Assembly (NCBI GenBank): GCA_030429345.1
Contig: JAUIFJ010000009.1
Location: 1-64,000, forward strand
Reading direction: 5' to 3'
Length of the DNA: 64,000 nucleotides
Source: a bacterium
GTDB lineage: Bacteria > CAIWAD01
The stretch's first letter is position 1; each line of letters opens with the position of its first letter. Below the pieces are notes generated by a model. It did no database searches. It saw only the letters and a list, made by a program, of their open reading frames with translations, and was not told where the DNA came from. This document shows, in pieces, positions 1-64,000 of this stretch. Made by a program: the position numbers and the translations under genes.

Positions 1-849
1 CAGGAAGACGACCTGCAGTTCGTCGTACAGGGCGCGGGTCTGGTCGACCAGGGAATCCACGTCTTCCAGTTCGAGCTCGGCCACGTGCCAGGCCTCGGTC
101 CAGATCGGCGGCACGAAGGAGGTACCGCTGCCACCCAACTGGAGTGCGTTGACGATCGCATCTGCAAGGTGTACGACAACCGCCTCCTTGTGATGCTTCA
201 TTGCCCGCGCGGGGCGGTGGTGATACTCGACGGCATGGTGCAGCACCTCCGGCAGCTGCCAGCGGCGCAGCAGTTCGCCGCCGACCTCCGCGTGCGTGAA
301 ACCGAGAATCTCCTTCTCCGCCTGCACCAGCAGCCACTCGCGTTCGGCGGCCAGGCGCAGGGCGGCGGTCATTTCGTCCGGCATCAGCTGGCAGAGCAGC
401 AGGCGTCCGATGTCGTGCAGCAGGCCGCAGACGAAGAGGCGCTCGGCCTCCACCGCCAGGCCGTTCTCGGCGATCTGCCGGGCACAGATGCCGGTGGCCA
501 GACTGTGCTGCCAGAAGGACTCGATCTGCAGCAGGTGCTGGGGAATGTCCTGGAAGTTCTGGATCACGGTGGTCGCCAGGGTCAGGTCGCTGAGCTGCTG
601 GGTGCCGATCATCGTCACGGCCTGGCTCACGGTGGCGATCTGGCGCGGGAAGCCGTAGAAGGCGCTGTTGACCAGCTTGAGCAGGCGCGCGCTCAGGGCA
701 GGGTCCTGCTGAATCACGGCGGCGATCCGCATGGAGTTGCTCCGTGGATCACGAATCTCGGCCACCAGGTCCAGGTATACGCGGGGCAGGCTGCCCAGGG
801 CGACCGGCGCGGAAACGAGTTCCTCCGGTGACATGGCCTTTCGCTGCAT
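1..849 (-). CDS. HDOD domain signalling protein (3' end outside window)
   Basis: Translating the minus strand from the ATG at 849 gives an open frame that runs off the left edge (283 codons visible); the ORF track omits it because it has no stop here. Residues about 15-215 read as an HDOD domain: QDPALSARLLKLVNSAFYG is the characteristic first helix pair, and FVCGLLHDIGRLLL is the degenerate HD segment. HDOD proteins are non-enzymatic HD-fold regulators, usually tied to c-di-GMP signalling, stress or motility. A GGAAAGGCGGAGC ribosome site precedes the ATG. The gene follows a small LKPGM-type gene by 16 bp, so the two are probably one operon. What lies beyond the HDOD domain cannot be seen. 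Confidence 0.9.
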   Translation of the reverse strand, partial: MQRKAMSPEELVSAPVALGSLPRVYLDLVAEIRDPRSNSMRIAAVIQQDPALSARLLKLVNSAFYGFPRQIATVSQAVTMIGTQQLSDLTLATTVIQNFQDIPQHLLQIESFWQHSLATGICARQIAENGLAVEAERLFVCGLLHDIGRLLLCQLMPDEMTAALRLAAEREWLLVQAEKEILGFTHAEVGGELLRRWQLPEVLHHAVEYHHRPARAMKHHKEAVVVHLADAIVNALQLGGSGTSFVPPIWTEAWHVAELELEDVDSLVDQTRALYDELQVVFL

Positions 850-865
850 GCTCCGCCTTTCCTCG

Positions 866-1135
866 TCAACCTTGTTCCACGGCGCGCACCAGGCGCAGCA
901 CGTAGGGATCCTTCATGTTGCTGTAGGCGAACTGGTAGGGCACGCGCTCGGGCCAGGGCTCTTCGGCCGCCGTGCCGCGCACCACTGCTCCGCGCAGGGC
1001 CAGGGACTGCAGGCGCGTGATCACTGTGGCGTCCAGCACCTGGCCTTCCGAGAGCACCCGGTGCCCCTGGCTGTCCAGCACATCGCTTGCAATCACCATA
1101 CCCGGCTTCAGGCCGTCCAGTCGCTTCCAACTCAT
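866..1135 (-). CDS. Small protein resembling the N-terminal module of HD-GYP proteins
   Basis: 89 residues beginning MSWKRLDGLKPGMVIASDVL. The LKPGM-x-A-x-D-V-x-D-x-x-G-x-x-L pattern with a following helix of the type VITRLQSLALRG resembles the short domain found at the N-terminus of many HD-GYP and HDOD proteins; here it stands alone, just upstream of an HDOD gene. I prefer the second Met (1135) over the ORF-track Met (1147), because GGAGG sits five bases before it. The function is unknown; a partner or accessory role for the HDOD protein is inferred from position only. Confidence 0.7.
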   Translation of the reverse strand: MSWKRLDGLKPGMVIASDVLDSQGHRVLSEGQVLDATVITRLQSLALRGAVVRGTAAEEPWPERVPYQFAYSNMKDPYVLRLVRAVEQG

Positions 1136-1332
1136 CCACGCCTCCATCCCGCGTGCATCTGCCCCGTCATTTACCCCTATCGGCTGACGAGGCTGTCTTC
1201 TTCATAGAAAAGGATGCCGTGGCGATTTCTTGACCCTTGTCGTCCTCGACTGCTGGAGTTTTCCTTATCTAATTCGCCATTCGAAGAAACCGTCCGGTAC
1301 GCCGGACTGCGAACCCTGCGAGAGGAGTCGGA

Positions 1333-2016
1333 ATGAAATCGTTGATTTTTCTGGCGCTTGTGTTGGCAGTTTCTCCAATCCGCGGCCAAGCGGGGGATGC
1401 TGCAGATATTCGTCCCGCCGAAGGCGTGTTGACCCTGGATTTTGCCCTTGGCGGCAACTTTCGACTGGAAGAAGGCAGTGGCGGCACCCTGAGCATGCGC
1501 CGCTGGATGTCGGAAACCACCGCCTTGTCGGTCGGGGTGACCCTGACTGCGGGTGACAATGAGCGTGACTGGAACGGATGGACCTATGAACCCGACAGCC
1601 TGATCGTCGAGCAGGAACGGCTTGAGGGCGACAACCATCAGGTCGCCGTCGAAGTTTTGTACCAGAAAATCGTTCGAGGAAGCGGTCCCTGGCTAGTGCT
1701 TGGAGCGGGACCATTGGCAGGCTATAGAACCAGCAACGGCACAAGTGAGAACCTGTTCATCGACGGGAGAAAATCTACCAATGAGGGCAGGACAACCACC
1801 TTCGGAGTACAGGGACTCATCGCAGGCGAATGGATGCTTGCACGAGGGCTGAGTCTGAGTGCCAGCTACATGCCCATTCTCGCCTGGGAGAACAACGAGA
1901 CGGAATACTGGGAGTTCAATGAGGGGGAATTATCCCGCCGCTCCGAAAGAAGTTCCAGTGGCTGGGACCTTGAACCCGGTCGCGTCCGCCTTGGGTTGAG
2001 CATCTGGTTCGACTAG
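1333..2016 (+). CDS. Predicted outer-membrane beta-barrel protein
   Basis: 227 residues. A signal peptide is evident (KSLIFLALVLAVSPIRGQA, cleavage near residue 20). The rest alternates hydrophobic and polar residues with Gly-rich turns, and the last strand, RVRLGLSIWFD, ends in aromatic residues as in Omp85-inserted barrels. AGAGGAGTCGGA gives a good ribosome site. No family name is recognised. Its stop codon overlaps that of the convergent lipoprotein gene: both TAGs lie within the tetranucleotide CTAG. Confidence 0.75.
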   Translation: MKSLIFLALVLAVSPIRGQAGDAADIRPAEGVLTLDFALGGNFRLEEGSGGTLSMRRWMSETTALSVGVTLTAGDNERDWNGWTYEPDSLIVEQERLEGDNHQVAVEVLYQKIVRGSGPWLVLGAGPLAGYRTSNGTSENLFIDGRKSTNEGRTTTFGVQGLIAGEWMLARGLSLSASYMPILAWENNETEYWEFNEGELSRRSERSSSGWDLEPGRVRLGLSIWFD

Positions 2017-3380
2017 AGGCCGCTCGCCGTTCGCAGGATCCAGGCGCGTCCACGGTCCTCGCCGGCCAGCAGCACCCCACCCGAGAGCGGCTCCAGAAGC
2101 CGCATGCCGGCCTGGTCACCGCTGCCCCCATGTGCGACGATCGCCTCCAGCCCGCTTTCGAAACCGGCGCGCGCCAGCACCATGTCGGCATCGTCTTGGA
2201 TTCGCGTACCCAGCACCTGCCAGCTTGATCCGACTGGCAGCAATCGACGGAATTCGAGCAGTCCCTCGTCGGAGACCACCCGCTCGTCGACGGGCTGGCC
2301 TATGGCATCCACACGGCGCAGCAGGGCGGGTCCGTTGTCCGTGAGACGTCCGGCAAGCACGTATCCTCCACTATCCGCTTGCAGGTCGAGGGCCTCGCCG
2401 GGACCCGTGTCTTCCATCCAGACCAGCGCTCCCGATTCCTCGATGCGCGCGAGCAGGGTCCTTGTATCCCCGCTGTCCCGGGAGGCCAGAAGCGTCGTGA
2501 TACGCCCGTCGCTTTCCAGCCGAAGTTCGTGGACCAGGCCGTAGTCGACGGAGAAGGGATCCATCCTCCAGCGGCTGACGCCGGCCCCGTCCACACGCCG
2601 CAGGACGGGGTCCGGTTGATCGGCCGCGCCCAGGACGCTCAGGGCCAGAAGGCGATCCCCTCCCGGAAGGGCAAGCATGCGCCGCACTTCGCCGGGCGCA
2701 TCCTCCGTATACAGGCGCTCCTCGATGCGATTGCCGTCCGCGCCCAGGCGGGCCAGCCAGGGAGTGCCGCCCAGTGCTCCCGCCGCCAGCCAGGAGCCGT
2801 CCCCGCTCCTCTCGATGGCGAGCACACGCCCCCCGGATTCGCCGTATACGCGCTCCCAGAGGGCTTCCCCGCGATTGTCGATGCGAAGCAGCCAGGCGGC
2901 GCCGTCCCGTTCTCCTCCGAGCAGCCAGCCGGCGGGCGCGGGAACCAGGGCATGGATCACGGTTCCCTCCGCAAGCCGCCGGTCGAAGGCCGTATACGCG
3001 GCCGGCCCCTGGCTGTCGGCGGAGATCCAGACCTCGATGGCCGGCGCCTCGACGAAGATCCCGTCGCCGGCGGCCGCGCGCAGGGACAGGCTGTGCCGGG
3101 AATCATCGGCCCAGGGCAGGACATCCAGCGGCAGGGAGAAAGGGGTTGCGGAGGCGCCAAGCACCTCTTCCCCGTCCACCAGCACCTCCACGCGCGCCAG
3201 TCCTTCCCAGGGACTGGCCTGGAACTGGATGCCGGTTTCGCCGCTGAGCGTGTCGCCATCCAGCGGATGCAAGAGGCTCAGGTCCTGCAGCCCGCCCTGC
3301 GGATTCCAGCTGCTGTCGTCGCAAGCCATCGCCCAGAGCAGGCTGGACAAGGCAAGCGCGCGGACACGTCGATTCTGCAT
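2013..3380 (-). CDS. Putative secreted lipoprotein with Ig-like and beta-propeller-like repeats
   Basis: The track ORF is over-extended. The ATG at 3380, preceded by GGGAGGACCC, gives a 455-aa protein with an N-terminal segment ending LLWAMAC, a plausible lipobox. Residues about 30-120 contain an Ig-like module (VEVLVDGEEVLGASATPFSL). The remainder consists of about seven 45-residue units of the kind W-L-x-R-I/L-D/G-x-x-G, ending near residue 455, as in delta-60-type or quinoprotein-like beta-propellers. No catalytic motif is visible. A scaffold or binding role at the cell surface is inferred. Confidence 0.7.
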   Translation of the reverse strand: MQNRRVRALALSSLLWAMACDDSSWNPQGGLQDLSLLHPLDGDTLSGETGIQFQASPWEGLARVEVLVDGEEVLGASATPFSLPLDVLPWADDSRHSLSLRAAAGDGIFVEAPAIEVWISADSQGPAAYTAFDRRLAEGTVIHALVPAPAGWLLGGERDGAAWLLRIDNRGEALWERVYGESGGRVLAIERSGDGSWLAAGALGGTPWLARLGADGNRIEERLYTEDAPGEVRRMLALPGGDRLLALSVLGAADQPDPVLRRVDGAGVSRWRMDPFSVDYGLVHELRLESDGRITTLLASRDSGDTRTLLARIEESGALVWMEDTGPGEALDLQADSGGYVLAGRLTDNGPALLRRVDAIGQPVDERVVSDEGLLEFRRLLPVGSSWQVLGTRIQDDADMVLARAGFESGLEAIVAHGGSGDQAGMRLLEPLSGGVLLAGEDRGRAWILRTASGL

Positions 3381-3487
3381 GGGTCCTCCCGTAGTCTGAT
3401 GCCACCGTCCTTCGGCGACATCCCGCTCTTGTGAAATGTACATTCCCTGCCCGCGGTTCCTTGCCCGCAGGGAAGGAGCCCGACCTG

Positions 3488-3517
3488 TTGACAGGAAGAA
3501 CGCCGTCAGGGAATAAT
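3488..3517 (+). promoter_or_regulatory. Candidate sigma70-type promoter for the peroxiredoxin-fpg-ltaE operon
   Basis: A perfect TTGACA (3488-3493) is followed after 18 bp by AATAAT (3512-3517), five of six matches to TATAAT, upstream of the GTG start at 3531. The predicted transcript start would fall close to the ribosome site GGAGG (3522-3526), leaving a very short leader, so the call is tentative. Confidence 0.4.
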
Positions 3518-3530
3518 CCATGGAGGTTTC

Positions 3531-3998
3531 GTGATTGCCGAAGGACGCAAGATTCCCGATCTGAAGCTGCCCGACCAGAGCGGCGGAACCCGTTCGCTGA
3601 AAGACCTGCGCGGTCAATGGCTCGTGCTGTACAGCTATCCCAAGGATCTGACTCCGGGCTGTACAATGGAGGCCCTGGATTTCACCTGTCTCGCGGCGGA
3701 GTTCCGCAAGGCCGGAGCCCTTGTCGTCGGCATCAGCCCCGACAGCCCGAAGAAGCACACGAGCTTCATCGAAAAGAAGGAGCTGGACCTGGTCCTGCTG
3801 AGCGACGAGGAGCACAAGGGCCTGGAAAAGCTGGGCTGCTGGGGCCTGAAGAAGTTCATGGGCAAGGAGTACATGGGCGTGATCCGCAGCACCTGGCTCG
3901 TAGATCCGGAAGGCACGGTGCGCAAGGTCTGGAGCCCGGTCAAGGTCAAGGGACACGCGCAGGAAGTGCTCGAGAGCCTGAAGGAACTGGATGCCTGA
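3531..3998 (+). CDS. Peroxiredoxin, BCP/PrxQ family
   Basis: 155 aa starting at GTG, with GGAGG five bases before it. The thioredoxin-like fold and the LTPGCTMEALDFT motif identify an AhpC/TSA peroxiredoxin of the bacterioferritin-comigratory-protein type, which reduces peroxides in the cytoplasm; the peroxidatic Cys is residue 44. The resolving Cys expected five residues later in typical PrxQ is Leu here; other Cys lie nine residues downstream and in LGCWGL, so the enzyme is either 1-Cys or uses an atypical partner. The gene overlaps fpg by 8 bp, which suggests co-translation of two oxidative-damage functions. Confidence 0.93.
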   Translation: MIAEGRKIPDLKLPDQSGGTRSLKDLRGQWLVLYSYPKDLTPGCTMEALDFTCLAAEFRKAGALVVGISPDSPKKHTSFIEKKELDLVLLSDEEHKGLEKLGCWGLKKFMGKEYMGVIRSTWLVDPEGTVRKVWSPVKVKGHAQEVLESLKELDA

Positions 3999-4796
3999 AC
4001 TCCCGGAAGTCGAAACGGTCGCCCGGCAGCTGGCACCCGCCCTGCAGGGGCGCCGCCTTGAGAAACTGCGCGTGCTGGACGCGAAGCTGGGCACCATCGG
4101 GCGGGGGCTCGGATCCTCCAGCATCCTCGAAGTCAAGCGCGTCGGCAAGCAGGTGGTGCTGCGGCTCGAGAAGGGCGGCAGGCCCGTCTACCTTGGCGTG
4201 CACCTGCGCATGACGGGGCGCCTGCTGGTGGATCACGACGGCAGCACGGACACGCGCCACCTGCGCGCCGTTTTCGAGCTGGATCACGGACGGCTGTTCT
4301 TCCGGGACCCCAGGCGCTTCGGCACCATCGTGCGCTCCATGGAGCCGATCGTCGCTCCCGGCATCGACCCGATGAAGGCGGAATTCCGCCCGGACTGGCT
4401 GCGCGAGGTGTTGTCTCACAGCCGCAGCCCGCTGAAGACCTGGATGCTTCGCCAGGATCGGATCACGGGCATTGGCAACATCTACGCCAGCGAGATCCTC
4501 TTCGCCTCCGGCCTGCATCCGCTGCGCGAGGCGCGTTCCCTGGACGCGGAAGAGTGCAGCCGGCTGCACCGCGAGACGAAGCGCATCCTGCAGGCCGCGA
4601 TCCGCGCCTGCGGCACCACCTTCTCCGACTTCCAGGACGCGCAGGGCGTCGAGGGCAGCTACCAGAAGTACCTGAAGGTCTACAATCGCAGGGACGAGAA
4701 CTGCTCCCACTGCGGCGGAAGCATCGAGCGCATCGTCCAGCAGCAGCGCAGCACCTGGTACTGCCCGCGCTGCCAGCCCCTGCCGAAAGGAACTTC

Positions 4797-4800
<4 letters not shown>
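3991..4800 (+). CDS. mutM: Formamidopyrimidine-DNA glycosylase (Fpg/MutM)
   Basis: 269 aa, the normal family length. It begins [14 protein letters not shown], placing the catalytic N-terminal Pro2 and Glu3 exactly. A conserved Lys is near residue 53 (VGKQVV), the H2TH segment contains [12 protein letters not shown], and the C-terminus carries the zinc finger C-x2-C-x16-C-x2-C (CSHCGG through CPRC). The enzyme excises 8-oxoguanine and other oxidised purines and nicks the abasic site. The start lies inside the end of the peroxiredoxin gene and the stop overlaps the next ATG (ATGA), so the three genes form a tight operon. Confidence 0.97.
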
Positions 4801-5816
<1,016 letters not shown>

Positions 5817-5818
5817 CC

Positions 5819-6643
5819 CTATCCGGGGAAGCGGAAGACAATGCCGATTTCCGGGGCGTAGTCCGTGGCCTTGGGCGTGATACCGAAGGCATTGTTGATG
5901 CGGACGCTGATGTCGGAGCTCAGGAACCACTGCAGGTCCGTGATGCCTTCCCACTCGTCCTGTGTTCCTTCCAGCCCCAGGTAGAGCTGCCACTTCGGCG
6001 AGAAGCGCCGCATCCACTCCAATGCGATCTCGCCCAGCTCGGTCTTTGATTCCGAGTTGTCGTACTCCACCGCCAGCCGTGTGGTGAAGGTGCCCCAGGA
6101 AAACTGGCGCACGGCCCCGCTCCCCAGCTTGAACTCCCAGTCGCTGGTGCCGATCAGCGAGCCCTCGTCCACGGTCGGAAACACGACCTCTAGGTAGCTG
6201 AATTTTTCCCAGGAGTCGGCGACTCCGGGATTCCAGGTGTAGCGGAACTGGCCTTCCACGTCCCCAAGGCCCGAATCGCTGACTTCCTGCGGCATGGCGC
6301 TCGGGTCGTCGTTCGCCTTCTCGAGCGTCGCCTGCATCATCGCCATCTCGAACTCGACCGCCAGGCGATCCGTGAAGCCATAGCCGATGAAGAGCAGCTC
6401 TTCCGTGCCCCGAAAGGATCCCTCGTAGTCTTCGTCGAGGCCGTATCCCAGCTCGTTCGGCGAGTACTCTTCGTCGCCGTTCAGGTAATACTCGAAGAAG
6501 GGGTATACGATGAGGTCTCCCTTGGCGATGTAGGTTCCGAACATCGACGTGGGCTGACCAGGGCCGCGCTCACGCTCTTCCGCCTGCGCAGAGAAGCCAA
6601 GCACCAGCAGACTGGCCAGGATGAATGTCGCGTGCCTGTTCAT
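5819..6643 (-). CDS. Predicted outer-membrane beta-barrel protein, likely two-component regulated
   Basis: 274 aa from the ATG at 6643 (GGGGAGGG precedes it; the track start is too far upstream). It has a signal peptide ending in SAQA and a body of amphipathic strands (e.g. LLFIGYGFTDRLAVEFEM, ending PEIGIVFRFPG), consistent with a porin-like or transporter-like barrel. It contains many Asp/Glu in predicted loops. I do not recognise a named family. It lies directly downstream of the histidine kinase gene, and its 82-bp upstream gap contains the same tandem TCTTCAG repeat found before the response regulator, so it is a probable target of that system. Confidence 0.75.
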   Translation of the reverse strand: MNRHATFILASLLVLGFSAQAEERERGPGQPTSMFGTYIAKGDLIVYPFFEYYLNGDEEYSPNELGYGLDEDYEGSFRGTEELLFIGYGFTDRLAVEFEMAMMQATLEKANDDPSAMPQEVSDSGLGDVEGQFRYTWNPGVADSWEKFSYLEVVFPTVDEGSLIGTSDWEFKLGSGAVRQFSWGTFTTRLAVEYDNSESKTELGEIALEWMRRFSPKWQLYLGLEGTQDEWEGITDLQWFLSSDISVRINNAFGITPKATDYAPEIGIVFRFPG

Positions 6644-6702
6644 TGCGAACCCTCCCCATGTGGTGAGACTGTTTTCGACGGAGGGTAAACTGCAAAGGGT
6701 GG

Positions 6703-6720
6703 CTGAAGAAAGGCTGAATC
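6703..6720 (-). promoter_or_regulatory. Tandem repeat box GATTCAG-N4-TCTTCAG, candidate response-regulator site
   Basis: Read on the minus strand, GATTCAG and TCTTCAG occur with an 11-bp period, 59 bp before the ATG of the barrel gene. The + strand sequence ctgaatccggattcag (6714-6729) is also a perfect 16-bp palindrome. OmpR-family regulators typically bind direct repeats with about one helical turn between half-sites. Equivalent boxes lie at 8922-8939 and 8964-8981. Confidence 0.6.
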
Positions 6721-6725
6721 CGGAT

Positions 6726-8186
6726 TCAGGAAGAAAGGGGCAGCCCGGACAATCGGACACGCAGTTTTCCGGCAAGCAGGGTAAAGGCCAGTTCCAGCCC
6801 CAGGAGATCGGACCAGTGTTTCACGAGCGCCAGGCCAAGTCCCGCGTGCTGGTCCCCGGTTCGGGACTCGTCCTTGCGCCAGAAGCGGCGGCAGAGATGG
6901 CGCATGTCCTCCTGCTCCAGGGCGGGAGCTTCATTGGTGATACAGATCGCAAGAGTCGCCTGCTCCCGTTCGACCTCGACCTGCACCGGAGTCTCTTCCG
7001 GGGAATGACTGAGCGCATTCCCGAGCAGGTTGGCGAGCAGGCGTTCCAGGATCATCGCATCGGCGAGGATCTCCAGCCCTTCGGCCCGCGGCAACTGCAC
7101 ACGCCCTGCATTCGGTCCCGAAGCGGCCCGCCGCAGCGCTTCCTCAAGGAGACGGACCGGATCGATGGCTTGTCGCAGCGGCTCCTCCTGCCCGTTTTCC
7201 AGGCGCGCCAGCTCGAGCAGGGCGATTACGGCGCGCTCCATCCGCAGCGTGATGCGCTCTGTGTCACGAAAGAAGCCCAGCAGCGCTTCGCGATCCGCTT
7301 CCACCATGGGAGCCACTTCGCAGAGGCTGCGCAGCTCGGCCAGGGGCGTACGTAGTTCGTGCGCCACATTGGCCGAGAACTCGCGTTCGCGCCGGAAGGC
7401 CTCGGCCAGCCCGGCCAGGCTGCGGTTGAGCGCGGCCTCGATCGGCGCGAGCTCCTCGATGCCGGCCGCCGGGCTGTTGAGGGGAGAAGAAAGGGTGTCG
7501 GCCTGGATGCGTCCCACTTCTTCCGCCAGCGCGCCGAGCGGACGCAGCCCCCGTTCGACGAGCCGTGTCGTGATCCAGAGCAGGACCAGCAGGGCGAAGG
7601 CCAGGGATGCCCAGATGGTCACGCGCAATCGCAGCAGTTCGGCATCCAGGCTCTCTCTTTCGATGGCCAGTCGCAATTGCACCAGGGGAGGCGTGTGCTC
7701 CTCCGCGCTTTCCAGCCAGGCCTGCTCTTCGGGATCCGGCTCGTCCTCCTCGTCGAGCAGCTCTTCGTCCATGCGCGGTCGAAACGCCAGGTGCACCAGT
7801 CGCCCCTCACGTCCATCCGGCAGCGGCGTGTTCTCGAAACTGCTCCGGCCTTCATCCAGCCTGGCGTGATCCAGAAAAGAGTCCCCCAGGCTGGGAGAGC
7901 GGCTGACTTCGCGCCCTTGCTCGTCCCACAGCTGGAAATACTGGTCGCCCCCCGTGTCGAACTCGGGCATTTCGCGCCCGGCGAAACTGAATTCGAGCAC
8001 GCCGTCATCCAGTTCGCAGAGGGCGGCAAGCGTGTGCGCCCTCTCGACGAGTGCGCGGTCGAAACGTTCGCTGATCGGATGTGTGACCCAGCGCGAGAGG
8101 AGCAGCGCCGTCAGCAACAGGATCGCCGAGGCGCCAGTGGCCAGGGTGCGCAGCAGGGTGCGCCGTATACCCGTTTTCGCTTTCAG
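6726..8186 (-). CDS. Sensor histidine kinase with acidic periplasmic domain
   Basis: HAMP plus HisKA plus HATPase_c kinase. The first standard start (TTG 8117) would cut the first membrane helix. Reading from a CTG at 8186, which overlaps the regulator's TGA and has GGTGGA just before it, gives MKAKTGIRRTLLRTL plus a full hydrophobic helix, so I favour that start (486 aa). A periplasmic domain (about residues 33-188) holds a very acidic stretch, MDEELLDEEDEPDPEE. TM2 spans about residues 190-207, the H-box is FSANVAHELRTPLAEL (His about 276), the N-box LLGNALSHSP and the G-box HAGLGLALVKHW. The acidic loop recalls cation-sensing kinases such as PmrB or PhoQ; the ligand is unknown. Confidence 0.9.
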   Translation of the reverse strand: MKAKTGIRRTLLRTLATGASAILLLTALLLSRWVTHPISERFDRALVERAHTLAALCELDDGVLEFSFAGREMPEFDTGGDQYFQLWDEQGREVSRSPSLGDSFLDHARLDEGRSSFENTPLPDGREGRLVHLAFRPRMDEELLDEEDEPDPEEQAWLESAEEHTPPLVQLRLAIERESLDAELLRLRVTIWASLAFALLVLLWITTRLVERGLRPLGALAEEVGRIQADTLSSPLNSPAAGIEELAPIEAALNRSLAGLAEAFRREREFSANVAHELRTPLAELRSLCEVAPMVEADREALLGFFRDTERITLRMERAVIALLELARLENGQEEPLRQAIDPVRLLEEALRRAASGPNAGRVQLPRAEGLEILADAMILERLLANLLGNALSHSPEETPVQVEVEREQATLAICITNEAPALEQEDMRHLCRRFWRKDESRTGDQHAGLGLALVKHWSDLLGLELAFTLLAGKLRVRLSGLPLSS

Positions 8187-8851
8187 GATTCCACCAGGTA
8201 GCCGAAGCCGCGGCGTGTCTCGACGAGGCGCGGTGCGCCGACCGCCTTCAGCTTGCGTCGCAGGGCGCTTACATGCGCCTCGACGGCATTGCGTGTCACG
8301 AAGGAGCTGTCGGTGAAGAGGCGATCGATCAGCTGGTCCTGTGAAAAGACCTGCCCCTTGCGACGGACGAGGAATTCGAGCAGGTTGTACTCCTGCGGCG
8401 TGAGCACGACGTCCTTTCCCTGGAAGCGGACGCGACGGGAAATGGTGTCGATGAGTACCTCCCGAATCTCCATTTCCACCTGTCTGCTGCCGCTGTTCCG
8501 GCGGAAAAGCGCCCGAATGCGGGATACCAGCTCATCAAAGGCGAAGGGCTTGACCAGGTAGTCGTCCGCCCCCAGGTCCAGCCCTCGCACCCGGTCTTCG
8601 GTCTGATCCATGGCGCTCAGAATCAGCACGCGCGCCTCTTCCCTGTTGCGGCGCATTTCTCGCAGGACCTCCAGACCGGGAACTCGCGGAAGCATCAGGT
8701 CAAGAATCACCACGTCGTAGGAGCTGTCCGCGAGGTGGTCCAGGGCCTCCCGGCCATCGGCGGCCACCTCGATCTGGAAGCCGAGGCTGCGAAGCCCGGT
8801 GCTGACCGTGCGGCGAAGCGTGGGCGAGTCTTCCACCAAGAGGAGTTTCAT
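8183..8851 (-). CDS. OmpR/PhoB-family response regulator
   Basis: 222 aa. The receiver domain has the acidic pocket VEDSP, phosphoacceptor Asp51 (VVILDLMLP), and Lys101 (YLVKPFAFDE). The C-terminal winged helix runs about residues 130-220 with the usual LTPQEYNLLEFLVRRKGQVFS and RRGFGYLVES. It is co-transcribed with the kinase (the kinase start overlaps its stop). A TCTTCAG-N4-TCTTCAG box lies about 70 bp upstream of its ATG, suggesting autoregulation. Boxes of the same form before the divergent glycosylation operon and the barrel gene define a small candidate regulon. Confidence 0.95.
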   Translation of the reverse strand: MKLLLVEDSPTLRRTVSTGLRSLGFQIEVAADGREALDHLADSSYDVVILDLMLPRVPGLEVLREMRRNREEARVLILSAMDQTEDRVRGLDLGADDYLVKPFAFDELVSRIRALFRRNSGSRQVEMEIREVLIDTISRRVRFQGKDVVLTPQEYNLLEFLVRRKGQVFSQDQLIDRLFTDSSFVTRNAVEAHVSALRRKLKAVGAPRLVETRRGFGYLVES

Positions 8852-8921
8852 GCGAGATCCGCGCTCAATCGATCAATCGGAGAGTCCTGGTACGACAGCC
8901 CAATAAAGAATACTCCTGGCG

Positions 8922-8939
8922 CTGAAGAATACCTGAAGA
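8922..8939 (-). promoter_or_regulatory. Tandem repeat box TCTTCAG-N4-TCTTCAG upstream of the two-component operon
   Basis: Minus strand: two perfect TCTTCAG heptamers with 11-bp period, 70 bp before the response-regulator ATG. A TATTCT that could serve as a -10 lies 9 bp beyond the proximal half. The box faces the regulator gene and shares the 181-bp divergent region with the box at 8964-8981. Confidence 0.6.
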
Positions 8940-8963
8940 CTGCCAGCCAGGAAAACGGAAGGG

Positions 8964-8981
8964 GATTCAGACAATCTTCAG
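8964..8981 (+). promoter_or_regulatory. Tandem repeat box GATTCAG-N4-TCTTCAG upstream of the glycosylation operon
   Basis: Plus strand: GATTCAG (8964-8970) and TCTTCAG (8975-8981), 11-bp period, 51 bp before the start of the LAB_N gene. The half-sites are identical to those at the barrel gene (6703-6720) but point rightwards, toward this operon. This orientation match is the main argument that the system regulates envelope glycosylation. Confidence 0.6.
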
Positions 8982-9032
8982 CCTCATGCGCCAAATGACA
9001 GATGCCTTCTGGTCATTCGCCAGAGGCAAGAC

Positions 9033-9707
9033 TTGACGGCAAGGCGTATTTTAGGCCTTTCCAAAACCGAAAAGAAAAACGAAAAGCAGGGTTTGCCGGG
9101 ACAGGAAGCACTGATTCACCTGCTGGGATGGTCCGGCCAGGGGCTCTACTTCGGACGCACCTTTGGTCAGTGGGCTGCCAGCGAACGCAAGGGGCAAAGC
9201 TGCGTCCCGTGGTTCTACTGGCCCTTGAGCCTGCTGGCGGCCTGCCTGCTCGGCTCCTATGCCGCCCTGCGGGGGGACGCGGTGATCCTGAGCGGCCAGG
9301 CGGTCAACTTCCTGATCTACCTGCGCAACCTGCAGCGCCAGACCCTGCAAGCCAAAGGACGATCGCTCGAGCGGGGCCTCCCCGTCTGGAGTTTTCTCCT
9401 GCTGCTGCCCGTGCTGGCCTGGCTGCTCCCCGCCCCGGATGTCCATGATCTGCTGCTGCTGGCCGGCTGGACCGGACAGGTGCTGTTCCTCAGCCGTTTT
9501 CCCCTGCAGCTGTACCTGGCGGAAACCCGGAACGAGGAAGGGCTACCGCGCATCTTCTGGATCCTCTCCCTGGCGGGCAGCAGCCTCCTGATTCTCTATG
9601 CCGGCATGAATCGGGACTGGGTCATTCTCTGCGGCCAGTCCGTCGGTTTCCTGTGCTACAGCCGCAACCTGCTGTTCCTGCAGCGAAAACCGGCGACTGC
9701 CGGCTGA
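9033..9707 (+). CDS. Membrane protein with two LAB_N (lipid-A-disaccharide-synthase N-terminal) domains
   Basis: 224 aa from TTG 9033 (GAGG nine bases upstream). Two homologous halves are visible: residues about 28-105 (GWSGQGLYFGRTFGQWAASE, then PLSLLAACLLGSYAALRGDAV) and about 135-220 (GWTGQVLFLSRFPLQLYLAE, then LSLAGSSLLILYAGMNRDWV). Each matches the short three-helix LAB_N domain originally named from LpxB fusions. Stand-alone LAB_N proteins commonly sit beside GT2 and ArnT-like genes, and a role in moving or presenting polyprenyl-linked sugars is suspected but not established. The stop overlaps the next start as TGATG. Confidence 0.85.
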   Translation: MTARRILGLSKTEKKNEKQGLPGQEALIHLLGWSGQGLYFGRTFGQWAASERKGQSCVPWFYWPLSLLAACLLGSYAALRGDAVILSGQAVNFLIYLRNLQRQTLQAKGRSLERGLPVWSFLLLLPVLAWLLPAPDVHDLLLLAGWTGQVLFLSRFPLQLYLAETRNEEGLPRIFWILSLAGSSLLILYAGMNRDWVILCGQSVGFLCYSRNLLFLQRKPATAG

Positions 9708-11329
9708 TGGGTACACGCTTTCTGCGCCAAGCCCTGCGATCTCCGAGGCCCTGGATCGCCCTGGCACTGCTCCTCTTCGCCATGAGCGCCGGGCTGTGGC
9801 ACAAGGGATTCTGGGGCGCACACGGTGAATCACGCCGTGCCGAGTGCGCCCGGGAAATCGTCGTCAGCGGGAACTGGCTGGTGCCCGAACTCCTTGGCGA
9901 GCCCTTCATCACCAAGCCGCCCCTGCTCTACTGGAGCATTGCCGGCAGTTTCAGCGTGTTCGGAGTCGGCGAACTGCAGGCGCGCCTGCCGGGCCTGGCG
10001 GCCGTGCTCGCCAGCTGCTGGCTGCTCTTCGGCATTCGGCGAAGGGAGTCCCTGCTGGAGGGCGCGAAGGAGGAAGAGGCGCTGGAGAAGGCGCACTGGA
10101 CAGCGCTCGGCGCCGCCTCGCTGCCCCTGCTGGCAGGCATGGGGCAGAACGCGGAAACGGAGCCGCTGCTCTTCTTCTTCACGGTGTTGAGCATCGCGGG
10201 CTGGAGTCGGCTGGCTGTCTCACGCCCCCTGGGCCTGCTCGGAATCGTGATCGGCCTGAGCGGCGGATTCCTGGTCAAGGGTCCCCTGGCCTGGCTTTTC
10301 GGGGGCGGAGCGCTGCTCGCCGCGGAACTCTGCGCCGGCAGACAGCGCCGCCTGAAAGCCCTTGACTGGCTGCTGCTGCTCGTCGCCCACCTGGCCCTGG
10401 TGTTGCCCTGGTTCCTGCTGGTGCTGCAGGAAGTCCCCGGCGCCCGGGAAACCTGGATGGGCGAGAGCGTGGCGCGCATCGGCAATGCGGACTTCGAGGT
10501 GCACCGGCAGCCCTTCTGGTATTACCTGCCGCGCCTCTTCAGCTGGTCCCCTTGGATCCTGGTCCTGCCCCTGGCGATTCGCCAGCTGGTGGCGGAAGCC
10601 GGCGACGGGCGGCAGGCTCTGCAAAGAGCCTGGCCCCTGGTCTGGCTCGTCATGGGGTTGCTGGTGCTGAGCCTGGCCACCAGCAAGCGCGCGCATTACA
10701 TGCTGTGCCTGCTTCCCGGGCTCCTGCTGCTCCTGCCGGCCTGGGGCGGGCGTGCCACGCCATGGGAGACGTATACACGGATCCTGCTGCGCGGCCTGGC
10801 CTGGCTCGTGGCGCTGCTCCTCCCGATCGCGCTGGCGTGGACCCTGTGGCAATCGGCCCACCACCCGATGCAGCAGGCCCTGGGACTGGCGATCGCCCTG
10901 GTCCTGCCGGCACTGCTCCTTGCATCACGAAAAGACGGAAAGCAAAGCCTGCTCGCGGCGAGCGTGGTCTTCCCCCTGGCCATGGGCGCGACGGGACTCG
11001 GGCTGTTTCCCGCCCTGGACGAATACCGCTCACCGCGCGCCTTCTATGCCGATGTGCGTGAGACAATCGGGGTGGACACGCGCGTGCTAAACTGGATGAA
11101 CGACCGCTATTCGGCCAGCTTCTACCTGGAAAGGCACGTGCATCCTGTGCGCCAGGTGGACGAGATCCGCACACGCCTGCCTGAGGGCGGCTGGCTGATC
11201 AGCGAAGCGAAACACGCCGCCGGCCTCGAGGGCATCGCCCGCGAAGTGCTGCGCCGCGAACAAATCGACCCCTTTCGCCCGGACCGCCGTCGCGGCTGGG
11301 TCCTGCTGCAACTGGAGCCCCTGCCATGA
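9707..11329 (+). CDS. ArnT-like GT39/GT83-family membrane glycosyltransferase
   Basis: 540 aa from the ATG at 9707. Multi-pass membrane protein with the catalytic first periplasmic loop of the PMT/ArnT fold: GAHGESRRAECAREIVVSG followed by FITKPPLLYWS, i.e. the acidic residue and the KPP motif typical of enzymes that transfer a sugar from a polyprenyl phosphate to lipid A or protein. About 11-12 hydrophobic helices occupy residues 20-450, followed by a soluble C-terminal part. It sits between the LAB_N protein and the GT2 that would make its lipid-linked donor; all three genes overlap. The acceptor (lipid A, another lipid or protein) cannot be told from sequence. Confidence 0.9.
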   Translation: MGTRFLRQALRSPRPWIALALLLFAMSAGLWHKGFWGAHGESRRAECAREIVVSGNWLVPELLGEPFITKPPLLYWSIAGSFSVFGVGELQARLPGLAAVLASCWLLFGIRRRESLLEGAKEEEALEKAHWTALGAASLPLLAGMGQNAETEPLLFFFTVLSIAGWSRLAVSRPLGLLGIVIGLSGGFLVKGPLAWLFGGGALLAAELCAGRQRRLKALDWLLLLVAHLALVLPWFLLVLQEVPGARETWMGESVARIGNADFEVHRQPFWYYLPRLFSWSPWILVLPLAIRQLVAEAGDGRQALQRAWPLVWLVMGLLVLSLATSKRAHYMLCLLPGLLLLLPAWGGRATPWETYTRILLRGLAWLVALLLPIALAWTLWQSAHHPMQQALGLAIALVLPALLLASRKDGKQSLLAASVVFPLAMGATGLGLFPALDEYRSPRAFYADVRETIGVDTRVLNWMNDRYSASFYLERHVHPVRQVDEIRTRLPEGGWLISEAKHAAGLEGIAREVLRREQIDPFRPDRRRGWVLLQLEPLP

Positions 11330-12051
11330 GCCTGCCCGGACTGACTCTTGTGATTCCTTTCTACAACGAGCAGGGCAACCTTCTGCCCCTGGCCCGCGAA
11401 CTGGAGCAGGTGCTTGACGGCGTGATCCAGTGGGAATGCATCTGGATCGATGATGGATCCACGGACGCGGGGCCCGCCGAAGTGGAAGAGCTCGCCGGCT
11501 CCGACAAGCGGCACCGGATCCTGCGCCTGCGGCAGAACTCCGGGCAGAGCGCCGCCCTGCTCGCCGGCTTCGCCGCCAGCCGCGCTCCCCTGCTGGCCAC
11601 CCTGGACGCGGACGGCCAGAACAATCCCGACGCGCTTCCCGAAATGATCCGCCTGCTGCAGGGCGAAGGCTTCGATGCGGTCAACGGCTACCGGGCAAAG
11701 CGGCGGGATTCCGTGATCCGCCTGGCGAGTTCCCGCATCGCCAATGGCTGCCGCAACGCGATCACCGGCCGCACGGTGCGCGACGTGGGCTGTTCCCTGC
11801 GCGTCTTCCGCCGCGAATGTGTGAGACATCTGCCGCCCTTCCGCGGCGTCCACCGCTTCCTGCCCACGCTCTTCGTGTACGCCGGCTTCCGCATCACGGA
11901 AGTCCCCTGCCGCCACCGCGCCCGTTCGCACGGCCAGAGCAAGTACGGCATCGGCAACCGCCTGTGGGTCGGACTGGCGGACCTCGTCGGCGTCTTCTGG
12001 CTGCGGAAGCGCTTCGCCTGCTACCGGATCCAGGCGGAAGAGTCCCTGTAA
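11326..12051 (+). CDS. GT2 polyprenyl-phosphate glycosyltransferase (DPM1/ArnC-like)
   Basis: 241 aa, overlapping the previous gene as ATGA. GT-A fold with LVIPFYNEQGN, IWIDDGSTD, and the metal-binding LATLDADGQNNPD (DxD). HRARSHGQSKYGIGNR matches the R-x-x-G-x-S-K-Y/F motif of dolichyl/undecaprenyl-phosphate mannose- or Ara4FN-type synthases. It lacks the C-terminal membrane helices of ArnC, so it is probably peripheral. It probably charges undecaprenyl phosphate with a sugar for the adjacent ArnT-like enzyme. A terminator-like hairpin begins at its stop. Confidence 0.9.
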   Translation: MSLPGLTLVIPFYNEQGNLLPLARELEQVLDGVIQWECIWIDDGSTDAGPAEVEELAGSDKRHRILRLRQNSGQSAALLAGFAASRAPLLATLDADGQNNPDALPEMIRLLQGEGFDAVNGYRAKRRDSVIRLASSRIANGCRNAITGRTVRDVGCSLRVFRRECVRHLPPFRGVHRFLPTLFVYAGFRITEVPCRHRARSHGQSKYGIGNRLWVGLADLVGVFWLRKRFACYRIQAEESL

Positions 12052-12082
12052 AAAGAAACGCCCCCGCCGATAGGCGGAGGCG
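12050..12082 (-). terminator. Rho-independent terminator for the superoxide dismutase gene
   Basis: On the minus strand the stem CGCCTCCGCC-TATC-GGCGGGGGCG (one mismatch) is followed by TTTCTTTTT, 28 bp after the sod stop. It also abuts the end of the convergent GT2 gene. Confidence 0.8.
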
Positions 12083-12109
12083 CAGGATCATGTCTGTGAT
12101 ACGAAAGGT

Positions 12110-12721
12110 CTAGCGCGCTTCCGAGAAGCGGCGGGAGACTTCCTTCCAGTTGACCACGTCCCACCAGGCCTTGATGTAGTCCGGGCGGCGGTTCTGGTAG
12201 TGCAGGTAGTAGGCGTGCTCCCAGACATCCAGCCCGAGGATCGGCGTGCCGCTGCCGTCCATCAGGGGATTGTCCTGGTTGGGCGTGCTGGTCACGGCCA
12301 GCTTGCCGTCCTTGACCACCAGCCAGCCCCAGCCGCTGCCGAAGCGGGTCGCGGCCGCGGTGCCGAATTTTTCGCGCAGGGAATCCATGCCGCCGAAAGC
12401 GCTGTCGATGGCCGCCTTCAGGTCGGCGCTGAGCTCCGTGTTGCCGCCATGGCTCATCACGGACCAGAAAAGGCTGTGGTTGAAATGGCCGCCGCCGTTG
12501 TTGCGCACGGCGCCGCGCTGGGCTTCGGGCACACTGTCCAGGCGCTTGCACAGCGCCGTAATGTCCAGGCTGCCCAGGTCGCCGCCGGCGGCGTCGAGGG
12601 CTTCGTTCAGCTTGGTCACGTAGGCGTTGTGGTGCTTGCCGTGGTGAATCTCCATCGTGCGGGCGTCAATGCTGGGCTCCAGCGCGCTGAAATCATAGGG
12701 CAGATCAGGCAGGGTATGCAT
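12110..12721 (-). CDS. Superoxide dismutase, Fe/Mn family
   Basis: 203 aa, usual length. Dismutates superoxide to O2 and H2O2. The metal ligands are visible: His27 in [11 protein letters not shown], His in [13 protein letters not shown], and Asp and His in [21 protein letters not shown]. The GGGHFNH and SGWGWLV segments resemble Mn-type enzymes more than Fe-type, but metal choice needs an assay. No signal peptide is seen, so it is cytoplasmic. It is a single gene with its own terminator. Confidence 0.95.
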
Positions 12722-12836
12722 GGATGTCTCCTTGTCAGCTGGTGTGTGTTGTGTTCAGGGGAAAATACGGAAAGTGGACAGAAAAGATCCTGTTTCCATG
12801 TTGAAAGGCTTGGATCGGGCTGATCGAAGGATTGGA

Positions 12837-13514
12837 TCAAGCAGGGGGCTTGAAGCGGAAGGATTCCTCGATGCCGGAGAAGGCGCCCGCCGAAAGACGG
12901 GCCAGGGGGTCCAGCCGGTCCACCTGCAGCCGGCCGCGATCATCGAAGAGCTCGTCCAGGGCGTGGGCTTCCACAATGCGGCCGATGGCCAGGTCCGTGG
13001 GACTGTCGCCCAGCTCGATCACCTGCTCCAGACGGCATTCCAGCTGCACCGGACAATTGGCGACCCGCGGCACCCGCAGGTGTTTCGAGGGCAGCAGCTC
13101 CATGCCCGTCAGTTCCGCTTCCGAAACGGTGGGCGGCTGGTCCGTTCCCGCCTCCTGCACGGCGCGCGCCATGGAGGGGCGGCAGATGTTGACGACAAAC
13201 TCCCTTTCGCGGCGGATGTTGGCCGCCGTGTCCTTCATGCGCTCTTCCGGAGGAGCATCGCCGGGCTTGCGGATCACGGCGACGCTCAGCAGGGGCGGCG
13301 AGGAGCAGATGCCGTTGAAGAAGGAATAGGGAGCCACATTGACGCCTCCGTCGGCATGCAGGCTGCTGACCAGCGCCACCGGGCGCGGGACGATCATCGC
13401 GGTCATCAGGTGATAGGCCGCGCCGCCCGACATTTCCTGCAGGTCCAGGGCGCGATAGGCGGCCTCATCCCAGCATTCGGGAGGCCGCAGGTTTTCCTCT
13501 TCGACCCATTTCAT
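12837..13514 (-). CDS. Flavin-reductase-like FMN-binding protein
   Basis: 225 aa from the ATG at 13514; the track ORF starts too early, in the overlapping gene. The split-barrel FMN-binding fold of the flavin reductase-like family shows in YHLMTAMIVPRPVALVSS, NVAPYSFFNGICSSPPLLSV and EFVVNICRPSMARAV. Homologues bind FMN and either reduce free flavin or act on unknown substrates. It overlaps the upstream Cys-rich gene by 4 bp (translational coupling) and ends a short operon that begins with an HMA metal-binding gene. Confidence 0.85.
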   Translation of the reverse strand: MKWVEEENLRPPECWDEAAYRALDLQEMSGGAAYHLMTAMIVPRPVALVSSLHADGGVNVAPYSFFNGICSSPPLLSVAVIRKPGDAPPEERMKDTAANIRREREFVVNICRPSMARAVQEAGTDQPPTVSEAELTGMELLPSKHLRVPRVANCPVQLECRLEQVIELGDSPTDLAIGRIVEAHALDELFDDRGRLQVDRLDPLARLSAGAFSGIEESFRFKPPA

Positions 13515-14086
13515 CCGCCCACCTTCTTTCCTAGGGCATTGGCCATGCGAAGTTGCCAGGCCAGCCGCAATGTCAGGGCATAGCCCTTGGGATCCCGCCG
13601 GAATTCGCGCAAGGCGCTGCTGTCGCTGAGCTGGATCAGGGTCCAGTCGTAGACGATGCGCAGCGGATCCTGGATCGAATCCAGCGCGGTCCCGTTGACG
13701 GGACACTCGGCCAGCGGATAGTCCTTGAGGTCCCGCTCGATGACCGAATCCCGCAGGTCCTCGGCCAGCTGCAGCCGCTGGCCATCATCCATCTCCTTCA
13801 GTCCTTCCTGGCAGCGCGGACCGCAGATGCGCAGGGCCAGATCGCCCACGTTGACGCTGAAGCCGGGCCGATCGGCGAGGCCGCGGTCGCAGAAGGCGCA
13901 GATCTCGCTGGGGTAGCGATCCTCACGCGCTTTCCAGAGCAGGTTCCGTTCCGACTTGCACTGGGAACTCACTTCCCGGTAGAGCTCGACGGCATCCAGG
14001 TCGGCGCGGTTGAGGGGCACGCCCCGTTCGCTGGCCCAGGCCAGCCCGGCAAGCACCAGCAGCATGGGAAACAGCATGCGCATCAC
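13511..14086 (-). CDS. Cysteine-containing exported protein of unknown function
   Basis: 191 aa with a signal peptide (MRMLFPMLLVLAGLAWA). The mature part carries CAFCDRGL, about 30 residues later CGPRCQEG, and a lone CPVNG, a pattern that could bind a metal or form disulfides. No domain is recognised. It is coupled by overlaps (4 bp each) to the HMA protein upstream and the flavin reductase-like gene downstream, which points to a metal- or redox-related role; this is inference from context. Confidence 0.65.
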   Translation of the reverse strand: MMRMLFPMLLVLAGLAWASERGVPLNRADLDAVELYREVSSQCKSERNLLWKAREDRYPSEICAFCDRGLADRPGFSVNVGDLALRICGPRCQEGLKEMDDGQRLQLAEDLRDSVIERDLKDYPLAECPVNGTALDSIQDPLRIVYDWTLIQLSDSSALREFRRDPKGYALTLRLAWQLRMANALGKKVGG

Positions 14087-14295
14087 TCTTCTTCCCGCGC
14101 CTTGAATCCGCCCTGTTCAATGGCCTGCGACAACTCGAGGGCGGAGGGCAGATCCTCTCCCTCCAGGGAAGCGCGGGCTCCTTCCAGGTCGACCTGGACG
14201 GCAGCGCCGGGAGCGGCGCGGGTCAGGATCCGTTCCACAGCCGAACTGCAGCCTTCGCAGCTCATGCCCTCTACCTTCAGCTTGATCTGACTCAT
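14083..14295 (-). CDS. Heavy-metal-associated (HMA) domain protein, CopZ-like
   Basis: 70 aa, a single ferredoxin-like HMA domain: KLKVEGMSCEGCSSAVERIL contains the M-x-C-x-x-C metal site near residues 11-16. Such proteins carry Cu(I) or other soft metals in the cytoplasm to P-type ATPases or regulators. There is no metal ATPase next to it; the nearest in the window is CcoI at 60-63 kb. It is the first gene of a three-gene overlapping set with the Cys-rich exported protein and the flavin reductase-like protein. Confidence 0.88.
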   Translation of the reverse strand: MSQIKLKVEGMSCEGCSSAVERILTRAAPGAAVQVDLEGARASLEGEDLPSALELSQAIEQGGFKAREEE

Positions 14296-14332
14296 GAGCT
14301 TCTCCTATATGGAAGGGGATCAGGTGCGCCGA

Positions 14333-14911
14333 TCAGGCCGCTTCGCCATCCAGCCCCAGTTCGCCGGCAATACCGCGCATGGCCTGAATGCAGAAGTCCA
14401 CATGGGCGGCAAAGTCACGCCCTACGAGTTCCGCGCCCTGGCGCAGCTCCTCGCGATTGACCGCGGCGCAGAAGCCCTTTTCCTTCATCTTCTTGCTGAC
14501 CGATTTGGCTTTCAGGTCGTGCAGGCTCTTCGACGGCCGGACCAGCGCCACCCCGGTGATGAATCCGCTGATCTCGTCGCCGGCAAACAGGTGCTTTGCC
14601 AGCGGAGTATCCATGGGCACGCCCAGACCATTGGCCGGATTGTGCGAGTGAATGGCGCGGATCAGCTCTTCCGGCCAGCCCTGCTCGGCCAGAATACGAC
14701 CGCCGGCGACCGTATGTTCCTCGGCATTCGGCCAGCGCTCGTAGTCGAAGTCGTGCAGCAGGCCGCAGCAGCCCCAGAGCTCCTCGTCCTCGCCCGTCTC
14801 GCGAGCGGAATGGCGCAGAATGGCTTCGACCGCCAGGGCATGGCGACGCAGGCTGAGGGAGTCGGTGTATTCGCAGAGAAGGGCCCAGGCGGCCTCGCGA
14901 TCGTGGGGCAT
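14333..14911 (-). CDS. HD-domain phosphohydrolase-like protein
   Basis: 192 aa. The HD metal site is visible: LRRHALAVEAIL (first His), CGLLHDFDYERWP (His-Asp), then EHTVAGGRIL and AIHSHNPANG. This is the pattern of the uncharacterised single-domain HD (HDIG) hydrolases found in many bacteria, which probably act on nucleotides. No GYP motif, so not a c-di-GMP phosphodiesterase. It is separated from the HMA gene by 37 bp and may be read with it. Confidence 0.85.
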   Translation of the reverse strand: MPHDREAAWALLCEYTDSLSLRRHALAVEAILRHSARETGEDEELWGCCGLLHDFDYERWPNAEEHTVAGGRILAEQGWPEELIRAIHSHNPANGLGVPMDTPLAKHLFAGDEISGFITGVALVRPSKSLHDLKAKSVSKKMKEKGFCAAVNREELRQGAELVGRDFAAHVDFCIQAMRGIAGELGLDGEAA

Positions 14912-15144
14912 GAAGTGTCTCTTATTGTTGCTGATTTGACACAGATCAAATTTGCGCGCCGTTCAAGGTCGGAGATTGCGGGATCCGGCAGCCCCGCTGA
15001 CGACGCCTTCTGGAAGTATTACTTTCCAGCCGCTTGAACAAGTCACCAGCACTAGCCGCTTTCAGACGCACAACCCCGCGCAGGACCCGCCTTTCGGGTC
15101 GCCGCTTCGCAAACACTCTCCAACCCGGAGGAAAGGTCTTCAGA

Positions 15145-15819
15145 ATGACTTGGTACTCGACCTTCCTGGGCTCCTCCATCGGGAAGAAGTTCCTGATGGC
15201 GCTCACCGGCATGGCCCTGCTGCTCTTCCTGCTGGGCCACATGGCCGGCAACCTGCAGTTCTTCCTGGGGCCCGACGTGCTCAACGCCTACGCCGCGAAA
15301 CTGCGGCACTACCCGGCCCTGCTGCTGGGCATGCGCGTGGGACTGGGGCTGATCTTCGTGATCCACATCGTGACCGCGATCCAGCTCAACCTGGCCAACA
15401 AGGCGGCGCGGCCCGAAGGCTACGCCAGCTGGTCCCCGCTGAAGTCCACGCTGGCTTCACGCACCATGGTCCAGTCGGGTCTCCTGATCCTGGGCTACAC
15501 CATCTTCCACCTCTTGCATCTCACGATGGGAGTGGTCGGACCGGAACACAAGCTGCAGGCGGGCGGACACGTTCCCGACGCCTACGCCAACGTGGTTGCC
15601 GGCTTCAGCCATCCCGGCATCGCCATTTTCTATATCCTGCTGATGGTGGTGCTCTTCTTCCACCTGATCCATGGCACACAGAGCGCCCTGCAGACGCTGG
15701 GCTTCAATCATCCCAAGTATACACCGCTGCTGCAGCGCGCCCTGGCCGTCCTGGTCTTCGTGATCTGCGCGGGGTTCATTTCCGTCCCGATCGCCGTCCT
15801 GCTCGGCTGCGGTTGCTAG
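15145..15819 (+). CDS. sdhC: Succinate dehydrogenase cytochrome b558-type subunit
   Basis: 224 aa from the ATG at 15145 (GGAGGAAAGG ten bases upstream; the track start adds an unlikely leader). Five membrane helices with the conserved His residues of the one-subunit di-haem b558 family: LFLLGHMAGNLQ, FVIHIVTAIQ, FHLLHLTMG, FFHLIHGTQSALQ. It anchors SdhAB and passes electrons to quinone. The single large anchor subunit, rather than SdhC plus SdhD, is the form found in Bacteroidota, Chlorobiota, deltaproteobacteria and relatives. First gene of sdhCAB. Confidence 0.93.
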   Translation: MTWYSTFLGSSIGKKFLMALTGMALLLFLLGHMAGNLQFFLGPDVLNAYAAKLRHYPALLLGMRVGLGLIFVIHIVTAIQLNLANKAARPEGYASWSPLKSTLASRTMVQSGLLILGYTIFHLLHLTMGVVGPEHKLQAGGHVPDAYANVVAGFSHPGIAIFYILLMVVLFFHLIHGTQSALQTLGFNHPKYTPLLQRALAVLVFVICAGFISVPIAVLLGCGC

Positions 15820-15834
15820 AAGGGAGAATTCGCA

Positions 15835-17744
<1,910 letters not shown>

Positions 17745-17748
<4 letters not shown>

Positions 17749-18497
17749 AACTGACCCTGAAAGTGTGGCGACAGGCAGGGCCCGACGCGAAGGGACGCCT
17801 GGAGACCTACGAACTGGACAATGTCAGCACGCACATGTCCTTCCTGGAAATGATGGATGTGCTGAACACGAAGCTGGAGATCGAGGGCAAGGAGCCGGTG
17901 GCCTTTGACCACGACTGCCGCGAGGGCATCTGCGGCATGTGCTCGATGATGATCAACGGCGAGGCCCACGGACCGGAAGAAGGCACGACGGTCTGCCAGC
18001 TGCACATGCGGCATTTCAAGGATGGCGACACGGTGGTCGTCGAACCCTGGCGGGCACGCGCCTTTCCCGTGTTGCGTGACCTGGTGGTCGACCGGGCAGC
18101 CTTTGACCGCATTATCGAGGCGGGCGGGTTCATCAGCGCCAACACGGGCAGCGCCCAGGACGCCAACGCCCTGCCGGTGCCCAAGCACGACGCCGACCTG
18201 GCCATGGACGCCGCCGCCTGCATCGGCTGCGGCGCCTGCGTGGCGACCTGCAAGAATGCCAGCGCCATGCTCTTCGTCAGCGCCAAGATCAGCCACCTGG
18301 CCCACCTGCCCCAGGGACAGGCCGAGCGCAGCCGCCGCGCCCTGGCCATGGTCAACCAGATGGACCGCCTGGGCTTCGGCAACTGCACCAACACCTACGA
18401 CTGCGAGGCCGCCTGCCCCAAGGAGATCAAGATCACCAACATCGCGTTGATGAACAGCGACTACCTGAAGGCCAGCCTCTGCGGCAAGGACGACTAG
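17745..18497 (+). CDS. sdhB: Succinate dehydrogenase iron-sulfur subunit
   Basis: 250 aa from a GTG start that overlaps the sdhA stop. [2Fe-2S] ligands in [13 protein letters not shown] and the following C; [4Fe-4S]/[3Fe-4S] ligands in [13 protein letters not shown] (about residue 158) and [13 protein letters not shown] (about residue 210). It transfers electrons from the flavin to the haem/quinone site in SdhC. Last gene of the sdh operon, followed by a strong terminator. Confidence 0.97.
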
Positions 18498-18528
18498 GCT
18501 GGCACTCTTCGCCATGTGCCTTGCATTC

Positions 18529-18557
18529 CGTCCTTCCCGCGAAGGCGGAAATGACGA
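18529..18557 (+). repeat. Extragenic repeat, copy 1 (TCCCGCGAAGGCGGAAATGACG)
   Basis: TCCCGC-n-GCGGAAATGAC is shared with 20541-20562 in the same orientation. It resembles the common class of short extragenic palindromes containing CCCGC..GCGGGAATGAC. The two copies flank the AbiEii-like gene pair. Confidence 0.6.
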
Positions 18558-18577
18558 CCCCCGATACAGACTCAAAC

Positions 18578-18612
18578 AAAGGCCCCGCCATTCGGCGGGG
18601 CCTTTGTTGTAA
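18578..18612 (+). terminator. Rho-independent terminator after sdhB (bidirectional)
   Basis: Perfect 12-bp stem AAAGGCCCCGCC / GGCGGGGCCTTT with an ATTC loop followed by TTTGTTGT. The A-rich 5' side lets it also stop minus-strand transcription from the nucleotidyltransferase gene. Confidence 0.9.
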
Positions 18613-18680
18613 TGCAGATACTCTCAGAATCACGGTTTCGGGGGAAGCACAACGATAGTGGTGCGGAACCGGCGAACGCT

Positions 18681-19436
18681 CTAGACACTCGTCGTGTATC
18701 TCAGGAGCATGTCTTCCAGGACATTTCTCTTCTCGCCGGTCAGTTCCAATGCCCGCAGGTCAACTGGCTCCTGGAGCATTGCGTCTACGAATCGTTTGAT
18801 ATCCTGCTGGATGACCCGGGGAACCTGAACCCGTTGAGGTTCGAGTATCCGGTACAGGCGAAAGACATCATTCCTGTGCTTCCGAATGTCTCTGGAGTCC
18901 ACTCGCGTTCCCTGCTCCTTGCGTTCGCACAGATCCAGCCAGGCGCGCGCCTTCATGGGCAGAAGATGATTCGCGTCCAGCCAGGGCAAGCCCTCCGTCT
19001 CCCGGATTCCTGTCCGAATAAAGTTGTAATACGAATCATCCAGCAGTATCGCGGACAGGCTGGCAATTTCCTCCTCGATGGTCATTGGGGCTATCTTCAC
19101 TCCCTGGGGGATTGCCAGACCATCCGGCCGCCGGGAGAAGAGTTCCAGCATGGCTGGATAGTCGGTGCGCTCCGGTCGCGCAAACCGAAACAGCTGTCTC
19201 TGGCCCTGCGCTCCCTCGCGCATGGAGTATCCACCATGTCTCACAAAATCCCAGAAGCGCTGTGCGAATGCGGGGTTCAGCAACTCGACCCACAGCACGA
19301 TGTCCAGGTCCTTCGTCGCACGGAACTCCAGGCCGACATCCTCGAAGGCGAGAGAGCACGCGGTGCCGCCGATCAGGACATAGTGGCCGGAAAGGTCGGC
19401 GAAGGCTTCGCGAAAACGGTCCAGCCCCGTCACCAT
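18681..19436 (-). CDS. AbiEii-like nucleotidyltransferase (putative type IV toxin)
   Basis: 251 aa. The N-terminal nucleotidyltransferase core shows YVLIGGTACSLAF and, about 18 residues on, ATKDLDIVLWVE, the G-G...D-x-D metal site of the AbiEii/AbiGii (DUF1814-like) superfamily. The C-terminal half is helical with LPMKARAWLDL. In type IV systems such enzymes modify tRNA or other targets and are countered by a neighbouring wHTH protein. It overlaps the upstream wHTH gene by 7 bp. Both genes are visibly less GC-rich than their neighbours, which suggests acquisition by transfer. Toxicity is not shown by sequence. Confidence 0.75.
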   Translation of the reverse strand: MVTGLDRFREAFADLSGHYVLIGGTACSLAFEDVGLEFRATKDLDIVLWVELLNPAFAQRFWDFVRHGGYSMREGAQGQRQLFRFARPERTDYPAMLELFSRRPDGLAIPQGVKIAPMTIEEEIASLSAILLDDSYYNFIRTGIRETEGLPWLDANHLLPMKARAWLDLCERKEQGTRVDSRDIRKHRNDVFRLYRILEPQRVQVPRVIQQDIKRFVDAMLQEPVDLRALELTGEKRNVLEDMLLRYTTSV

Positions 19437-20410
19437 TCCACGTGTTCCGCCAAGAGGTCCTCCAGGCGGTCCTGTATACGATCATCGCTTGATCCGCACT
19501 GGGACAGGTAGAGAGACAAGGGATCCACCAGGCCTTCTCTCGCGAGAATGCGTGGAGGGTAGCGCCAGATCTCCACGCCTATGCTGTCCTCCTCGGCAGC
19601 GGGTGTTTCCATCACGTGTGTGGATCTCATTGTCTCCTTGAACTCCGATCGATTCATCGCAATGACGCGCCTGGACGGTGGCGCGAGAACAGTGTACGCG
19701 GACAAGGCCGAAAGACCCGCGGCCGGATACTGGGCGGCAAGCGTGTGTACTCCACTGAGCCAGGTTTGGCGAACGACTGGAGTGCGAAGGATTGAACCAG
19801 CATCTTTCCAGAGTGTCCGCGGCGATTCAGCGAATTCGATAGATCGCCTGCGTCCCGTCAAGGTTGAGCGGATCAAACCTGCATGTTCAAGTTCATCATA
19901 GGCCCTGCTGATGCTCATGGCCGAGCAGTGAAGCCGGTCGGCGGTTTCTCGTGTGTTCTTCGCTCCGATCCCTGTCAGAAGGAGATAGAGGAACAGCAGT
20001 TGGCTGGACGGGCGCAGGAAATCCCTCTTTTCGATGGCCTTTGACTTGGACTCTTTCAACCAGACGGCCATTTCCGGCAGGAAAAGTTGCTTCTCCGGGA
20101 TGATGAAAGAGATGCCCGACTCGATCAGCTTCTTGCGGCTGTATGCGCTCAGATGACGCCGAACCAGGGCGACTTCATGAGGCCACAGTCGGCGAATGCT
20201 TGCGATTTGCTTGCCAAGCGCAACAGGCGCGATCTCTGTTTCATGGCTATGCAGAAGTAGAAGCAGGGGATGGTTCAGCAACTGAACCGTATAAATTTCA
20301 AAGACATCTCTAAGGAAGGGCGGCACCTGTCCGTCCCACGGCTCTGGTTCGATCCGGATTCCAAGTGACAGATCCAGATACCTCTGAAGGGTTGGCAATA
20401 GCTTGTTCAT
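19430..20410 (-). CDS. wHTH protein, putative antitoxin/autoregulator of the AbiEii-like gene
   Basis: 326 aa from ATG 20410; ATG 20419 and the GTG of the track are alternatives, and no start has a strong ribosome site. A MarR-like winged helix lies near residues 145-205 (LFLYLLLTGIGAKNTRETADRL then SISRAYDELEHAGLIRSTLTGRRR). The N-terminal ~140 residues and C-terminal ~100 residues match no family I know. A perfect 11-bp inverted repeat (20418-20461) lies across its promoter region, as expected for an autoregulated antitoxin. The type IV TA assignment rests on the pairing; it differs from classical AbiEi in having the wHTH in the middle. Confidence 0.65.
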   Translation of the reverse strand: MNKLLPTLQRYLDLSLGIRIEPEPWDGQVPPFLRDVFEIYTVQLLNHPLLLLLHSHETEIAPVALGKQIASIRRLWPHEVALVRRHLSAYSRKKLIESGISFIIPEKQLFLPEMAVWLKESKSKAIEKRDFLRPSSQLLFLYLLLTGIGAKNTRETADRLHCSAMSISRAYDELEHAGLIRSTLTGRRRSIEFAESPRTLWKDAGSILRTPVVRQTWLSGVHTLAAQYPAAGLSALSAYTVLAPPSRRVIAMNRSEFKETMRSTHVMETPAAEEDSIGVEIWRYPPRILAREGLVDPLSLYLSQCGSSDDRIQDRLEDLLAEHVEW

Positions 20411-20417
20411 CTTTGAC

Positions 20418-20461
20418 ATTGTAACATTGAAAATAAATTGTACCACTATAAATGTTACAAT
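20418..20461. promoter_or_regulatory. Inverted-repeat operator ATTGTAACATT-N22-AATGTTACAAT
   Basis: Two perfect 11-bp arms (20418-20428 and 20451-20461) in an AT-rich stretch directly before the wHTH gene. A partial third half, GGTTACATA, is at 20472-20480. The spacer contains AT-rich sequence that could hold the -10 region. A probable operator for the wHTH protein. Confidence 0.65.
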
Positions 20462-20486
20462 CTGCAGCAGAGGTTACATAGCGAGT

Positions 20487-20565
20487 GGGTTTCCTGTCTC
20501 AAGGCCTTTAGCGGGAAACCCATCGGCGATGGAGCGGGATTCCCGCCTGCGCGGAAATGACAGGA
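20487..20565 (+). repeat. Extragenic palindromic repeat, copy 2
   Basis: Contains GGGTTTCC (20487-20494) paired with GGAAACCC (20514-20521), then GCGGGATTCCCGC, then TCCCGCCTGCGCGGAAATGACAGG, which resembles copy 1 at 18535-18557. No ORF. It is a typical short extragenic palindrome cluster rather than a mobile gene. Confidence 0.6.
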
Positions 20566-20578
20566 TTGGTAAGGTGCC

Positions 20579-21139
20579 TCAGTTCCTGCCCGCCAGAAGA
20601 TTCCCGGTCTTCCCGGCACGGTGATACAACCATCCTGCGAGCGTCCACAGCAGGCAGAAGAAGGCCGTTGTAGACAGAAGGTCCGCCGGCCAGCCGATGC
20701 TCCGGGCGGAGGTCGTGATCCAGGCAATCGGCAGGACCGCAAGCTGCAATCCGGCCGTCGCCCAAAGGGCTCTTGCCAGACCCGCGCCTTGCCGGCCTGA
20801 GACGAACACGCCGCCCGCCAGGCCCGCGACAGGCAAGAGGATCCACAGGTTGTACGCCTGGCCCTCTGCCCCAATCAGCCCCACGGCCAGCGTGCTCCAG
20901 ACCAGCAGCAGGGCGGTTCCTGCTGTCAGCACAGCGGCTGCGCGTCCGACGGTTGCGCCGACACGGTTTGCCAGCCATTCAAAGGCTGCTCCGGCCGACA
21001 GCAGCAGGATTGCCGCCGCCAGGAAATCGCCGCCACTCCAACGGACCTCCTCCGTGTATCTCATCGCCAGGGCGGGCAGGCAGAGCAGTGCTGCCGTTCC
21101 CAGACCGACTCGAAGGGCTGCCTTGCCGACTTCACTCAT
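20579..21139 (-). CDS. Hypothetical integral membrane protein
   Basis: 186 aa with about five hydrophobic helices (e.g. AALLCLPALAM, FLAAAILLLSAGAAFEWLA, AAVLTAGTALLLVWSTLAVGL, LWILLPVAGLAGGVFV, DLLSTTAFFCLLWTLAGWLY). No conserved motif is recognised. It stands alone between the repeat cluster and a terminator. Confidence 0.6.
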   Translation of the reverse strand: MSEVGKAALRVGLGTAALLCLPALAMRYTEEVRWSGGDFLAAAILLLSAGAAFEWLANRVGATVGRAAAVLTAGTALLLVWSTLAVGLIGAEGQAYNLWILLPVAGLAGGVFVSGRQGAGLARALWATAGLQLAVLPIAWITTSARSIGWPADLLSTTAFFCLLWTLAGWLYHRAGKTGNLLAGRN

Positions 21140-21241
21140 ATCGCCTCCCTTGACTTCCTTGAAACGGTAAGCCTACCATACGGTCTGCTCGCGCTGGACA
21201 CCTCCTGCTGCATACGATACGGGGCGTCTCCCGTTCCCGCA

Positions 21242-21281
21242 ATAAAAAAGAAAACCCCGCGCGCCGAAGCACGCGGGGTTT
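21242..21281 (-). terminator. Terminator of the secreted starch-binding-type gene
   Basis: On the minus strand AACCCCGCG...CGCGGGGTT forms a GC-rich stem and is followed by TTCTTTTTT, 33 bp after the stop of the gene at 21314. Confidence 0.88.
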
Positions 21282-21313
21282 GAATTGTCGGGTGGAAAAG
21301 CAGACGCGAAGTT

Positions 21314-22750
21314 CTACTTGACCAACAGGACCTTGCGGCTTTCCGTGTGACCGTTGGCGTTCATCACGTAGAAGTAGACGCCGCTGGCCAGGCCGTTGCC
21401 GCTGAAGCTGGTGGTGTGCTGGCCGGCCTGGTGCATGCCGCTGGCCAGGGTGGCCACCTTCTCGCCGACCAGGTTGTAGACGGCCAGGTCGACGACGCTG
21501 GCGCGGTTCAGGCTGAACTCGATGGTCGTCGTCGGGTTGAAGGGATTCGGGTAGGCCTCGCCCAGGCTGAAGGCACCGGGAAGCTCCACGGCGTTGACGT
21601 TGACATCCTGCCAGAGGTCGCCCTGCGAGCCGAAGTCGTTGTTCACGATGAAAGTCGGATTGCTGTCATCCAGCATGGTGACCCAGTCGGCCTGGAAACC
21701 GGCCTCGTTGTCGCTGCCGTTGATGCCATACTTGTAGGTGATCTCACGGGATGTTCCCTGGGCGAAGGTGATCGTCTGCGTGAAGACTGTACCGCTGTCG
21801 TGGGTCAGCTGGTACTCGAGGGGCACCAGGTCCCAGGGCCAGTTGTTCCACGGACCGCAGATGGCGACATAGTCGATGGCGTCCCAACCGGTGATGCCCT
21901 GGTTCTCCTCGCCGGGATGGTCGTTGAACCAGGTGTCGACCAGGTGCAGGTCGCAATTGAAGGTCACGGCCACTTCCTGGCTCAGGATGTCGTCCCAGGT
22001 CACGTTGTCGAAGAAGACTTCCTCGGTGACATACTCGTGATACCCGTCCGTGTCCTCGTCGGGCCACTCCTCGGTGGGCTGCACGGTGCGATTGGCCACG
22101 CTTTCCCAAATGGCCAGGGCCTCGTCGCCATCCTCGAGGATCACGAACTTGTACTCCAGCGGGGTTTCGCTGCTCAGCTGGTCGAACTGGACTTCCAGGA
22201 AGTAGTGGCCGGGATTGCCGCCGACCTCGGTCATGGCGACGGCGCCGCCCCAGTTGCCGATGTTGGCGTGTCCGCCGCGAATCACGATCAGGTCCGTTCC
22301 CGGATCGAAGGTGCCGTTGTCCACGGGGATTTCCATGTTCACCAGGAAGGTGATCTCGGCGTCGACCAACTCGGGCACGGCGTCGATGTTGTTGAAGTAG
22401 CCGCCGTCGACGGTCTGGGCGCCTGTATCACCAACCACGAACTGGCGGTTGGGATCGTCTTCCCAGACGTCGCTTTCACCGGAAATGACGAACTTGAAGT
22501 CCACCGTCTCGCCGATCATCGAGTCTTCCAGGTCGTAGGTTCCGGAATAGATTCCTTCACCCATGTCGGTCAGGGTCGGGTTGGTTCCGCCCCAGCCGTT
22601 GAAGGATCCACGCGCCACCACCAGGTCGCTGCCCGGGGTGAAGTTCCCCAGCGCTTCCTGCACAGACATGTTGATCTGGAAGGTGATGGTCTGGATCGCC
22701 ATGACCGGAGCGGCCAGGCCCAGCATCAGGAAACCGATCCATTTCTTCAT
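21314..22750 (-). CDS. Secreted protein with three CBM20-like modules and a FlgD-like sorting tail
   Basis: 478 aa from the ATG at 22750 (GAGGAGGAACGT upstream). Signal peptide to about residue 18. Three beta-sandwich modules of about 110 residues follow, each beginning with an ITF/VTF-x-V/C-x-M/L strand; the first two carry NGWGG/NWGG and Y/FKFVI, the third CGPWNNWPW and YKYGI, as in starch-binding (CBM20/CBM48-like) or AMPK-type domains. No catalytic motif. The last ~80 residues are a FlgD-like type IX sorting module: EAYPNPFNPTTTIEFSL to VYFYVMNANGHTESRKVLLVK. A probable cell-surface or secreted glucan-binding protein serving the nearby GH13/GH57 and TonB/ABC genes. Confidence 0.8.
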   Translation of the reverse strand: MKKWIGFLMLGLAAPVMAIQTITFQINMSVQEALGNFTPGSDLVVARGSFNGWGGTNPTLTDMGEGIYSGTYDLEDSMIGETVDFKFVISGESDVWEDDPNRQFVVGDTGAQTVDGGYFNNIDAVPELVDAEITFLVNMEIPVDNGTFDPGTDLIVIRGGHANIGNWGGAVAMTEVGGNPGHYFLEVQFDQLSSETPLEYKFVILEDGDEALAIWESVANRTVQPTEEWPDEDTDGYHEYVTEEVFFDNVTWDDILSQEVAVTFNCDLHLVDTWFNDHPGEENQGITGWDAIDYVAICGPWNNWPWDLVPLEYQLTHDSGTVFTQTITFAQGTSREITYKYGINGSDNEAGFQADWVTMLDDSNPTFIVNNDFGSQGDLWQDVNVNAVELPGAFSLGEAYPNPFNPTTTIEFSLNRASVVDLAVYNLVGEKVATLASGMHQAGQHTTSFSGNGLASGVYFYVMNANGHTESRKVLLVK

Positions 22751-23113
22751 ACGTTCCTCCTCTTGCCGCACTGCGCGGCGTTTGAATGTGGGTTCTCGTT
22801 TCGTTCTATCTAACAAGCCGGGTACGATCGGGCAGTTTTTGCCGCGCTTTGTCACCCGACGGACCGCCCAGCTTGCCATGGCAAAGCTTCGGTCCACCTC
22901 ATGCTCTGTTCAATGCAATTTTACTGCCGAAGTCTACAGGATCCTTCCAGGATCCACACTCTATCGGCATTCCAACCCGCCATCTTCCATCAAACCGCCC
23001 GCCGACTTCTACAATCAAGCTTCGGAACCACCCACCAGGCATTCCAGAAACTCTATCCACCTGACACGAGAGTTTTCCGCAGGAAAACTCCAAAGTGCGC
23101 GCTTGCGCGCACG
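22751..23113. other. 363-bp intergenic region
   Basis: Lies between the start of the CBM gene and the stop of the porV gene. It presumably holds the CBM-gene promoter; I see no convincing -35/-10 pair or coding frame. It includes a short direct repeat AGGATCC-TTCC-AGGATCC near 22938-22955, and two hairpins listed separately at its right end. Confidence 0.5.
23070..23112 (-). terminator. Double hairpin directly after porV (end of the TonB/ABC operon)
   Basis: Immediately after the porV stop the minus strand reads GTGCGCGC-AA-GCGCGCAC-TTT, a perfect 8-bp GC stem, then GAGTTTTCC-TGC-GGAAAACTC, a perfect 9-bp stem. The first could terminate; the U-tract is short, so the pair may instead protect the 3' end. 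Confidence 0.55.
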
Positions 23114-24133
23114 CTACCAGGCGAAACGCAGGCTGTAGCGTACGACGCTTTCCAGCCGTCCGAAATCCTGCCACGAGGCGTCAATATACAGTTTCCCCGC
23201 GCTGGCAAGCGGCAGATGCAGGCCAGCGCCAAGGGTCGCGCCGCCTTCCTGATCCTTCAGGAACAGCTGGTGCCAGCCGCCCCGGACGAAGAAGCGGTCA
23301 CGAAAACCATACTCGGATCCCAGCGAAATGGATTCCGAATTGTCGACCGGATGCGAGGCGTCGGCGGAGAGCAACAGGCTGTGCAGGGGGTTGTCGAAGG
23401 CATACATCGACACACCGATGCGGAAGGTCACCGGCAGGCTCCAGGAGAGCACATCCAGGTTGGCCGGCACCGCCGGATTGTCGCCGCCCTGGTTCGGGTT
23501 CAGGTCGTGTCCCACCAGCAGGTCGGTGCCCGACATCTCCATTTCCTGGAAAGAATAGTTGAAGATGCCCATGCCCAGCACCATGCCGTTGAAATTGGTG
23601 CGGAAGCGCGTTCCCACGTCAAAGGCCATGGCGTTGGCCTTTTCGTGCCAGATCTTGTTCTCCACGTACTTGCCGGTGAAGCCGATCGAGAAGCGGTCCG
23701 TGAAACGCAGGCTGTAGGTCAGGCCCAGGGCCAGGTCGGAGGCCTGGAAGAATTCCCCGGTGCCTTCCTGATCTTCGAGCGTCGTGACTTCCATCTCGCC
23801 ATAGTCGAGGTAGGTCATCGAGATGCCGACGCTGCTGTCGTCCCCCAGGTGTGTCACGAAAGCCATGTAGTTCAGGTCCGTGTCCGCCAGGTAGTCGTTC
23901 TGGATGAACAGCACCTCGGACTGTTCGAGCACGACCGCGCTGCCAGGGTTCCAGTAGAGGCAGCTGACATCCTCGCCGACGGAGGTGTAGGCGCCGCCCA
24001 TGCCCATGGCGCGGCTGCCGACGCCGATGCCCAGGAAGGGCGCCGCGGTCGTTCCCACGCGCGTGATCGAACTCGCCGCGAAAGCCTGTGTGACAAGCAG
24101 GGCCGGCAGAAGCAGGGGAATGAATCGTTTCAT
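23114..24133 (-). CDS. PorV/PorQ-family outer-membrane protein
   Basis: 339 aa with signal peptide ending QAFA. The start of the mature protein, AAPFLGIGVGSRAMGMGGAYTSVGEDVSCLYWNPG, is the diagnostic N-terminus of the PorV/PorQ (UPF0164) barrel family. The rest is a FadL-like barrel ending RYSLRFAW. In Bacteroidota PorV shuttles type IX substrates from the translocon to the attachment complex. Here it is the last gene of an operon with a sorted surface protein and a TonB receptor, so it may be dedicated to them; this is inferred. Confidence 0.88.
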   Translation of the reverse strand: MKRFIPLLLPALLVTQAFAASSITRVGTTAAPFLGIGVGSRAMGMGGAYTSVGEDVSCLYWNPGSAVVLEQSEVLFIQNDYLADTDLNYMAFVTHLGDDSSVGISMTYLDYGEMEVTTLEDQEGTGEFFQASDLALGLTYSLRFTDRFSIGFTGKYVENKIWHEKANAMAFDVGTRFRTNFNGMVLGMGIFNYSFQEMEMSGTDLLVGHDLNPNQGGDNPAVPANLDVLSWSLPVTFRIGVSMYAFDNPLHSLLLSADASHPVDNSESISLGSEYGFRDRFFVRGGWHQLFLKDQEGGATLGAGLHLPLASAGKLYIDASWQDFGRLESVVRYSLRFAW

Positions 24134-24142
24134 GGTCGTCTC

Positions 24143-27100
24143 CTACTTGATCAGCGCGAACTTGCCGATCTTCTCGCCGGCCTGGCTCTCGACATGGTAG
24201 ATGTAGACACCGTAGGCCACGTCCAGGCCCTCCTTGCTCTTCAGGTTCCAGTCCAGCGTCCCGTCCCACAGGGGCGCGTCGTGATCCAGGGTCTGCACCA
24301 GCTCGCCGCGGATGGTGTAGATGCGCACCGTCGCCGTCGGCGGCATGTGCGTGAACTGGATCTTTCGCGCGCCGCGGTTGCCCTTGATCGGCGTCGGCTC
24401 CCAGGTGGCGCTGGCCACATAGGGATTGGGAACGACCTTGATCGCGTCCAGCCCGCTGGCGGCGGCCTGGCGGTCGTAGCTCGGCGCCTGCGTCGTATAC
24501 GCGAAGCGGTCGGCCGCGCTGAAGGGCTTCCGTGTCACGGCGGTGTAGGCATCCCCTGCCATGGGCAGGCTCATGGAGGTGGTATCGTAGGGCTGGCTGA
24601 TCTGGAACATCCAGGTCAGGTCATGGGCCGCGCCGCTCGTCGCGCCGGCCCCGTCCTCGCGGACCAGGATCGCGTCGCGCGTATCGAAGGGCACGGTTGG
24701 ATCACGGCGCAGGGCGGGATTGCCCTCGTTGAGCTTGGCGTTGTAGATCCAGAAATCCAGCTCCACGGGATTCTCCGGATCCGTGACCTCGTAGATCCGG
24801 TAGTTGGTGGTGATCGGGTCGACAAGGCGGTTCAGGGTCTGCGTGAGACTCTGATCGAACCAGCTGTCAGGCCCCTGGCAGACCGCCCCTTCTCCCGCCG
24901 CGACGAACTCCATCTTGTAGTCGCGGGGCTGGACGCTGCCGTTGATCTGCCGCAGGGAAGGCGAGAAGTCCAGCAAAGCCAATGGGCGCAGGCCCCAGGG
25001 AATGATGTTCTCCGCCGACTGCTCGGACCAGTAGGACAGGTCCGGATTGGCCACGAGCCGCCAGTCGTTGCGGAAGACCGGCCGTACGCCATCCACGACC
25101 GGATGGTAGTTGCTGCTCGTCGTCGCGTAGCCCGTCAGGTCCATCACCAGCTGCTTGTGCACCAGGTTGTGGAAATAGGTGAAGAGCACGTCGACGACAT
25201 CGTCATCGGCCAGGGTATTGAGGAAGCTCGGCCGGTAGATCACGCGGCCGGCGTCGAAGTCGAAACTGAACTCGCCCTCGGCGTCCAGGGTGTCGCCCGT
25301 GTCCAGGCGGATCCAGATCGAGAGCGGCTCATTCGTATCCAGCCGCACGGCGCTTAAGCCTTCCGGCAGGACGCCGGGATGGCTGAGCATCTGCTGGGGA
25401 GTGTCCTTGTTGATGATGAAGGACTCGCTGACCGGCTCCTGGTTCTCGCGGCTCATCGTCCAGGCGAAGGCCGGCACGTGGATCTCGCTGAGCACGGCCC
25501 GCGTGGAGTCGAAGGGAATCGAGTCGATGACCGCGTCGTAGACCTGATCCGTCGGGTTCCAGACGAAATGCGTGTCCGGCACCCAAGAGAGGTACTCCCA
25601 GCCGAGCACATCCTTCAGGCGCCCCGTCGTGTCCGCGGCCAGGCTGATCTCGTAGCGCGCCCCGTCCACCAGCTGGCTCTCGTCGACGACTTCCAGCGAC
25701 AGGCTGCCGGTGGCCGTGCCGGCAAGGTGCTCGGCCTCCTCCATCACCAGGCCCGGCGTATACCCGGAGGCCGGCACACCGGCCTGGATGTAGACCGTGT
25801 TCAGGTCGAGCGTCACGCGCCCCGCCTCGTCGATGCTGGCCTGCTTGGCGCACTCGGCGGGAAGGAAGCCGGCGACGGCGTCTCCCCGGTCGTAGGAGGT
25901 GACGGCGTAGAAGTAGTTCTGGCCGTTGACCACCGTGGTATCGGTCCAGCTGTGGACCAGGCCCGTGTTGCTGCCCAGGTAGTACTGTGTGCCATTCAGC
26001 GGCAGCTCGAAGAAGCCCTCGACCTCGTTGATCAGGTCGAACTGCTCCGTGGGCGCGAAGCCGCTGGCCGTGCCGTGTCCGTCGGTGATGTTGTAGGTGT
26101 CCAGGAAGCCGGCGTCCGTCGCGCGGTAGATGCGGTAGCCCTCGAAATCCCGCAGGCCGCTGATGCGGTCGACGCTGTGCTCGGCGGCGTCGTCCCAGTA
26201 GAGCGTGACCTGGCCGTCGCCGGCCACCGCCTGCACCGTCGGCTTGGCGGGGGGCTGAATGAAGTTGTAGTTCTCGTTGTAGATCGTCCGGACCGTGGCC
26301 AGGTTGTTGTAGATGTCCTCTTCGGACTCGCCGAAGACCACGGCCAGGCTGATGCGCTGTGTCTCACCGCGACGCAGCGGGAAGTAGCCGCTGCCGTAGA
26401 GGAAGTCCACGTCGGCCGGCTGGCCCGCCGTCGAATCGAACTCGCCCGGAATCATGCGGTTCCAGATGTCGAAGTCGTTGCGTGAGCTGAATTCCGGGAA
26501 GGTGAACTCGTTGAAGCTGGTCAGGCCGATCTGGTCGCTTTCGGTGATGTCCAGCGCGTCGAAATGCGGCTCGCCGGGGCTGGGGACGCCGTCGCCCTCG
26601 CCGGCATCGCCGGTGGCCGGCTGGCCGTCGCCGCCGACATCGTCGTTCTCGATGTCCCAGTCGCCGTCGTTGTCCACGCCATCGTCGCGGCGCTCGTCGA
26701 CCAGCGGGTCCCAGTTGAGCACGACTCCCGCGCCGATCTCGCCCTCGCTCACTCCGAGCTGCGTCCAGTCCACGTAGACGACGCCCTCGTAGGCCGGGCT
26801 CTCGTCGATCACGCCGTTGAAGTTGTCGTCGATCAGGTTGGTCGGATCCTCGGCGACCATCTTGCCGTCGTAGATCTCGATCTCCAGGTCGCGCCAGGTC
26901 AATACCAGTGTATCACCGGAAGCAGGTACCTGAACGATCGAGCGCGGATAGAAGGGATCATTGTAGTTGATGGCGATCACCGACTCGCCGGCAGACAGCG
27001 GCCGCGGCGTCAGCATCTCGTCGAGCACGGCCTCCGTGAGACGGGGCGCGGCGTCTCCCTGGTTCGAATCGCCGTCGTTGTCGATCCAGTCCGTGTTGTT

Positions 27101-28117
27101 GCCCGGACTTTCCAGGAAGGCATAGCCGACGACGCCCACGTTGCGCACGCCGGGATGCACCGGCACCCAGCCCGCCTCGCCGCGGTCGTCGTTGTCGCTG
27201 GTGAAGGTGAACTCCTCGTCCAGGTCGAAGGTGTTGATGTCGTCGCCCGTGTCGCCGTTGCCGCCGACCAGCGTGCCGCAGACCATGCCGAAGCAGATCT
27301 TGTCATAATCGATGTCGCTGGTGTTTGTGATGTCATACAACCAGAAGACCACGTCCTCCGCCAGCACGTGCGACCACTGGAAGCCGCGCACGCTCATCTT
27401 CAGGCCCAGGCCGCCATGCGTCGTGTCGTCCTCGAAGGGCTGGATCAGTCGCACCAGGGCGCTGTCCGGGTCGTCGGGAAAATGCTCGAGCCACAGGTCC
27501 TCGTCCACCGAGTCGCGATAGGCCATTTCCTTGGTCATGAACTCCATGTCGCGGCTGTCGTCGACCCAGAAGTAGGCCTCCTGGTCCGCGTTGAGCACGT
27601 CGCGGCCGAAGTAGCCGTTCCAGCTGCCGGGCCAGCCCTTGTCGGGCCAGACCGTGGGCCAGGAGAAAGGCTGGTGGGACATGGCGATCAGGTTCGTGTC
27701 CGGGGCGGCGAAGCCGGGCAGCGGCATGAAGGTCCAGAACTCGCTGGGGTCCGCCGGATTGACCTCGTCGCGGCCGCGCGCCGGACTCTGTGTGACAGCG
27801 ACGCTGAGCACCTCGCGCTGCAGCAGGGGATTGAAGTACTCGGTGCCCACCAGCACACTGATGTCGCCGATGTACTCGTCCCCGGTGCCTCGCGGCCACT
27901 CGAAGGAGAACTCGTTGCCCACGCGGCCGACCAGGCCCGTGTTGTAGAAGGTGGTGCGCACCAGGTTGCCGCTGAGCGTGTTCTTGCGCTTCTCCAGCGG
28001 ATCCGCCCAGACGTCGTCGTACCATTCCTGGGCAATGGCCTGCAGCGGCAGCAGCAGGAGCGCTCCCCACAGGGCGCCCTGGGCAAGGGGTCGTGTGCTT
28101 CGTTTCATATGCGGCAT
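24143..28117 (-). CDS. Large sorted surface protein paired with TonB receptor (possible SusD-like role)
   Basis: 1324 aa; ATG 28117 has AAAGGA four bases before it. Signal peptide ending QAIAQ. It contains Asp-rich calcium-binding-like loops (WIDNDGDSNQGD, DDNFNGVIDE, DGVDNDGDWDIENDD), a fibronectin-like segment near residue 620 (AKPTVQAVAGDGQVTLYWDD followed by FEGYRIYRATDAG), and a C-terminal FlgD-like domain, KVVPNPYVASATWE through YGVYIYHVESQAGEKIGKFALIK. It lies 15 bp after the TonB receptor and 9 bp before porV. It is not SusD by sequence; its position suggests that it caps or feeds the receptor. No enzyme motif seen. Confidence 0.8.
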   Translation of the reverse strand: MPHMKRSTRPLAQGALWGALLLLPLQAIAQEWYDDVWADPLEKRKNTLSGNLVRTTFYNTGLVGRVGNEFSFEWPRGTGDEYIGDISVLVGTEYFNPLLQREVLSVAVTQSPARGRDEVNPADPSEFWTFMPLPGFAAPDTNLIAMSHQPFSWPTVWPDKGWPGSWNGYFGRDVLNADQEAYFWVDDSRDMEFMTKEMAYRDSVDEDLWLEHFPDDPDSALVRLIQPFEDDTTHGGLGLKMSVRGFQWSHVLAEDVVFWLYDITNTSDIDYDKICFGMVCGTLVGGNGDTGDDINTFDLDEEFTFTSDNDDRGEAGWVPVHPGVRNVGVVGYAFLESPGNNTDWIDNDGDSNQGDAAPRLTEAVLDEMLTPRPLSAGESVIAINYNDPFYPRSIVQVPASGDTLVLTWRDLEIEIYDGKMVAEDPTNLIDDNFNGVIDESPAYEGVVYVDWTQLGVSEGEIGAGVVLNWDPLVDERRDDGVDNDGDWDIENDDVGGDGQPATGDAGEGDGVPSPGEPHFDALDITESDQIGLTSFNEFTFPEFSSRNDFDIWNRMIPGEFDSTAGQPADVDFLYGSGYFPLRRGETQRISLAVVFGESEEDIYNNLATVRTIYNENYNFIQPPAKPTVQAVAGDGQVTLYWDDAAEHSVDRISGLRDFEGYRIYRATDAGFLDTYNITDGHGTASGFAPTEQFDLINEVEGFFELPLNGTQYYLGSNTGLVHSWTDTTVVNGQNYFYAVTSYDRGDAVAGFLPAECAKQASIDEAGRVTLDLNTVYIQAGVPASGYTPGLVMEEAEHLAGTATGSLSLEVVDESQLVDGARYEISLAADTTGRLKDVLGWEYLSWVPDTHFVWNPTDQVYDAVIDSIPFDSTRAVLSEIHVPAFAWTMSRENQEPVSESFIINKDTPQQMLSHPGVLPEGLSAVRLDTNEPLSIWIRLDTGDTLDAEGEFSFDFDAGRVIYRPSFLNTLADDDVVDVLFTYFHNLVHKQLVMDLTGYATTSSNYHPVVDGVRPVFRNDWRLVANPDLSYWSEQSAENIIPWGLRPLALLDFSPSLRQINGSVQPRDYKMEFVAAGEGAVCQGPDSWFDQSLTQTLNRLVDPITTNYRIYEVTDPENPVELDFWIYNAKLNEGNPALRRDPTVPFDTRDAILVREDGAGATSGAAHDLTWMFQISQPYDTTSMSLPMAGDAYTAVTRKPFSAADRFAYTTQAPSYDRQAAASGLDAIKVVPNPYVASATWEPTPIKGNRGARKIQFTHMPPTATVRIYTIRGELVQTLDHDAPLWDGTLDWNLKSKEGLDVAYGVYIYHVESQAGEKIGKFALIK

Positions 28118-28132
28118 TGAATCCTTTCAGCC

Positions 28133-31057
28133 CTAGAAGCTGAATTGAAATCCTACGATGACTTCGCGCGGACGCGAGTAGTTGGTCGGTGTGATGAACT
28201 GCTCGGCGAAGGTGCTTTCCCAGTCCAGGTTGTAGCCCGCGCGGCCCGTGCGCGCGAAGACGTTGTTCTCGTTCAGGCGGTCGAAGAGGTTCTTGACCTG
28301 GAAGGTCAGCCGGATCCGTTGCCCGCCCGTCCAGCGCTCTAGGTTCAGCCAGCCGTTGAGGTCCATGTTCATGTAGGTCGGCTTGCGTCCGCCGTTCTCG
28401 AGCAGGCCGACGACAATGTCGTCGCTGGCGGGAGTCAGAGTATACGGCAGGCCGCTCCCGTAGGTCCCCAGCAGTCCCATGCCCCAGAGATCCTGGTTCT
28501 GGTAGCGGGCGCTGAGGTTGAGCGTGTGACGCCGGTCCCAGTCCAGGGGCACCAGGTACTTGTTGACCTCGCCTCCGCCCTCCAGGGCGTTCTTGGCGGC
28601 GTCGGCGTTGCTGGCGTTGGCCTTGGCGATCTGCCAGGTGTAGTCGACGCCGGCGCTGAAGCCGCCGCCGAAGTTCTGGTCCAGGGTCACGGCGACTCCC
28701 TGCACCGTACCGAAGTCGCGGTTGGTGAAGATGTAGTACGTGTTCTCCCCGCGCATGGTGATCTTGCGGTCGGAACTGACCAGGTCGCGGATGTCACGGC
28801 TGTAGATGCTGACATCCAGCGAGGCGCTCTCGCCGATCTGCTGCTGCAGGCCGATCTCGTACTGCACCGTGCGCTCGACCTTCAGGTCCGGGTTGCCCAT
28901 GAGCGTATACTGTCCCGTCCACTCGAAGTCCGGGTTGCGGTAGAGCTGTTCGAAGCTGGGCCGCTGGAAGAAATGGCCGTAGCTGAAATGGATCACGCCG
29001 GTGTCGGTGATCGGGTAGGCCACGGCGATGCGCGGACTGAACTGGTACTTGATGGTCGTGTCTACGATGCGCTCGTCCGTCAGGTCGGTCAGATCGTAGG
29101 GCAGGTGCCAGTTGGCGTCGAAGACATCCAGCCGCACGCCCACGTTCAGAGTGATGTCCTGGAACTCCATCTTGTCCTGCAGGTACATGGCGCCTTCCCA
29201 GGGATAGCGCGTATAGATGTCACTGTTCGCGCCCTGGGGTTCGACGATGTTGTTGCCGTCGAAAGAGACGACACGGCGATCGTAGTCCATGACGTGCTGG
29301 CGGGCAATGAACCCTGTCTTGACCAGGTGGATCTTGCCCATCTGCCGCGTCAGGTCGAGCTTGAACTGCCAGGTGCTGGTCCTGCGATAGAAGTGCTCGT
29401 TCTCCGTGCCGCCGATATTCGCCGTGCCCACGTATACGGCGTCGTCATCGTAGGTGCCGCTGTTCCAGTTGATGCCGCCGAAATCGTAGTAGTAGAATCC
29501 GCTGCGCGTGACATCTTCCGTGTTCCGGTAGCGCGGATCCATGATGTCGTCGTAGAGCTTGTGGTTGTAGGTGCTGAGCACGTTGGAGGCGCTGGCGTCG
29601 AGGAAGGTGTTGTCGCCGAAGACCTTGTTCCATTTCAGGCTGACGTTCTGCTGGCGGCTGTAGCGGTTGAGCCGCCCGTCCGGCGTGTAGCGCCAGGCTT
29701 CGGCGTACTCGCGGTAGGAGCGCTCGCTGACGATGTAGTTCATGCGGAACTTGCTGGTCGGCGTGTGCTCCCAGGTCAGCTTGAACTGGCCGCTGCGCTT
29801 GAGCTCCGAATTCATGCGGACGTTCTCGGCGCCGTCCTTGTCGCCGCTGGAGCGCTCGTAGAGCTCCTGCGAACGCTCGATGGCGATCTGTCCGAACTCA
29901 CGCCAGGCCGCCCGGTCCTCGTCGGTCTGGGGCGGATAATTGTAGGTCCCGATGTACTCGTCGAAGAGCAGCTGCTCCAGATACTCGTCGAAGGCGAAGA
30001 TGTAGTACTCGTCCTCGTCCACTTCCAGCTCGCCGATGCCCAGCAGCGTCTCGGTGTTGAAGACGCGCGACTCGTTGCCGGTCACGGGGTGCTGGATCAC
30101 GAAGTAGCTTTCCTGGGGCGAGAAGAGATCGACTCCCTCGTACCAGCCCTCGTTGGCGAAATAGCGGCCGGTGCCGCTGAAGCTCAGCGAGGGAACCCCC
30201 GGGATCGGGCCGCTCAGCGAGAACTCCAGGTTGCGCAGGTTGAGCGGGTCCAGCTCGTCGATGTTCATGAACTGCTCGGTGTGATTCGAGAAGTAGTCCC
30301 CCGAATACATGCTGACGCTGCCCTCGAGCTTCTCGCCGCCGTCCTTCGTCACCGTGTTGACCACGCCGCTCATCGCCTGGCCGTACTCGGCGTTGAAGGT
30401 GCCGCTGATCACCTGCAGCTCCTGCACCATCGAGACCTGCACGTCGACGCCGCGGCCGCCGTCGTATACATCCGTCACCGGAATGCCGTCGACCAGGTAG
30501 AGCACCTCGCCGCTTCGGCCGCCGCGGAAGTGGCCGTCGACGACGCCGGCCTGCACCTGGACCACCTCGTTCAGTTCGGTCACCGGCATGCTGGACAGCT
30601 CCTCGCTGCCCACGTAGCTCGCGCTGAAGGTCTGGTCCACCTGCACCAGCGGGCGCTCGGCAGTGATCGTGATCACCTCGCCCTCGATGGCGCTGGTCTG
30701 CATCACGACATCGTGCCGGCTGGTCAGATCGACGCTGACCACCACCTGCTCGACGAAGGTTCTCGAATAGCCCACCGAACTGAACTCGAGCACATAGATG
30801 CCCGGCGAGATGTTCGAAAGGATGTAATCCCCTTCGAAGTCGGAGGCCGCGCCGCGCCGCGTGTTGTAGGGCGCGAGATCGGCAGGAGTGGCGGTCTCCA
30901 GCACCAGGTTGGAAGGCGTCTCGAGCAGGATCACGTTGACGCCGGGCAGCGGCTCGCCGCTCGTGTCCGTGATCGTTCCGGTGATCTTGCCGGTGATGCC
31001 CGCCTGGGCGGCCGCGGCCAGGCCCAGCAGCAGGGCCAGAAGGGTTCTGTTTCTCAT
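28133..31057 (-). CDS. TonB-dependent receptor with N-terminal carboxypeptidase-regulatory-like domain
   Basis: 974 aa from the ATG at 31057, which overlaps the msmX stop; the track ORF starts too early. Signal peptide to about residue 20; CarboxypepD_reg domain about 22-110 (GKITGTITDTSGEPLPGVNV...); plug domain about 125-260 with YLVDGIPVTDVYDGG and VQELQVISGTFNAEYGQAMSGVVN; a 22-strand-type barrel to the terminal GFQFSF. It imports a bulky ligand across the outer membrane with TonB energy. Its operon partners (MalEF, MalG, MsmX) point to oligosaccharides, probably alpha-glucans, as ligand; the link is contextual. Confidence 0.93.
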   Translation of the reverse strand: MRNRTLLALLLGLAAAAQAGITGKITGTITDTSGEPLPGVNVILLETPSNLVLETATPADLAPYNTRRGAASDFEGDYILSNISPGIYVLEFSSVGYSRTFVEQVVVSVDLTSRHDVVMQTSAIEGEVITITAERPLVQVDQTFSASYVGSEELSSMPVTELNEVVQVQAGVVDGHFRGGRSGEVLYLVDGIPVTDVYDGGRGVDVQVSMVQELQVISGTFNAEYGQAMSGVVNTVTKDGGEKLEGSVSMYSGDYFSNHTEQFMNIDELDPLNLRNLEFSLSGPIPGVPSLSFSGTGRYFANEGWYEGVDLFSPQESYFVIQHPVTGNESRVFNTETLLGIGELEVDEDEYYIFAFDEYLEQLLFDEYIGTYNYPPQTDEDRAAWREFGQIAIERSQELYERSSGDKDGAENVRMNSELKRSGQFKLTWEHTPTSKFRMNYIVSERSYREYAEAWRYTPDGRLNRYSRQQNVSLKWNKVFGDNTFLDASASNVLSTYNHKLYDDIMDPRYRNTEDVTRSGFYYYDFGGINWNSGTYDDDAVYVGTANIGGTENEHFYRRTSTWQFKLDLTRQMGKIHLVKTGFIARQHVMDYDRRVVSFDGNNIVEPQGANSDIYTRYPWEGAMYLQDKMEFQDITLNVGVRLDVFDANWHLPYDLTDLTDERIVDTTIKYQFSPRIAVAYPITDTGVIHFSYGHFFQRPSFEQLYRNPDFEWTGQYTLMGNPDLKVERTVQYEIGLQQQIGESASLDVSIYSRDIRDLVSSDRKITMRGENTYYIFTNRDFGTVQGVAVTLDQNFGGGFSAGVDYTWQIAKANASNADAAKNALEGGGEVNKYLVPLDWDRRHTLNLSARYQNQDLWGMGLLGTYGSGLPYTLTPASDDIVVGLLENGGRKPTYMNMDLNGWLNLERWTGGQRIRLTFQVKNLFDRLNENNVFARTGRAGYNLDWESTFAEQFITPTNYSRPREVIVGFQFSF

Positions 31058-32148
31058 GCTTCCGCATTCCCCGTTGTTTTCGTCTCTTCCGTCAGCAGGC
31101 GCGCGCCCCCTTCGCCGGGTGCGAAGAAATGCCAGCTGCTGCTGCGGGCGTAGAGCGTGACCGCTTCGCCCGGCCGGCCGGGGAAGTCCGCGGACAGGCG
31201 CGCCACGCCCGTCTGCGTTCCCAGCCTGAAGTAGGCCATGGTCTCGTGGCCCATGTGTTCCACCACTTCCAGTTCCGCCTCGCCCAGGCAAGCGCCGCCC
31301 GGCTGGACCTGCAGGTCCTCGGGGCGGATGCCGAGCACGGCCGGCCCTTCCGGCAGGCTCTCGTCGGCAGGGCAGGCGATGCCCTCGCAGCTGAAGCGCC
31401 CGCGCACCAGGCTTCCCTCGAAGAAGTTCATTGCCGGGCTGCCGATGAAGCCGGCGACGAAGCGGTTGACCGGGCTGTCGTACAGATTCATCGGCGAATC
31501 GACCTGCTGGATCACGCCGTCCTTCATTACCACGATGCGGTCGCCCAGGGTCATCGCCTCCACCTGGTCGTGTGTCACATAGACCATCGTCGTCTTCAGG
31601 CGCTTGTGCAGGCGGGCGATCTCCGTGCGCATCTGCACGCGCAGCTTGGCGTCCAGGTTCGAGAGCGGCTCGTCGAAGAGGAAGACCTTCGGATCACGAA
31701 CGATCGCCCGTCCCAGGGCGATGCGCTGCCGCTGGCCGCCGCTCAACTCGCGCGGCCGGCGATCGAGCAGGTGCTCGATGCTCAGCGAGCGGGCCGCTTC
31801 CGTGATCCGCCGCTCGATCTCGTCCTTCGGCATGCGCCGCAGCTTGAGGCCGAAGGCCAGGTTCTCGCGGTTCGACATGTGCGGGTAGAGGGCGTAGTTC
31901 TGGAAGACCATGGCGATGTCGCGGTCGGCGGGGGCCATCTCGTTGACCACCGTGCCGTCGATCTCGATGGAGCCCTCGCTGATCTCTTCCAGCCCGGCGA
32001 TCATCCGCAGGGTGGTCGTCTTGCCGCAGCCGGAAGGGCCGACGAGCACGACGAACTCGCCCTCGCGGATCTCCAGGTTGGCCTGGTTGACGGCGCGGAA
32101 GCCGTTGGGGTAGACCTTGTCCAGGTCGCTCAACCGCAGGAAAGACAT
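31054..32148 (-). CDS. Sugar ABC transporter ATPase, MsmX/MalK/UgpC type
   Basis: 364 aa. Walker A GPSGCGKTT (about 37-45), Q-loop FQNYALYPHM, signature LSGGQRQR (about 134), Walker B VFLFDEPLSNLDAK, H-loop VTHDQVEAMT, and a C-terminal OB/TOBE domain (about 235-364) with GIRPEDLQV. This is the CUT1-family ATPase that powers oligosaccharide importers. It follows malG by one base and overlaps the TonB receptor start (ATGA). Confidence 0.95.
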   Translation of the reverse strand: MSFLRLSDLDKVYPNGFRAVNQANLEIREGEFVVLVGPSGCGKTTTLRMIAGLEEISEGSIEIDGTVVNEMAPADRDIAMVFQNYALYPHMSNRENLAFGLKLRRMPKDEIERRITEAARSLSIEHLLDRRPRELSGGQRQRIALGRAIVRDPKVFLFDEPLSNLDAKLRVQMRTEIARLHKRLKTTMVYVTHDQVEAMTLGDRIVVMKDGVIQQVDSPMNLYDSPVNRFVAGFIGSPAMNFFEGSLVRGRFSCEGIACPADESLPEGPAVLGIRPEDLQVQPGGACLGEAELEVVEHMGHETMAYFRLGTQTGVARLSADFPGRPGEAVTLYARSSSWHFFAPGEGGARLLTEETKTTGNAEA

Positions 32149-32149
32149 G

Positions 32150-32980
32150 CTACTCCTTGACGCTGCCCAGGGTCAGGCCGGACACCAGGTACCGGCTCAA
32201 CGAGACGAAGACGATGACGACGGGAATGCTGACCAGGATCGAGGCGGCGGCGTAGAGCCCCCACTCCGTCGACATGCTGGCCTGGAAGCTCTTCAACCCC
32301 AGCGGCAGGGTGAACATTTCCCGCTCCTGCAGCACCTGGGCGGCAACGATGTACTCCGACCAGGCCGTCATGAAACTGAAAAGGGCCGTGATCACCAGGC
32401 CCGGCAGGGCCAGGGGAAGGATCACGAGCCGGAAGGCCTGGAAGCGGCTGCAGCCGTCGATGCGGGCCGCCTCCTCCAGGCTCGGCGGAATCGTGTCGTA
32501 GAAGCCCTTCATCTGCCACACGCAGAAGGGCAGGGCCGTCGCCGTGTAGAAGATCATCAGGCCGATGAAGGTGTTGACCAGGTGCAGCTTGGCGATCAGG
32601 ATGTAGAGCGGCAGCAGCAGCATGGTCGCCGGGAACATCTGAGTGGTCAGGATGGCCAGCATGCTGAACTCGCGGCCGACGAAGCGGAAGCGGCTGAAGG
32701 CGTATCCGCCCACCGAAGCGAGCACGACGCCGGTCAGTGTGACAAGCACGCTGACCAGCAGGCTGTTGCCGAGCCAGGTCAGGAAGGGCTGCTCGGTGAA
32801 GAGCTGCACGTAGGAGGCGATCGTTGCATTGTCCGGAATCAGCGAAAGATCCGTCGAGCGCAGGCGGTTGCCCGGCCGCAGGGAGATCGAGAGCACATTC
32901 AGCACCGGGTAGACGGCGATGCCCACAAAGAGCAGCAGCACCAGGTGCCGCACGGCTGTCAGCAGGCGCGGCTCTCTCAT
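32150..32980 (-). CDS. malG: Sugar ABC transporter permease, MalG type
   Basis: 276 aa from the ATG at 32980, which overlaps the MalE-MalF stop. Six membrane helices; the EAA coupling loop reads EEAARIDGCSRFQAFRLVILPLALP. Ends with the CUT1-typical QRYLVSGLTxGSVKE-like tail (SRYLVSGLTLGSVKE), as in E. coli MalG. It forms the channel with the MalF half of the fusion protein and with MsmX dimers. Confidence 0.94.
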   Translation of the reverse strand: MREPRLLTAVRHLVLLLFVGIAVYPVLNVLSISLRPGNRLRSTDLSLIPDNATIASYVQLFTEQPFLTWLGNSLLVSVLVTLTGVVLASVGGYAFSRFRFVGREFSMLAILTTQMFPATMLLLPLYILIAKLHLVNTFIGLMIFYTATALPFCVWQMKGFYDTIPPSLEEAARIDGCSRFQAFRLVILPLALPGLVITALFSFMTAWSEYIVAAQVLQEREMFTLPLGLKSFQASMSTEWGLYAAASILVSIPVVIVFVSLSRYLVSGLTLGSVKE

Positions 32981-35211
32981 CCGTATACACTCTGTGTGGC
33001 CCGGCCCTTCTTGAGGAAGCCGATGGAGAAGATGGCCAGCAGGAAGAAGATCACCATGCTCAGCGCGGCGCCGTAGCCATAGCGGTAGAGGTTGAAGACC
33101 GCCTTGTAGACATAGGAGACCAGGATGTGCGTCTGGTCGCTGGGTTCGCCGCCATTGGAGACCAGCCAGACCACGTTCAGGTTGTTGAAGGTCCAGATGG
33201 CGCCCAGGGTCACCGCCGGCAGCAGCACGGGCTTGAGCAGCGGCAGCGTGATGCTGAAGAACTGCCTCCCGCGTGAAGCGCCGTCCACACGGGCGGCCTC
33301 GTAGAGTTCCTGCGGAATGCCCTGCATGCCGCCCAGGGCGATCACCATCATGAAGGGAAAGCCGAGCCAGATGTTGGTCAGGATGCAGGCCAGGAAGGCC
33401 TCGAAAGGCGAACCGAGCCAGTTGACCATGGGCATGTTCAGGTACTGGCTGGCGATCAGGTTGATCGCGCCGTACTCGTAGTCGAACATGCCGCGCCAGG
33501 TCAGCGCCGTGATATAGGCCGGAACGGCCCAGGGAATGATCAGCAGCACGCGATAGATGCTCTTGCCGACAACCGGTCCGTTGAGCATCACGGCCAGCAG
33601 CAGGCCCAGCCCCACGTGGAAGACCAGGTTGACCGCCGTCCAGATGACGGTCTTGAAGAGCACGCTGAAGAAGACCGCCTCGCGGAAGACCTCGATGTAG
33701 TTCTGGAAACCGATCACCTGCCAGTCCTGGAAATGCTTCAGGCTCATGTTGGACAGGCTGAGGATCACATTGTAGACGAAGGGAAAGACGATCGTCAGCA
33801 GCAGGACCAGCAGCGAGGGCAGGATGAAGACATAGGCCAGACGGTTGTGCTTCCAGTCCTTGATCATGTGATGCAGGCTGCGCAGGGCCCAGAACAGGCC
33901 CAGGGCCAGCAGCAGTCCGCCCAGTCCCTTGATCAGCGTGGCTCCCAGCCCGGGCTCCAGCTTCTGGTTCATCTTGCGAATGGAGTCGACGGCGTCGCGC
34001 TGCATCTTCGCCGCGGCCTCGGCGGCCGTGATGCTTCCGCCGAGCAGGGCCTGGTAGCTGGGCCGCATGCTGTCCCAGATGGCGCGCAATTCGGCCACCA
34101 CGGGCATGGCGCGGCCGTTGGCCATCTGGATCGCGGAGGCCTTCAGCGTGGGATCCTCCTGCAGCAGGGGATCGTCGAGCAGCTCCTTGCGGCTGGGCAG
34201 GGTCTTCAGGGACCACATGTATACGCGCTGCACCTCGGCGGAGGTCAGGAAGCGCACGAGCTCCATGGCCTTTCCGGCCTGCTCCTCTTTCGCGTTGATG
34301 TTCAGGCTGTAGCCCTTGGTGGCGACCATCGGCCCCATGGGGATTCCCGTCGAGGCGACCACCGGCAGCGGCACCACTTCGGCGTCGATCTCCGCATTCG
34401 CCAGGTAGTCGCCCCAGCTCCAGTCGCCGTTGATGATCATCGCCGCCTGGCCGTTCTTGAAGAGCGCGTCGGCGGTCTCGTAGTCGCAGTTGGCGGGAAT
34501 CACCTTGTGTTCGTTCTGCAGGGAGAGCACGAGTTCATAGGCGGCGACCGCCTCCGGCGTGTCGAGGGCCGGGGTGGTCGATCCTTCCTCGTCGGTGAAG
34601 ATCCAGGAACCGTGTCCGGTCAGGAAGGGGATCACGAAAAAGGGCTCGACGAAGTTCCAGACCAGGCCGTAGCGCTCGCGGCGCCCGTCGCCGTCCTCGT
34701 CGCGGGTCTGCTCGACCGCCAGCCGGACCAGGTCCTCCGTGGTCTGCGGAGTCTCCTGCAGGAGGTTCCGGTTGATTACGAGAGCCAGGTGGTTGCCGAT
34801 GCGGTCTCCGACCTGCAGCAGCTCCTTGGAGGCGGGATCATTGTTGGAAGGCAGGCGCGTCAGGGCCTGAGGCAGGAACTCTTCCTGCCGGCTTTCGTCG
34901 AACCAGGGACTCATGTCCTGCACAATGCCCATGGTCTGGAAACTGCCGAGCACGTCGGAAGGGCCGTAGATCAGTTCAGGTCCCGTGCCGGCCAGGGCCG
35001 CGGCCTGGAAGCCGCTGCGCAGCTCTTCGGTTTCCTTGTAGAGGGCGCGCACCTGGATTCCGGGATGGGCGTGTTCGAAGAGAGCGATCTGGTCGTCCAG
35101 GATCACGCGCTCGGCGGGAGTCATCTGGTGCCAGATGGTCACCATCCGGTCGGACTCCCGCGGGGAGCAGGCCGCCAGCAGCAGCAGGCTGAACAGGAAG
35201 AGGCGTTTCAA
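32977..35211 (-). CDS. MalE-MalF fusion: lipoprotein solute-binding domain joined to ABC permease
   Basis: 744 aa. I start at TTG 35211 (AGGG seven bases before) because it gives a textbook lipoprotein signal, MKRLFLFSLLLLAAC; the track start 54 bp upstream does not. Residues about 20-400 are a MalE-type binding protein (MVTIWHQMTPAERVILDDQI, KNGQAAMIINGDWSWGDYL, GIPMGPMVATKGYSLNINA). From about residue 430 follow seven or so membrane helices of a MalF-type permease with the EAA motif YEAARVDGASRGRQFFSITLPLLKP. In most bacteria these are separate genes; no stop or frameshift separates them here. The fusion tethers binding protein and channel 1:1. Confidence 0.9.
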   Translation of the reverse strand: MKRLFLFSLLLLAACSPRESDRMVTIWHQMTPAERVILDDQIALFEHAHPGIQVRALYKETEELRSGFQAAALAGTGPELIYGPSDVLGSFQTMGIVQDMSPWFDESRQEEFLPQALTRLPSNNDPASKELLQVGDRIGNHLALVINRNLLQETPQTTEDLVRLAVEQTRDEDGDGRRERYGLVWNFVEPFFVIPFLTGHGSWIFTDEEGSTTPALDTPEAVAAYELVLSLQNEHKVIPANCDYETADALFKNGQAAMIINGDWSWGDYLANAEIDAEVVPLPVVASTGIPMGPMVATKGYSLNINAKEEQAGKAMELVRFLTSAEVQRVYMWSLKTLPSRKELLDDPLLQEDPTLKASAIQMANGRAMPVVAELRAIWDSMRPSYQALLGGSITAAEAAAKMQRDAVDSIRKMNQKLEPGLGATLIKGLGGLLLALGLFWALRSLHHMIKDWKHNRLAYVFILPSLLVLLLTIVFPFVYNVILSLSNMSLKHFQDWQVIGFQNYIEVFREAVFFSVLFKTVIWTAVNLVFHVGLGLLLAVMLNGPVVGKSIYRVLLIIPWAVPAYITALTWRGMFDYEYGAINLIASQYLNMPMVNWLGSPFEAFLACILTNIWLGFPFMMVIALGGMQGIPQELYEAARVDGASRGRQFFSITLPLLKPVLLPAVTLGAIWTFNNLNVVWLVSNGGEPSDQTHILVSYVYKAVFNLYRYGYGAALSMVIFFLLAIFSIGFLKKGRATQSVYG

Positions 35212-35380
35212 TCGATACCCTGAGCCACGCAACGATTGGAATAATGTAAGGAAGCCCAAGCTCAAATTTCGTTGGACAGAAGCCGTGTTTCACTGTAGCC
35301 GCCCGCGTCTTCCGGGTCTCGAAGCGTCTCCTGAAAAAGCGGGGAAGTCGTCGAATCTGTACAAACCCAAGCGACTCCCT

Positions 35381-37603
35381 TTAGTCCAGGGTTCGACCTG
35401 CCGGCTGCTCTTGCATTCTTCCGTATGCCTCCTCGAGCAGACTTTCCGGAATGGACAAGGGCTGTTCGCAGCCTGCCTGCGTGCGGCGCAGCAGATCAAG
35501 GAAGAGGCGGTCCCACATGCGGTCGCCCTCGAAGGCGCGCCGGTCCTGGCCGTACCACCAGAACCAGTCGCTGCCCTGGGCCAGCAGCAGGGCGGTCCCG
35601 GCATCCAGGCCCTCCCGCGGTTGCGGCTGTTCCGGACACCGTTCCGCGGCTTCCGCGCAGCGGGCAAGCCACTCCCAGGCCCGGTTCTCCTCCTCCTCGC
35701 CGATCCAGGTCCGCAGATCCCCGCCGATCCAGCTGCCGGCGGGCAGCCAGTTTTCCCGGCTCACCCGCTCCGGCGACACGGCGTCCACGGAAGCCTCGGC
35801 AGCGGCAAGCCGGGCGGCGCGCCACTCGGAGGGCCGCCAGGTCCGAAAGCGCGGATCCTTGGCGAGCAGGCCGTAGAACTCGTCCAGGAAGCGGTCGGCG
35901 TCGTGGTCGCGGCGGTAGAATTCCCAGGCGTTCTCGCCGTCCAGCACCAGGCAGATCGCCTGGCCCGGCTTCTTCCGGCCCAGGGCCAGCAGGCGATTGG
36001 CCAGGTCGACGGCGGCGGCCTCGCCCGGATAGTGCCGGTAGCGCCAGCCCAGCGCGCGGCTGAGCTCCGTGGCCCTGAGCAGAACCATGCATTCGCCCGT
36101 CGGCAGATCGATCCAGACCTCGCCGCGCTCCACTCCCGGCGTGTCCAGGTCAAAGACCGCGTCGCCGGTGGCGGTCCAGGTTGCGCCCAGCATTTCGAGC
36201 ACGGGCAGGTCGATGGCGCCCTCGCCGGGCCAGAAGCCCTCCGTGGCGAATCCGAAGGCCTTGCGGAACTGCTCCCGGCCCAGCTCCACCTGCCGCCTGG
36301 CCCAGTCCGGCCGGCCGAAGCGAGGCAGCTCGTCCTCCGGCTGGCGGGCGCGGGCGGCTTCGGTGCGGTTCAGCAGGGGCAGGATCGGGTGGGCGAAGGG
36401 CGTCGTCGCCAGTTCGACCTGCGGCCCGTGTGACTCGTCACGCGGCGCTCCCAGATCGCGGTGCAGGGGCAGGATCGCCTCCATGAGCAGGCCGCTTTCG
36501 TAGACGAGACGCTCGCGAACCCCGGGCTCCGCCGAAGGAATGCGCCAGCGCCCTTCGGGCAGGGCCTCGACCAGCTCGTGGAAGCCTGTGTGACGTCCCC
36601 CGGGCAGGGGCACGGCCTCGCGCAGCAGGATCGGATCACACCAGGCCAGGGTGAAGGCCGCCAGCAGCAGTTCCGCCTCGGCCGCGTCCGGGGAGTGGCC
36701 GCCGCGAATGCGTGTGACGAGCTCCTCGTACTGCGGGAAACGGGCCAGCAGCTCCGGGGAGATGCTCAGGCAGGACCAGGCCCCTTTCCAGAGACGCTCG
36801 GCCTGCAGGGAATCGGCGGGATCCACCGTGTGCTGCAGCAGCAGGTCGACCCAGGGATCCGTGCGCCCGCCCCAGGTCTCACGAAAGCCCTGCGTGACGC
36901 CTCTTTCCTCGTGATCCAGAAAGGGCACCAGCCGTTCCAGGTAGTGCCGCTGCAGCTGGAAGAGCAGGGTGCCGGAAAAGCTCAGGCAGGCCTGGACCGT
37001 CGGCTGGCGCTGCAGGCGCAGGCCCATGTCGAAGTAGTCCTTGGTCGCGTGCAGGCGCACCCAGGGTCCGAGCAGCTCGTCGCGGACGGGGTCGCCCATG
37101 TAGGGCTGGTGATGCTGCCAGATCAGGACCAGGTTGACGGGCTGCAGCACGGAATCCCCGTCGAGCGGCAGCGTGTCCGGCACTTCGGCTCGTTGCTCGA
37201 GACGGCCGTCGGCGTGTTTCCAGAAAACCGAGTTGCGTCCGCCGTCCCCGGCGACGCTTAGTGCCGGATTGTCCGGGTCCGTGATCCACTGTCCGTCGAC
37301 GATGAACTTGTACTCGTGCAGGCCGCTGTCCAGGGCAAGACGCAAGCGCCAGGCACCCTCGTGCTCTTCCATGGGGAGGGGCGCCGTGCCCCAGCGGCTG
37401 AAGGCGCCGGCCAGCAGGACCTCGCCGGCCCGCGGACGCTCGAGTTCGAAGAGCACGCTGTCCGGGCCTGCGGGTGCAATACGCGCTTCAGCCGGAAGAG
37501 CCGGAAGCGCCAGGAAAAGGCATACGGCAAGTTGCCGGCCAGCACCAGTCAATGTGGATCGTTGCCGATTCCTGAGGTGTGACAGCAGCAGAGGGAGAAT
37601 CAC
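35381..37603 (-). CDS. Secreted GH57-family glycoside hydrolase with CBM48-like N-terminal domain
   Basis: About 740 aa if started at GTG 37603 (AAGGAG upstream); the track start lies inside the neighbouring gene. Signal-like helix LAVCLFLALPALPAEA. Residues about 50-125 form an AMPK/CBM48 module (VLLAGAFSRWGTAPLPMEEH...LHEYKFIVDGQWITDPDN). The GH57 barrel follows: NLVLIWQHHQPYMG (about 163), GFWPGEGAIDLPVLEMLG (about 458, likely nucleophile region) and CLVLDGENAWEFY (about 553). GH57 enzymes hydrolyse or rearrange alpha-1,4/1,6-glucans. It lies 22 bp downstream of the acetyltransferase gene and upstream of the malEF operon. Confidence 0.85.
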   Translation of the reverse strand: MILPLLLSHLRNRQRSTLTGAGRQLAVCLFLALPALPAEARIAPAGPDSVLFELERPRAGEVLLAGAFSRWGTAPLPMEEHEGAWRLRLALDSGLHEYKFIVDGQWITDPDNPALSVAGDGGRNSVFWKHADGRLEQRAEVPDTLPLDGDSVLQPVNLVLIWQHHQPYMGDPVRDELLGPWVRLHATKDYFDMGLRLQRQPTVQACLSFSGTLLFQLQRHYLERLVPFLDHEERGVTQGFRETWGGRTDPWVDLLLQHTVDPADSLQAERLWKGAWSCLSISPELLARFPQYEELVTRIRGGHSPDAAEAELLLAAFTLAWCDPILLREAVPLPGGRHTGFHELVEALPEGRWRIPSAEPGVRERLVYESGLLMEAILPLHRDLGAPRDESHGPQVELATTPFAHPILPLLNRTEAARARQPEDELPRFGRPDWARRQVELGREQFRKAFGFATEGFWPGEGAIDLPVLEMLGATWTATGDAVFDLDTPGVERGEVWIDLPTGECMVLLRATELSRALGWRYRHYPGEAAAVDLANRLLALGRKKPGQAICLVLDGENAWEFYRRDHDADRFLDEFYGLLAKDPRFRTWRPSEWRAARLAAAEASVDAVSPERVSRENWLPAGSWIGGDLRTWIGEEEENRAWEWLARCAEAAERCPEQPQPREGLDAGTALLLAQGSDWFWWYGQDRRAFEGDRMWDRLFLDLLRRTQAGCEQPLSIPESLLEEAYGRMQEQPAGRTLD

Positions 37604-37625
37604 CGGCACCCACTCCTTCCGACAG

Positions 37626-38855
37626 CTAGAAATCGATTCCGTAGCTCGGTCGCGGCAGGCGCAGGCACTGGTCCAGTTCCCGGACCAGATCATGCCCGGC
37701 CTCGAAGGCGTCAGTGACACACAGCCCGCTTGCCGGCTGCACGCCCAGCCAGAGGCGCGTGAAGGAGGCCACGGTGGCCGAGAGCAGCGGCAGGCCTTCC
37801 CTGTGCCCTTGCTCGATGCTCGAGGCCTGGCCCAGGCGGACCGTATACGCTCCGCCGATGCCGCGCCAGGCCCGGCCTTCCTCCAGGTACTCCGTGATCG
37901 GATCCTCCAGCTGCAGGTTGAAGGAGGGCCCCTCTACCGGCAGGCGAAGCGCCGTGATGCAGCCCGGCAGGTCGCAGATGCGCGCCTGCCAGTAGGAGAG
38001 CGCCTCGTGCCGCGTGGCCTTGTCGCTCTTGCTCGTCAGGGATCGCATGCGAAAGGGGCGCTTCAGCAGCTGCTGCAGCTGGATGTCCGGGTGTTCCACA
38101 AGGCCTATGGAAAGGATCTGGTCCGACAGGCTGCGGATCAGTCCCAACAGCTCCAGGTAGTGCTCGCGGTTCTGCCAGGCCATGGCCAGCACTCGATAGG
38201 GCCCCTCCTCCCCCTTCGCGCGACACCAGATGAAATGGCTCAGTTCGCCCTGTTCGTTCTCGAAGCCCAGACCGAAACAGCTTGTGCTCCAGGCCATTTC
38301 CGCGTGGTAAAAGCACTCGTCATCAATGTTGATCGAGCCGTGACCGCGGTGGCGTCGGGCGAGGCAGTCCATCACTCGCCTGTAATCCTCTTTGCCCAGC
38401 CGCACCGGCGTGCGACGCCGGACACGCAGGCTAAGTTGCGCCGGGTCGAAATAGCGGATCACCTCGTAGCCGCCCAGGCCGTAGCCCAGCTGGTCGTAGA
38501 AGCCTGAATCGAAAATGCCCAGGCCGCTGACCTGGGCGCCCGCCTCGGCCTCTTCGGCGACCAGGCGGGCGGTCAGCTGGCGCGCCAGCTTGAGGCGCCG
38601 CGCCACACGGCTGGTGGTCACCGCGACAACGGCAGAGAATCGAAGCATCTGGTCCAGGTAGCGCAAGTCGCCGCTGCGAGCGCTGGCCAGACATTCCGCC
38701 TCGCCCTTCAGTTCCGCCACAAGATTGCGTCCTCCGGAAAGGAAGAGATCCAGGGTCTTCTCTTCCTCGCCGGGATCGATCCAGCCGCACTCTTTCCAGA
38801 TGCGGCGGGTCGCCTCGCGGTCTTGTTCCACATGATAGGGGCGCATAAGGGCCAT
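37626..38855 (-). CDS. Eis-like GNAT N-acetyltransferase with SCP2-like C-terminus
   Basis: 409 aa. The tripartite Eis architecture is suggested by an N-terminal GNAT module (MRPYHVEQDREATRRIWKEC; AVTTSRVARRLKLARQLTARLVAEEAEAG as acetyl-CoA loop; LGIFDSGFYDQLGYGLGGYE), a second GNAT-like region, and a C-terminal sterol-carrier-like domain ending DAFEAGHDLVREL. The family acetylates amines such as aminoglycosides or polyamines; the substrate here is unknown. Its link to glucan use is only positional. Confidence 0.82.
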   Translation of the reverse strand: MALMRPYHVEQDREATRRIWKECGWIDPGEEEKTLDLFLSGGRNLVAELKGEAECLASARSGDLRYLDQMLRFSAVVAVTTSRVARRLKLARQLTARLVAEEAEAGAQVSGLGIFDSGFYDQLGYGLGGYEVIRYFDPAQLSLRVRRRTPVRLGKEDYRRVMDCLARRHRGHGSINIDDECFYHAEMAWSTSCFGLGFENEQGELSHFIWCRAKGEEGPYRVLAMAWQNREHYLELLGLIRSLSDQILSIGLVEHPDIQLQQLLKRPFRMRSLTSKSDKATRHEALSYWQARICDLPGCITALRLPVEGPSFNLQLEDPITEYLEEGRAWRGIGGAYTVRLGQASSIEQGHREGLPLLSATVASFTRLWLGVQPASGLCVTDAFEAGHDLVRELDQCLRLPRPSYGIDF

Positions 38856-39023
38856 GGTGACTCCAGGTGTGTCGGTTCGCGCGTTCAGTATCCAAGAGGA
38901 TAGGAAAAGAGCGGAGGCTCCTGCAGCGGGGACTGTGGCCTCCTGAAGTGTTTGCGCTCAGAGTTGCATAGTTCGTTTTTGCAAACAATTATGAATGCCC
39001 AGCCGAATCAGCCAGAAGGAAGC

Positions 39024-39443
39024 ATGCAGCGGATCCAAAGATTACGAATCCAGCATCGGGGGTTGACAGATCGCATGGAGCGGATCCGTCAGATCCTGCT
39101 GACTAAGGACCCCTGCCAGCAAGAAGAGGCACTCCGAACACTTCTGGTTCGCTTTTCAGAGGAGCTCGCGAAACACCTGCTCGTCGATGAGCCGGAGATC
39201 TACAGGGATCTGGCCAACAGAATGGATCCTGCCCTTCAGCGGAACCTGCTGCGCTACTCGAACGAGCTGAATCTGCTGGCTTGCGCCTACAAGGAATACG
39301 AGACGACCTGGCAGCTGCCGGAGTGCCTGCACGACCAGGTCGAACTCTTCCGGCGCGAGACCCTGATCCTCCTGGACGCCATTCAGCGTCGCATCCGATA
39401 CGAGGAGGAAGTCCTTTTTCCTGCCTTGTCCGAAAGCACTTGA
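39024..39443 (+). CDS. Hemerythrin-like protein with altered iron ligands
   Basis: 139 aa from the ATG at 39024 (AGAAGGAAGC upstream; the track start has no ribosome site). Four-helix pattern of the hemerythrin HHE family: QHRGLTDRM, KHLLVDEPEIYRDL, IRYEEEVLFPAL. The last helix has Tyr where the HExxxxFP His is expected, and the second carries H-x4-E, so a full di-iron site is doubtful. A paralogue follows 94 bp later. Confidence 0.65.
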   Translation: MQRIQRLRIQHRGLTDRMERIRQILLTKDPCQQEEALRTLLVRFSEELAKHLLVDEPEIYRDLANRMDPALQRNLLRYSNELNLLACAYKEYETTWQLPECLHDQVELFRRETLILLDAIQRRIRYEEEVLFPALSEST

Positions 39444-39537
39444 GCCTTTTCCTGGACCCTGCGCGGAAATCCTATTGCCGGGGAGCCGATAGCCGGAACA
39501 GTGCAGGAGGCCATTCAAACGAGGTGGGGGTGTATTC

Positions 39538-39954
39538 ATGCCGGATCTGAAGCTGCTGAAGAGCCAACACCAGGAACTGGCGGATCTATGCAAGCGGATC
39601 CAGGCCCAACTGGATCTCAGCGAACCGCAGGGCGACTACATCTGCGCCCTGCTCTCCACCCTGGCGATCAAGCTGCAGAATCACCTGGCCCTGGAGGACA
39701 GCGGCCTCTACCCCTTCCTCAAGCAACATGCCGGTCCAAAGGGACGTCGGCTGCAGGAATCGCTGAATGAAGAAATGGCCTGTCTTCGAAAGGCTGTCGA
39801 GGAGTACCTGGATCAATGGCACAGCAAGGAGCGAATTGCCGGGGATCTGGATGGTTTCCGGCAGGCGTCCAGCTTCATCCTTGAAGCCCTGGTCCGTCGG
39901 ATCGAACACGAAGCGATGGAGGTCTTCCCGTTGATCGAGAACAAGCAGGGATAA
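39538..39954 (+). CDS. Hemerythrin HHE-domain protein
   Basis: 138 aa, paralogue of the gene just upstream. Ligand-like residues are more complete: SQHQELADLC, NHLALEDSGLYPFL and IEHEAMEVFPLIE, i.e. H...H-x3/4-E...H-x3-E. Bacterial HHE proteins bind a di-iron centre and sense or handle O2, NO or iron. GGTGGGGGTG precedes the ATG. Ends at a strong bidirectional terminator. Confidence 0.8.
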   Translation: MPDLKLLKSQHQELADLCKRIQAQLDLSEPQGDYICALLSTLAIKLQNHLALEDSGLYPFLKQHAGPKGRRLQESLNEEMACLRKAVEEYLDQWHSKERIAGDLDGFRQASSFILEALVRRIEHEAMEVFPLIENKQG

Positions 39955-39995
39955 CCCGGAACCGCCGTCGTCGCACAACGAATTGCGCAGAATAG

Positions 39996-40032
39996 AAAGG
40001 GCCCCGTTCCGCAAGGCGGAACGGGGCCTTTC
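39996..40032. terminator. Bidirectional terminator between hemerythrin and CBM genes
   Basis: AAAGGGCCCCGTTCCGC-AA-GGCGGAACGGGGCCTTT forms a ~16-bp stem (one bulged G) with A and T runs on either side, between two convergent genes. Confidence 0.9.
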
Positions 40033-40074
40033 GATCTCGCAGGATCTCCGTCCGGTGAAGATCCCGTGTTCGGT

Positions 40075-41736
40075 CTACTGCAGGGCGACGATCTTGAAGT
40101 ACAGCTTCTCGCCGCCGCTGTAGGCGTAGCTGTAGGTCAGATCCGTCGTGGTGGTCAGCAGGGTGCCGGGTTCGGGGGTGAAGAAGGCGTCCGTGCTGGC
40201 GTGGACCTCGTAGCCGGTCGCGGTGGCAATGGCGTTCCAGTCGAGCACGACCATGTTGCCGTCACGCATGATGGTGACCGCGGTCGGGCAGAACCAGTTG
40301 TCCCACAGCTGCAGCGGAAGCGCCATCACCGGCGTGTCGTCGCTGATGGTGAAGGCGCGGTTGCCGGTGCCTTCCCATTCCCAGTTCGCGCCGTCGGCGC
40401 TGCGGGTGAACTTGTACTCGCCGTCGAAGGCCGAACCCGCCGGAATGGTCAGGGTCAGTTCGTAGACGCCGTCCATGTCGTCGTCGCTCATCGGATTCTC
40501 GCCGGGACCCCAGGTCAGGGGGGCCAGGCTGCCTTGCAGGCTCACGCCACCGGCGTAGAGGCCGGCGTCGAGGCAGTTCATGTCGACGCTGAAGGTCACG
40601 TCGATATCCACCGTGGTGGCCGTTCCGGGAGCCTCGTCGTTCCAGTAGCTGGGATCCAGTGTCACCATGGTTCCGTCATCCTCGAGGCAGAGGAATCGGT
40701 TGTCGACGCTTTCCCATTCCCATGCGACGCCATCGGCGCTGCGGGTGAACTTGTACTGGACCTGGTTGGAATTGGTGGCGGGGAACATGATGCCGATGGT
40801 GAAGATGCCGGCGCCCTGGTCGGTCATCGGCGTATCACCGGCATCCCAGTTGAGAGGTCCCTGGCTGCCCTGGATCGAAACGCCGCCGGCATAGTCGGCG
40901 GGATCCAGCTCGCTCATGTCGGCCGTGAAGATCACCAGCTTGCTGGCGGTCAGCTCGATCTCGGGGCAGGCGCACTCTTCCTCGTTGTTCCAATACTGTG
41001 TCACAGATCCGGAGGTCGCGCCGGGCTCGATCACGTATTCGTGGTTGCCCAGTCCGGGGGGATAGGGATCCCAGTCCGTTCCATTGCGCAGCTTGTAGTT
41101 GACCGTCGGATTGGTGCCGGCCGGGAAAACGATGTCCACGCAATAGATGCCGTCGCCCATGTCGTTGACCAGCGGCAGGGGGCCGCCCCAGTCATTGAAG
41201 GTGCCCGAGACGCCCGGGGCGGGGTCGGACAGGCAGCCGAAGAAACCGCAGAGCGTCAGTGTGAAGTCTTCGCTGGTGGCGGGGATCAGGTTGAAGCGCG
41301 CCGGGTTGTCCACGTCGTAGGTATCCGCGGGCTGGTCGAAGCGGGCCGTGTAGTCGGCAGGGCCATCGGCATCGGCGAACTCGGCGTAGAATTCGACATA
41401 GGTTCCGGTCAGCGCGCTAAGGGGGATCAGGGCGATGTACTCGTCGTAGGGCGTGTAGCAATTCTCGGTGTTCAGGCTCATGCCGACGCTCTCCCAGGTA
41501 CCGCCTTCGGCGCGGTAGAACATGGTGGCGGTCAGGTCGGCGCATTCCGTGCTGTCGCACTGGCCCGTGCAGTCCATCTTGTAGACCTGGGAATACACGG
41601 TGATGTCGGCGCTGTTGGGATGTACGGACTCGTCCAGCGGCCACTGCAGGTAGGAGTCGTCCACGACGGCGAAGGCGTTGCTGGCAAACGCGGCCACCAG
41701 GAGCCAGGCTGCCACAACGATCTTGCTTTTACTCAT
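40075..41736 (-). CDS. Secreted protein with duplicated starch-binding-like modules
   Basis: 553 aa with signal peptide ending NAFA; GAGGTGACAC precedes the ATG. The N-terminal ~150 residues contain paired Cys (MDCTGQCDSTECAD). Then come a CBM20/CBM48-like unit (SGTFNDWGGPLPLVNDMGDG), and two clear tandem repeats of about 110 residues: YAGGVSIQGSQGPLNWDAGD and YAGGVSLQGSLAPLTWGPGE, each ending YKFTRSADG-x2-WEWE-x3-NR. The C-terminus is a fibronectin-like strand set, without the FlgD sorting tail of its neighbours. No catalytic residues. It likely binds glucan for the adjacent GH57-like and GH13 enzymes. Confidence 0.75.
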   Translation of the reverse strand: MSKSKIVVAAWLLVAAFASNAFAVVDDSYLQWPLDESVHPNSADITVYSQVYKMDCTGQCDSTECADLTATMFYRAEGGTWESVGMSLNTENCYTPYDEYIALIPLSALTGTYVEFYAEFADADGPADYTARFDQPADTYDVDNPARFNLIPATSEDFTLTLCGFFGCLSDPAPGVSGTFNDWGGPLPLVNDMGDGIYCVDIVFPAGTNPTVNYKLRNGTDWDPYPPGLGNHEYVIEPGATSGSVTQYWNNEEECACPEIELTASKLVIFTADMSELDPADYAGGVSIQGSQGPLNWDAGDTPMTDQGAGIFTIGIMFPATNSNQVQYKFTRSADGVAWEWESVDNRFLCLEDDGTMVTLDPSYWNDEAPGTATTVDIDVTFSVDMNCLDAGLYAGGVSLQGSLAPLTWGPGENPMSDDDMDGVYELTLTIPAGSAFDGEYKFTRSADGANWEWEGTGNRAFTISDDTPVMALPLQLWDNWFCPTAVTIMRDGNMVVLDWNAIATATGYEVHASTDAFFTPEPGTLLTTTTDLTYSYAYSGGEKLYFKIVALQ

Positions 41737-41763
41737 GTGTCACCTCATGATTAGGATTGTATG

Positions 41764-41779
41764 CCGTCCCGCGGGACGG
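41764..41779. terminator. 16-bp palindrome CCGTCCCGCGGGACGG, possible terminator
   Basis: A perfect palindrome 9 bp after the stop of the GH57-like gene and within the leader of the CBM gene. No T-run follows, so it could equally be a regulatory site. Confidence 0.35.
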
Positions 41780-41788
41780 GCTTGGGTC

Positions 41789-44700
41789 TCAATTGCGTTC
41801 GGCTGAAACCGTGTACCAGCGCATGGGCACATCGATGTCCAATACATGGAAGAGATCCGTGGTCGTTCCCACCTGCACCGGTGCCGGATCGAAGGCCTGC
41901 TCCGAGGCGTAGATCACATAGAAGTCGGCACCGCTGACCGCGGGCCAGTCCAGGCGCAGCTGCCCGGCGGCGTGTGTCGAGATCGTGATCACGGGAGCGG
42001 CCAGGGGCTGCTCGCTGATGCTGCCGTTGGGCGCGACGCCGGCGGCCGGCATGTCCTGCCCGAGCGTGCCCGCGTCGAAGACGTACCACGACGTGAGCGT
42101 CGCGTCGCTGCCCGTCGGGTTGGCCAGCGGCCAGCTGAGGGTCGTGTTCCAGTTGTCCTCCTGGCTGACGCTGGCCGCGATGGCGATGCCCGCCGGGTTG
42201 CCCAGCTCGCTCCAGGGGACGCGGAACTCGCTCATCGGGTTGCCGCTCCAGCCCTCGTAGCTGGTTCCGTCATGGTCGCCGTACTGCGTATACGACCAGC
42301 TTCCGGCCCAGGAATTGATCTGCATGCTGTTGCCGCCGCCCTCGACGGAGAGTTCGAACTCGGGACGATGCGCGCTGCCGAAGCCGACCCGGCCCCAGGC
42401 GTTGCGCGGGGCGCCGCTGGCGGCGGCAAGGTCCGTGTCGATGTAGACGAAGAAGTCCCCTGTCGACAGGTCCTGGCCGTTGAAGCCGATGTACAGGTTC
42501 TGGCTGTCCCAGGTGATGAAGAGGCTGTCCGCGCTCTGCTCCATCCATTCCGTGTCCGCGAAGAAGTCGTTGCTTCCGTCCACCAGGATGCTGTGCGGCG
42601 TCAGTCCGTCGGGCATCACGAAGGAAGCCGTGTCGAAGTCGGGATCGACGGGATTGCCGTTGTTGTCGGCGACTCCGCTGACCGTGATCAGGCCGCTGTC
42701 GCCGGTCTCGAGTCCCGCCAGCTGCAGGGCCACCAGGCGCGTGTCCGGCTGGCGGCTGGCGGAAAGGAGGCTCACGCCGCCGGGAAAACCGCTGAGCGCG
42801 TAGTTGGCCGTGTTCTCCGCCCCGGGAAGGGCGACCTCTTCGCTGAACTGCAACAGCACCTGGTCCGGCGCCAGGAAGGTGGCGACGCTTTCCAGGCGCG
42901 GTCCGGCGGCGTCCAGGTCCTGCAGTTCCAGCAGCTCCAGTTCGGCGACCTCGCCGTTCAGCGAATCGGGTTCGCCGGTCAGACCGGCGTAGAAGAGGTA
43001 GCGGAAGCGTCCATTGCCGCGGATCTCGTCCCCGCGGACCATCGTGCCCTGGAAGTCGAGGCTGTGCAGGGCGCCGCCGTTGCCGAGCACCAGCGCCGCC
43101 GTGGCGCCCGTGTTCTCGTTGCGCTGGCCGGCATAGCCCGTCGCGGGCCAGGAGGCCTGGGGGTCCCAGACCCGTTCCGTGCCCGCGCTCCAGAGCAGAT
43201 CGATGTAATCCGGCGAAAAGCCGTGCTGGATCCAGGTCTCCTGGGGCGTGTCGTAGTCCACCGTGATCCAGGGCGTGTCCGGCATGAGGCTGAAGGTCTT
43301 GCTCAGCTCGCCGATGCTCAGGGTGATCGAGGCGAAGTCGTTCGAGCTGCTGTCGATGCTCATCGCGTAGAGGTCGTTGCGCGTGTTCGGCGAAACATCG
43401 GCGAAGGCGGCCACATGGTTGTTGCTGCCCGTGTCGTCGTAGTCCCCTTCCGTGTCGACCCAGTAGGCGCTGCAGCTGCCGACCAGCGAGGCGTCGTAGC
43501 CCGGCCCCTTGGCGAAGATCCACGGCGCGCGGCCGCCGATGCTCTCGAAAACGGCGAAGACCCGGTCGCTGTGCAACACGACCTCGTCCACGCCGTCCAT
43601 GTCGATATCGCTGAAATAGGCGGCGCAGGTGTTGGCATAGTCGCCGTTGACCCAGCGCGAGGCTTCCGCGTATACATTCGCGTTCTTGATGTGCGAGGCA
43701 TAGCGATGGATCCAGCCGCTGATCTCGCTGCCGTCGTGCCAGCCGGTCTCGTACATCTTGGTCATCAGCACGTACCACGCCGTCTCGGAGAGGTCATTAC
43801 TGGGACAGCTCATCAGGTTGGTCCAGGTGTTGTGCCACACCGTGCCGTAGTCCCACTGGGGATCGTGCTGGTCGCTGTTGGCCGGGCTGCCCGCCCAGTG
43901 GCTGTACCAGCTGTTGTGCGTTCCGGGGCTCAGCCAGTCGCTGCCGTAGCCGCCGCGGCCCCCGAGCAGGCCGTAGGTGCCGTTCTGCAGGTTGATCGGT
44001 CCGCCGGGATAGCCTCCCAGCGCGTCGTCCAGCTTCACGGAAAGGGCGCTGCCGCCACTGCCCGCGATCTGCTGCGCGATCCAGATCATGTTCTCGACCG
44101 CGCTGGGGAACTGGTCCTGGAAGCCGGCGACCTCCGCGACGACCTCCCAGTCGGTGGCGTAGAGCAGCAGCTCGTCGCCGCTGGTGCCGAGGATCTCGTT
44201 CCAGGCGGCGCCGGCGTTGTGATGGCAGTTGCCGGTGAAGGAGCCGTTGATCGGAATGATCTTCAGCTCGCCCTGGTCGGGCACATTGATGGTGTAGATG
44301 TGCCGGTCGTTGGACCAGTTGTTCTCGTAGTCGCAGTGTTCTTCCTGGTCGAGCACGACTCCCCAGACGCCGTGAGGCAGCCAGTTGTCGCCGATCCAGT
44401 CGACGACGTGCGGACTGGTGTCGGTGCCGTTGCCGTCGTTGTCCTCCGGGCTTACCCAGACGCGCTCGGGCACCCAGGCCACGTGGGGCGTGTAGCCGTA
44501 GCGCCATTCCGTCATCTGCACGTGCGTGTATACGGACCAGTCGTTCATGCTGTCCTGCACGAAGGGCATGATGTGCTGCGCGTAGGCGCTGGCGATCAGC
44601 GCGGCCCAGCCTTCTGTCACACCGCGGGCGACCCAGGCATTCCAGCCCTCCACCGGCCCCTCGTCGGGGTAATACCATTCGGCTGCTGTCTGCAGCGGAC

Positions 44701-45415
44701 CGGCGATCTGCAGGTTGACCGGCAGGTCGAGCACGTCGTGCAGCCCCAGGAGCTCGTCGAAACCGTTGTGCGTGCTGCCCGTGTTCAGGTAGTCGGCCCA
44801 GTGCTGCTCGTGGCTGTTGGGCTCGTGGCCCCAGAGCACATCGGTCCAGGTCAGGCCCTGGTTGCCGTGATGCAGGAAGGCGGCGCTGTGCGTGTTCCGC
44901 TGGTTGTCGCTCAGGGACAGATCGTCGGCGGTGCCGTCGGCGGAGTAGGCATGAAGGGTGTATTCCACGGAAGGAGAGACGGCCTTGCGGGGCATCCAGA
45001 TCTCGACCACCGCGGCGCCGGGCATCGAGGCCAGCTCGGCCTCGATGGGCTCCTTACCCTTCTCCGTGATCCGCCAGGCCTGGATCGCCTTGCGGCCTGG
45101 CTGGAAGACTTTCTCCCCGGAGACGAAGCGCAGGAGGCTGCCGTCGTTGCCACGCAATTCAAGCGGCAGGCCGCTGCCGGCCCAGACCCCCAGCGTTCCA
45201 AGGCGCAAAACGCTCTGCCCCTCCAGCCAGTCCAGGCCGCCCAGGCTAAGGTCGGCGGCGGCCTCGCCGGCGTCCTCCACCGGATCCAGGGCGCAGCGGC
45301 CGAAAGCGGGGTGGAAGCCGGGAAGAGTGCCATCCAGGCGGGAGTAGGCGGCGGAAACCGGTTCGACCAGGCAGACCATGGGAAGCATCAGCAGGGGGAG
45401 CAGCGCAGTTTTCAC
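41789..45415 (-). CDS. Large secreted GH57-like multidomain protein
   Basis: 1208 aa from GTG 45415, which gives a clean signal peptide (MKTALLPLLMLPMVCLVEPVSA); the track start adds about 45 unlikely residues. An N-terminal beta domain is followed by a GH57-like barrel: AFLHHGNQGLTWTDVLWGHE (about 185), HVAWVPERVWVSPED (about 313, W-x-P-E nucleophile-like) and LLLYATDWEVVAEV (about 418, T-D-W-E as in GH57 region 4). Downstream are an Ig-like segment (VLLQFSEEVALPGAENTANYALSG), a CBM9/DOMON-like domain (NDFFADTEWMEQSADSLFITWD) and a final Fn3-like module. The hydrolase assignment is probable, not certain; activity on alpha-glucan is inferred from the locus. Confidence 0.7.
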   Translation of the reverse strand: MKTALLPLLMLPMVCLVEPVSAAYSRLDGTLPGFHPAFGRCALDPVEDAGEAAADLSLGGLDWLEGQSVLRLGTLGVWAGSGLPLELRGNDGSLLRFVSGEKVFQPGRKAIQAWRITEKGKEPIEAELASMPGAAVVEIWMPRKAVSPSVEYTLHAYSADGTADDLSLSDNQRNTHSAAFLHHGNQGLTWTDVLWGHEPNSHEQHWADYLNTGSTHNGFDELLGLHDVLDLPVNLQIAGPLQTAAEWYYPDEGPVEGWNAWVARGVTEGWAALIASAYAQHIMPFVQDSMNDWSVYTHVQMTEWRYGYTPHVAWVPERVWVSPEDNDGNGTDTSPHVVDWIGDNWLPHGVWGVVLDQEEHCDYENNWSNDRHIYTINVPDQGELKIIPINGSFTGNCHHNAGAAWNEILGTSGDELLLYATDWEVVAEVAGFQDQFPSAVENMIWIAQQIAGSGGSALSVKLDDALGGYPGGPINLQNGTYGLLGGRGGYGSDWLSPGTHNSWYSHWAGSPANSDQHDPQWDYGTVWHNTWTNLMSCPSNDLSETAWYVLMTKMYETGWHDGSEISGWIHRYASHIKNANVYAEASRWVNGDYANTCAAYFSDIDMDGVDEVVLHSDRVFAVFESIGGRAPWIFAKGPGYDASLVGSCSAYWVDTEGDYDDTGSNNHVAAFADVSPNTRNDLYAMSIDSSSNDFASITLSIGELSKTFSLMPDTPWITVDYDTPQETWIQHGFSPDYIDLLWSAGTERVWDPQASWPATGYAGQRNENTGATAALVLGNGGALHSLDFQGTMVRGDEIRGNGRFRYLFYAGLTGEPDSLNGEVAELELLELQDLDAAGPRLESVATFLAPDQVLLQFSEEVALPGAENTANYALSGFPGGVSLLSASRQPDTRLVALQLAGLETGDSGLITVSGVADNNGNPVDPDFDTASFVMPDGLTPHSILVDGSNDFFADTEWMEQSADSLFITWDSQNLYIGFNGQDLSTGDFFVYIDTDLAAASGAPRNAWGRVGFGSAHRPEFELSVEGGGNSMQINSWAGSWSYTQYGDHDGTSYEGWSGNPMSEFRVPWSELGNPAGIAIAASVSQEDNWNTTLSWPLANPTGSDATLTSWYVFDAGTLGQDMPAAGVAPNGSISEQPLAAPVITISTHAAGQLRLDWPAVSGADFYVIYASEQAFDPAPVQVGTTTDLFHVLDIDVPMRWYTVSAERN

Positions 45416-45791
45416 GAATAATTCCGTTAGGCTTGATTTTGCCCGCGAAAGCGAGGCGAATGTCCAGCTGAAGTAGACGAGCAAAATCCTGACCAGAATG
45501 GCCCGAGCTAAATCCCTGTTCATGAATGGCTTGACCGGAGGACCTTCCAAGGTGCGAACTCGTCAGAGCTACTCCATCTCCCGACGGGATTTCGCATAGA
45601 ATTGAAGCAGAAATCAGCCATTCCTCACGGGTTCGAGCAGGCTTTCTGCTCGATCGAGCCAGAATGGTCGAGTACATGTTTTCTCCGGATTCTGTAAGGC
45701 CCGCAATCGAGTGTCCAGTGTGTACAGAAAATGAACAGAGCCTGCTTCAGGAAAGGACAATTGCAGGACATTCCAACCCGTGGCAGGAGAA
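45416..45791. other. 376-bp intergenic region with hairpin, upstream of the GH57-like gene
   Basis: No credible gene. The notable structure is TCGAGCAG-GCTTT-CTGCTCGA (45633-45653) overlapping the perfect palindrome GCTCGATCGAGC (45648-45659), which allows alternative hairpins. It presumably contains the promoter of the minus-strand GH57-like gene; I cannot place a -35/-10. Confidence 0.5.
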
Positions 45792-46580
45792 TTAAGGTTG
45801 AATAACTGTAGCCACGCCAGGCTCTTCCGGATGCGAGCGCGACCCCTCTAGCAGCAGGCGGTCCAGGGCCTGTTCGAGTTCCGGATCCAGCCGGCACAGG
45901 GGGAGATCGCGGCGAATATCCTCGCGATCGCCGAATCCGGCGAGCCAACCGTTCAGGCGGGCGGCAGCTGTCGAACGAAGCAGGAAGTGATCGCGTGTCC
46001 GCATTTCCTTCCATGCGGACCCGGCCAATTCGTGGACTCGCAGACTGTGCTTCTGGTTGAACTCCCGGGCCGGGTGGAAGGTGGCAAGCCCTTCGAGGCG
46101 GGGCGCCGACACGATGCCATGCACTCTTCGCCAGACCTGCCTGGCCTGCTCTGCGGCGTTCTGGCGTGTAAAATAAAGGGCCGGCGCGTAGCAGGAATCC
46201 TCTGCTGGATCCAGCGGGTGGACGAAGGCGTAGACGGAAAGCAGCAGCGAGTCCAGCGGCACCTGCCGGGGATCGTATACGACTTCGACGGCTTCGCCGT
46301 GATCGCGCGTATTCCTCCAGTCCGGGGAGGGGTGAGTCCCGCCCGCGTACCCGACGCGCGTGCGGATCACCCCGTTCATCGACCCCAGCCAGGCCTCCGT
46401 GGTCCAGAAGCAGCCGAGGACGACGTAGAGGCTGTCCGCATGGGCGCCCGAACCCCATTGCAGCGGGGGCTCGGTGCCCGGTGGATCACGGTAGGCCTCT
46501 CGAAGGCGCGGGCCCAGGAAGAAAGCCGCGACCAGCAGCAGCGGAAGAATCCAAGGAAGGGCGCGGCGCAGGGAGCTCAC
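45792..46580 (-). CDS. MsrA-like peptide methionine sulfoxide reductase, membrane-anchored
   Basis: 262 aa. An N-terminal hydrophobic helix (ALPWILPLLLVAAFFLG) places it in the envelope. The MsrA domain has LGCFWTTEAWLGSMNGVIRTRVGYAGG, where Cys in GCFW is the catalytic residue, and GEAVEVVYDP. The usual GCFWG...E is otherwise kept, while the C-terminal resolving-Cys region is divergent. It lies 15 bp after the pullulanase gene, so it may repair oxidised Met in secreted enzymes of the same operon. Confidence 0.85.
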   Translation of the reverse strand: MSSLRRALPWILPLLLVAAFFLGPRLREAYRDPPGTEPPLQWGSGAHADSLYVVLGCFWTTEAWLGSMNGVIRTRVGYAGGTHPSPDWRNTRDHGEAVEVVYDPRQVPLDSLLLSVYAFVHPLDPAEDSCYAPALYFTRQNAAEQARQVWRRVHGIVSAPRLEGLATFHPAREFNQKHSLRVHELAGSAWKEMRTRDHFLLRSTAAARLNGWLAGFGDREDIRRDLPLCRLDPELEQALDRLLLEGSRSHPEEPGVATVIQP

Positions 46581-46595
46581 GGCGTGATTCGCCCG

Positions 46596-48851
46596 CTAGT
46601 CACCGACAAGCTCGAAGAGCGCCGCGCTGCGCGGGCCGGCGGTGACCGTGCGGCCCTCCTGCAGGATCTCTCCGCAGCTCAGCCGCATCTCCATGCGCTC
46701 CGGAAGCTCGATGCTCCATTCGCCTTCGACGGCCGAATGCCAGACGAGCGCCAGGCGGCGGTCTTCCGTGATCCACGAGATCCGGTCCGCGGTCGGCGGT
46801 GCCAGTGTCACACGAGCCTGGGTGGCAAGTTCCGGATGCTCCTTGCGGAAGCGGATCAGGGCGCGGTAGCTCTCGACCAGGGTCGCGTTGCGCTCGAGCA
46901 GGCGCCAGTCGATCCAGTTGGTGGCATTGTCCTTCTCGTAGCTGTTGTGGTCGATGCGGCCGGTGCGGAGGTCTTCGGGACAACCTTCGGCAATCAGCTT
47001 GCTGCGCCCCAGCTCCTGGCCCATGTGCACCATGGGCAGGCCTCCCGAGGACAACAGGTGGAAGGCCGCCAGGTGATGCACGGCAAGCTCCTCGTCACTC
47101 AGCGTCTGGAAGTCCAGCCGCTCTTCCGCGGGCACGACCTGCTCCTCCTCCGCCAGGTGCAGGGCAATGCGGATCCAGTCGCCCAGGTCGTGGTTGTCGT
47201 GCGCCGCCACATAGTTGACGGCCTGCAGCGGCTGCGGATTGAAGCCGCCTGCCGCCACCGTATACCCGGCCAGGGTGGCCGTCAGGCGCTCGGGACTGCT
47301 TTCGCCGTGGGCCTTGCCGAAGAGCGCGCCCAGGCTTTCCGACGGGTGCCGTCCGCGCAGATCGACACGGTAGATGTCGTTCCACCAGGACCAGCCCAGC
47401 TCGGCGAAGAGCTGCGGCTCGTACTCGCCGCCGCCCCAGGGTTCGGCCGTATGGAAGATGTCCCGCTCCTCGAGCAGCGCATGGATCTGGCGCAGGGTCT
47501 CGTCGTCGATCATCGCGCCCAGATCGAAGCGGAAGCCGTCGATGCGGTACTCGCGGACCCAGTAGTCCAGCGACTCGAGAATCAGCCGCCGCGCAAGGGG
47601 CCGCTCCGTGCGGAAGTCGTTGCCGCAGCCGGAAGCGCTGCTGTAGTTGCCTTCGTCGTCCAGGCGGAACCAGTAGCAGGGATCGCTGAGCTTGAAGCAG
47701 TTGTCGTCGTACTGTGCCACATGATTGTAGACCACATCCATCAGCACCGCGATGCCCGACCCGTGCAGCTCGTCGACCATGTGCTTCATCTCAGAAACCT
47801 GCAGGCCCTGCAGGCCGCACCAGCCGCCGCGCTCGTGATCCGCGTCAATGGCGTACCAGGACTCGGGCGCGAAGAAATAGCTGGTCATATAGCCCCAGTG
47901 GTTGCGCTCCCAGGGGTTCCAGGTGTTGCGGATCCAGGTGTCGGGACTGTCGTAGTCCAGCTCGATGTTGCCGAAGTCCTGCAGCGGCAGGAACTCCACC
48001 GCGTTGACGCCGAGCCGCTCCAGGTGGTTGATTCCCCCGCGGCTTCCGCGATCGACCAGGCCGAGATAGCTGCCGGCGTGTTCGGCCCCGGAGCTTACGT
48101 GCGCGCTCAGGTCGCGCACGTGGGCCTCGTAGATCACCCAGCTCCCGCGGGGCGGCCGCTGCCAGTCCGTGTGACGCCATTCGTAGTCCGGCACCTCCAG
48201 CAGGGTGCGCCCGCTGTGATGCCAGGTGTTGCGCGTGGCAACGGCGGTCGACCAGGGGTCGGCGAGCAGGGTTTCGTGATCGCTCCATTCGCTGACGCCG
48301 AGCGGTCCGGCCAGGCTCCAGGCCACGGCGACGGCCCTGCCGCGCTCGACGTCCAGCTCCCAGATGCCGTTCCGCGTGATTCGCGCCTCGTATACGGCCG
48401 CCGCATCGGCTGCGGGGTCCTCGAAGAGATGCAGGCGCACGGAGGTGGCGCGCGGCGCGAAGAAACGGCCGATCACGCGATCCCCCCCGGCCACGACGCC
48501 GAGCGGATCCTTGCCCGGGTCGGGATAGATGCCGTCGGGAATCACCGGAACGATGGTGCCGTCCACGAGCACCAGTCGGTGCTGCTTGCGCAGGTCGAAA
48601 GCGAAACTCGAGGTCGGGGGCAGCCGTAGTTCGTGCGTGCCGTCCCCTGCCACCAGCTCCAGCTGCCGGCCGAGGGGGAGATTGTGGATCACGCCTTCCG
48701 GACCGAGCACCTCCAGCCGGCTGCCGTCCAGGTCCGCGGCCTCTTCCAGGCCACGGACCGTGATCCGCTGCGGGGCGTCCAGGTCGAGCCGCAGGGCGTT
48801 TGCGCTTGTCGTCGTCATCAGGGCCAGGGCCAGCAGGGCCGTCCGTTTCAT
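46596..48851 (-). CDS. Secreted GH13 pullulanase-type alpha-glucan debranching enzyme
   Basis: 751 aa from the ATG at 48851 (AGGAGCTGCC). Signal peptide MKRTALLALALMTTTSANA. An N-terminal beta domain and a CBM48 module (about 100-190) precede the GH13 barrel: region I VLMDVVYNHVA, region II IDGFRFDLGAM (nucleophile Asp about 440), region III IFHTAEPWGGGEY (acid/base Glu), region IV AAHDNHDLGDW (about 552). EFLPLQDFGNIELDYD resembles the YNWGYDP-type pullulanase signature. It cleaves alpha-1,6 branches of pullulan or amylopectin. It lies 8 bp after the amylase gene, in the same operon. Confidence 0.88.
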   Translation of the reverse strand: MKRTALLALALMTTTSANALRLDLDAPQRITVRGLEEAADLDGSRLEVLGPEGVIHNLPLGRQLELVAGDGTHELRLPPTSSFAFDLRKQHRLVLVDGTIVPVIPDGIYPDPGKDPLGVVAGGDRVIGRFFAPRATSVRLHLFEDPAADAAAVYEARITRNGIWELDVERGRAVAVAWSLAGPLGVSEWSDHETLLADPWSTAVATRNTWHHSGRTLLEVPDYEWRHTDWQRPPRGSWVIYEAHVRDLSAHVSSGAEHAGSYLGLVDRGSRGGINHLERLGVNAVEFLPLQDFGNIELDYDSPDTWIRNTWNPWERNHWGYMTSYFFAPESWYAIDADHERGGWCGLQGLQVSEMKHMVDELHGSGIAVLMDVVYNHVAQYDDNCFKLSDPCYWFRLDDEGNYSSASGCGNDFRTERPLARRLILESLDYWVREYRIDGFRFDLGAMIDDETLRQIHALLEERDIFHTAEPWGGGEYEPQLFAELGWSWWNDIYRVDLRGRHPSESLGALFGKAHGESSPERLTATLAGYTVAAGGFNPQPLQAVNYVAAHDNHDLGDWIRIALHLAEEEQVVPAEERLDFQTLSDEELAVHHLAAFHLLSSGGLPMVHMGQELGRSKLIAEGCPEDLRTGRIDHNSYEKDNATNWIDWRLLERNATLVESYRALIRFRKEHPELATQARVTLAPPTADRISWITEDRRLALVWHSAVEGEWSIELPERMEMRLSCGEILQEGRTVTAGPRSAALFELVGD

Positions 48852-48859
48852 GGCAGCTC

Positions 48860-51800
48860 CTATTTCAGCAGCAGCAGCTTGCGGCTCTCGCTCCAGCCCG
48901 GCGCACTGGCGCGCAGGACGTATACGCCGCTGGCCAGTCCCTGCGGCCTCCACTCGACCAGGTGGCGGCCGGCTTCCACCGTTCCGTCCACCAGGGTCTG
49001 CACGTGCTGTCCCTGGATGTTGTAGACCTCCAGCCGCAGCTCGCTGCGCTGGGGCAACGAGAAGGGAATGCGCGTACGCGGATTGAAGGGGTTGGGGTAG
49101 GCGTTCCCCAGCTCGAAGTCGCTGACCACGGCGCGCGGCTCTTCCACGGAGACCTCGACGCTCTCGTCGGCGACCAGGTAGATGCCCGGCTCGTGTCCGG
49201 CGAGCTGGATCGGCAGCGAGTCGGGCAGACCGTCGTCGTATTGCATCACGTCCCCGTTCATCAGGTTGGTCAGGTACCATGTGCCCTCGTCCATGCCCAG
49301 GGCCACGGGATCAACCGTGATCGCCGCCTCGCGCCCGTTGGGGCTGAAGTTGAAAGCGCACAGGATGGCGCCGTCGTTCCAGGGTTCGTCGGTCTGGCGC
49401 AGGAAGCTGTAGACGGATCCCGACTGGCTGTTATCGACCCGTGTCACACGGTTCGTGCGGAACTGGGGGTACTCAAGGCGCAGGTCGATCAGGTGCTCGT
49501 AGTAGGGCCTGAGCTGCAGCGGGTCACTCCAGTCGATCATGCCCCGCGGGCTGGTCTCGCCCACCTCCTGGCCGGCATAGATCAGCGGCACGCCGGGAAT
49601 GGTGAAATTCAACGCCGCGCCCAGGCGCAGCACATCCTCGCTGACCGAGTTGATCAGGCGGTCTTCGTCATGGTTCTCGAGAAAGCGGAAGGCCAGCGCG
49701 TTGTCCGGCTGCCAGAAACCGAAATTGCTGACGCGGTCATGGACCGTCGAAGGGCCGACGGAACCGATATTGCCGATGACCTGCCAGAAGAAGTCCCAGT
49801 CGTAGGCCAGGTTGAAGCGGTTCTCGTAGATGCTGAAGTCGTTGGATCCCGCCTCGGCAAGCAGCAGCAGGTCGGGGCGCTTCTGGCGAATGGCTTTGCG
49901 CCAGTCGTTCCAGAACTGCGCGTCCCGTTCCATGGGCCCCCAGGCCACGTCGCAGCGGAAACCGTCCACGCCGATCTCCTCGACCCAGTAACGGCACATG
50001 GCATTGACCTCGCGGCGCAGGTCGGCGCTGCTGACGTTGAAATTGGGCAGCGAGAACCAGTCGTAGTAGTACTGGTGTGATCCATCCGGATTGAAGTCGT
50101 AGTAGTCATGGTAAAGGCTGTGCTCTCCGAACTCGAGCGCTTCCTGGAACCAGGGGTGGCCGATGCCGGAATGATTGATCACCATGTCGAGCACAACACG
50201 GATGCCCAGTTCGTGCGCCGCCTCCACCAGCTCCTGGAAGTCCTCCAGGGTCCCGTAGTCGGCCTCGATGTTGAGGTAGTCGACGATCTCGTAGCCGTGA
50301 TCCGTCGGGCCCTCGAAGATCGGCATGAACCAGATGCAGTTCACGCCCAGATCGACCAGCTCTTCCAGGCGGGCCGTGACGGCGTCCAGGCTGCGCGCCG
50401 GATCGTAGCTGCGCACGAAGATCTCGTAGATCACGGCGTCACGGACCCAGGTCGGATAGCCGTCGTCCCCGACGGGCAGGATCTCGCCGTCCTCGACCTC
50501 GAACATGCCGATGGCGTAGTCGCTGTTGCCCTCTTCGTCGGTGACCGTGAGACGCATCCGGTACTCGCCCTCCAGCGAGGGCAGGGCCTCGATGCGCGCG
50601 ATCTGCGACTGCTCGAAGAGCACGTTCAGGGACTGCGGATTGCCCGGCTCCTCCGTCCAGGCCCAGCTGGCGATGTCCCCGTCGATGTCGATCGTGCCGC
50701 CGCCGTAGAGCCGGATGTATCCGTCTTCATGCAGACTGACATCCACGGCCGGGCGCGGCGTGTGATCCACGATGCGGTGGAACACGGTGGCGGCGCTGCT
50801 GCCCCACTCGCCCAGCCCGTCGATGGCCAGGGCCTGGAAGCTGTTGTCGCCCTCCTGCAACACGATGCTCGTTTCCCAATCGCCGTCGACCGGGGTGACC
50901 AGGGTCGTGTCCTCTCCGCCGTCCCAGCCGCGCACGAGGCGAATGTCGCCCACCGCGTTGGGAGTGACCGTGCCGGCCACATCGACCACGGAGGCCAGGG
51001 TCGAGCCGCCGCGACTGAGAATGCGCACCACCGGACCCGGAGCGGCCATGTTCGGGCCGACATCCGAGGGCAGCACGCCGGCGAAGCCGCGGTGCTCGGC
51101 GTCGAGGGCGCTGGTCCGCGTAATGCTGTTGTTGGCCAGCAGGCGGTTCTCCTGGCGGCCCATGCCGAAGTTCATCGCGTCGTATACATCGCAGTCCCAG
51201 GCCGTGTCCTCGCCGCCCTGTGCGGGGTAAAGCTCGAAGGCGCCGCCCTCGACGGGAGCGATGCCGTCCAGGGTCGTCCAGGCGCCGATGTACCACTCCT
51301 CCTGCCAGCTGCCCAGGCGCTCCTCGAGCAGGTCCATGGGGAGCCTGGCGTACAGGCGGTCGTCCTCCTGCCACACATCCAGCTCGACGCCGAAGTCCGC
51401 CGGATCGTGAGACAGCACCAGGCGGTTGTCCTCCGCTGGATCAAGCGAGCCCGAGGTGGGCGAAACGAGCTGCATGAAGACGCCGCCGTTCTGCCAGTCC
51501 GGGGTCTGCAGCTCGTCCGCGATGTGATCCGATGCCAAGCCGGCCTGGATGTCCGACAGCAGCGCCACCTGCACGCGGCTGTACTCGTGCACGAAGTCCA
51601 GGTCGACGGCGAGCAGCATGCTGTCGCCTTCGGCGGCCTGCCACAGGTGAAGCGCCAGCAGGTCGGCATAGCCGCTGAAGGGGGTGGGATAGCTCCAGAG
51701 GCCCGGGCCGTCGTCGTCGCCGGAGGGGTCGACGGCGTGCCAGCCTTCCGTCCAGTAGCCCGCCGCATAGTGCACGCGTGTCACATCGCCATTGTCTTCA

Positions 51801-52747
51801 TCCAGGAGATCGAAACGCAGATCGTAGTACCCTTCGCCCTGCATGTCGATGCTGGCGACAATGGAATCGCCCTCGACGGTCGAGGGGACCAGCGAGCCGT
51901 TGACGCGTGCCTCGGCCGTGCTCCAGTCGTTCGCCGAGCCCGTATCGGAATCGCGGAAGGCCGCCTTGATCTCGACGGCGCCGGCCTGGTCCGTCACGAA
52001 GTTCTCCGCCCGGTTGAACGAGGTGAAGACGGGCGCAATGTTCGGCACGGCCTCGAGCAGGCTGTTGTTGTTGTCGTCAGGATTGTTGTTCGGATTGTCC
52101 GGGTCCACCACCCACTGCGAACCGTCGATGACGAACTTGTACTCCACGGTGCCCTCGGGCACGACCGTGTCCGCGTACCAGACGCCGGAAGCGTGTTGCG
52201 TCAGCGGAGTGGCGCTCATGCTCCAGTTGTTGAAGGTGCCGGCCACGTTGACCGAATTCGGAACGCTGCCGCCCGTGTAGTGCGCGCTGTTGGGATCGAG
52301 AAAGAAGCGATGCCACACATCATCAAAGACCGGTGGATCCCCGAACCAGATGTCCCAGTTCTGGTCGCTGTTGTTGTCCCAATTGGTTCCGTCGGTGACG
52401 ACGAAGTGGATCGAGACCGTTTCCACCAGCGGCTCGATGGTCACCGACCAGAGCCCTCCGCCCTCGCTGGTCAGCGGCGTGCGGGCGGCGATGTTGTCGC
52501 TCCAGGGGGTCGTGCCCTCGGGCCAGATTTCCATGGGGGGCGTCTGCCAGCCGCCGGGGCCGTCCTGATCCACACCCCAGTGCAGAATCAGGCCGGTGGA
52601 ACCGGCGGGAATCGTACCCACGTTTGCGTCATAGTGGATCGTGACCGGGTCCCCGGCCTCCGGTTCTTCGGGGGTCCACCAGCCCGCCTGGGCAAAGGCC
52701 AGGGCAGGCAGCAGCAGGATGAGATAGATTCCGCTTCGCTTTGACAT
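48860..52747 (-). CDS. Secreted GH13 alpha-amylase with starch-binding domains and FlgD-like sorting tail
   Basis: 1295 aa from ATG 52747; the ATG six bases earlier is too close to GAGAGGA. Signal peptide ending ALAFA. Residues about 22-110 resemble CBM25/26-like (WWTPEEPEAGDPVTIHYDAN); about 130-220 is CBM20/48-like (VAGTFNNWSMSATPLTQ, VEYKFVIDGSQWVVDPDN). A middle domain of DOMON-like type and a PKD-like segment follow. The GH13 barrel begins near 769 (DAVIYEIFVRSYDPARS) with GVDGFRCDVAWG (about 931), LLLLAEAG (about 963) and RFLENHDEDRL (about 1024). The tail GNAYPNPFNPRTRIPFSL to LLLLK is a type IX-like sorting signal. It cuts internal alpha-1,4 bonds at or beyond the cell surface. Confidence 0.92.
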   Translation of the reverse strand: MSKRSGIYLILLLPALAFAQAGWWTPEEPEAGDPVTIHYDANVGTIPAGSTGLILHWGVDQDGPGGWQTPPMEIWPEGTTPWSDNIAARTPLTSEGGGLWSVTIEPLVETVSIHFVVTDGTNWDNNSDQNWDIWFGDPPVFDDVWHRFFLDPNSAHYTGGSVPNSVNVAGTFNNWSMSATPLTQHASGVWYADTVVPEGTVEYKFVIDGSQWVVDPDNPNNNPDDNNNSLLEAVPNIAPVFTSFNRAENFVTDQAGAVEIKAAFRDSDTGSANDWSTAEARVNGSLVPSTVEGDSIVASIDMQGEGYYDLRFDLLDEDNGDVTRVHYAAGYWTEGWHAVDPSGDDDGPGLWSYPTPFSGYADLLALHLWQAAEGDSMLLAVDLDFVHEYSRVQVALLSDIQAGLASDHIADELQTPDWQNGGVFMQLVSPTSGSLDPAEDNRLVLSHDPADFGVELDVWQEDDRLYARLPMDLLEERLGSWQEEWYIGAWTTLDGIAPVEGGAFELYPAQGGEDTAWDCDVYDAMNFGMGRQENRLLANNSITRTSALDAEHRGFAGVLPSDVGPNMAAPGPVVRILSRGGSTLASVVDVAGTVTPNAVGDIRLVRGWDGGEDTTLVTPVDGDWETSIVLQEGDNSFQALAIDGLGEWGSSAATVFHRIVDHTPRPAVDVSLHEDGYIRLYGGGTIDIDGDIASWAWTEEPGNPQSLNVLFEQSQIARIEALPSLEGEYRMRLTVTDEEGNSDYAIGMFEVEDGEILPVGDDGYPTWVRDAVIYEIFVRSYDPARSLDAVTARLEELVDLGVNCIWFMPIFEGPTDHGYEIVDYLNIEADYGTLEDFQELVEAAHELGIRVVLDMVINHSGIGHPWFQEALEFGEHSLYHDYYDFNPDGSHQYYYDWFSLPNFNVSSADLRREVNAMCRYWVEEIGVDGFRCDVAWGPMERDAQFWNDWRKAIRQKRPDLLLLAEAGSNDFSIYENRFNLAYDWDFFWQVIGNIGSVGPSTVHDRVSNFGFWQPDNALAFRFLENHDEDRLINSVSEDVLRLGAALNFTIPGVPLIYAGQEVGETSPRGMIDWSDPLQLRPYYEHLIDLRLEYPQFRTNRVTRVDNSQSGSVYSFLRQTDEPWNDGAILCAFNFSPNGREAAITVDPVALGMDEGTWYLTNLMNGDVMQYDDGLPDSLPIQLAGHEPGIYLVADESVEVSVEEPRAVVSDFELGNAYPNPFNPRTRIPFSLPQRSELRLEVYNIQGQHVQTLVDGTVEAGRHLVEWRPQGLASGVYVLRASAPGWSESRKLLLLK

Positions 52748-52846
52748 GTTCATTCCTCTCGCGCGTTGGCGTTCAATACGGGCAAAAGCCCGATGCTGTC
52801 GGTGGGGTTTGCCGGAACAGGAAAGATCGCAAGAAAGCTACTGAGG

Positions 52847-54073
52847 ATGTCTGAACCAGGTCAAGTGGAAGACGATTCCCTGCGTGGAAATATCCAGCGC
52901 CTGCTCTGGCTCAACGGGGCCTGGATGTTCCTGCTGGTCATGCCTGTCGTGGTCCCCTGGTTCCGCGGGCACGGCCTGGACATGGCCCAGGTCTACGAGC
53001 TGCAGGCGATCTTCGCCATTGCCATCGCCTTGCTGGAAGTGCCCTCCGGCTACATCTCGGATCTGCTCGGCCGCAGACGGACCCTGCTGCTGGCCGCCAC
53101 CTGCAACGGCCTGGCCTTTTCCTGGCTGGCTCTTGCCGACGGCTACTGGGGCTTCGTCGTCTTCGAACTGATCGCCGCCCTGGGCGCCAGCCTCTGGTCG
53201 GGCACAGATGTGGCCCTGCTCTACGACACCCTGGAGGCGACGCAGAAGCAGAAGGGAGCCGGCAGCAACCGCTACATGGGCCAGCGCCTGCTGTTCAGCC
53301 AAGGCGGTGAAACGTTGGCCGCGCTGGCCTGCGCCGGATTGAGCCTGGTCAGCCTGGCTCTGCCGGTCGCGTTGAACGCCCTGACGGCCTGGCTGCCGCT
53401 GCTGCTTTGCCTGGGTCTGGTTGAACCTCCGCGAGGGCGAATGGATCCAGCGACCCACCTGGAAAACCTGCGCTGGATCGGGAGAGTGCTTTGGCGGGAA
53501 AACCTGCTCCTGAGGCAGATCCTGCTGGCGCTGATCGCCTATGGCCTGGCAACCCTGCTGGCGGTCTGGGCCTTCCAGGGATTCTGGCAAGACGGCGACA
53601 TTCCACTGGCCTGGTTCGGGATTCTGTGGGGCGGCTACAACCTCATGGTCGCGCTGACCGGGAAAATCGCCCATCAGGTGGAAGAAAGGATCGGCGCGCC
53701 GGCCACCTTATGGACTATCGCCGCCCTGCCGGTGATCGGCTATGCCGGCATGGGCCTCTGGGGCGGCTGGATCGGTGTGGCCTTCGGCCTGGCTTTCCAG
53801 GTCAGCCGGGGCCTGACGCAGGTGGTGATCAAGGACGCTATGAACACGAGGGTGCCGACGGAAATGCGCGCCACGGCCAACTCGGTGTCCAGCCTGGGCG
53901 TGCGCCTGGCCTTCGCGCTGCTGGGACCGCTGATGGGAAGGATGATCGACGAGGGCGGCTACCGGCTGGGATTCGGCGTCTTCGCGGGTCTCTATGTAGT
54001 GGTGGCCCTGTTGACTATGGGTCCCCTGACCCGCAGCCTGCAACAGATCCGCGCAAGGGATGGCGCATCCTGA
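52847..54073 (+). CDS. MFS transporter
   Basis: 408 aa from ATG 52847; a TTG at 52766 is a longer alternative with a poor leader. About 11-12 hydrophobic helices; the loop 2-3 signature is GYISDLLGRRRTLLLAAT, and helix 4-5 shows SLWSGTDVALLYDTL, typical of the MFS_1 drug/sugar-exporter-like group. The substrate is unknown. It is transcribed divergently from the amylase operon across 99 bp that include CGGGC-AAAA-GCCCG (52779-52792). Confidence 0.85.
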   Translation: MSEPGQVEDDSLRGNIQRLLWLNGAWMFLLVMPVVVPWFRGHGLDMAQVYELQAIFAIAIALLEVPSGYISDLLGRRRTLLLAATCNGLAFSWLALADGYWGFVVFELIAALGASLWSGTDVALLYDTLEATQKQKGAGSNRYMGQRLLFSQGGETLAALACAGLSLVSLALPVALNALTAWLPLLLCLGLVEPPRGRMDPATHLENLRWIGRVLWRENLLLRQILLALIAYGLATLLAVWAFQGFWQDGDIPLAWFGILWGGYNLMVALTGKIAHQVEERIGAPATLWTIAALPVIGYAGMGLWGGWIGVAFGLAFQVSRGLTQVVIKDAMNTRVPTEMRATANSVSSLGVRLAFALLGPLMGRMIDEGGYRLGFGVFAGLYVVVALLTMGPLTRSLQQIRARDGAS

Positions 54074-54093
54074 GAACAGGGGCGGCAGTACGG

Positions 54094-54219
54094 CAGGCTG
54101 GACAAGAGGGCCATTTGAGTGGTGGGGAGAATTTTTGGGGGAGGTGCAAAGCAGTGCACTGTGAGTAGGAGCGTGTAAGGGGGTGACACTTCCACTCTTC
54201 CGCCTTTTCGTCCAGCCTG
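54094..54219 (+). repeat. Interspersed intergenic element, copy 1 (bounded by inverted repeats)
   Basis: Outer arms CAGGCTGGAC (54094-54103) and GTCCAGCCTG (54210-54219) are perfect inverted repeats; inner GAGTGG and CCACTC also pair. The core 54146-54175, GCAAAGCAGTGCACTGTGAG TAGGAGCGTG (written in two parts), recurs with one base deleted at 56662-56690. It has no coding potential. The rest of the 54074-54353 gap shows nothing else. Confidence 0.65.
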
Positions 54220-54353
54220 AATGACAGCCAAGGATTCCGCTGGCAGGAGCCGGCCTTCGATCGCTGGGTGACACAAGAGTCGGTGCCCGGAAATCCTGAT
54301 TCGCTCCGCCGGATTGCTACCTTGCGCGCCAGGCATTCAAATCCGGAACCTCC

Positions 54354-54965
54354 ATGAGCTTTTCGCCTCCCTTCTATCGCTGGCGTCCGCACCCCTGGCA
54401 CGGTCTCGAGGTCGGCCCCGAGCCGCCGCACGAGGTTCACGCCTTCATCGAGATCACTCCCTACGACCTGGTCAAGTACGAGGTCGACAAGATCACCGGC
54501 TACCTGCGGGTGGACCGCCCGCAGCGCACCTCCTCCGTTTCCCCCGCGCTCTACGGCTTCATTCCGCGCACCTACTGCGGGCCGAGAGTCAACGCGCTTT
54601 CGCCGCATTCCGAACGGGGCGACGAGGACCCGCTGGACATCTGCGTGATCAGCGAGCGGCCGATCGACAAGGTGGAAATGATTATCAACGCGCGAGTGGT
54701 GGGCGGCCTGCAGATGGTGGATCACGACGAGGCCGACGACAAGATCATCGCCGTGCTTTCAAAGGACAACATCTGGGGACATGTGCACGATATCGGCGAA
54801 CTGCCCACCGTGCTTGTCGAGCGGCTGCGCCACTATTTCAGCACCTATAAGATGAATCACGGCGAGGAGAACCGGACCGCGATCCACCGGATCTACGACG
54901 CCGCCCATGCCGGCAAGGTCGTGCGCGCCAGCATGGAAGACTACGAAGAAGCCTTCGGCAGCTAG
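54354..54965 (+). CDS. ppa: Inorganic pyrophosphatase, family I
   Basis: 203 aa. Soluble family I PPase: [16 protein letters not shown] (E and K of the active site), [11 protein letters not shown], and the signature [11 protein letters not shown] with catalytic Asp residues; further Asp in [12 protein letters not shown]. Hydrolyses PPi to phosphate, pulling biosynthetic reactions forward. It is slightly longer than the E. coli enzyme and cytoplasmic. The ribosome site is weak (GGAACCTCC). Confidence 0.94.
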
Positions 54966-54999
54966 CGATGCACGCGCGCGCCGCAGGATCCCGCAGCGA

Positions 55000-56517
55000 A
55001 TGACCACGGCCGTGAGACGCCTGCTGCTCGCGCTCTGCCTGCTCGTCCCGGCGACCGTGATCGCGCTCTGCGTGATACGCATCGGCTGGCCCTTCGAACT
55101 GGAGTGGATGGAGGGCGCCAGCCTGCTGCAGATGCAGCGCATCCTGCAGGGCCAGGCGCTCTACGTGCCCCCTTCGGTCGATTTCACGCCGCTGATCTAC
55201 CCTCCGCTCTACTTCGACCTGGCGGCGCGTCTCTCGACCCTGACCGGCGGCGGCTTCCTGCCTTTGCGCCTGCTGTCCCTGGTCTCCTTCCTGGCCTGCC
55301 TGGTTCTCGTATTCGGCCTGGTCTTCCGTCACACGAAAGACCGTTTCTGGAGCCTGGTTTCGCTCGCCCTCTTCTCCGCCTGCTTCGAGATCGGCGGTGC
55401 CTGGTTCGACCTGGCCCGCGTCGACATGCTGCAGCTGGCCTTCCTGCTGGGAGCCTGGTGGCTGCTGGAGGCGGGAAACGAGGAGAGCCGCGGCGCCTGG
55501 CGCTTCGACCTGCCGGCGGCCTTCCTGCTGCTGGCGGCCTTTCTGGCCAAGCAGAGTTCTCTGCTGACCGTGCTCGCGCTCGCCGCCTGGGTGCTGGCTT
55601 TCCGGAAAGGCGTGTTCGGACGGGGACTGATGCCCGCGATTGCAATGGGGGGGATCACGGTCTCCAGCCTGGCGCTGAACCTGATCAGCAAGGGCTGGTT
55701 CTCGTACTACATCTTCGAACTGCCTGCGAGGCATGCCGTCGAATGGAGCATGCTGACCGACTTCTGGCGCTTCGACCTGCTGGCGCCCCTGCCCTTCGTG
55801 TTCTGCGCCTGGATCCTGGGCCTGCTGCTGGGCCTGCGGGGCCGGAACCGCTCTCGCGGACTGTGGCTGCTCTGCCTGAGCCTTGCCCTGATCGCCCCGT
55901 CCTGGTCGGCGCGCCTGCACAGCGGCGGCTACAACAACGTGCTCCTGCCTGCATACGCCTTCCTGGCGGTGGTCTTCGGCCGTGTGCTCTGCGACCTGCT
56001 CGAGCCCCGCGCCGAAGACGCGGGCGAAGCCTTCCGCATGCTTCCGGGCGAGGAAGAGGACCGATTGCGTCACACGGCGCTCTACGGAATCTGCCTGCTG
56101 CAGTTCGTGCTGCTGGCCTTCAATCCCCTGGATCACCTGCCGTCGAAGGAGGATCGCCGGGCGGGCGAGGCCCTCCTGGAAGAGCTGCGCGCAGTAGACG
56201 GGGACGCCTGGCTTCCCAGTCATCCCTGGATGGCGGTGGAGGCGGGCGGTCCGCCGATGGCTCACAAGATGGCCCTTCTTGATGTGCTGCGCAGCGGTGA
56301 CACGGAACAGAAGCGCCGCCTGGAAAACGAGATCCGCGAAAGCCTGACCAACCGCCGCTGGGAACTGGTGATCACCGACCGCCGCTGGTATCCTTCGGAA
56401 CTGGAACGCCACTACTCCTACGACGGCCCGGCCTTTCCCGACAGCAGCCACTTCTGGCCGGTCACCGGCATGCGGACACGACCGGAGTTCGTGTATAGCC
56501 GGAAACCGGACAAATGA
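55000..56517 (+). CDS. Multi-pass membrane protein, GT-C glycosyltransferase-like
   Basis: 505 aa from ATG 55000. About ten membrane helices; the first periplasmic loop carries FELEWMEGASLLQMQRIL and PLIYPPLYFDLAA, recalling the acidic residue and Y-P-P motif of GT39/GT-C enzymes that use polyprenyl-phosphate sugars. A soluble C-terminal tail (about 390-505) includes WELVITDRRWYPSEL. The acceptor and sugar are unknown. It stands alone after ppa. Confidence 0.75.
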   Translation: MTTAVRRLLLALCLLVPATVIALCVIRIGWPFELEWMEGASLLQMQRILQGQALYVPPSVDFTPLIYPPLYFDLAARLSTLTGGGFLPLRLLSLVSFLACLVLVFGLVFRHTKDRFWSLVSLALFSACFEIGGAWFDLARVDMLQLAFLLGAWWLLEAGNEESRGAWRFDLPAAFLLLAAFLAKQSSLLTVLALAAWVLAFRKGVFGRGLMPAIAMGGITVSSLALNLISKGWFSYYIFELPARHAVEWSMLTDFWRFDLLAPLPFVFCAWILGLLLGLRGRNRSRGLWLLCLSLALIAPSWSARLHSGGYNNVLLPAYAFLAVVFGRVLCDLLEPRAEDAGEAFRMLPGEEEDRLRHTALYGICLLQFVLLAFNPLDHLPSKEDRRAGEALLEELRAVDGDAWLPSHPWMAVEAGGPPMAHKMALLDVLRSGDTEQKRRLENEIRESLTNRRWELVITDRRWYPSELERHYSYDGPAFPDSSHFWPVTGMRTRPEFVYSRKPDK

Positions 56518-56521
56518 CCTC

Positions 56522-56566
56522 GCGCGGAGGACACGGAGTAGACGGAGAGCGCGGAGAAGAAGAAGA
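56522..56566 (+). repeat. 9-bp periodic purine-rich repeat (n-n-ACGGAGn type)
   Basis: Reads as consecutive 9-mers GCGCGGAGG ACACGGAGT, AGACGGAGA GCGCGGAGA, then AGAAGAAGA. One strand is almost pure purine. It resembles the ACGGAG-type intergenic repeats known from many unrelated genomes; function unknown. Confidence 0.6.
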
Positions 56567-56639
56567 CCCATTGCCGGTGTGATTCGTGGAATAACCGGGC
56601 CTTTCCCTGCTGTTGGACATGATCAGAATTCTGGACACG

Positions 56640-56720
56640 GGTGTGGATAAGCGAGAATTTTGCAAAGCATGCACTGTGAGTAGGAGCGTGCAACTTATCC
56701 ACCACCTCCGCCTTATCCAC
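56640..56720 (+). repeat. Interspersed intergenic element, copy 2
   Basis: The core 56662-56690 matches copy 1 at 54146-54175 in 29 of 30 positions. Arms here are GTGGATAAG (56643-56651) and CTTATCCAC (56694-56702), a perfect 9-bp inverted repeat different in sequence from copy 1's arms. Both copies are preceded by GAGAATTTT and followed by CCGCCTT. Confidence 0.65.
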
Positions 56721-56755
56721 AAACCTCCAGGTTCCACCGCTGCAATTTGTCCACA
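56642..56755. promoter_or_regulatory. Cluster of four DnaA-box-like 9-mers
   Basis: TGTGGATAA at 56642-56650 (perfect box on minus strand), TTATCCACC at 56695-56703 (one mismatch), TTATCCACA at 56713-56721 (perfect), TTGTCCACA at 56747-56755 (one mismatch). A random perfect box is expected about 0.1 times in 64 kb of this composition. Two of the boxes form the arms of the repeat element, so an alternative origin for them exists. No dnaA, dnaN or AT-rich unwinding region is adjacent. Confidence 0.45.
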
Positions 56756-56796
56756 ATAAACGGCCGGCCCCGCAAGGAGACCGGCCGCCTTTGTTT
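56755..56796. terminator. Bidirectional terminator, mainly for the anti-sigma-like gene
   Basis: CGGCCGG (56761-56767) and CCGGCCG (56781-56787) pair around a 13-nt loop; TTTGTTT follows on the plus strand and AATAAA precedes, giving U-runs in both directions. Confidence 0.7.
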
Positions 56797-56814
56797 ACCA
56801 GATTCTGACGAAGC

Positions 56815-57846
56815 CTATTCGTCCTCGTTGACCTCGACTCCGACCTCGACCCGCATGGGCTCGCCTTCGGCACCCTGGCTGCGGCTGATCGAGATGCTGG
56901 CGTTTTCCGGATCCACGCCGTCGGCGATCAGTCTTTCGATGATCTGCGCGCGGATCTGCTCGTCGCTCATCTCGCCGTTGATCTCCATGGGCTCGTTGCC
57001 CATCTGCATGTGGACACGCTGACGGACTTCGCCTTCGCCGTCGATGGTTTCGTCCTCGTCCAGGGCAATGAAGATCTGCCCGCCTTCCTCGCCCAGCCCT
57101 TCCAGGTCGGCGTCATCGATGATCACGTCCAGCTGCCGGCCGTCCTCGCCGCCGCGGATAATCTGCACGTTGCCGTTGAAGCCCTGCGCCGCCAGCTGCT
57201 CGTTGATCGCGGCATTGACTTCCGCGTCGGTCATGCCGGTGACATTGACCTCGACCTCGAAGAGGTTGTTCATCATGGCGCCGAAGAGGCTGCGCTCGAC
57301 GGTTTCCACATGATCCCGGCTGCTCAGGTCGATCACGCCGTCCAGGGATTCCAGCAGCGCCAGGTCTTTCTGCGTGGCGTTGAGCAGCGTCGCGATCACG
57401 GTCGTTCCGCCGCCCTCGGCTTCCCAGAGCTTCAGTTCGCCGACTTCCCATTTGCCGCTTTTCAGTTCGTCCAGCAGGGCTTCGGGGTTGGAAGTAGTCG
57501 CCACCAGCTCCAGGCCGTGGTTCTCTTCGACCTCCACCGGCACCGAACAGGCCACCGCCAGGGTCAGCAGACTCGCGATCACCAGGGCCTTCAGCCCACC
57601 CAGTTTCTTGACAAGATTCACGTTCCAGCCTCCTTCTTCAGCAGCCGCTCTCCGCGACCCGCCGTGGATCCCGAGCCGGGCATCCTCGACGCGGCGCCGC
57701 ATCTCGTGGAAGGACGCGCGCGGGGCCTCGTTGGCCAGCCCGCGCCAGGCGCGATCCAGGGATTCGTCCGAATCCGCGCCGGACCGCTTCAGGCCCTGGT
57801 CCTCATCCCTTGGGCCCTGCGGCCTGGATGCATTGCTCGATCTCAT
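56815..57846 (-). CDS. Anti-sigma-factor-like membrane protein with duplicated periplasmic unit
   Basis: 343 aa from the ATG at 57846 (GAGGAG seven bases upstream), overlapping the sigma-factor gene by 44 bp. A charged cytoplasmic N-terminus (about 1-75) is followed by one helix (ALVIASLLTLAVAC) and a long acidic extracytoplasmic part. In that part two units share a pattern: MTDAEVNAAINEQLAAQGFN...VQIIRG and MSDEQIRAQIIERLIADGVD...ISISRS. The layout (cytoplasmic sigma-binding stretch, TM, sensor) fits an anti-sigma factor, but no ZAS zinc motif is present. The assignment is by position and topology. Confidence 0.65.
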   Translation of the reverse strand: MRSSNASRPQGPRDEDQGLKRSGADSDESLDRAWRGLANEAPRASFHEMRRRVEDARLGIHGGSRRAAAEEGGWNVNLVKKLGGLKALVIASLLTLAVACSVPVEVEENHGLELVATTSNPEALLDELKSGKWEVGELKLWEAEGGGTTVIATLLNATQKDLALLESLDGVIDLSSRDHVETVERSLFGAMMNNLFEVEVNVTGMTDAEVNAAINEQLAAQGFNGNVQIIRGGEDGRQLDVIIDDADLEGLGEEGGQIFIALDEDETIDGEGEVRQRVHMQMGNEPMEINGEMSDEQIRAQIIERLIADGVDPENASISISRSQGAEGEPMRVEVGVEVNEDE

Positions 57847-58399
57847 GATCCAGCTCCTCGTTTTTGTGTCTGCGGATGATCGCCAAAGGCACTTCGCCAC
57901 CCAGCGCGCGCTTCAGTTCCTGCCGTCCACGGCTCAGGCGGGACTTGACCGCGCCTTCGCTTTCGCCGCGCATCTGCGCGATCTCGGCCACCGGGAATCC
58001 GGCAATGTGATACAACAGCAGGGTCTGGCGCTTCTCGAAGGGCATTTCCGCCAGGGCCGCTTTCATGTGCTGCAGGTCCAGCCGGTCGGCCTCGGCCTCG
58101 CGGAATCCGGCGCCCTCGGTTGGGTCGCCTTCCTCACCGGGCAGCGGCAGCCAGCGCTTCCAGAAGTCTCTTCGATAGGCGCGCCGGGCTTCGTTCGCGA
58201 TGATGCGGAAAAGCCAGTACTTGAAGAGTTCCTCCTGGCGCAGGCTGTCCAGCCTGTTCAGGGCCTTGAGCAGGGCTTCCTGCAGCACGTCCTCCCAGGC
58301 TCGCGGCGCCATGTGGCGCGCGAAACATTCCGCCTGGGAGTACAGCGGCTCCAGCAGCTTCCAGAATCGATCGGGGTCCAGGTGCACGTCGGCAATCAT
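57803..58399 (-). CDS. ECF-type RNA polymerase sigma factor
   Basis: 198 aa from ATG 58399, directly after AAAGGAG; the in-frame GTG 12 bp later has better spacing. Region 2: ECFARHMAPRAWEDVLQEALLKALNRLDSLRQEELFKYWLFRIIANEARRAYRR, with the usual W-L-F-R-I-x-x-N-x-A. Region 4: MKAALAEMPFEKRQTLLLYHIAGFPVAEIAQMRGESEGAVKSRLSRGRQEL. It directs transcription of a stress regulon and is probably held by the overlapping membrane protein. The track ORF extends upstream through a terminator and is wrong. Confidence 0.9.
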   Translation of the reverse strand: MIADVHLDPDRFWKLLEPLYSQAECFARHMAPRAWEDVLQEALLKALNRLDSLRQEELFKYWLFRIIANEARRAYRRDFWKRWLPLPGEEGDPTEGAGFREAEADRLDLQHMKAALAEMPFEKRQTLLLYHIAGFPVAEIAQMRGESEGAVKSRLSRGRQELKRALGGEVPLAIIRRHKNEELDHEIEQCIQAAGPKG

Positions 58400-58452
58400 C
58401 TCCTTTCGCGGACAAGAGACCTGTGAAGGGCAATTCGTTGCATGGCAGATAC

Positions 58453-58484
58453 AAAAAAATCCGGCTTCCCGAAAGAAGCCGGAT
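58453..58484 (-). terminator. Strong terminator after the rhodanese-fold gene
   Basis: On the minus strand ATCCGGCTTC-TTTCGG-GAAGCCGGAT is a perfect 10-bp stem followed by TTTTTT. It separates the rhodanese gene from the sigma operon. Confidence 0.92.
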
Positions 58485-58506
58485 GTTGCTTGTCTTTGCT
58501 TCAGCC

Positions 58507-58863
58507 TCAGTGCAGACTGCTCGGCACCCGCACTTCCTTCTGCCAGGCGACCGCTCCGCCACGCACATTGACTGCACGATGCCAGCCCTTGCGGCGCAGC
58601 CACATGGTGACCTGGGCGCTGCGCACTCCATGATCCGAAATCACTGCAAGGGACAGATCATGCCCGGATGCGAGGATTTCGCCCAGGGCCTGTTCCTGTT
58701 CCTCGCTGAGTCGGCTGAGAGGCACATGTTTAATGGAAGTGATGTGCAGGGGACTGCGACTGACTTCGTCCGCCTCGCGCACATCAATCAAGAGGAGGCG
58801 GCCGCGCGACATGCGATCAGCGGCCTCCTTGGCAGTAATTTCGGGGGCACCGTATGGATTCAT
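58507..58863 (-). CDS. Rhodanese-fold protein lacking the catalytic cysteine
   Basis: 118 aa. Rhodanese features: LLLIDVREADEVSRSPLHITSIKHVPLSRL and VRSAQVTMWLRRKGWHRAVNVRGGAVAWQ. The active loop normally C-x-x-G-x-R-S reads SDHGVRS, so the sulfur-carrying Cys is Ser. It is therefore unlikely to transfer sulfur and may be a binding or regulatory domain. Monocistronic with its own terminator. Confidence 0.88.
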   Translation of the reverse strand: MNPYGAPEITAKEAADRMSRGRLLLIDVREADEVSRSPLHITSIKHVPLSRLSEEQEQALGEILASGHDLSLAVISDHGVRSAQVTMWLRRKGWHRAVNVRGGAVAWQKEVRVPSSLH

Positions 58864-59017
58864 GAGTCCTTCGATCCGAAGATCGGCTCCTGGTAATCTG
58901 TTAGAAACAGCGGGTTTTCCAGTTTTCCGTCAGCGATGCCAAAGATGCTGTATAGGAATCCCCGGAACCTTGACATGCGTCAGTCAGCGACAGGAGAATA
59001 AGGCCCCCTTGCCCTTC

Positions 59018-59362
59018 TCACAGCTTGAACAGCTTCTGCCAGGATTCTGCTCGAAAGCCGCTGTGAAGCTCCTGATCCAGCCAGAGCAAGGGTCTTCTCA
59101 ACAGATTCACGTCCTCAAGCACCAGCTGGATCGCTCTTTCCTGCTCAAGAGAGGCCTCCTGGAGAGCCATTTTTCTCCAGGGAGTGCTGCGCGGGTTCAA
59201 CAGCTCCATCCGCGGATGCCGTTCAAAGAGCTCCCGCAATTCCGTCTCGGTGGGAGGCTCGCGGTCCGTCCAGCGCCAGGTGTGCGGGATCTCGTTCTCG
59301 CGCAGGAACTTCAGGGCCTGCCTGCAGGTCGAGCAGGTGGATTTGCACCAGACCAGGGTCAT
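59018..59362 (-). CDS. ArsC/Spx-family thioredoxin-fold protein
   Basis: 114 aa, family length. MTLVWCKSTCSTCRQALKFL shows the ArsC-type Cys near the N-terminus with two further Cys (positions 6, 10, 13); the conserved R and P occur in LLRRPLLWLDQ. Members are arsenate reductases, Spx regulators or uncharacterised reductases (YffB-like). No ars genes are near, so arsenate reduction is not assumed. Confidence 0.83.
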   Translation of the reverse strand: MTLVWCKSTCSTCRQALKFLRENEIPHTWRWTDREPPTETELRELFERHPRMELLNPRSTPWRKMALQEASLEQERAIQLVLEDVNLLRRPLLWLDQELHSGFRAESWQKLFKL

Positions 59363-59403
59363 TGTTCTTGAGCTCCTTTTGATCGTCTGCCCGCCTGAGA
59401 GGG

Positions 59404-60213
59404 CTAAGTGAAATGCCGCTTCAGGTCCGTCAGGCTGTCCAGCACCAGATGCGCTTCCCTTTGCGCGCGATCTTCATCGGCGGGGCGGAACTTGCCGGTC
59501 CGCACCTGTACGCCTCGAATGCCGCAGGCCTGCGCGCCCAGCACATCGTTCTCCAGGTCATCCCCGACCATGTAGACCTCGCCGGCAGACAGCGCGCGCC
59601 GCGTCTCCTTGCCCAGGGCCCCGCGCGCCGCCGCCAGGAAGAAGGCGGAAGCGGGCTTGCCCACCAGCAGGGCCTGTTGATCGGCGGCGTCCTCCAGCAG
59701 GCGGACGAAGGGTCCGGCATCCAGCTTCAGCCCGCCCTCCTGCTGGAAATAGCGATTGCGCTGGCAGGCGACCAGGCGGCTGCCCGCCATGAGATCGCGA
59801 AAGGCGAGATCCAGCATGCGGTAGTTCCAGGCAGCGCCCATGTCACCGACCAGAACTGCTTCCGGCCGCTCCTCGACCTCCGCGTCCGCCTCCACCAGTT
59901 CCAGTGGCGCCAGGTCCGCATGCGCCTCTGTCCTCAACAGGGCGCGCACGCGGCGCAGGCCTTTCTCCAGCAGAGTATCACGAGCGGCCAGGGTCGCGGT
60001 GCGGATGCTCTCCCTCGGCAGGGCGAGGCCCATCTCCCCCAGGGCGCGATGGATCACGGCAGCGGATTTCGTCGTCGTGTTGCTCAGGAAGAGCAGAGGA
60101 ACTCCCGCGGCGCGCAGGTGCTCCAGGCAGTCGATCACGCCGGGAAGGGCCTTGCCGTCGGTGTAGACGGTTCCATCCAGGTCCAGCAGCAACAGGGAAC
60201 ACGGCGGTTTCAC
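59404..60213 (-). CDS. HAD-superfamily IIA phosphatase (NagD/HDHD2-like)
   Basis: 269 aa from GTG 60213, overlapping the ccoS stop as GTGA. HAD motif I LLLLDLDGTVYTDGKALPG; motif II FLSNTTTKS; C2 cap in the middle; motif III Lys in LVGKPASAFF; motif IV YMVGDDLENDVLGAQ. The long track ORF joins it to out-of-frame upstream sequence and should be ignored. Substrate is unknown (sugar or nucleotide phosphate, or phospho-amino acid). Last gene of the oxidase-maturation operon. Confidence 0.9.
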   Translation of the reverse strand: MKPPCSLLLLDLDGTVYTDGKALPGVIDCLEHLRAAGVPLLFLSNTTTKSAAVIHRALGEMGLALPRESIRTATLAARDTLLEKGLRRVRALLRTEAHADLAPLELVEADAEVEERPEAVLVGDMGAAWNYRMLDLAFRDLMAGSRLVACQRNRYFQQEGGLKLDAGPFVRLLEDAADQQALLVGKPASAFFLAAARGALGKETRRALSAGEVYMVGDDLENDVLGAQACGIRGVQVRTGKFRPADEDRAQREAHLVLDSLTDLKRHFT

Positions 60214-60440
60214 CCCTCCACTCCTCCGCCATCGCCCGCGTCCCCGAAGGAATCCGCCTCTCCCTCCCCGCCGGGCTTGTCGCGGGAAGGGGAGGAATCG
60301 ACCTCGTCGTCCAGCAGCATGCGCCAGGCAGGCGTTTCCAGGTCGTCGAACTGCCCCTGTCTCACACTGCGGATGAAGGCGATCACGGCGATCAGCACGA
60401 TCAGCATGGCCAGGGGAACAAGGACGTATACGACAGACAT
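60210..60440 (-). CDS. ccoS: cbb3-type cytochrome oxidase assembly protein CcoS
   Basis: 76 aa: one N-terminal membrane helix (VVYVLVPLAMLIVLIAVIAFI) followed by RQGQFDDLETPAWRMLLDD, which is the conserved CcoS signature, then an acidic, Gly-rich tail. CcoS is needed for cofactor insertion into CcoN of the cbb3 oxidase. It lies 21 bp after ccoI and overlaps the HAD gene. Confidence 0.93.
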   Translation of the reverse strand: MSVVYVLVPLAMLIVLIAVIAFIRSVRQGQFDDLETPAWRMLLDDEVDSSPSRDKPGGEGEADSFGDAGDGGGVEG

Positions 60441-60461
60441 GACTTCCTCCGCTCGACGATT

Positions 60462-62885
60462 TCAGGCCGGCCGGAACCCCTTGCCCCGCAGGCTCAGGAA
60501 GACGACGGTCAGCGAGCTCAACGGCATCAGCACCGCGGCGAAGATCGGATTCAGGATGCCGGCCAGGGCCAGCGAAGCGCCGATCGTGTTGTACAGCAGG
60601 CTGAAGACCAGGTTCAGGCGGATGGTGCGCATGGTGCCGCGCGCGCCGCGCAGGAGCTCCGGCAGCTGCGCCAGTCCCTCGCGGGAAAGGTATACATCCG
60701 CCGCTGCAAGGCTCGCCTCCGCCCCCCCGCTGACGCTGATGCCGATGTCCGCCGCGGCCAGGGCGGCGGCGTCGTTGACGCCGTCGCCGACCATCGCCAC
60801 CGTGCCCTCCCGCGCCAGGAGCTCCACCTGCTGCAGCTTGTCCTCCGGACTCATGCCGCCATGGCATTCTTCCAGAGGCAGGTCGAGCTGGGCGCCCACC
60901 GCCACGGCCACTTCTGTATGGTCGCCGCTGTAGATGCGCGGCTTCCAGCCCAGGCCGCGCAGTTCGTCCAGGGTTTCCTTCATGCGGGGGCGCAGGCGAT
61001 CGCCCAGCCCGAAGAGGCCCTGCACGCGGCCCTCGCCCGCGGCGAGCACAGGCGTCAGCCCCTTCCGGAGGATCTCCTCCAGGAAGGCCTGCTGTGCCGC
61101 GTCCGGCGTGTAGCCCGCCTCGCGCAGGAAGGCCGGACTGCCGACGAGCAGCTCGCGACCCTCGACCCGACCGCGCATGCCGTTGCCGGGAAGATTCTCG
61201 ACCTCCGTTGCCGCGGTGGTGCTGTCCTTCGGGGCGGCGTCACACAGGGCGCGGGCGACGGCGTGCGAGCTCTGGGCCTCGATGGCCGCCACGCGGGAGA
61301 GCACGCCCTCCTCCCCCTGCTGCATCACGAGCCCGTAGCGGCCTTCGGTCAGCGTTCCCGTCTTGTCGAGCACGAGCACGCCACCCTTCTCCAGCCCTTC
61401 GACCACGTCCGCTCCGCGCACCAGGATGCCCTGTCGCGCCGCGCGCCCCAGGGCCACGGCGACGGCGAGCGGCGTCGCCATGCCGAGGGCGCAGGGGCAG
61501 GTCACGATCAGCAGGGAAATGGCGTGATCGATGGCCTGGCTGACGCCCGCGTGGATCCAGAGCGCAAAGGTCAATCCCGACAGGCCGAGCACGGTCAACA
61601 CGAACCAGCCGCTGATGCGGTCCGCCAGTTGTACGACAGGCGCGCGGCGGGAAGCGGCGGCCTCGATCTCCTGCATCAGGCGGCCGACGCGGGTCTCGGC
61701 TCCGCTGCGGGCGATCTTCACCACCAGGCGGGCGTCGCGGTTGATGGTTCCGGCAAAGACCGGGTCCCCGGGCGAGACGGACCGCGGCAGTGATTCACCG
61801 GTCAGCAGGCTGGTGTCGATCTGGCCTTCGCCTTCTTCCACGTGGCCGTCCGCGGGAATCGTATCGCCGGAGCGCAGTTCGACAAGGTCCCCTTCCTGCA
61901 GGGTTTCCAGCGGTACTTCGCGCACGCGCCCCTCCTCGATGCGCCGCGCGGAGGAGGGCGTCAGCGAATAGAGCAGCTCCGTGGCGTCGGCGGACCTGCG
62001 CTGCTGGCGTCTCACAAGCCAGCGCCCGCAGAGCAGCAGGAAGATCAGCACGGTCAGCGTGTCGAAGTAGATCTCGCCGGAACCGCGGATCGTGTTCCAG
62101 CTGCCCCAGAGGAAGCCCGCCAAAACGCCGATCGTGATCGGCAGGTCCATGTGCAGGCTGCGCGCCCTCAGCGACGCCCAGGCGCCGCGGTAGAATTCCA
62201 GGCCCGACCAGGCGACAGCGGGCAGCGTGAAGAGCAGGCTGATCCAGCGGAAGTAGACGCGGAAGGAATCGCTCATGCCGCTGAAGTGGCCGCCGTAGAG
62301 GCTGAAGGCGATCAGCATCACATTTCCCGCGGCGGCGCCGGCGATCGCGATGCGGATCAGCAGGCGGCGGTCCTCCTGGCGGCGCGCCTCCTCGACGGCG
62401 CTTCCCCTCCAGGGGTGCGCCGGATAGCCGAGCCGGTCCAGGAAGGCGGCGATGCCCGCCAGGTTCTGCTCCGCCGGGCGCCATGTAACACGGGCGCGGC
62501 TGCGGCGGATGTCGAGCAGGCACTCCTCGACTCCGGGAATGCGCAGGGGCACCTTCTCCACCAGCCAGACACAGGCCGCGCAGTGCACGTTCTCCAGGTA
62601 GAACTCGGTCTGCATGCGGCCGCCGGGCAGGGGGCGGCACCAGGTCTCCTGGAAGGTCGGATCATCGAAATCGGAATAGCTGCGATCGCTGGTTCGCGCC
62701 GGGCGGGCATCGCCTGTGCGCTCCCGCACGTCGTAGAAGGCTTCCAGGCCTTCCCCGTGGATTACCTGGTATACGGTCTCGCAGCCTCCGCAGCAGAACT
62801 GGAGCTTCTCCCCCGGCCGCCGAAGATCCGCGGGAACCTCCAGGCCGCAGTGGGAACAGGGCACATGCCCGGCGGGGCTACTCAT
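60462..62885 (-). CDS. ccoI: Copper-translocating P-type ATPase of the CcoI/FixI type
   Basis: 807 aa from the ATG at 62885 (second Met of the track ORF), overlapping the upstream gene by 8 bp. The N-terminal Cys cluster CSHCGLEV...FCCGGCETVYQVI is specific to CcoI/FixI; an HMA domain follows (ENVHCAACVWLVEKV). Eight helices; metal site TCPCALG (about 461); DKTGT phosphorylation site (about 506); GDGVNDAAAL (about 700). It exports Cu for assembly of the cbb3 oxidase binuclear centre rather than for detoxification, as judged by its neighbours FixH and CcoS. Confidence 0.95.
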   Translation of the reverse strand: MSSPAGHVPCSHCGLEVPADLRRPGEKLQFCCGGCETVYQVIHGEGLEAFYDVRERTGDARPARTSDRSYSDFDDPTFQETWCRPLPGGRMQTEFYLENVHCAACVWLVEKVPLRIPGVEECLLDIRRSRARVTWRPAEQNLAGIAAFLDRLGYPAHPWRGSAVEEARRQEDRRLLIRIAIAGAAAGNVMLIAFSLYGGHFSGMSDSFRVYFRWISLLFTLPAVAWSGLEFYRGAWASLRARSLHMDLPITIGVLAGFLWGSWNTIRGSGEIYFDTLTVLIFLLLCGRWLVRRQQRRSADATELLYSLTPSSARRIEEGRVREVPLETLQEGDLVELRSGDTIPADGHVEEGEGQIDTSLLTGESLPRSVSPGDPVFAGTINRDARLVVKIARSGAETRVGRLMQEIEAAASRRAPVVQLADRISGWFVLTVLGLSGLTFALWIHAGVSQAIDHAISLLIVTCPCALGMATPLAVAVALGRAARQGILVRGADVVEGLEKGGVLVLDKTGTLTEGRYGLVMQQGEEGVLSRVAAIEAQSSHAVARALCDAAPKDSTTAATEVENLPGNGMRGRVEGRELLVGSPAFLREAGYTPDAAQQAFLEEILRKGLTPVLAAGEGRVQGLFGLGDRLRPRMKETLDELRGLGWKPRIYSGDHTEVAVAVGAQLDLPLEECHGGMSPEDKLQQVELLAREGTVAMVGDGVNDAAALAAADIGISVSGGAEASLAAADVYLSREGLAQLPELLRGARGTMRTIRLNLVFSLLYNTIGASLALAGILNPIFAAVLMPLSSLTVVFLSLRGKGFRPA

Positions 62886-63645
62886 CCTCGCAGCAGGGAG
62901 CCACGAAGGTATCACCGGCGGGCCTGGCCTCCTCGCCGTCCACGACCACGCGGGGCGTGATGCCCGAGAAGCGTTCCGGTTCGATGCCCGCGCGCTGGTA
63001 TACGGTCACCAGGCCCATGCAGAGAACGGCCACCGCGCCGATCACGGGCAGGTGGCGACGCAGGGGCCCCGCCAGCTTCTGGATGCCGACCCCAAGGGCC
63101 AGCATCACGGGAAGCGTGCCGGTCCAGAAGGCGCCCATCACGAGCGCTCCCTGCCAGGGACTGCCGGTGCCGGCGGCGGTGATCACGAAGGCGTAGAGCC
63201 AGCCGCAGGGCAGCAGGGTGCTGGCCAGGCCGAGAGCCAGCGCGCGGAAGAGCGGCGGTTTCTCCCGCATGCGGGCGAAGAGCTTCTGGAACCAGCGTCC
63301 GCCGGCGCTGCCCATCAGGCCCCTCGGCAGAAGGGTGATGCCGAAACGTGCGACAATCACTCCCAGTCCCCAGAGCACCATCAGCGAACCGGCGAGGATC
63401 GCCGAGAAACGCATCACGCCCGCCGCCTCGCCGGCGATGTTGATGGCGTGGCCGGCGATTCCGGCCAGCGCGCCGAGTCCGGTGTAGGACAGCAGCCGCC
63501 CCAGGCTGTAGAAGGCGTGGCCGAGCCATTGCTTCTCCCGGCCTCCCTCGGCGGCATAGAACACCAGCAGCGGACCGCACATGCCCGCGCAGTGGGGACT
63601 TCCGATCAGGCTTGCGCCCAGGACGGTCGCCAGCAGGGCAGACAT
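62878..63645 (-). CDS. TauE/SafE-like (UreH domain) membrane protein of the cbb3 assembly cluster
   Basis: 255 aa from the ATG at 63645, which shares a base with the fixH stop (TGATG). Six membrane helices; the first carries GSPHCAGMCGPLLVFYA, and helix 4 STLLPCGWLYAFVITA, giving two intramembrane Cys motifs as in DsbD-related and SafE proteins found in ccoGHIS clusters. The tail includes VVVDGEEA and ends PCCEDE. Probably a metal- or thiol-handling transporter for oxidase maturation. Confidence 0.85.
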   Translation of the reverse strand: MSALLATVLGASLIGSPHCAGMCGPLLVFYAAEGGREKQWLGHAFYSLGRLLSYTGLGALAGIAGHAINIAGEAAGVMRFSAILAGSLMVLWGLGVIVARFGITLLPRGLMGSAGGRWFQKLFARMREKPPLFRALALGLASTLLPCGWLYAFVITAAGTGSPWQGALVMGAFWTGTLPVMLALGVGIQKLAGPLRRHLPVIGAVAVLCMGLVTVYQRAGIEPERFSGITPRVVVDGEEARPAGDTFVAPCCEDE

Positions 63646-64000
63646 CAGTTCCTCCCGACCAGGACGGGGCCCAGGTCCAATCGCCTTGTTGCGGTAAAGA
63701 GCTCCTCGCCGCGACGGGCCTGTAGACGAAACTCCCACAGTCCCGGCCGGTTGCCGGGGAAGTCCGCGTGATACAGACTGTCGTCGAAGGCGAGCCGCAG
63801 GGTCTTGCGCCGGTCGCTGAGCGCGTTGTGGAAGGCTTCGACCTCCACCTCCGCGTCGATCACGAGGCTCTTGCTGGAATCCCGCAGCACGGCCTGCAAC
63901 CGCGGGGCGTCTTCGCCCGGCTGCAGCTCCAGCTCCAGCTGCCAGCCCAGCGCGCGGCTGGCCGCTTCCAGCTCGACACGCTCGTCCCAGTGGATCGCCT
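63645..64000 (-). CDS. ccoH: FixH/CcoH-like protein (5' end outside window)
   Basis: The minus-strand frame is open from the right edge to the stop at 63645 and reads IHWDERVELEAASRALGW...RKTLRLAFDDSLYHADFPG...GLWEFRLQARRGEELFTATRRLDLG. The W-D, ADF and G-x-W-x-L/F pattern matches the extracytoplasmic part of FixH/CcoH, which helps insert copper into cbb3 oxidase. The N-terminal helix and start lie outside. The ORF track shows only its last 84 residues. ccoNOP probably lies further right. Confidence 0.8.
   Translation of the reverse strand, partial: AIHWDERVELEAASRALGWQLELELQPGEDAPRLQAVLRDSSKSLVIDAEVEVEAFHNALSDRRKTLRLAFDDSLYHADFPGNRPGLWEFRLQARRGEELFTATRRLDLGPVLVGRN

Follow-up and report, generated by a model that had tools for sequence, protein, structure and literature searches.

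Does the frame at positions 32977-35211 of the window (the whole 64,000-nucleotide stretch of DNA analysed here) encode a single subunit in which a MalE-type solute-binding protein (SBP) is joined to a MalF-type permease, and, if so, what would such a subunit import and how exceptional is it? The sequence-only reading of this locus had described an uninterrupted 744-codon frame containing a lipoprotein signal, a full MalE-type domain and a MalF-type permease with its EAA loop, all of which are borne out below; its assessment that such a fusion is unusual in the CUT1 class has to be abandoned.

Anatomy of the fused chain

The frame, located on the minus strand, comprises 744 codons and a stop without any internal stop, and its 744-aa product was recognized as a MalE-MalF fusion from the open reading frame, Pfam, NCBIfam and full-length homologues. 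Three Pfam families match one and the same chain: SBP_bac_8 over residues 42-358 (E 1e-23), SBP_bac_1 over residues 39-328 and BPD_transp_1 over residues 533-733 (E 3e-17); the pairing of SBP_bac_1 with BPD_transp_1, which the sequence-only reading had proposed as a check, is thus present. The top NCBIfam models were MalE over residues 49-404 and MalF over residues 499-737 (score 164.7 versus a cut-off of 392), both below their curated cut-offs. The domain order, with MalE at the N-terminus and MalF behind it, is the same in the frame, the Pfam matches and the structural model.

The N-terminal signal (residues 1-16; 35164-35211, minus strand) reads LFSLLLLAAC followed by SPRES and contains the lipobox LLLAAC, with Ser at +2, and lipoboxes also occur in relatives; from this pattern, the Cys at residue 15 is predicted to be lipidated. 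The TTG start that had been proposed for this frame is supported though not proven: the N-termini of three relatives (MKKLL, MKRLL and MKRLC in L008-L010) lie at the matching position, and CAGGG occurs approximately 7 bases upstream of the TTG.

The AlphaFold2 model of the fusion, for which a 50-sequence alignment was the input, was confident (mean pLDDT 89.7, pTM 0.87). The MalE-type domain (residues 21-417; 33961-35151, minus strand), which is supported by Pfam, by the sequence match to PDB 6ffl and by Foldseek, ends in the model in a helix at residues 396-414, and a loop of approximately 7 residues then leads to a linker helix, here termed TM0 (residues 422-455; 33847-33948, minus strand). 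The MalF-type permease (33001-33843, minus strand; Pfam, NCBIfam and the model) has six helices, at residues 457-485, 512-544, 550-575, 602-630, 647-675 and 711-736, and its EAA loop, YEAARVDGASRGRQFFSITLPLLKP, was read from the sequence at residues ~637-661, with the letters YEAARVDGAS...ITLP. According to the model, TM0 would take the chain from the periplasm to the cytoplasm ahead of the permease; this extra crossing is needed because the binding domain is periplasmic and the N-terminus of a six-helix CUT1 permease is cytoplasmic.

Neighbouring genes, substrate and tethering

The gene of a MalG-type permease (32150-32977, minus strand; Pfam BPD_transp_1, best NCBIfam model MalG, 76-79% in same-family genomes) overlaps the stop of the fusion by one base, and beside it lies a MalK/UgpC-type ATPase with an OB_MalK plus TOBE_2 regulatory domain (31054-32148, minus strand; Pfam and NCBIfam). 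With the SBP_bac_1/8 binding half and the MalF-like permease, these genes uphold the earlier placement of the system in the CUT1 class. Pfam also identifies, all on the minus strand, a TonB-dependent receptor that is a putative outer-membrane maltodextrin channel (28133-31066), a GH57 glycosidase with an AMPK1_CBM glycogen/starch-binding domain (35381-37630), a GH13 alpha-amylase with a CBM48-like domain and a T9SS sorting tail (48860-52753), and a CBM20 starch-binding protein, likewise with a T9SS sorting tail (21314-22897). The genome has a GC content of 65%, and the run at 21314-31066, in which the TonB receptor and the T9SS-tailed CBM20 protein are accompanied by a PorV-like protein and a 1324-aa protein without a Pfam match, is a set for type IX secretion and starch binding. 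Elsewhere in the window, two hemerythrin-domain proteins are encoded in tandem at 38952-39954, and a heavy-metal P-type ATPase adjoins a DsbD_2 membrane protein at 60462-63738, a pair that we take to resemble cbb3 oxidase maturation gene sets.

In the sequence search, the best match of the binding half was 6ffl (residues 21-416, E 1e-97), whose PDB title names the MalE domain of Bdellovibrio bacteriovorus and which has maltotriose bound; Foldseek gave a TM-score of 0.91 on the 6ffl length with 41% identity. Fifteen positions of MBP, which we take to be ligand contacts, were compared with the fusion: D65, E153, P154, W230, M330, W340 and R344 are kept, Y155 is replaced by Phe, and D14, K15, W62, A63, R66, E111 and Y341 are changed, and therefore the ligand length or preference of the fusion may differ. 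Because of the likeness to 6ffl, the partly kept pocket, the MalG and MalK partners, the starch-related neighbours and the fact that no SBP_bac_8 protein other than the fusion was found in the genome (98% complete), we consider it highly probable that the fusion serves as both binding protein and MalF in a maltodextrin-type CUT1 importer, composed of MalEF, MalG and two MalK and homologous to the MalE-MalF of B. bacteriovorus. A fused CUT1 subunit with a different sugar as its substrate, such as trehalose or a glycerol-phosphate-like compound, is unlikely; such a substrate would accord with the altered pocket residues and with the ATPase, which exceeds the cut-off only of the UgpC-subfamily model among the NCBIfam matches listed, but the best structural match binds maltotriose, the best-scoring models for the three parts are MalE, MalF and MalG (though all below cut-off), and the GH57, GH13 and CBM20 neighbours indicate alpha-glucans, with GH13- or GH57-like genes also lying beside approximately 40 fused relatives.

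For this probable maltodextrin importer, we infer a scheme that covers its substrate and stoichiometry, the succession of steps and the anchoring at two points, and in which each permease has a binding domain of its own (1:1). The secreted GH13 amylase would cut extracellular starch, aided by the CBM20 protein, and the TonB receptor would let the resulting oligosaccharides cross the outer membrane; the MalE domain, held by its tether, would then close on them and pass them to the MalEF/MalG channel, with MalK powering transport. The binding domain would be anchored twice, at its N-terminus by the lipid in the lineage of the window and at its C-terminus by TM0 through the loop of approximately 7 residues, so that it would open and close in place on its own permease rather than belong to a free pool.

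Cleavage of the fusion in the periplasm would instead release an ordinary free, lipid-anchored binding protein, and the lipobox, redundant if TM0 serves as the anchor, would then have a role. We regard this as very unlikely, since the loop between the helix at 396-414 and TM0 is so short and the length of the linker is near-constant over phyla, which together suggest a functional tether: from the end of the binding domain to the first permease helix there are 44 positions in most phyla, including the window protein, 45 in Bdellovibrionota and 54-58 in Cloacimonadota. Moreover, a simple pattern detects a lipobox in about two thirds of the fused relatives, and the Bdellovibrionota fusions have ordinary cleavable-type signals without a lipobox; the lipid is therefore not essential to the fusion design.

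Fused and separate relatives

Three separate assemblies of the same family (G001, G002 and G003) contain the full-length uninterrupted frame with 66-69% identity over approximately 740 residues. A homologue scan of 84,980 species, with one genome per species, was used to keep the best 80 named loci, and binding domain and permease share one open frame in 66 of these and occupy two frames in the other 14, a ratio that holds among the best matches and is not an unbiased frequency of fusion. Two of the loci, L022 and L043, probably lie in the genomes G003 and G002, respectively. By their record titles, the fused loci belong to Planctomycetota, Fidelibacterota/Neomarinimicrobiota, Ignavibacteriota, Bdellovibrionota, Cloacimonadota and Calditrichota, and the fused Planctomycetota include the isolates Adhaeretor mobilis and Bythopirellula polymerisocia. 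The linker segment is hydrophobic in 75 of 76 fused rows. Although a genuine two-gene malE, malF layout exists elsewhere (L112, L113 and L114), the sequencing or assembly error that the sequence-only reading had named as a possible refutation, in which a stop and a start between the two genes were erased, is hardly credible, given the same frame in these three independent assemblies and in the 66 loci, isolates included, and given a linker that keeps 44 positions and encodes a membrane helix missing from the separate Ignavibacteriota permeases.

Separate malE/malF relatives have permeases that are up to 59% identical. In Bacillota/Atribacterota, the separate permeases of L095-L097 and L099 have at the N-terminus, ahead of the core helices, an additional hydrophobic helix that resembles TM0 and is possibly a pre-adaptation to fusion.

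Trees from the permease, the binding domain and their concatenation agree in their main groups. In these trees, the window protein and its family adjoin Planctomycetota sequences, outside the Bdellovibrionota group; the Bdellovibrionota fusions share a clade with the window protein (support 93/94, not starred), which also includes separate Ignavibacteriota forms, and the outside branches are separate forms from Eisenbacteria, Krumholzibacteria and others. Fused and separate forms are intermixed in Ignavibacteriota, where four loci from Ignavibacteriota/Bacteroidota MAGs (L052, L057, L063 and L072) have separate malE and malF, lack TM0 and are candidates for fissions or for a young fusion. The AU test rejected the grouping of all fused rows as one clade (p-AU 2.7e-6), and fusion or fission therefore occurred more than once. 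Repeated fusion and one fusion with later fission both fit, because counts cannot separate gain from loss. When aligned with the linkers of the remaining fused groups, the Ignavibacteriota linker stays in register, and a single fusion followed by fissions is therefore still compatible with the data; column shuffles overstate this signal, as a shared hydrophobic helix alone yields some of it, and the linker similarity leans to one fusion with later fissions without proving it.

The proposal that separate relatives keep binding protein and permease in-frame with a single stop was rejected. All 14 separate loci from the best-80 scan are in-frame, seven of them with just one intervening stop, but five independently found separate loci (L011, L012, L013, L017 and L018) have frame offsets of 1 or 2; the in-frame pattern is most likely an ascertainment effect, with the search ranking joined in-frame matches higher.

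Nine further single-frame fusions of SBP_bac_1/8 with BPD_transp_1 (L100-L104, L111 and L117-L119) were found in 94 sampled genomes from other families, the permease match of L102 being just below the Pfam cut-off. Their binding halves are only ~20-28% like that of the window protein, and in the permease tree they lie apart from the main family, several on long branches; on this sequence evidence, they are probably independent fusions. Taking these results together, we incline, with some reservation, to the view that MalE-MalF fusions make up a large family that has gone mostly unrecognised and spans at least six phyla, in which fusion and fission recur and a conserved linker helix holds each transporter to a single binding domain. 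If true, this family would provide a natural comparative set on the benefit of a free pool of binding protein.

Comparison with known transporters

The Bdellovibrio MalE-MalF, the source of 6ffl, is presumably the transporter published in 2019. It resembles the window protein in having a single N-terminal MalE on MalF and a binding half with 41% identity, and the tree of the family includes Bdellovibrionota fusions; the Bdellovibrionota relatives differ in their Sec/signal-peptidase-I-like signals, where the window protein has a lipobox, and in a linker of 45 rather than 44 positions. The kind of fusion described here has thus already been described and is common in several phyla. The sequence-only reading, which took it to be unusual in CUT1, had named a multitude of known CUT1 fusions of this sort as grounds for refutation, and its view gives way to that publication and to the predominance of fused frames among the best named loci. 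By the title of their paper, which PMC7756565 and PMC9045158 cite, Licht et al. (2019, Res Microbiol 170:1-12) characterised a maltose/maltodextrin ABC transporter in which MalE is fused to MalF, and the review PMC7756565 calls MalE fused to MalF transport-competent; our search for CUT1 fusions in the library available found no further paper.

The one-binding-domain-per-transporter maltodextrin design, so far described from Bdellovibrio, is accordingly a common form in several largely uncultured phyla. With the closely related separate forms, one could test directly whether transport requires MalE to dissociate and what purpose a free pool of binding protein serves.

E. coli MalFGK2-E (2r6g and others) shares with the system of the window the MalE fold, the MalF core helices and EAA loop, MalG, and MalK with its regulatory domain, whereas its MalE is a separate protein. 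The P2 loop of E. coli MalF has 181 residues versus 27 in the fusion; separate relatives of the fusion also have only 27-30 residues there, and the idea that tethering replaces the P2 loop was rejected.

In the glutamine and osmolyte type I importers GlnPQ and OpuA, substrate-binding domains are fused to the permeases and there is no free binding protein, a tethering similar to that in the MalE-MalF fusion. These importers use other binding-protein and permease families, and their permeases are homodimeric, giving two or more binding domains per transporter, whereas the fusion system would have one, because it has one MalF.
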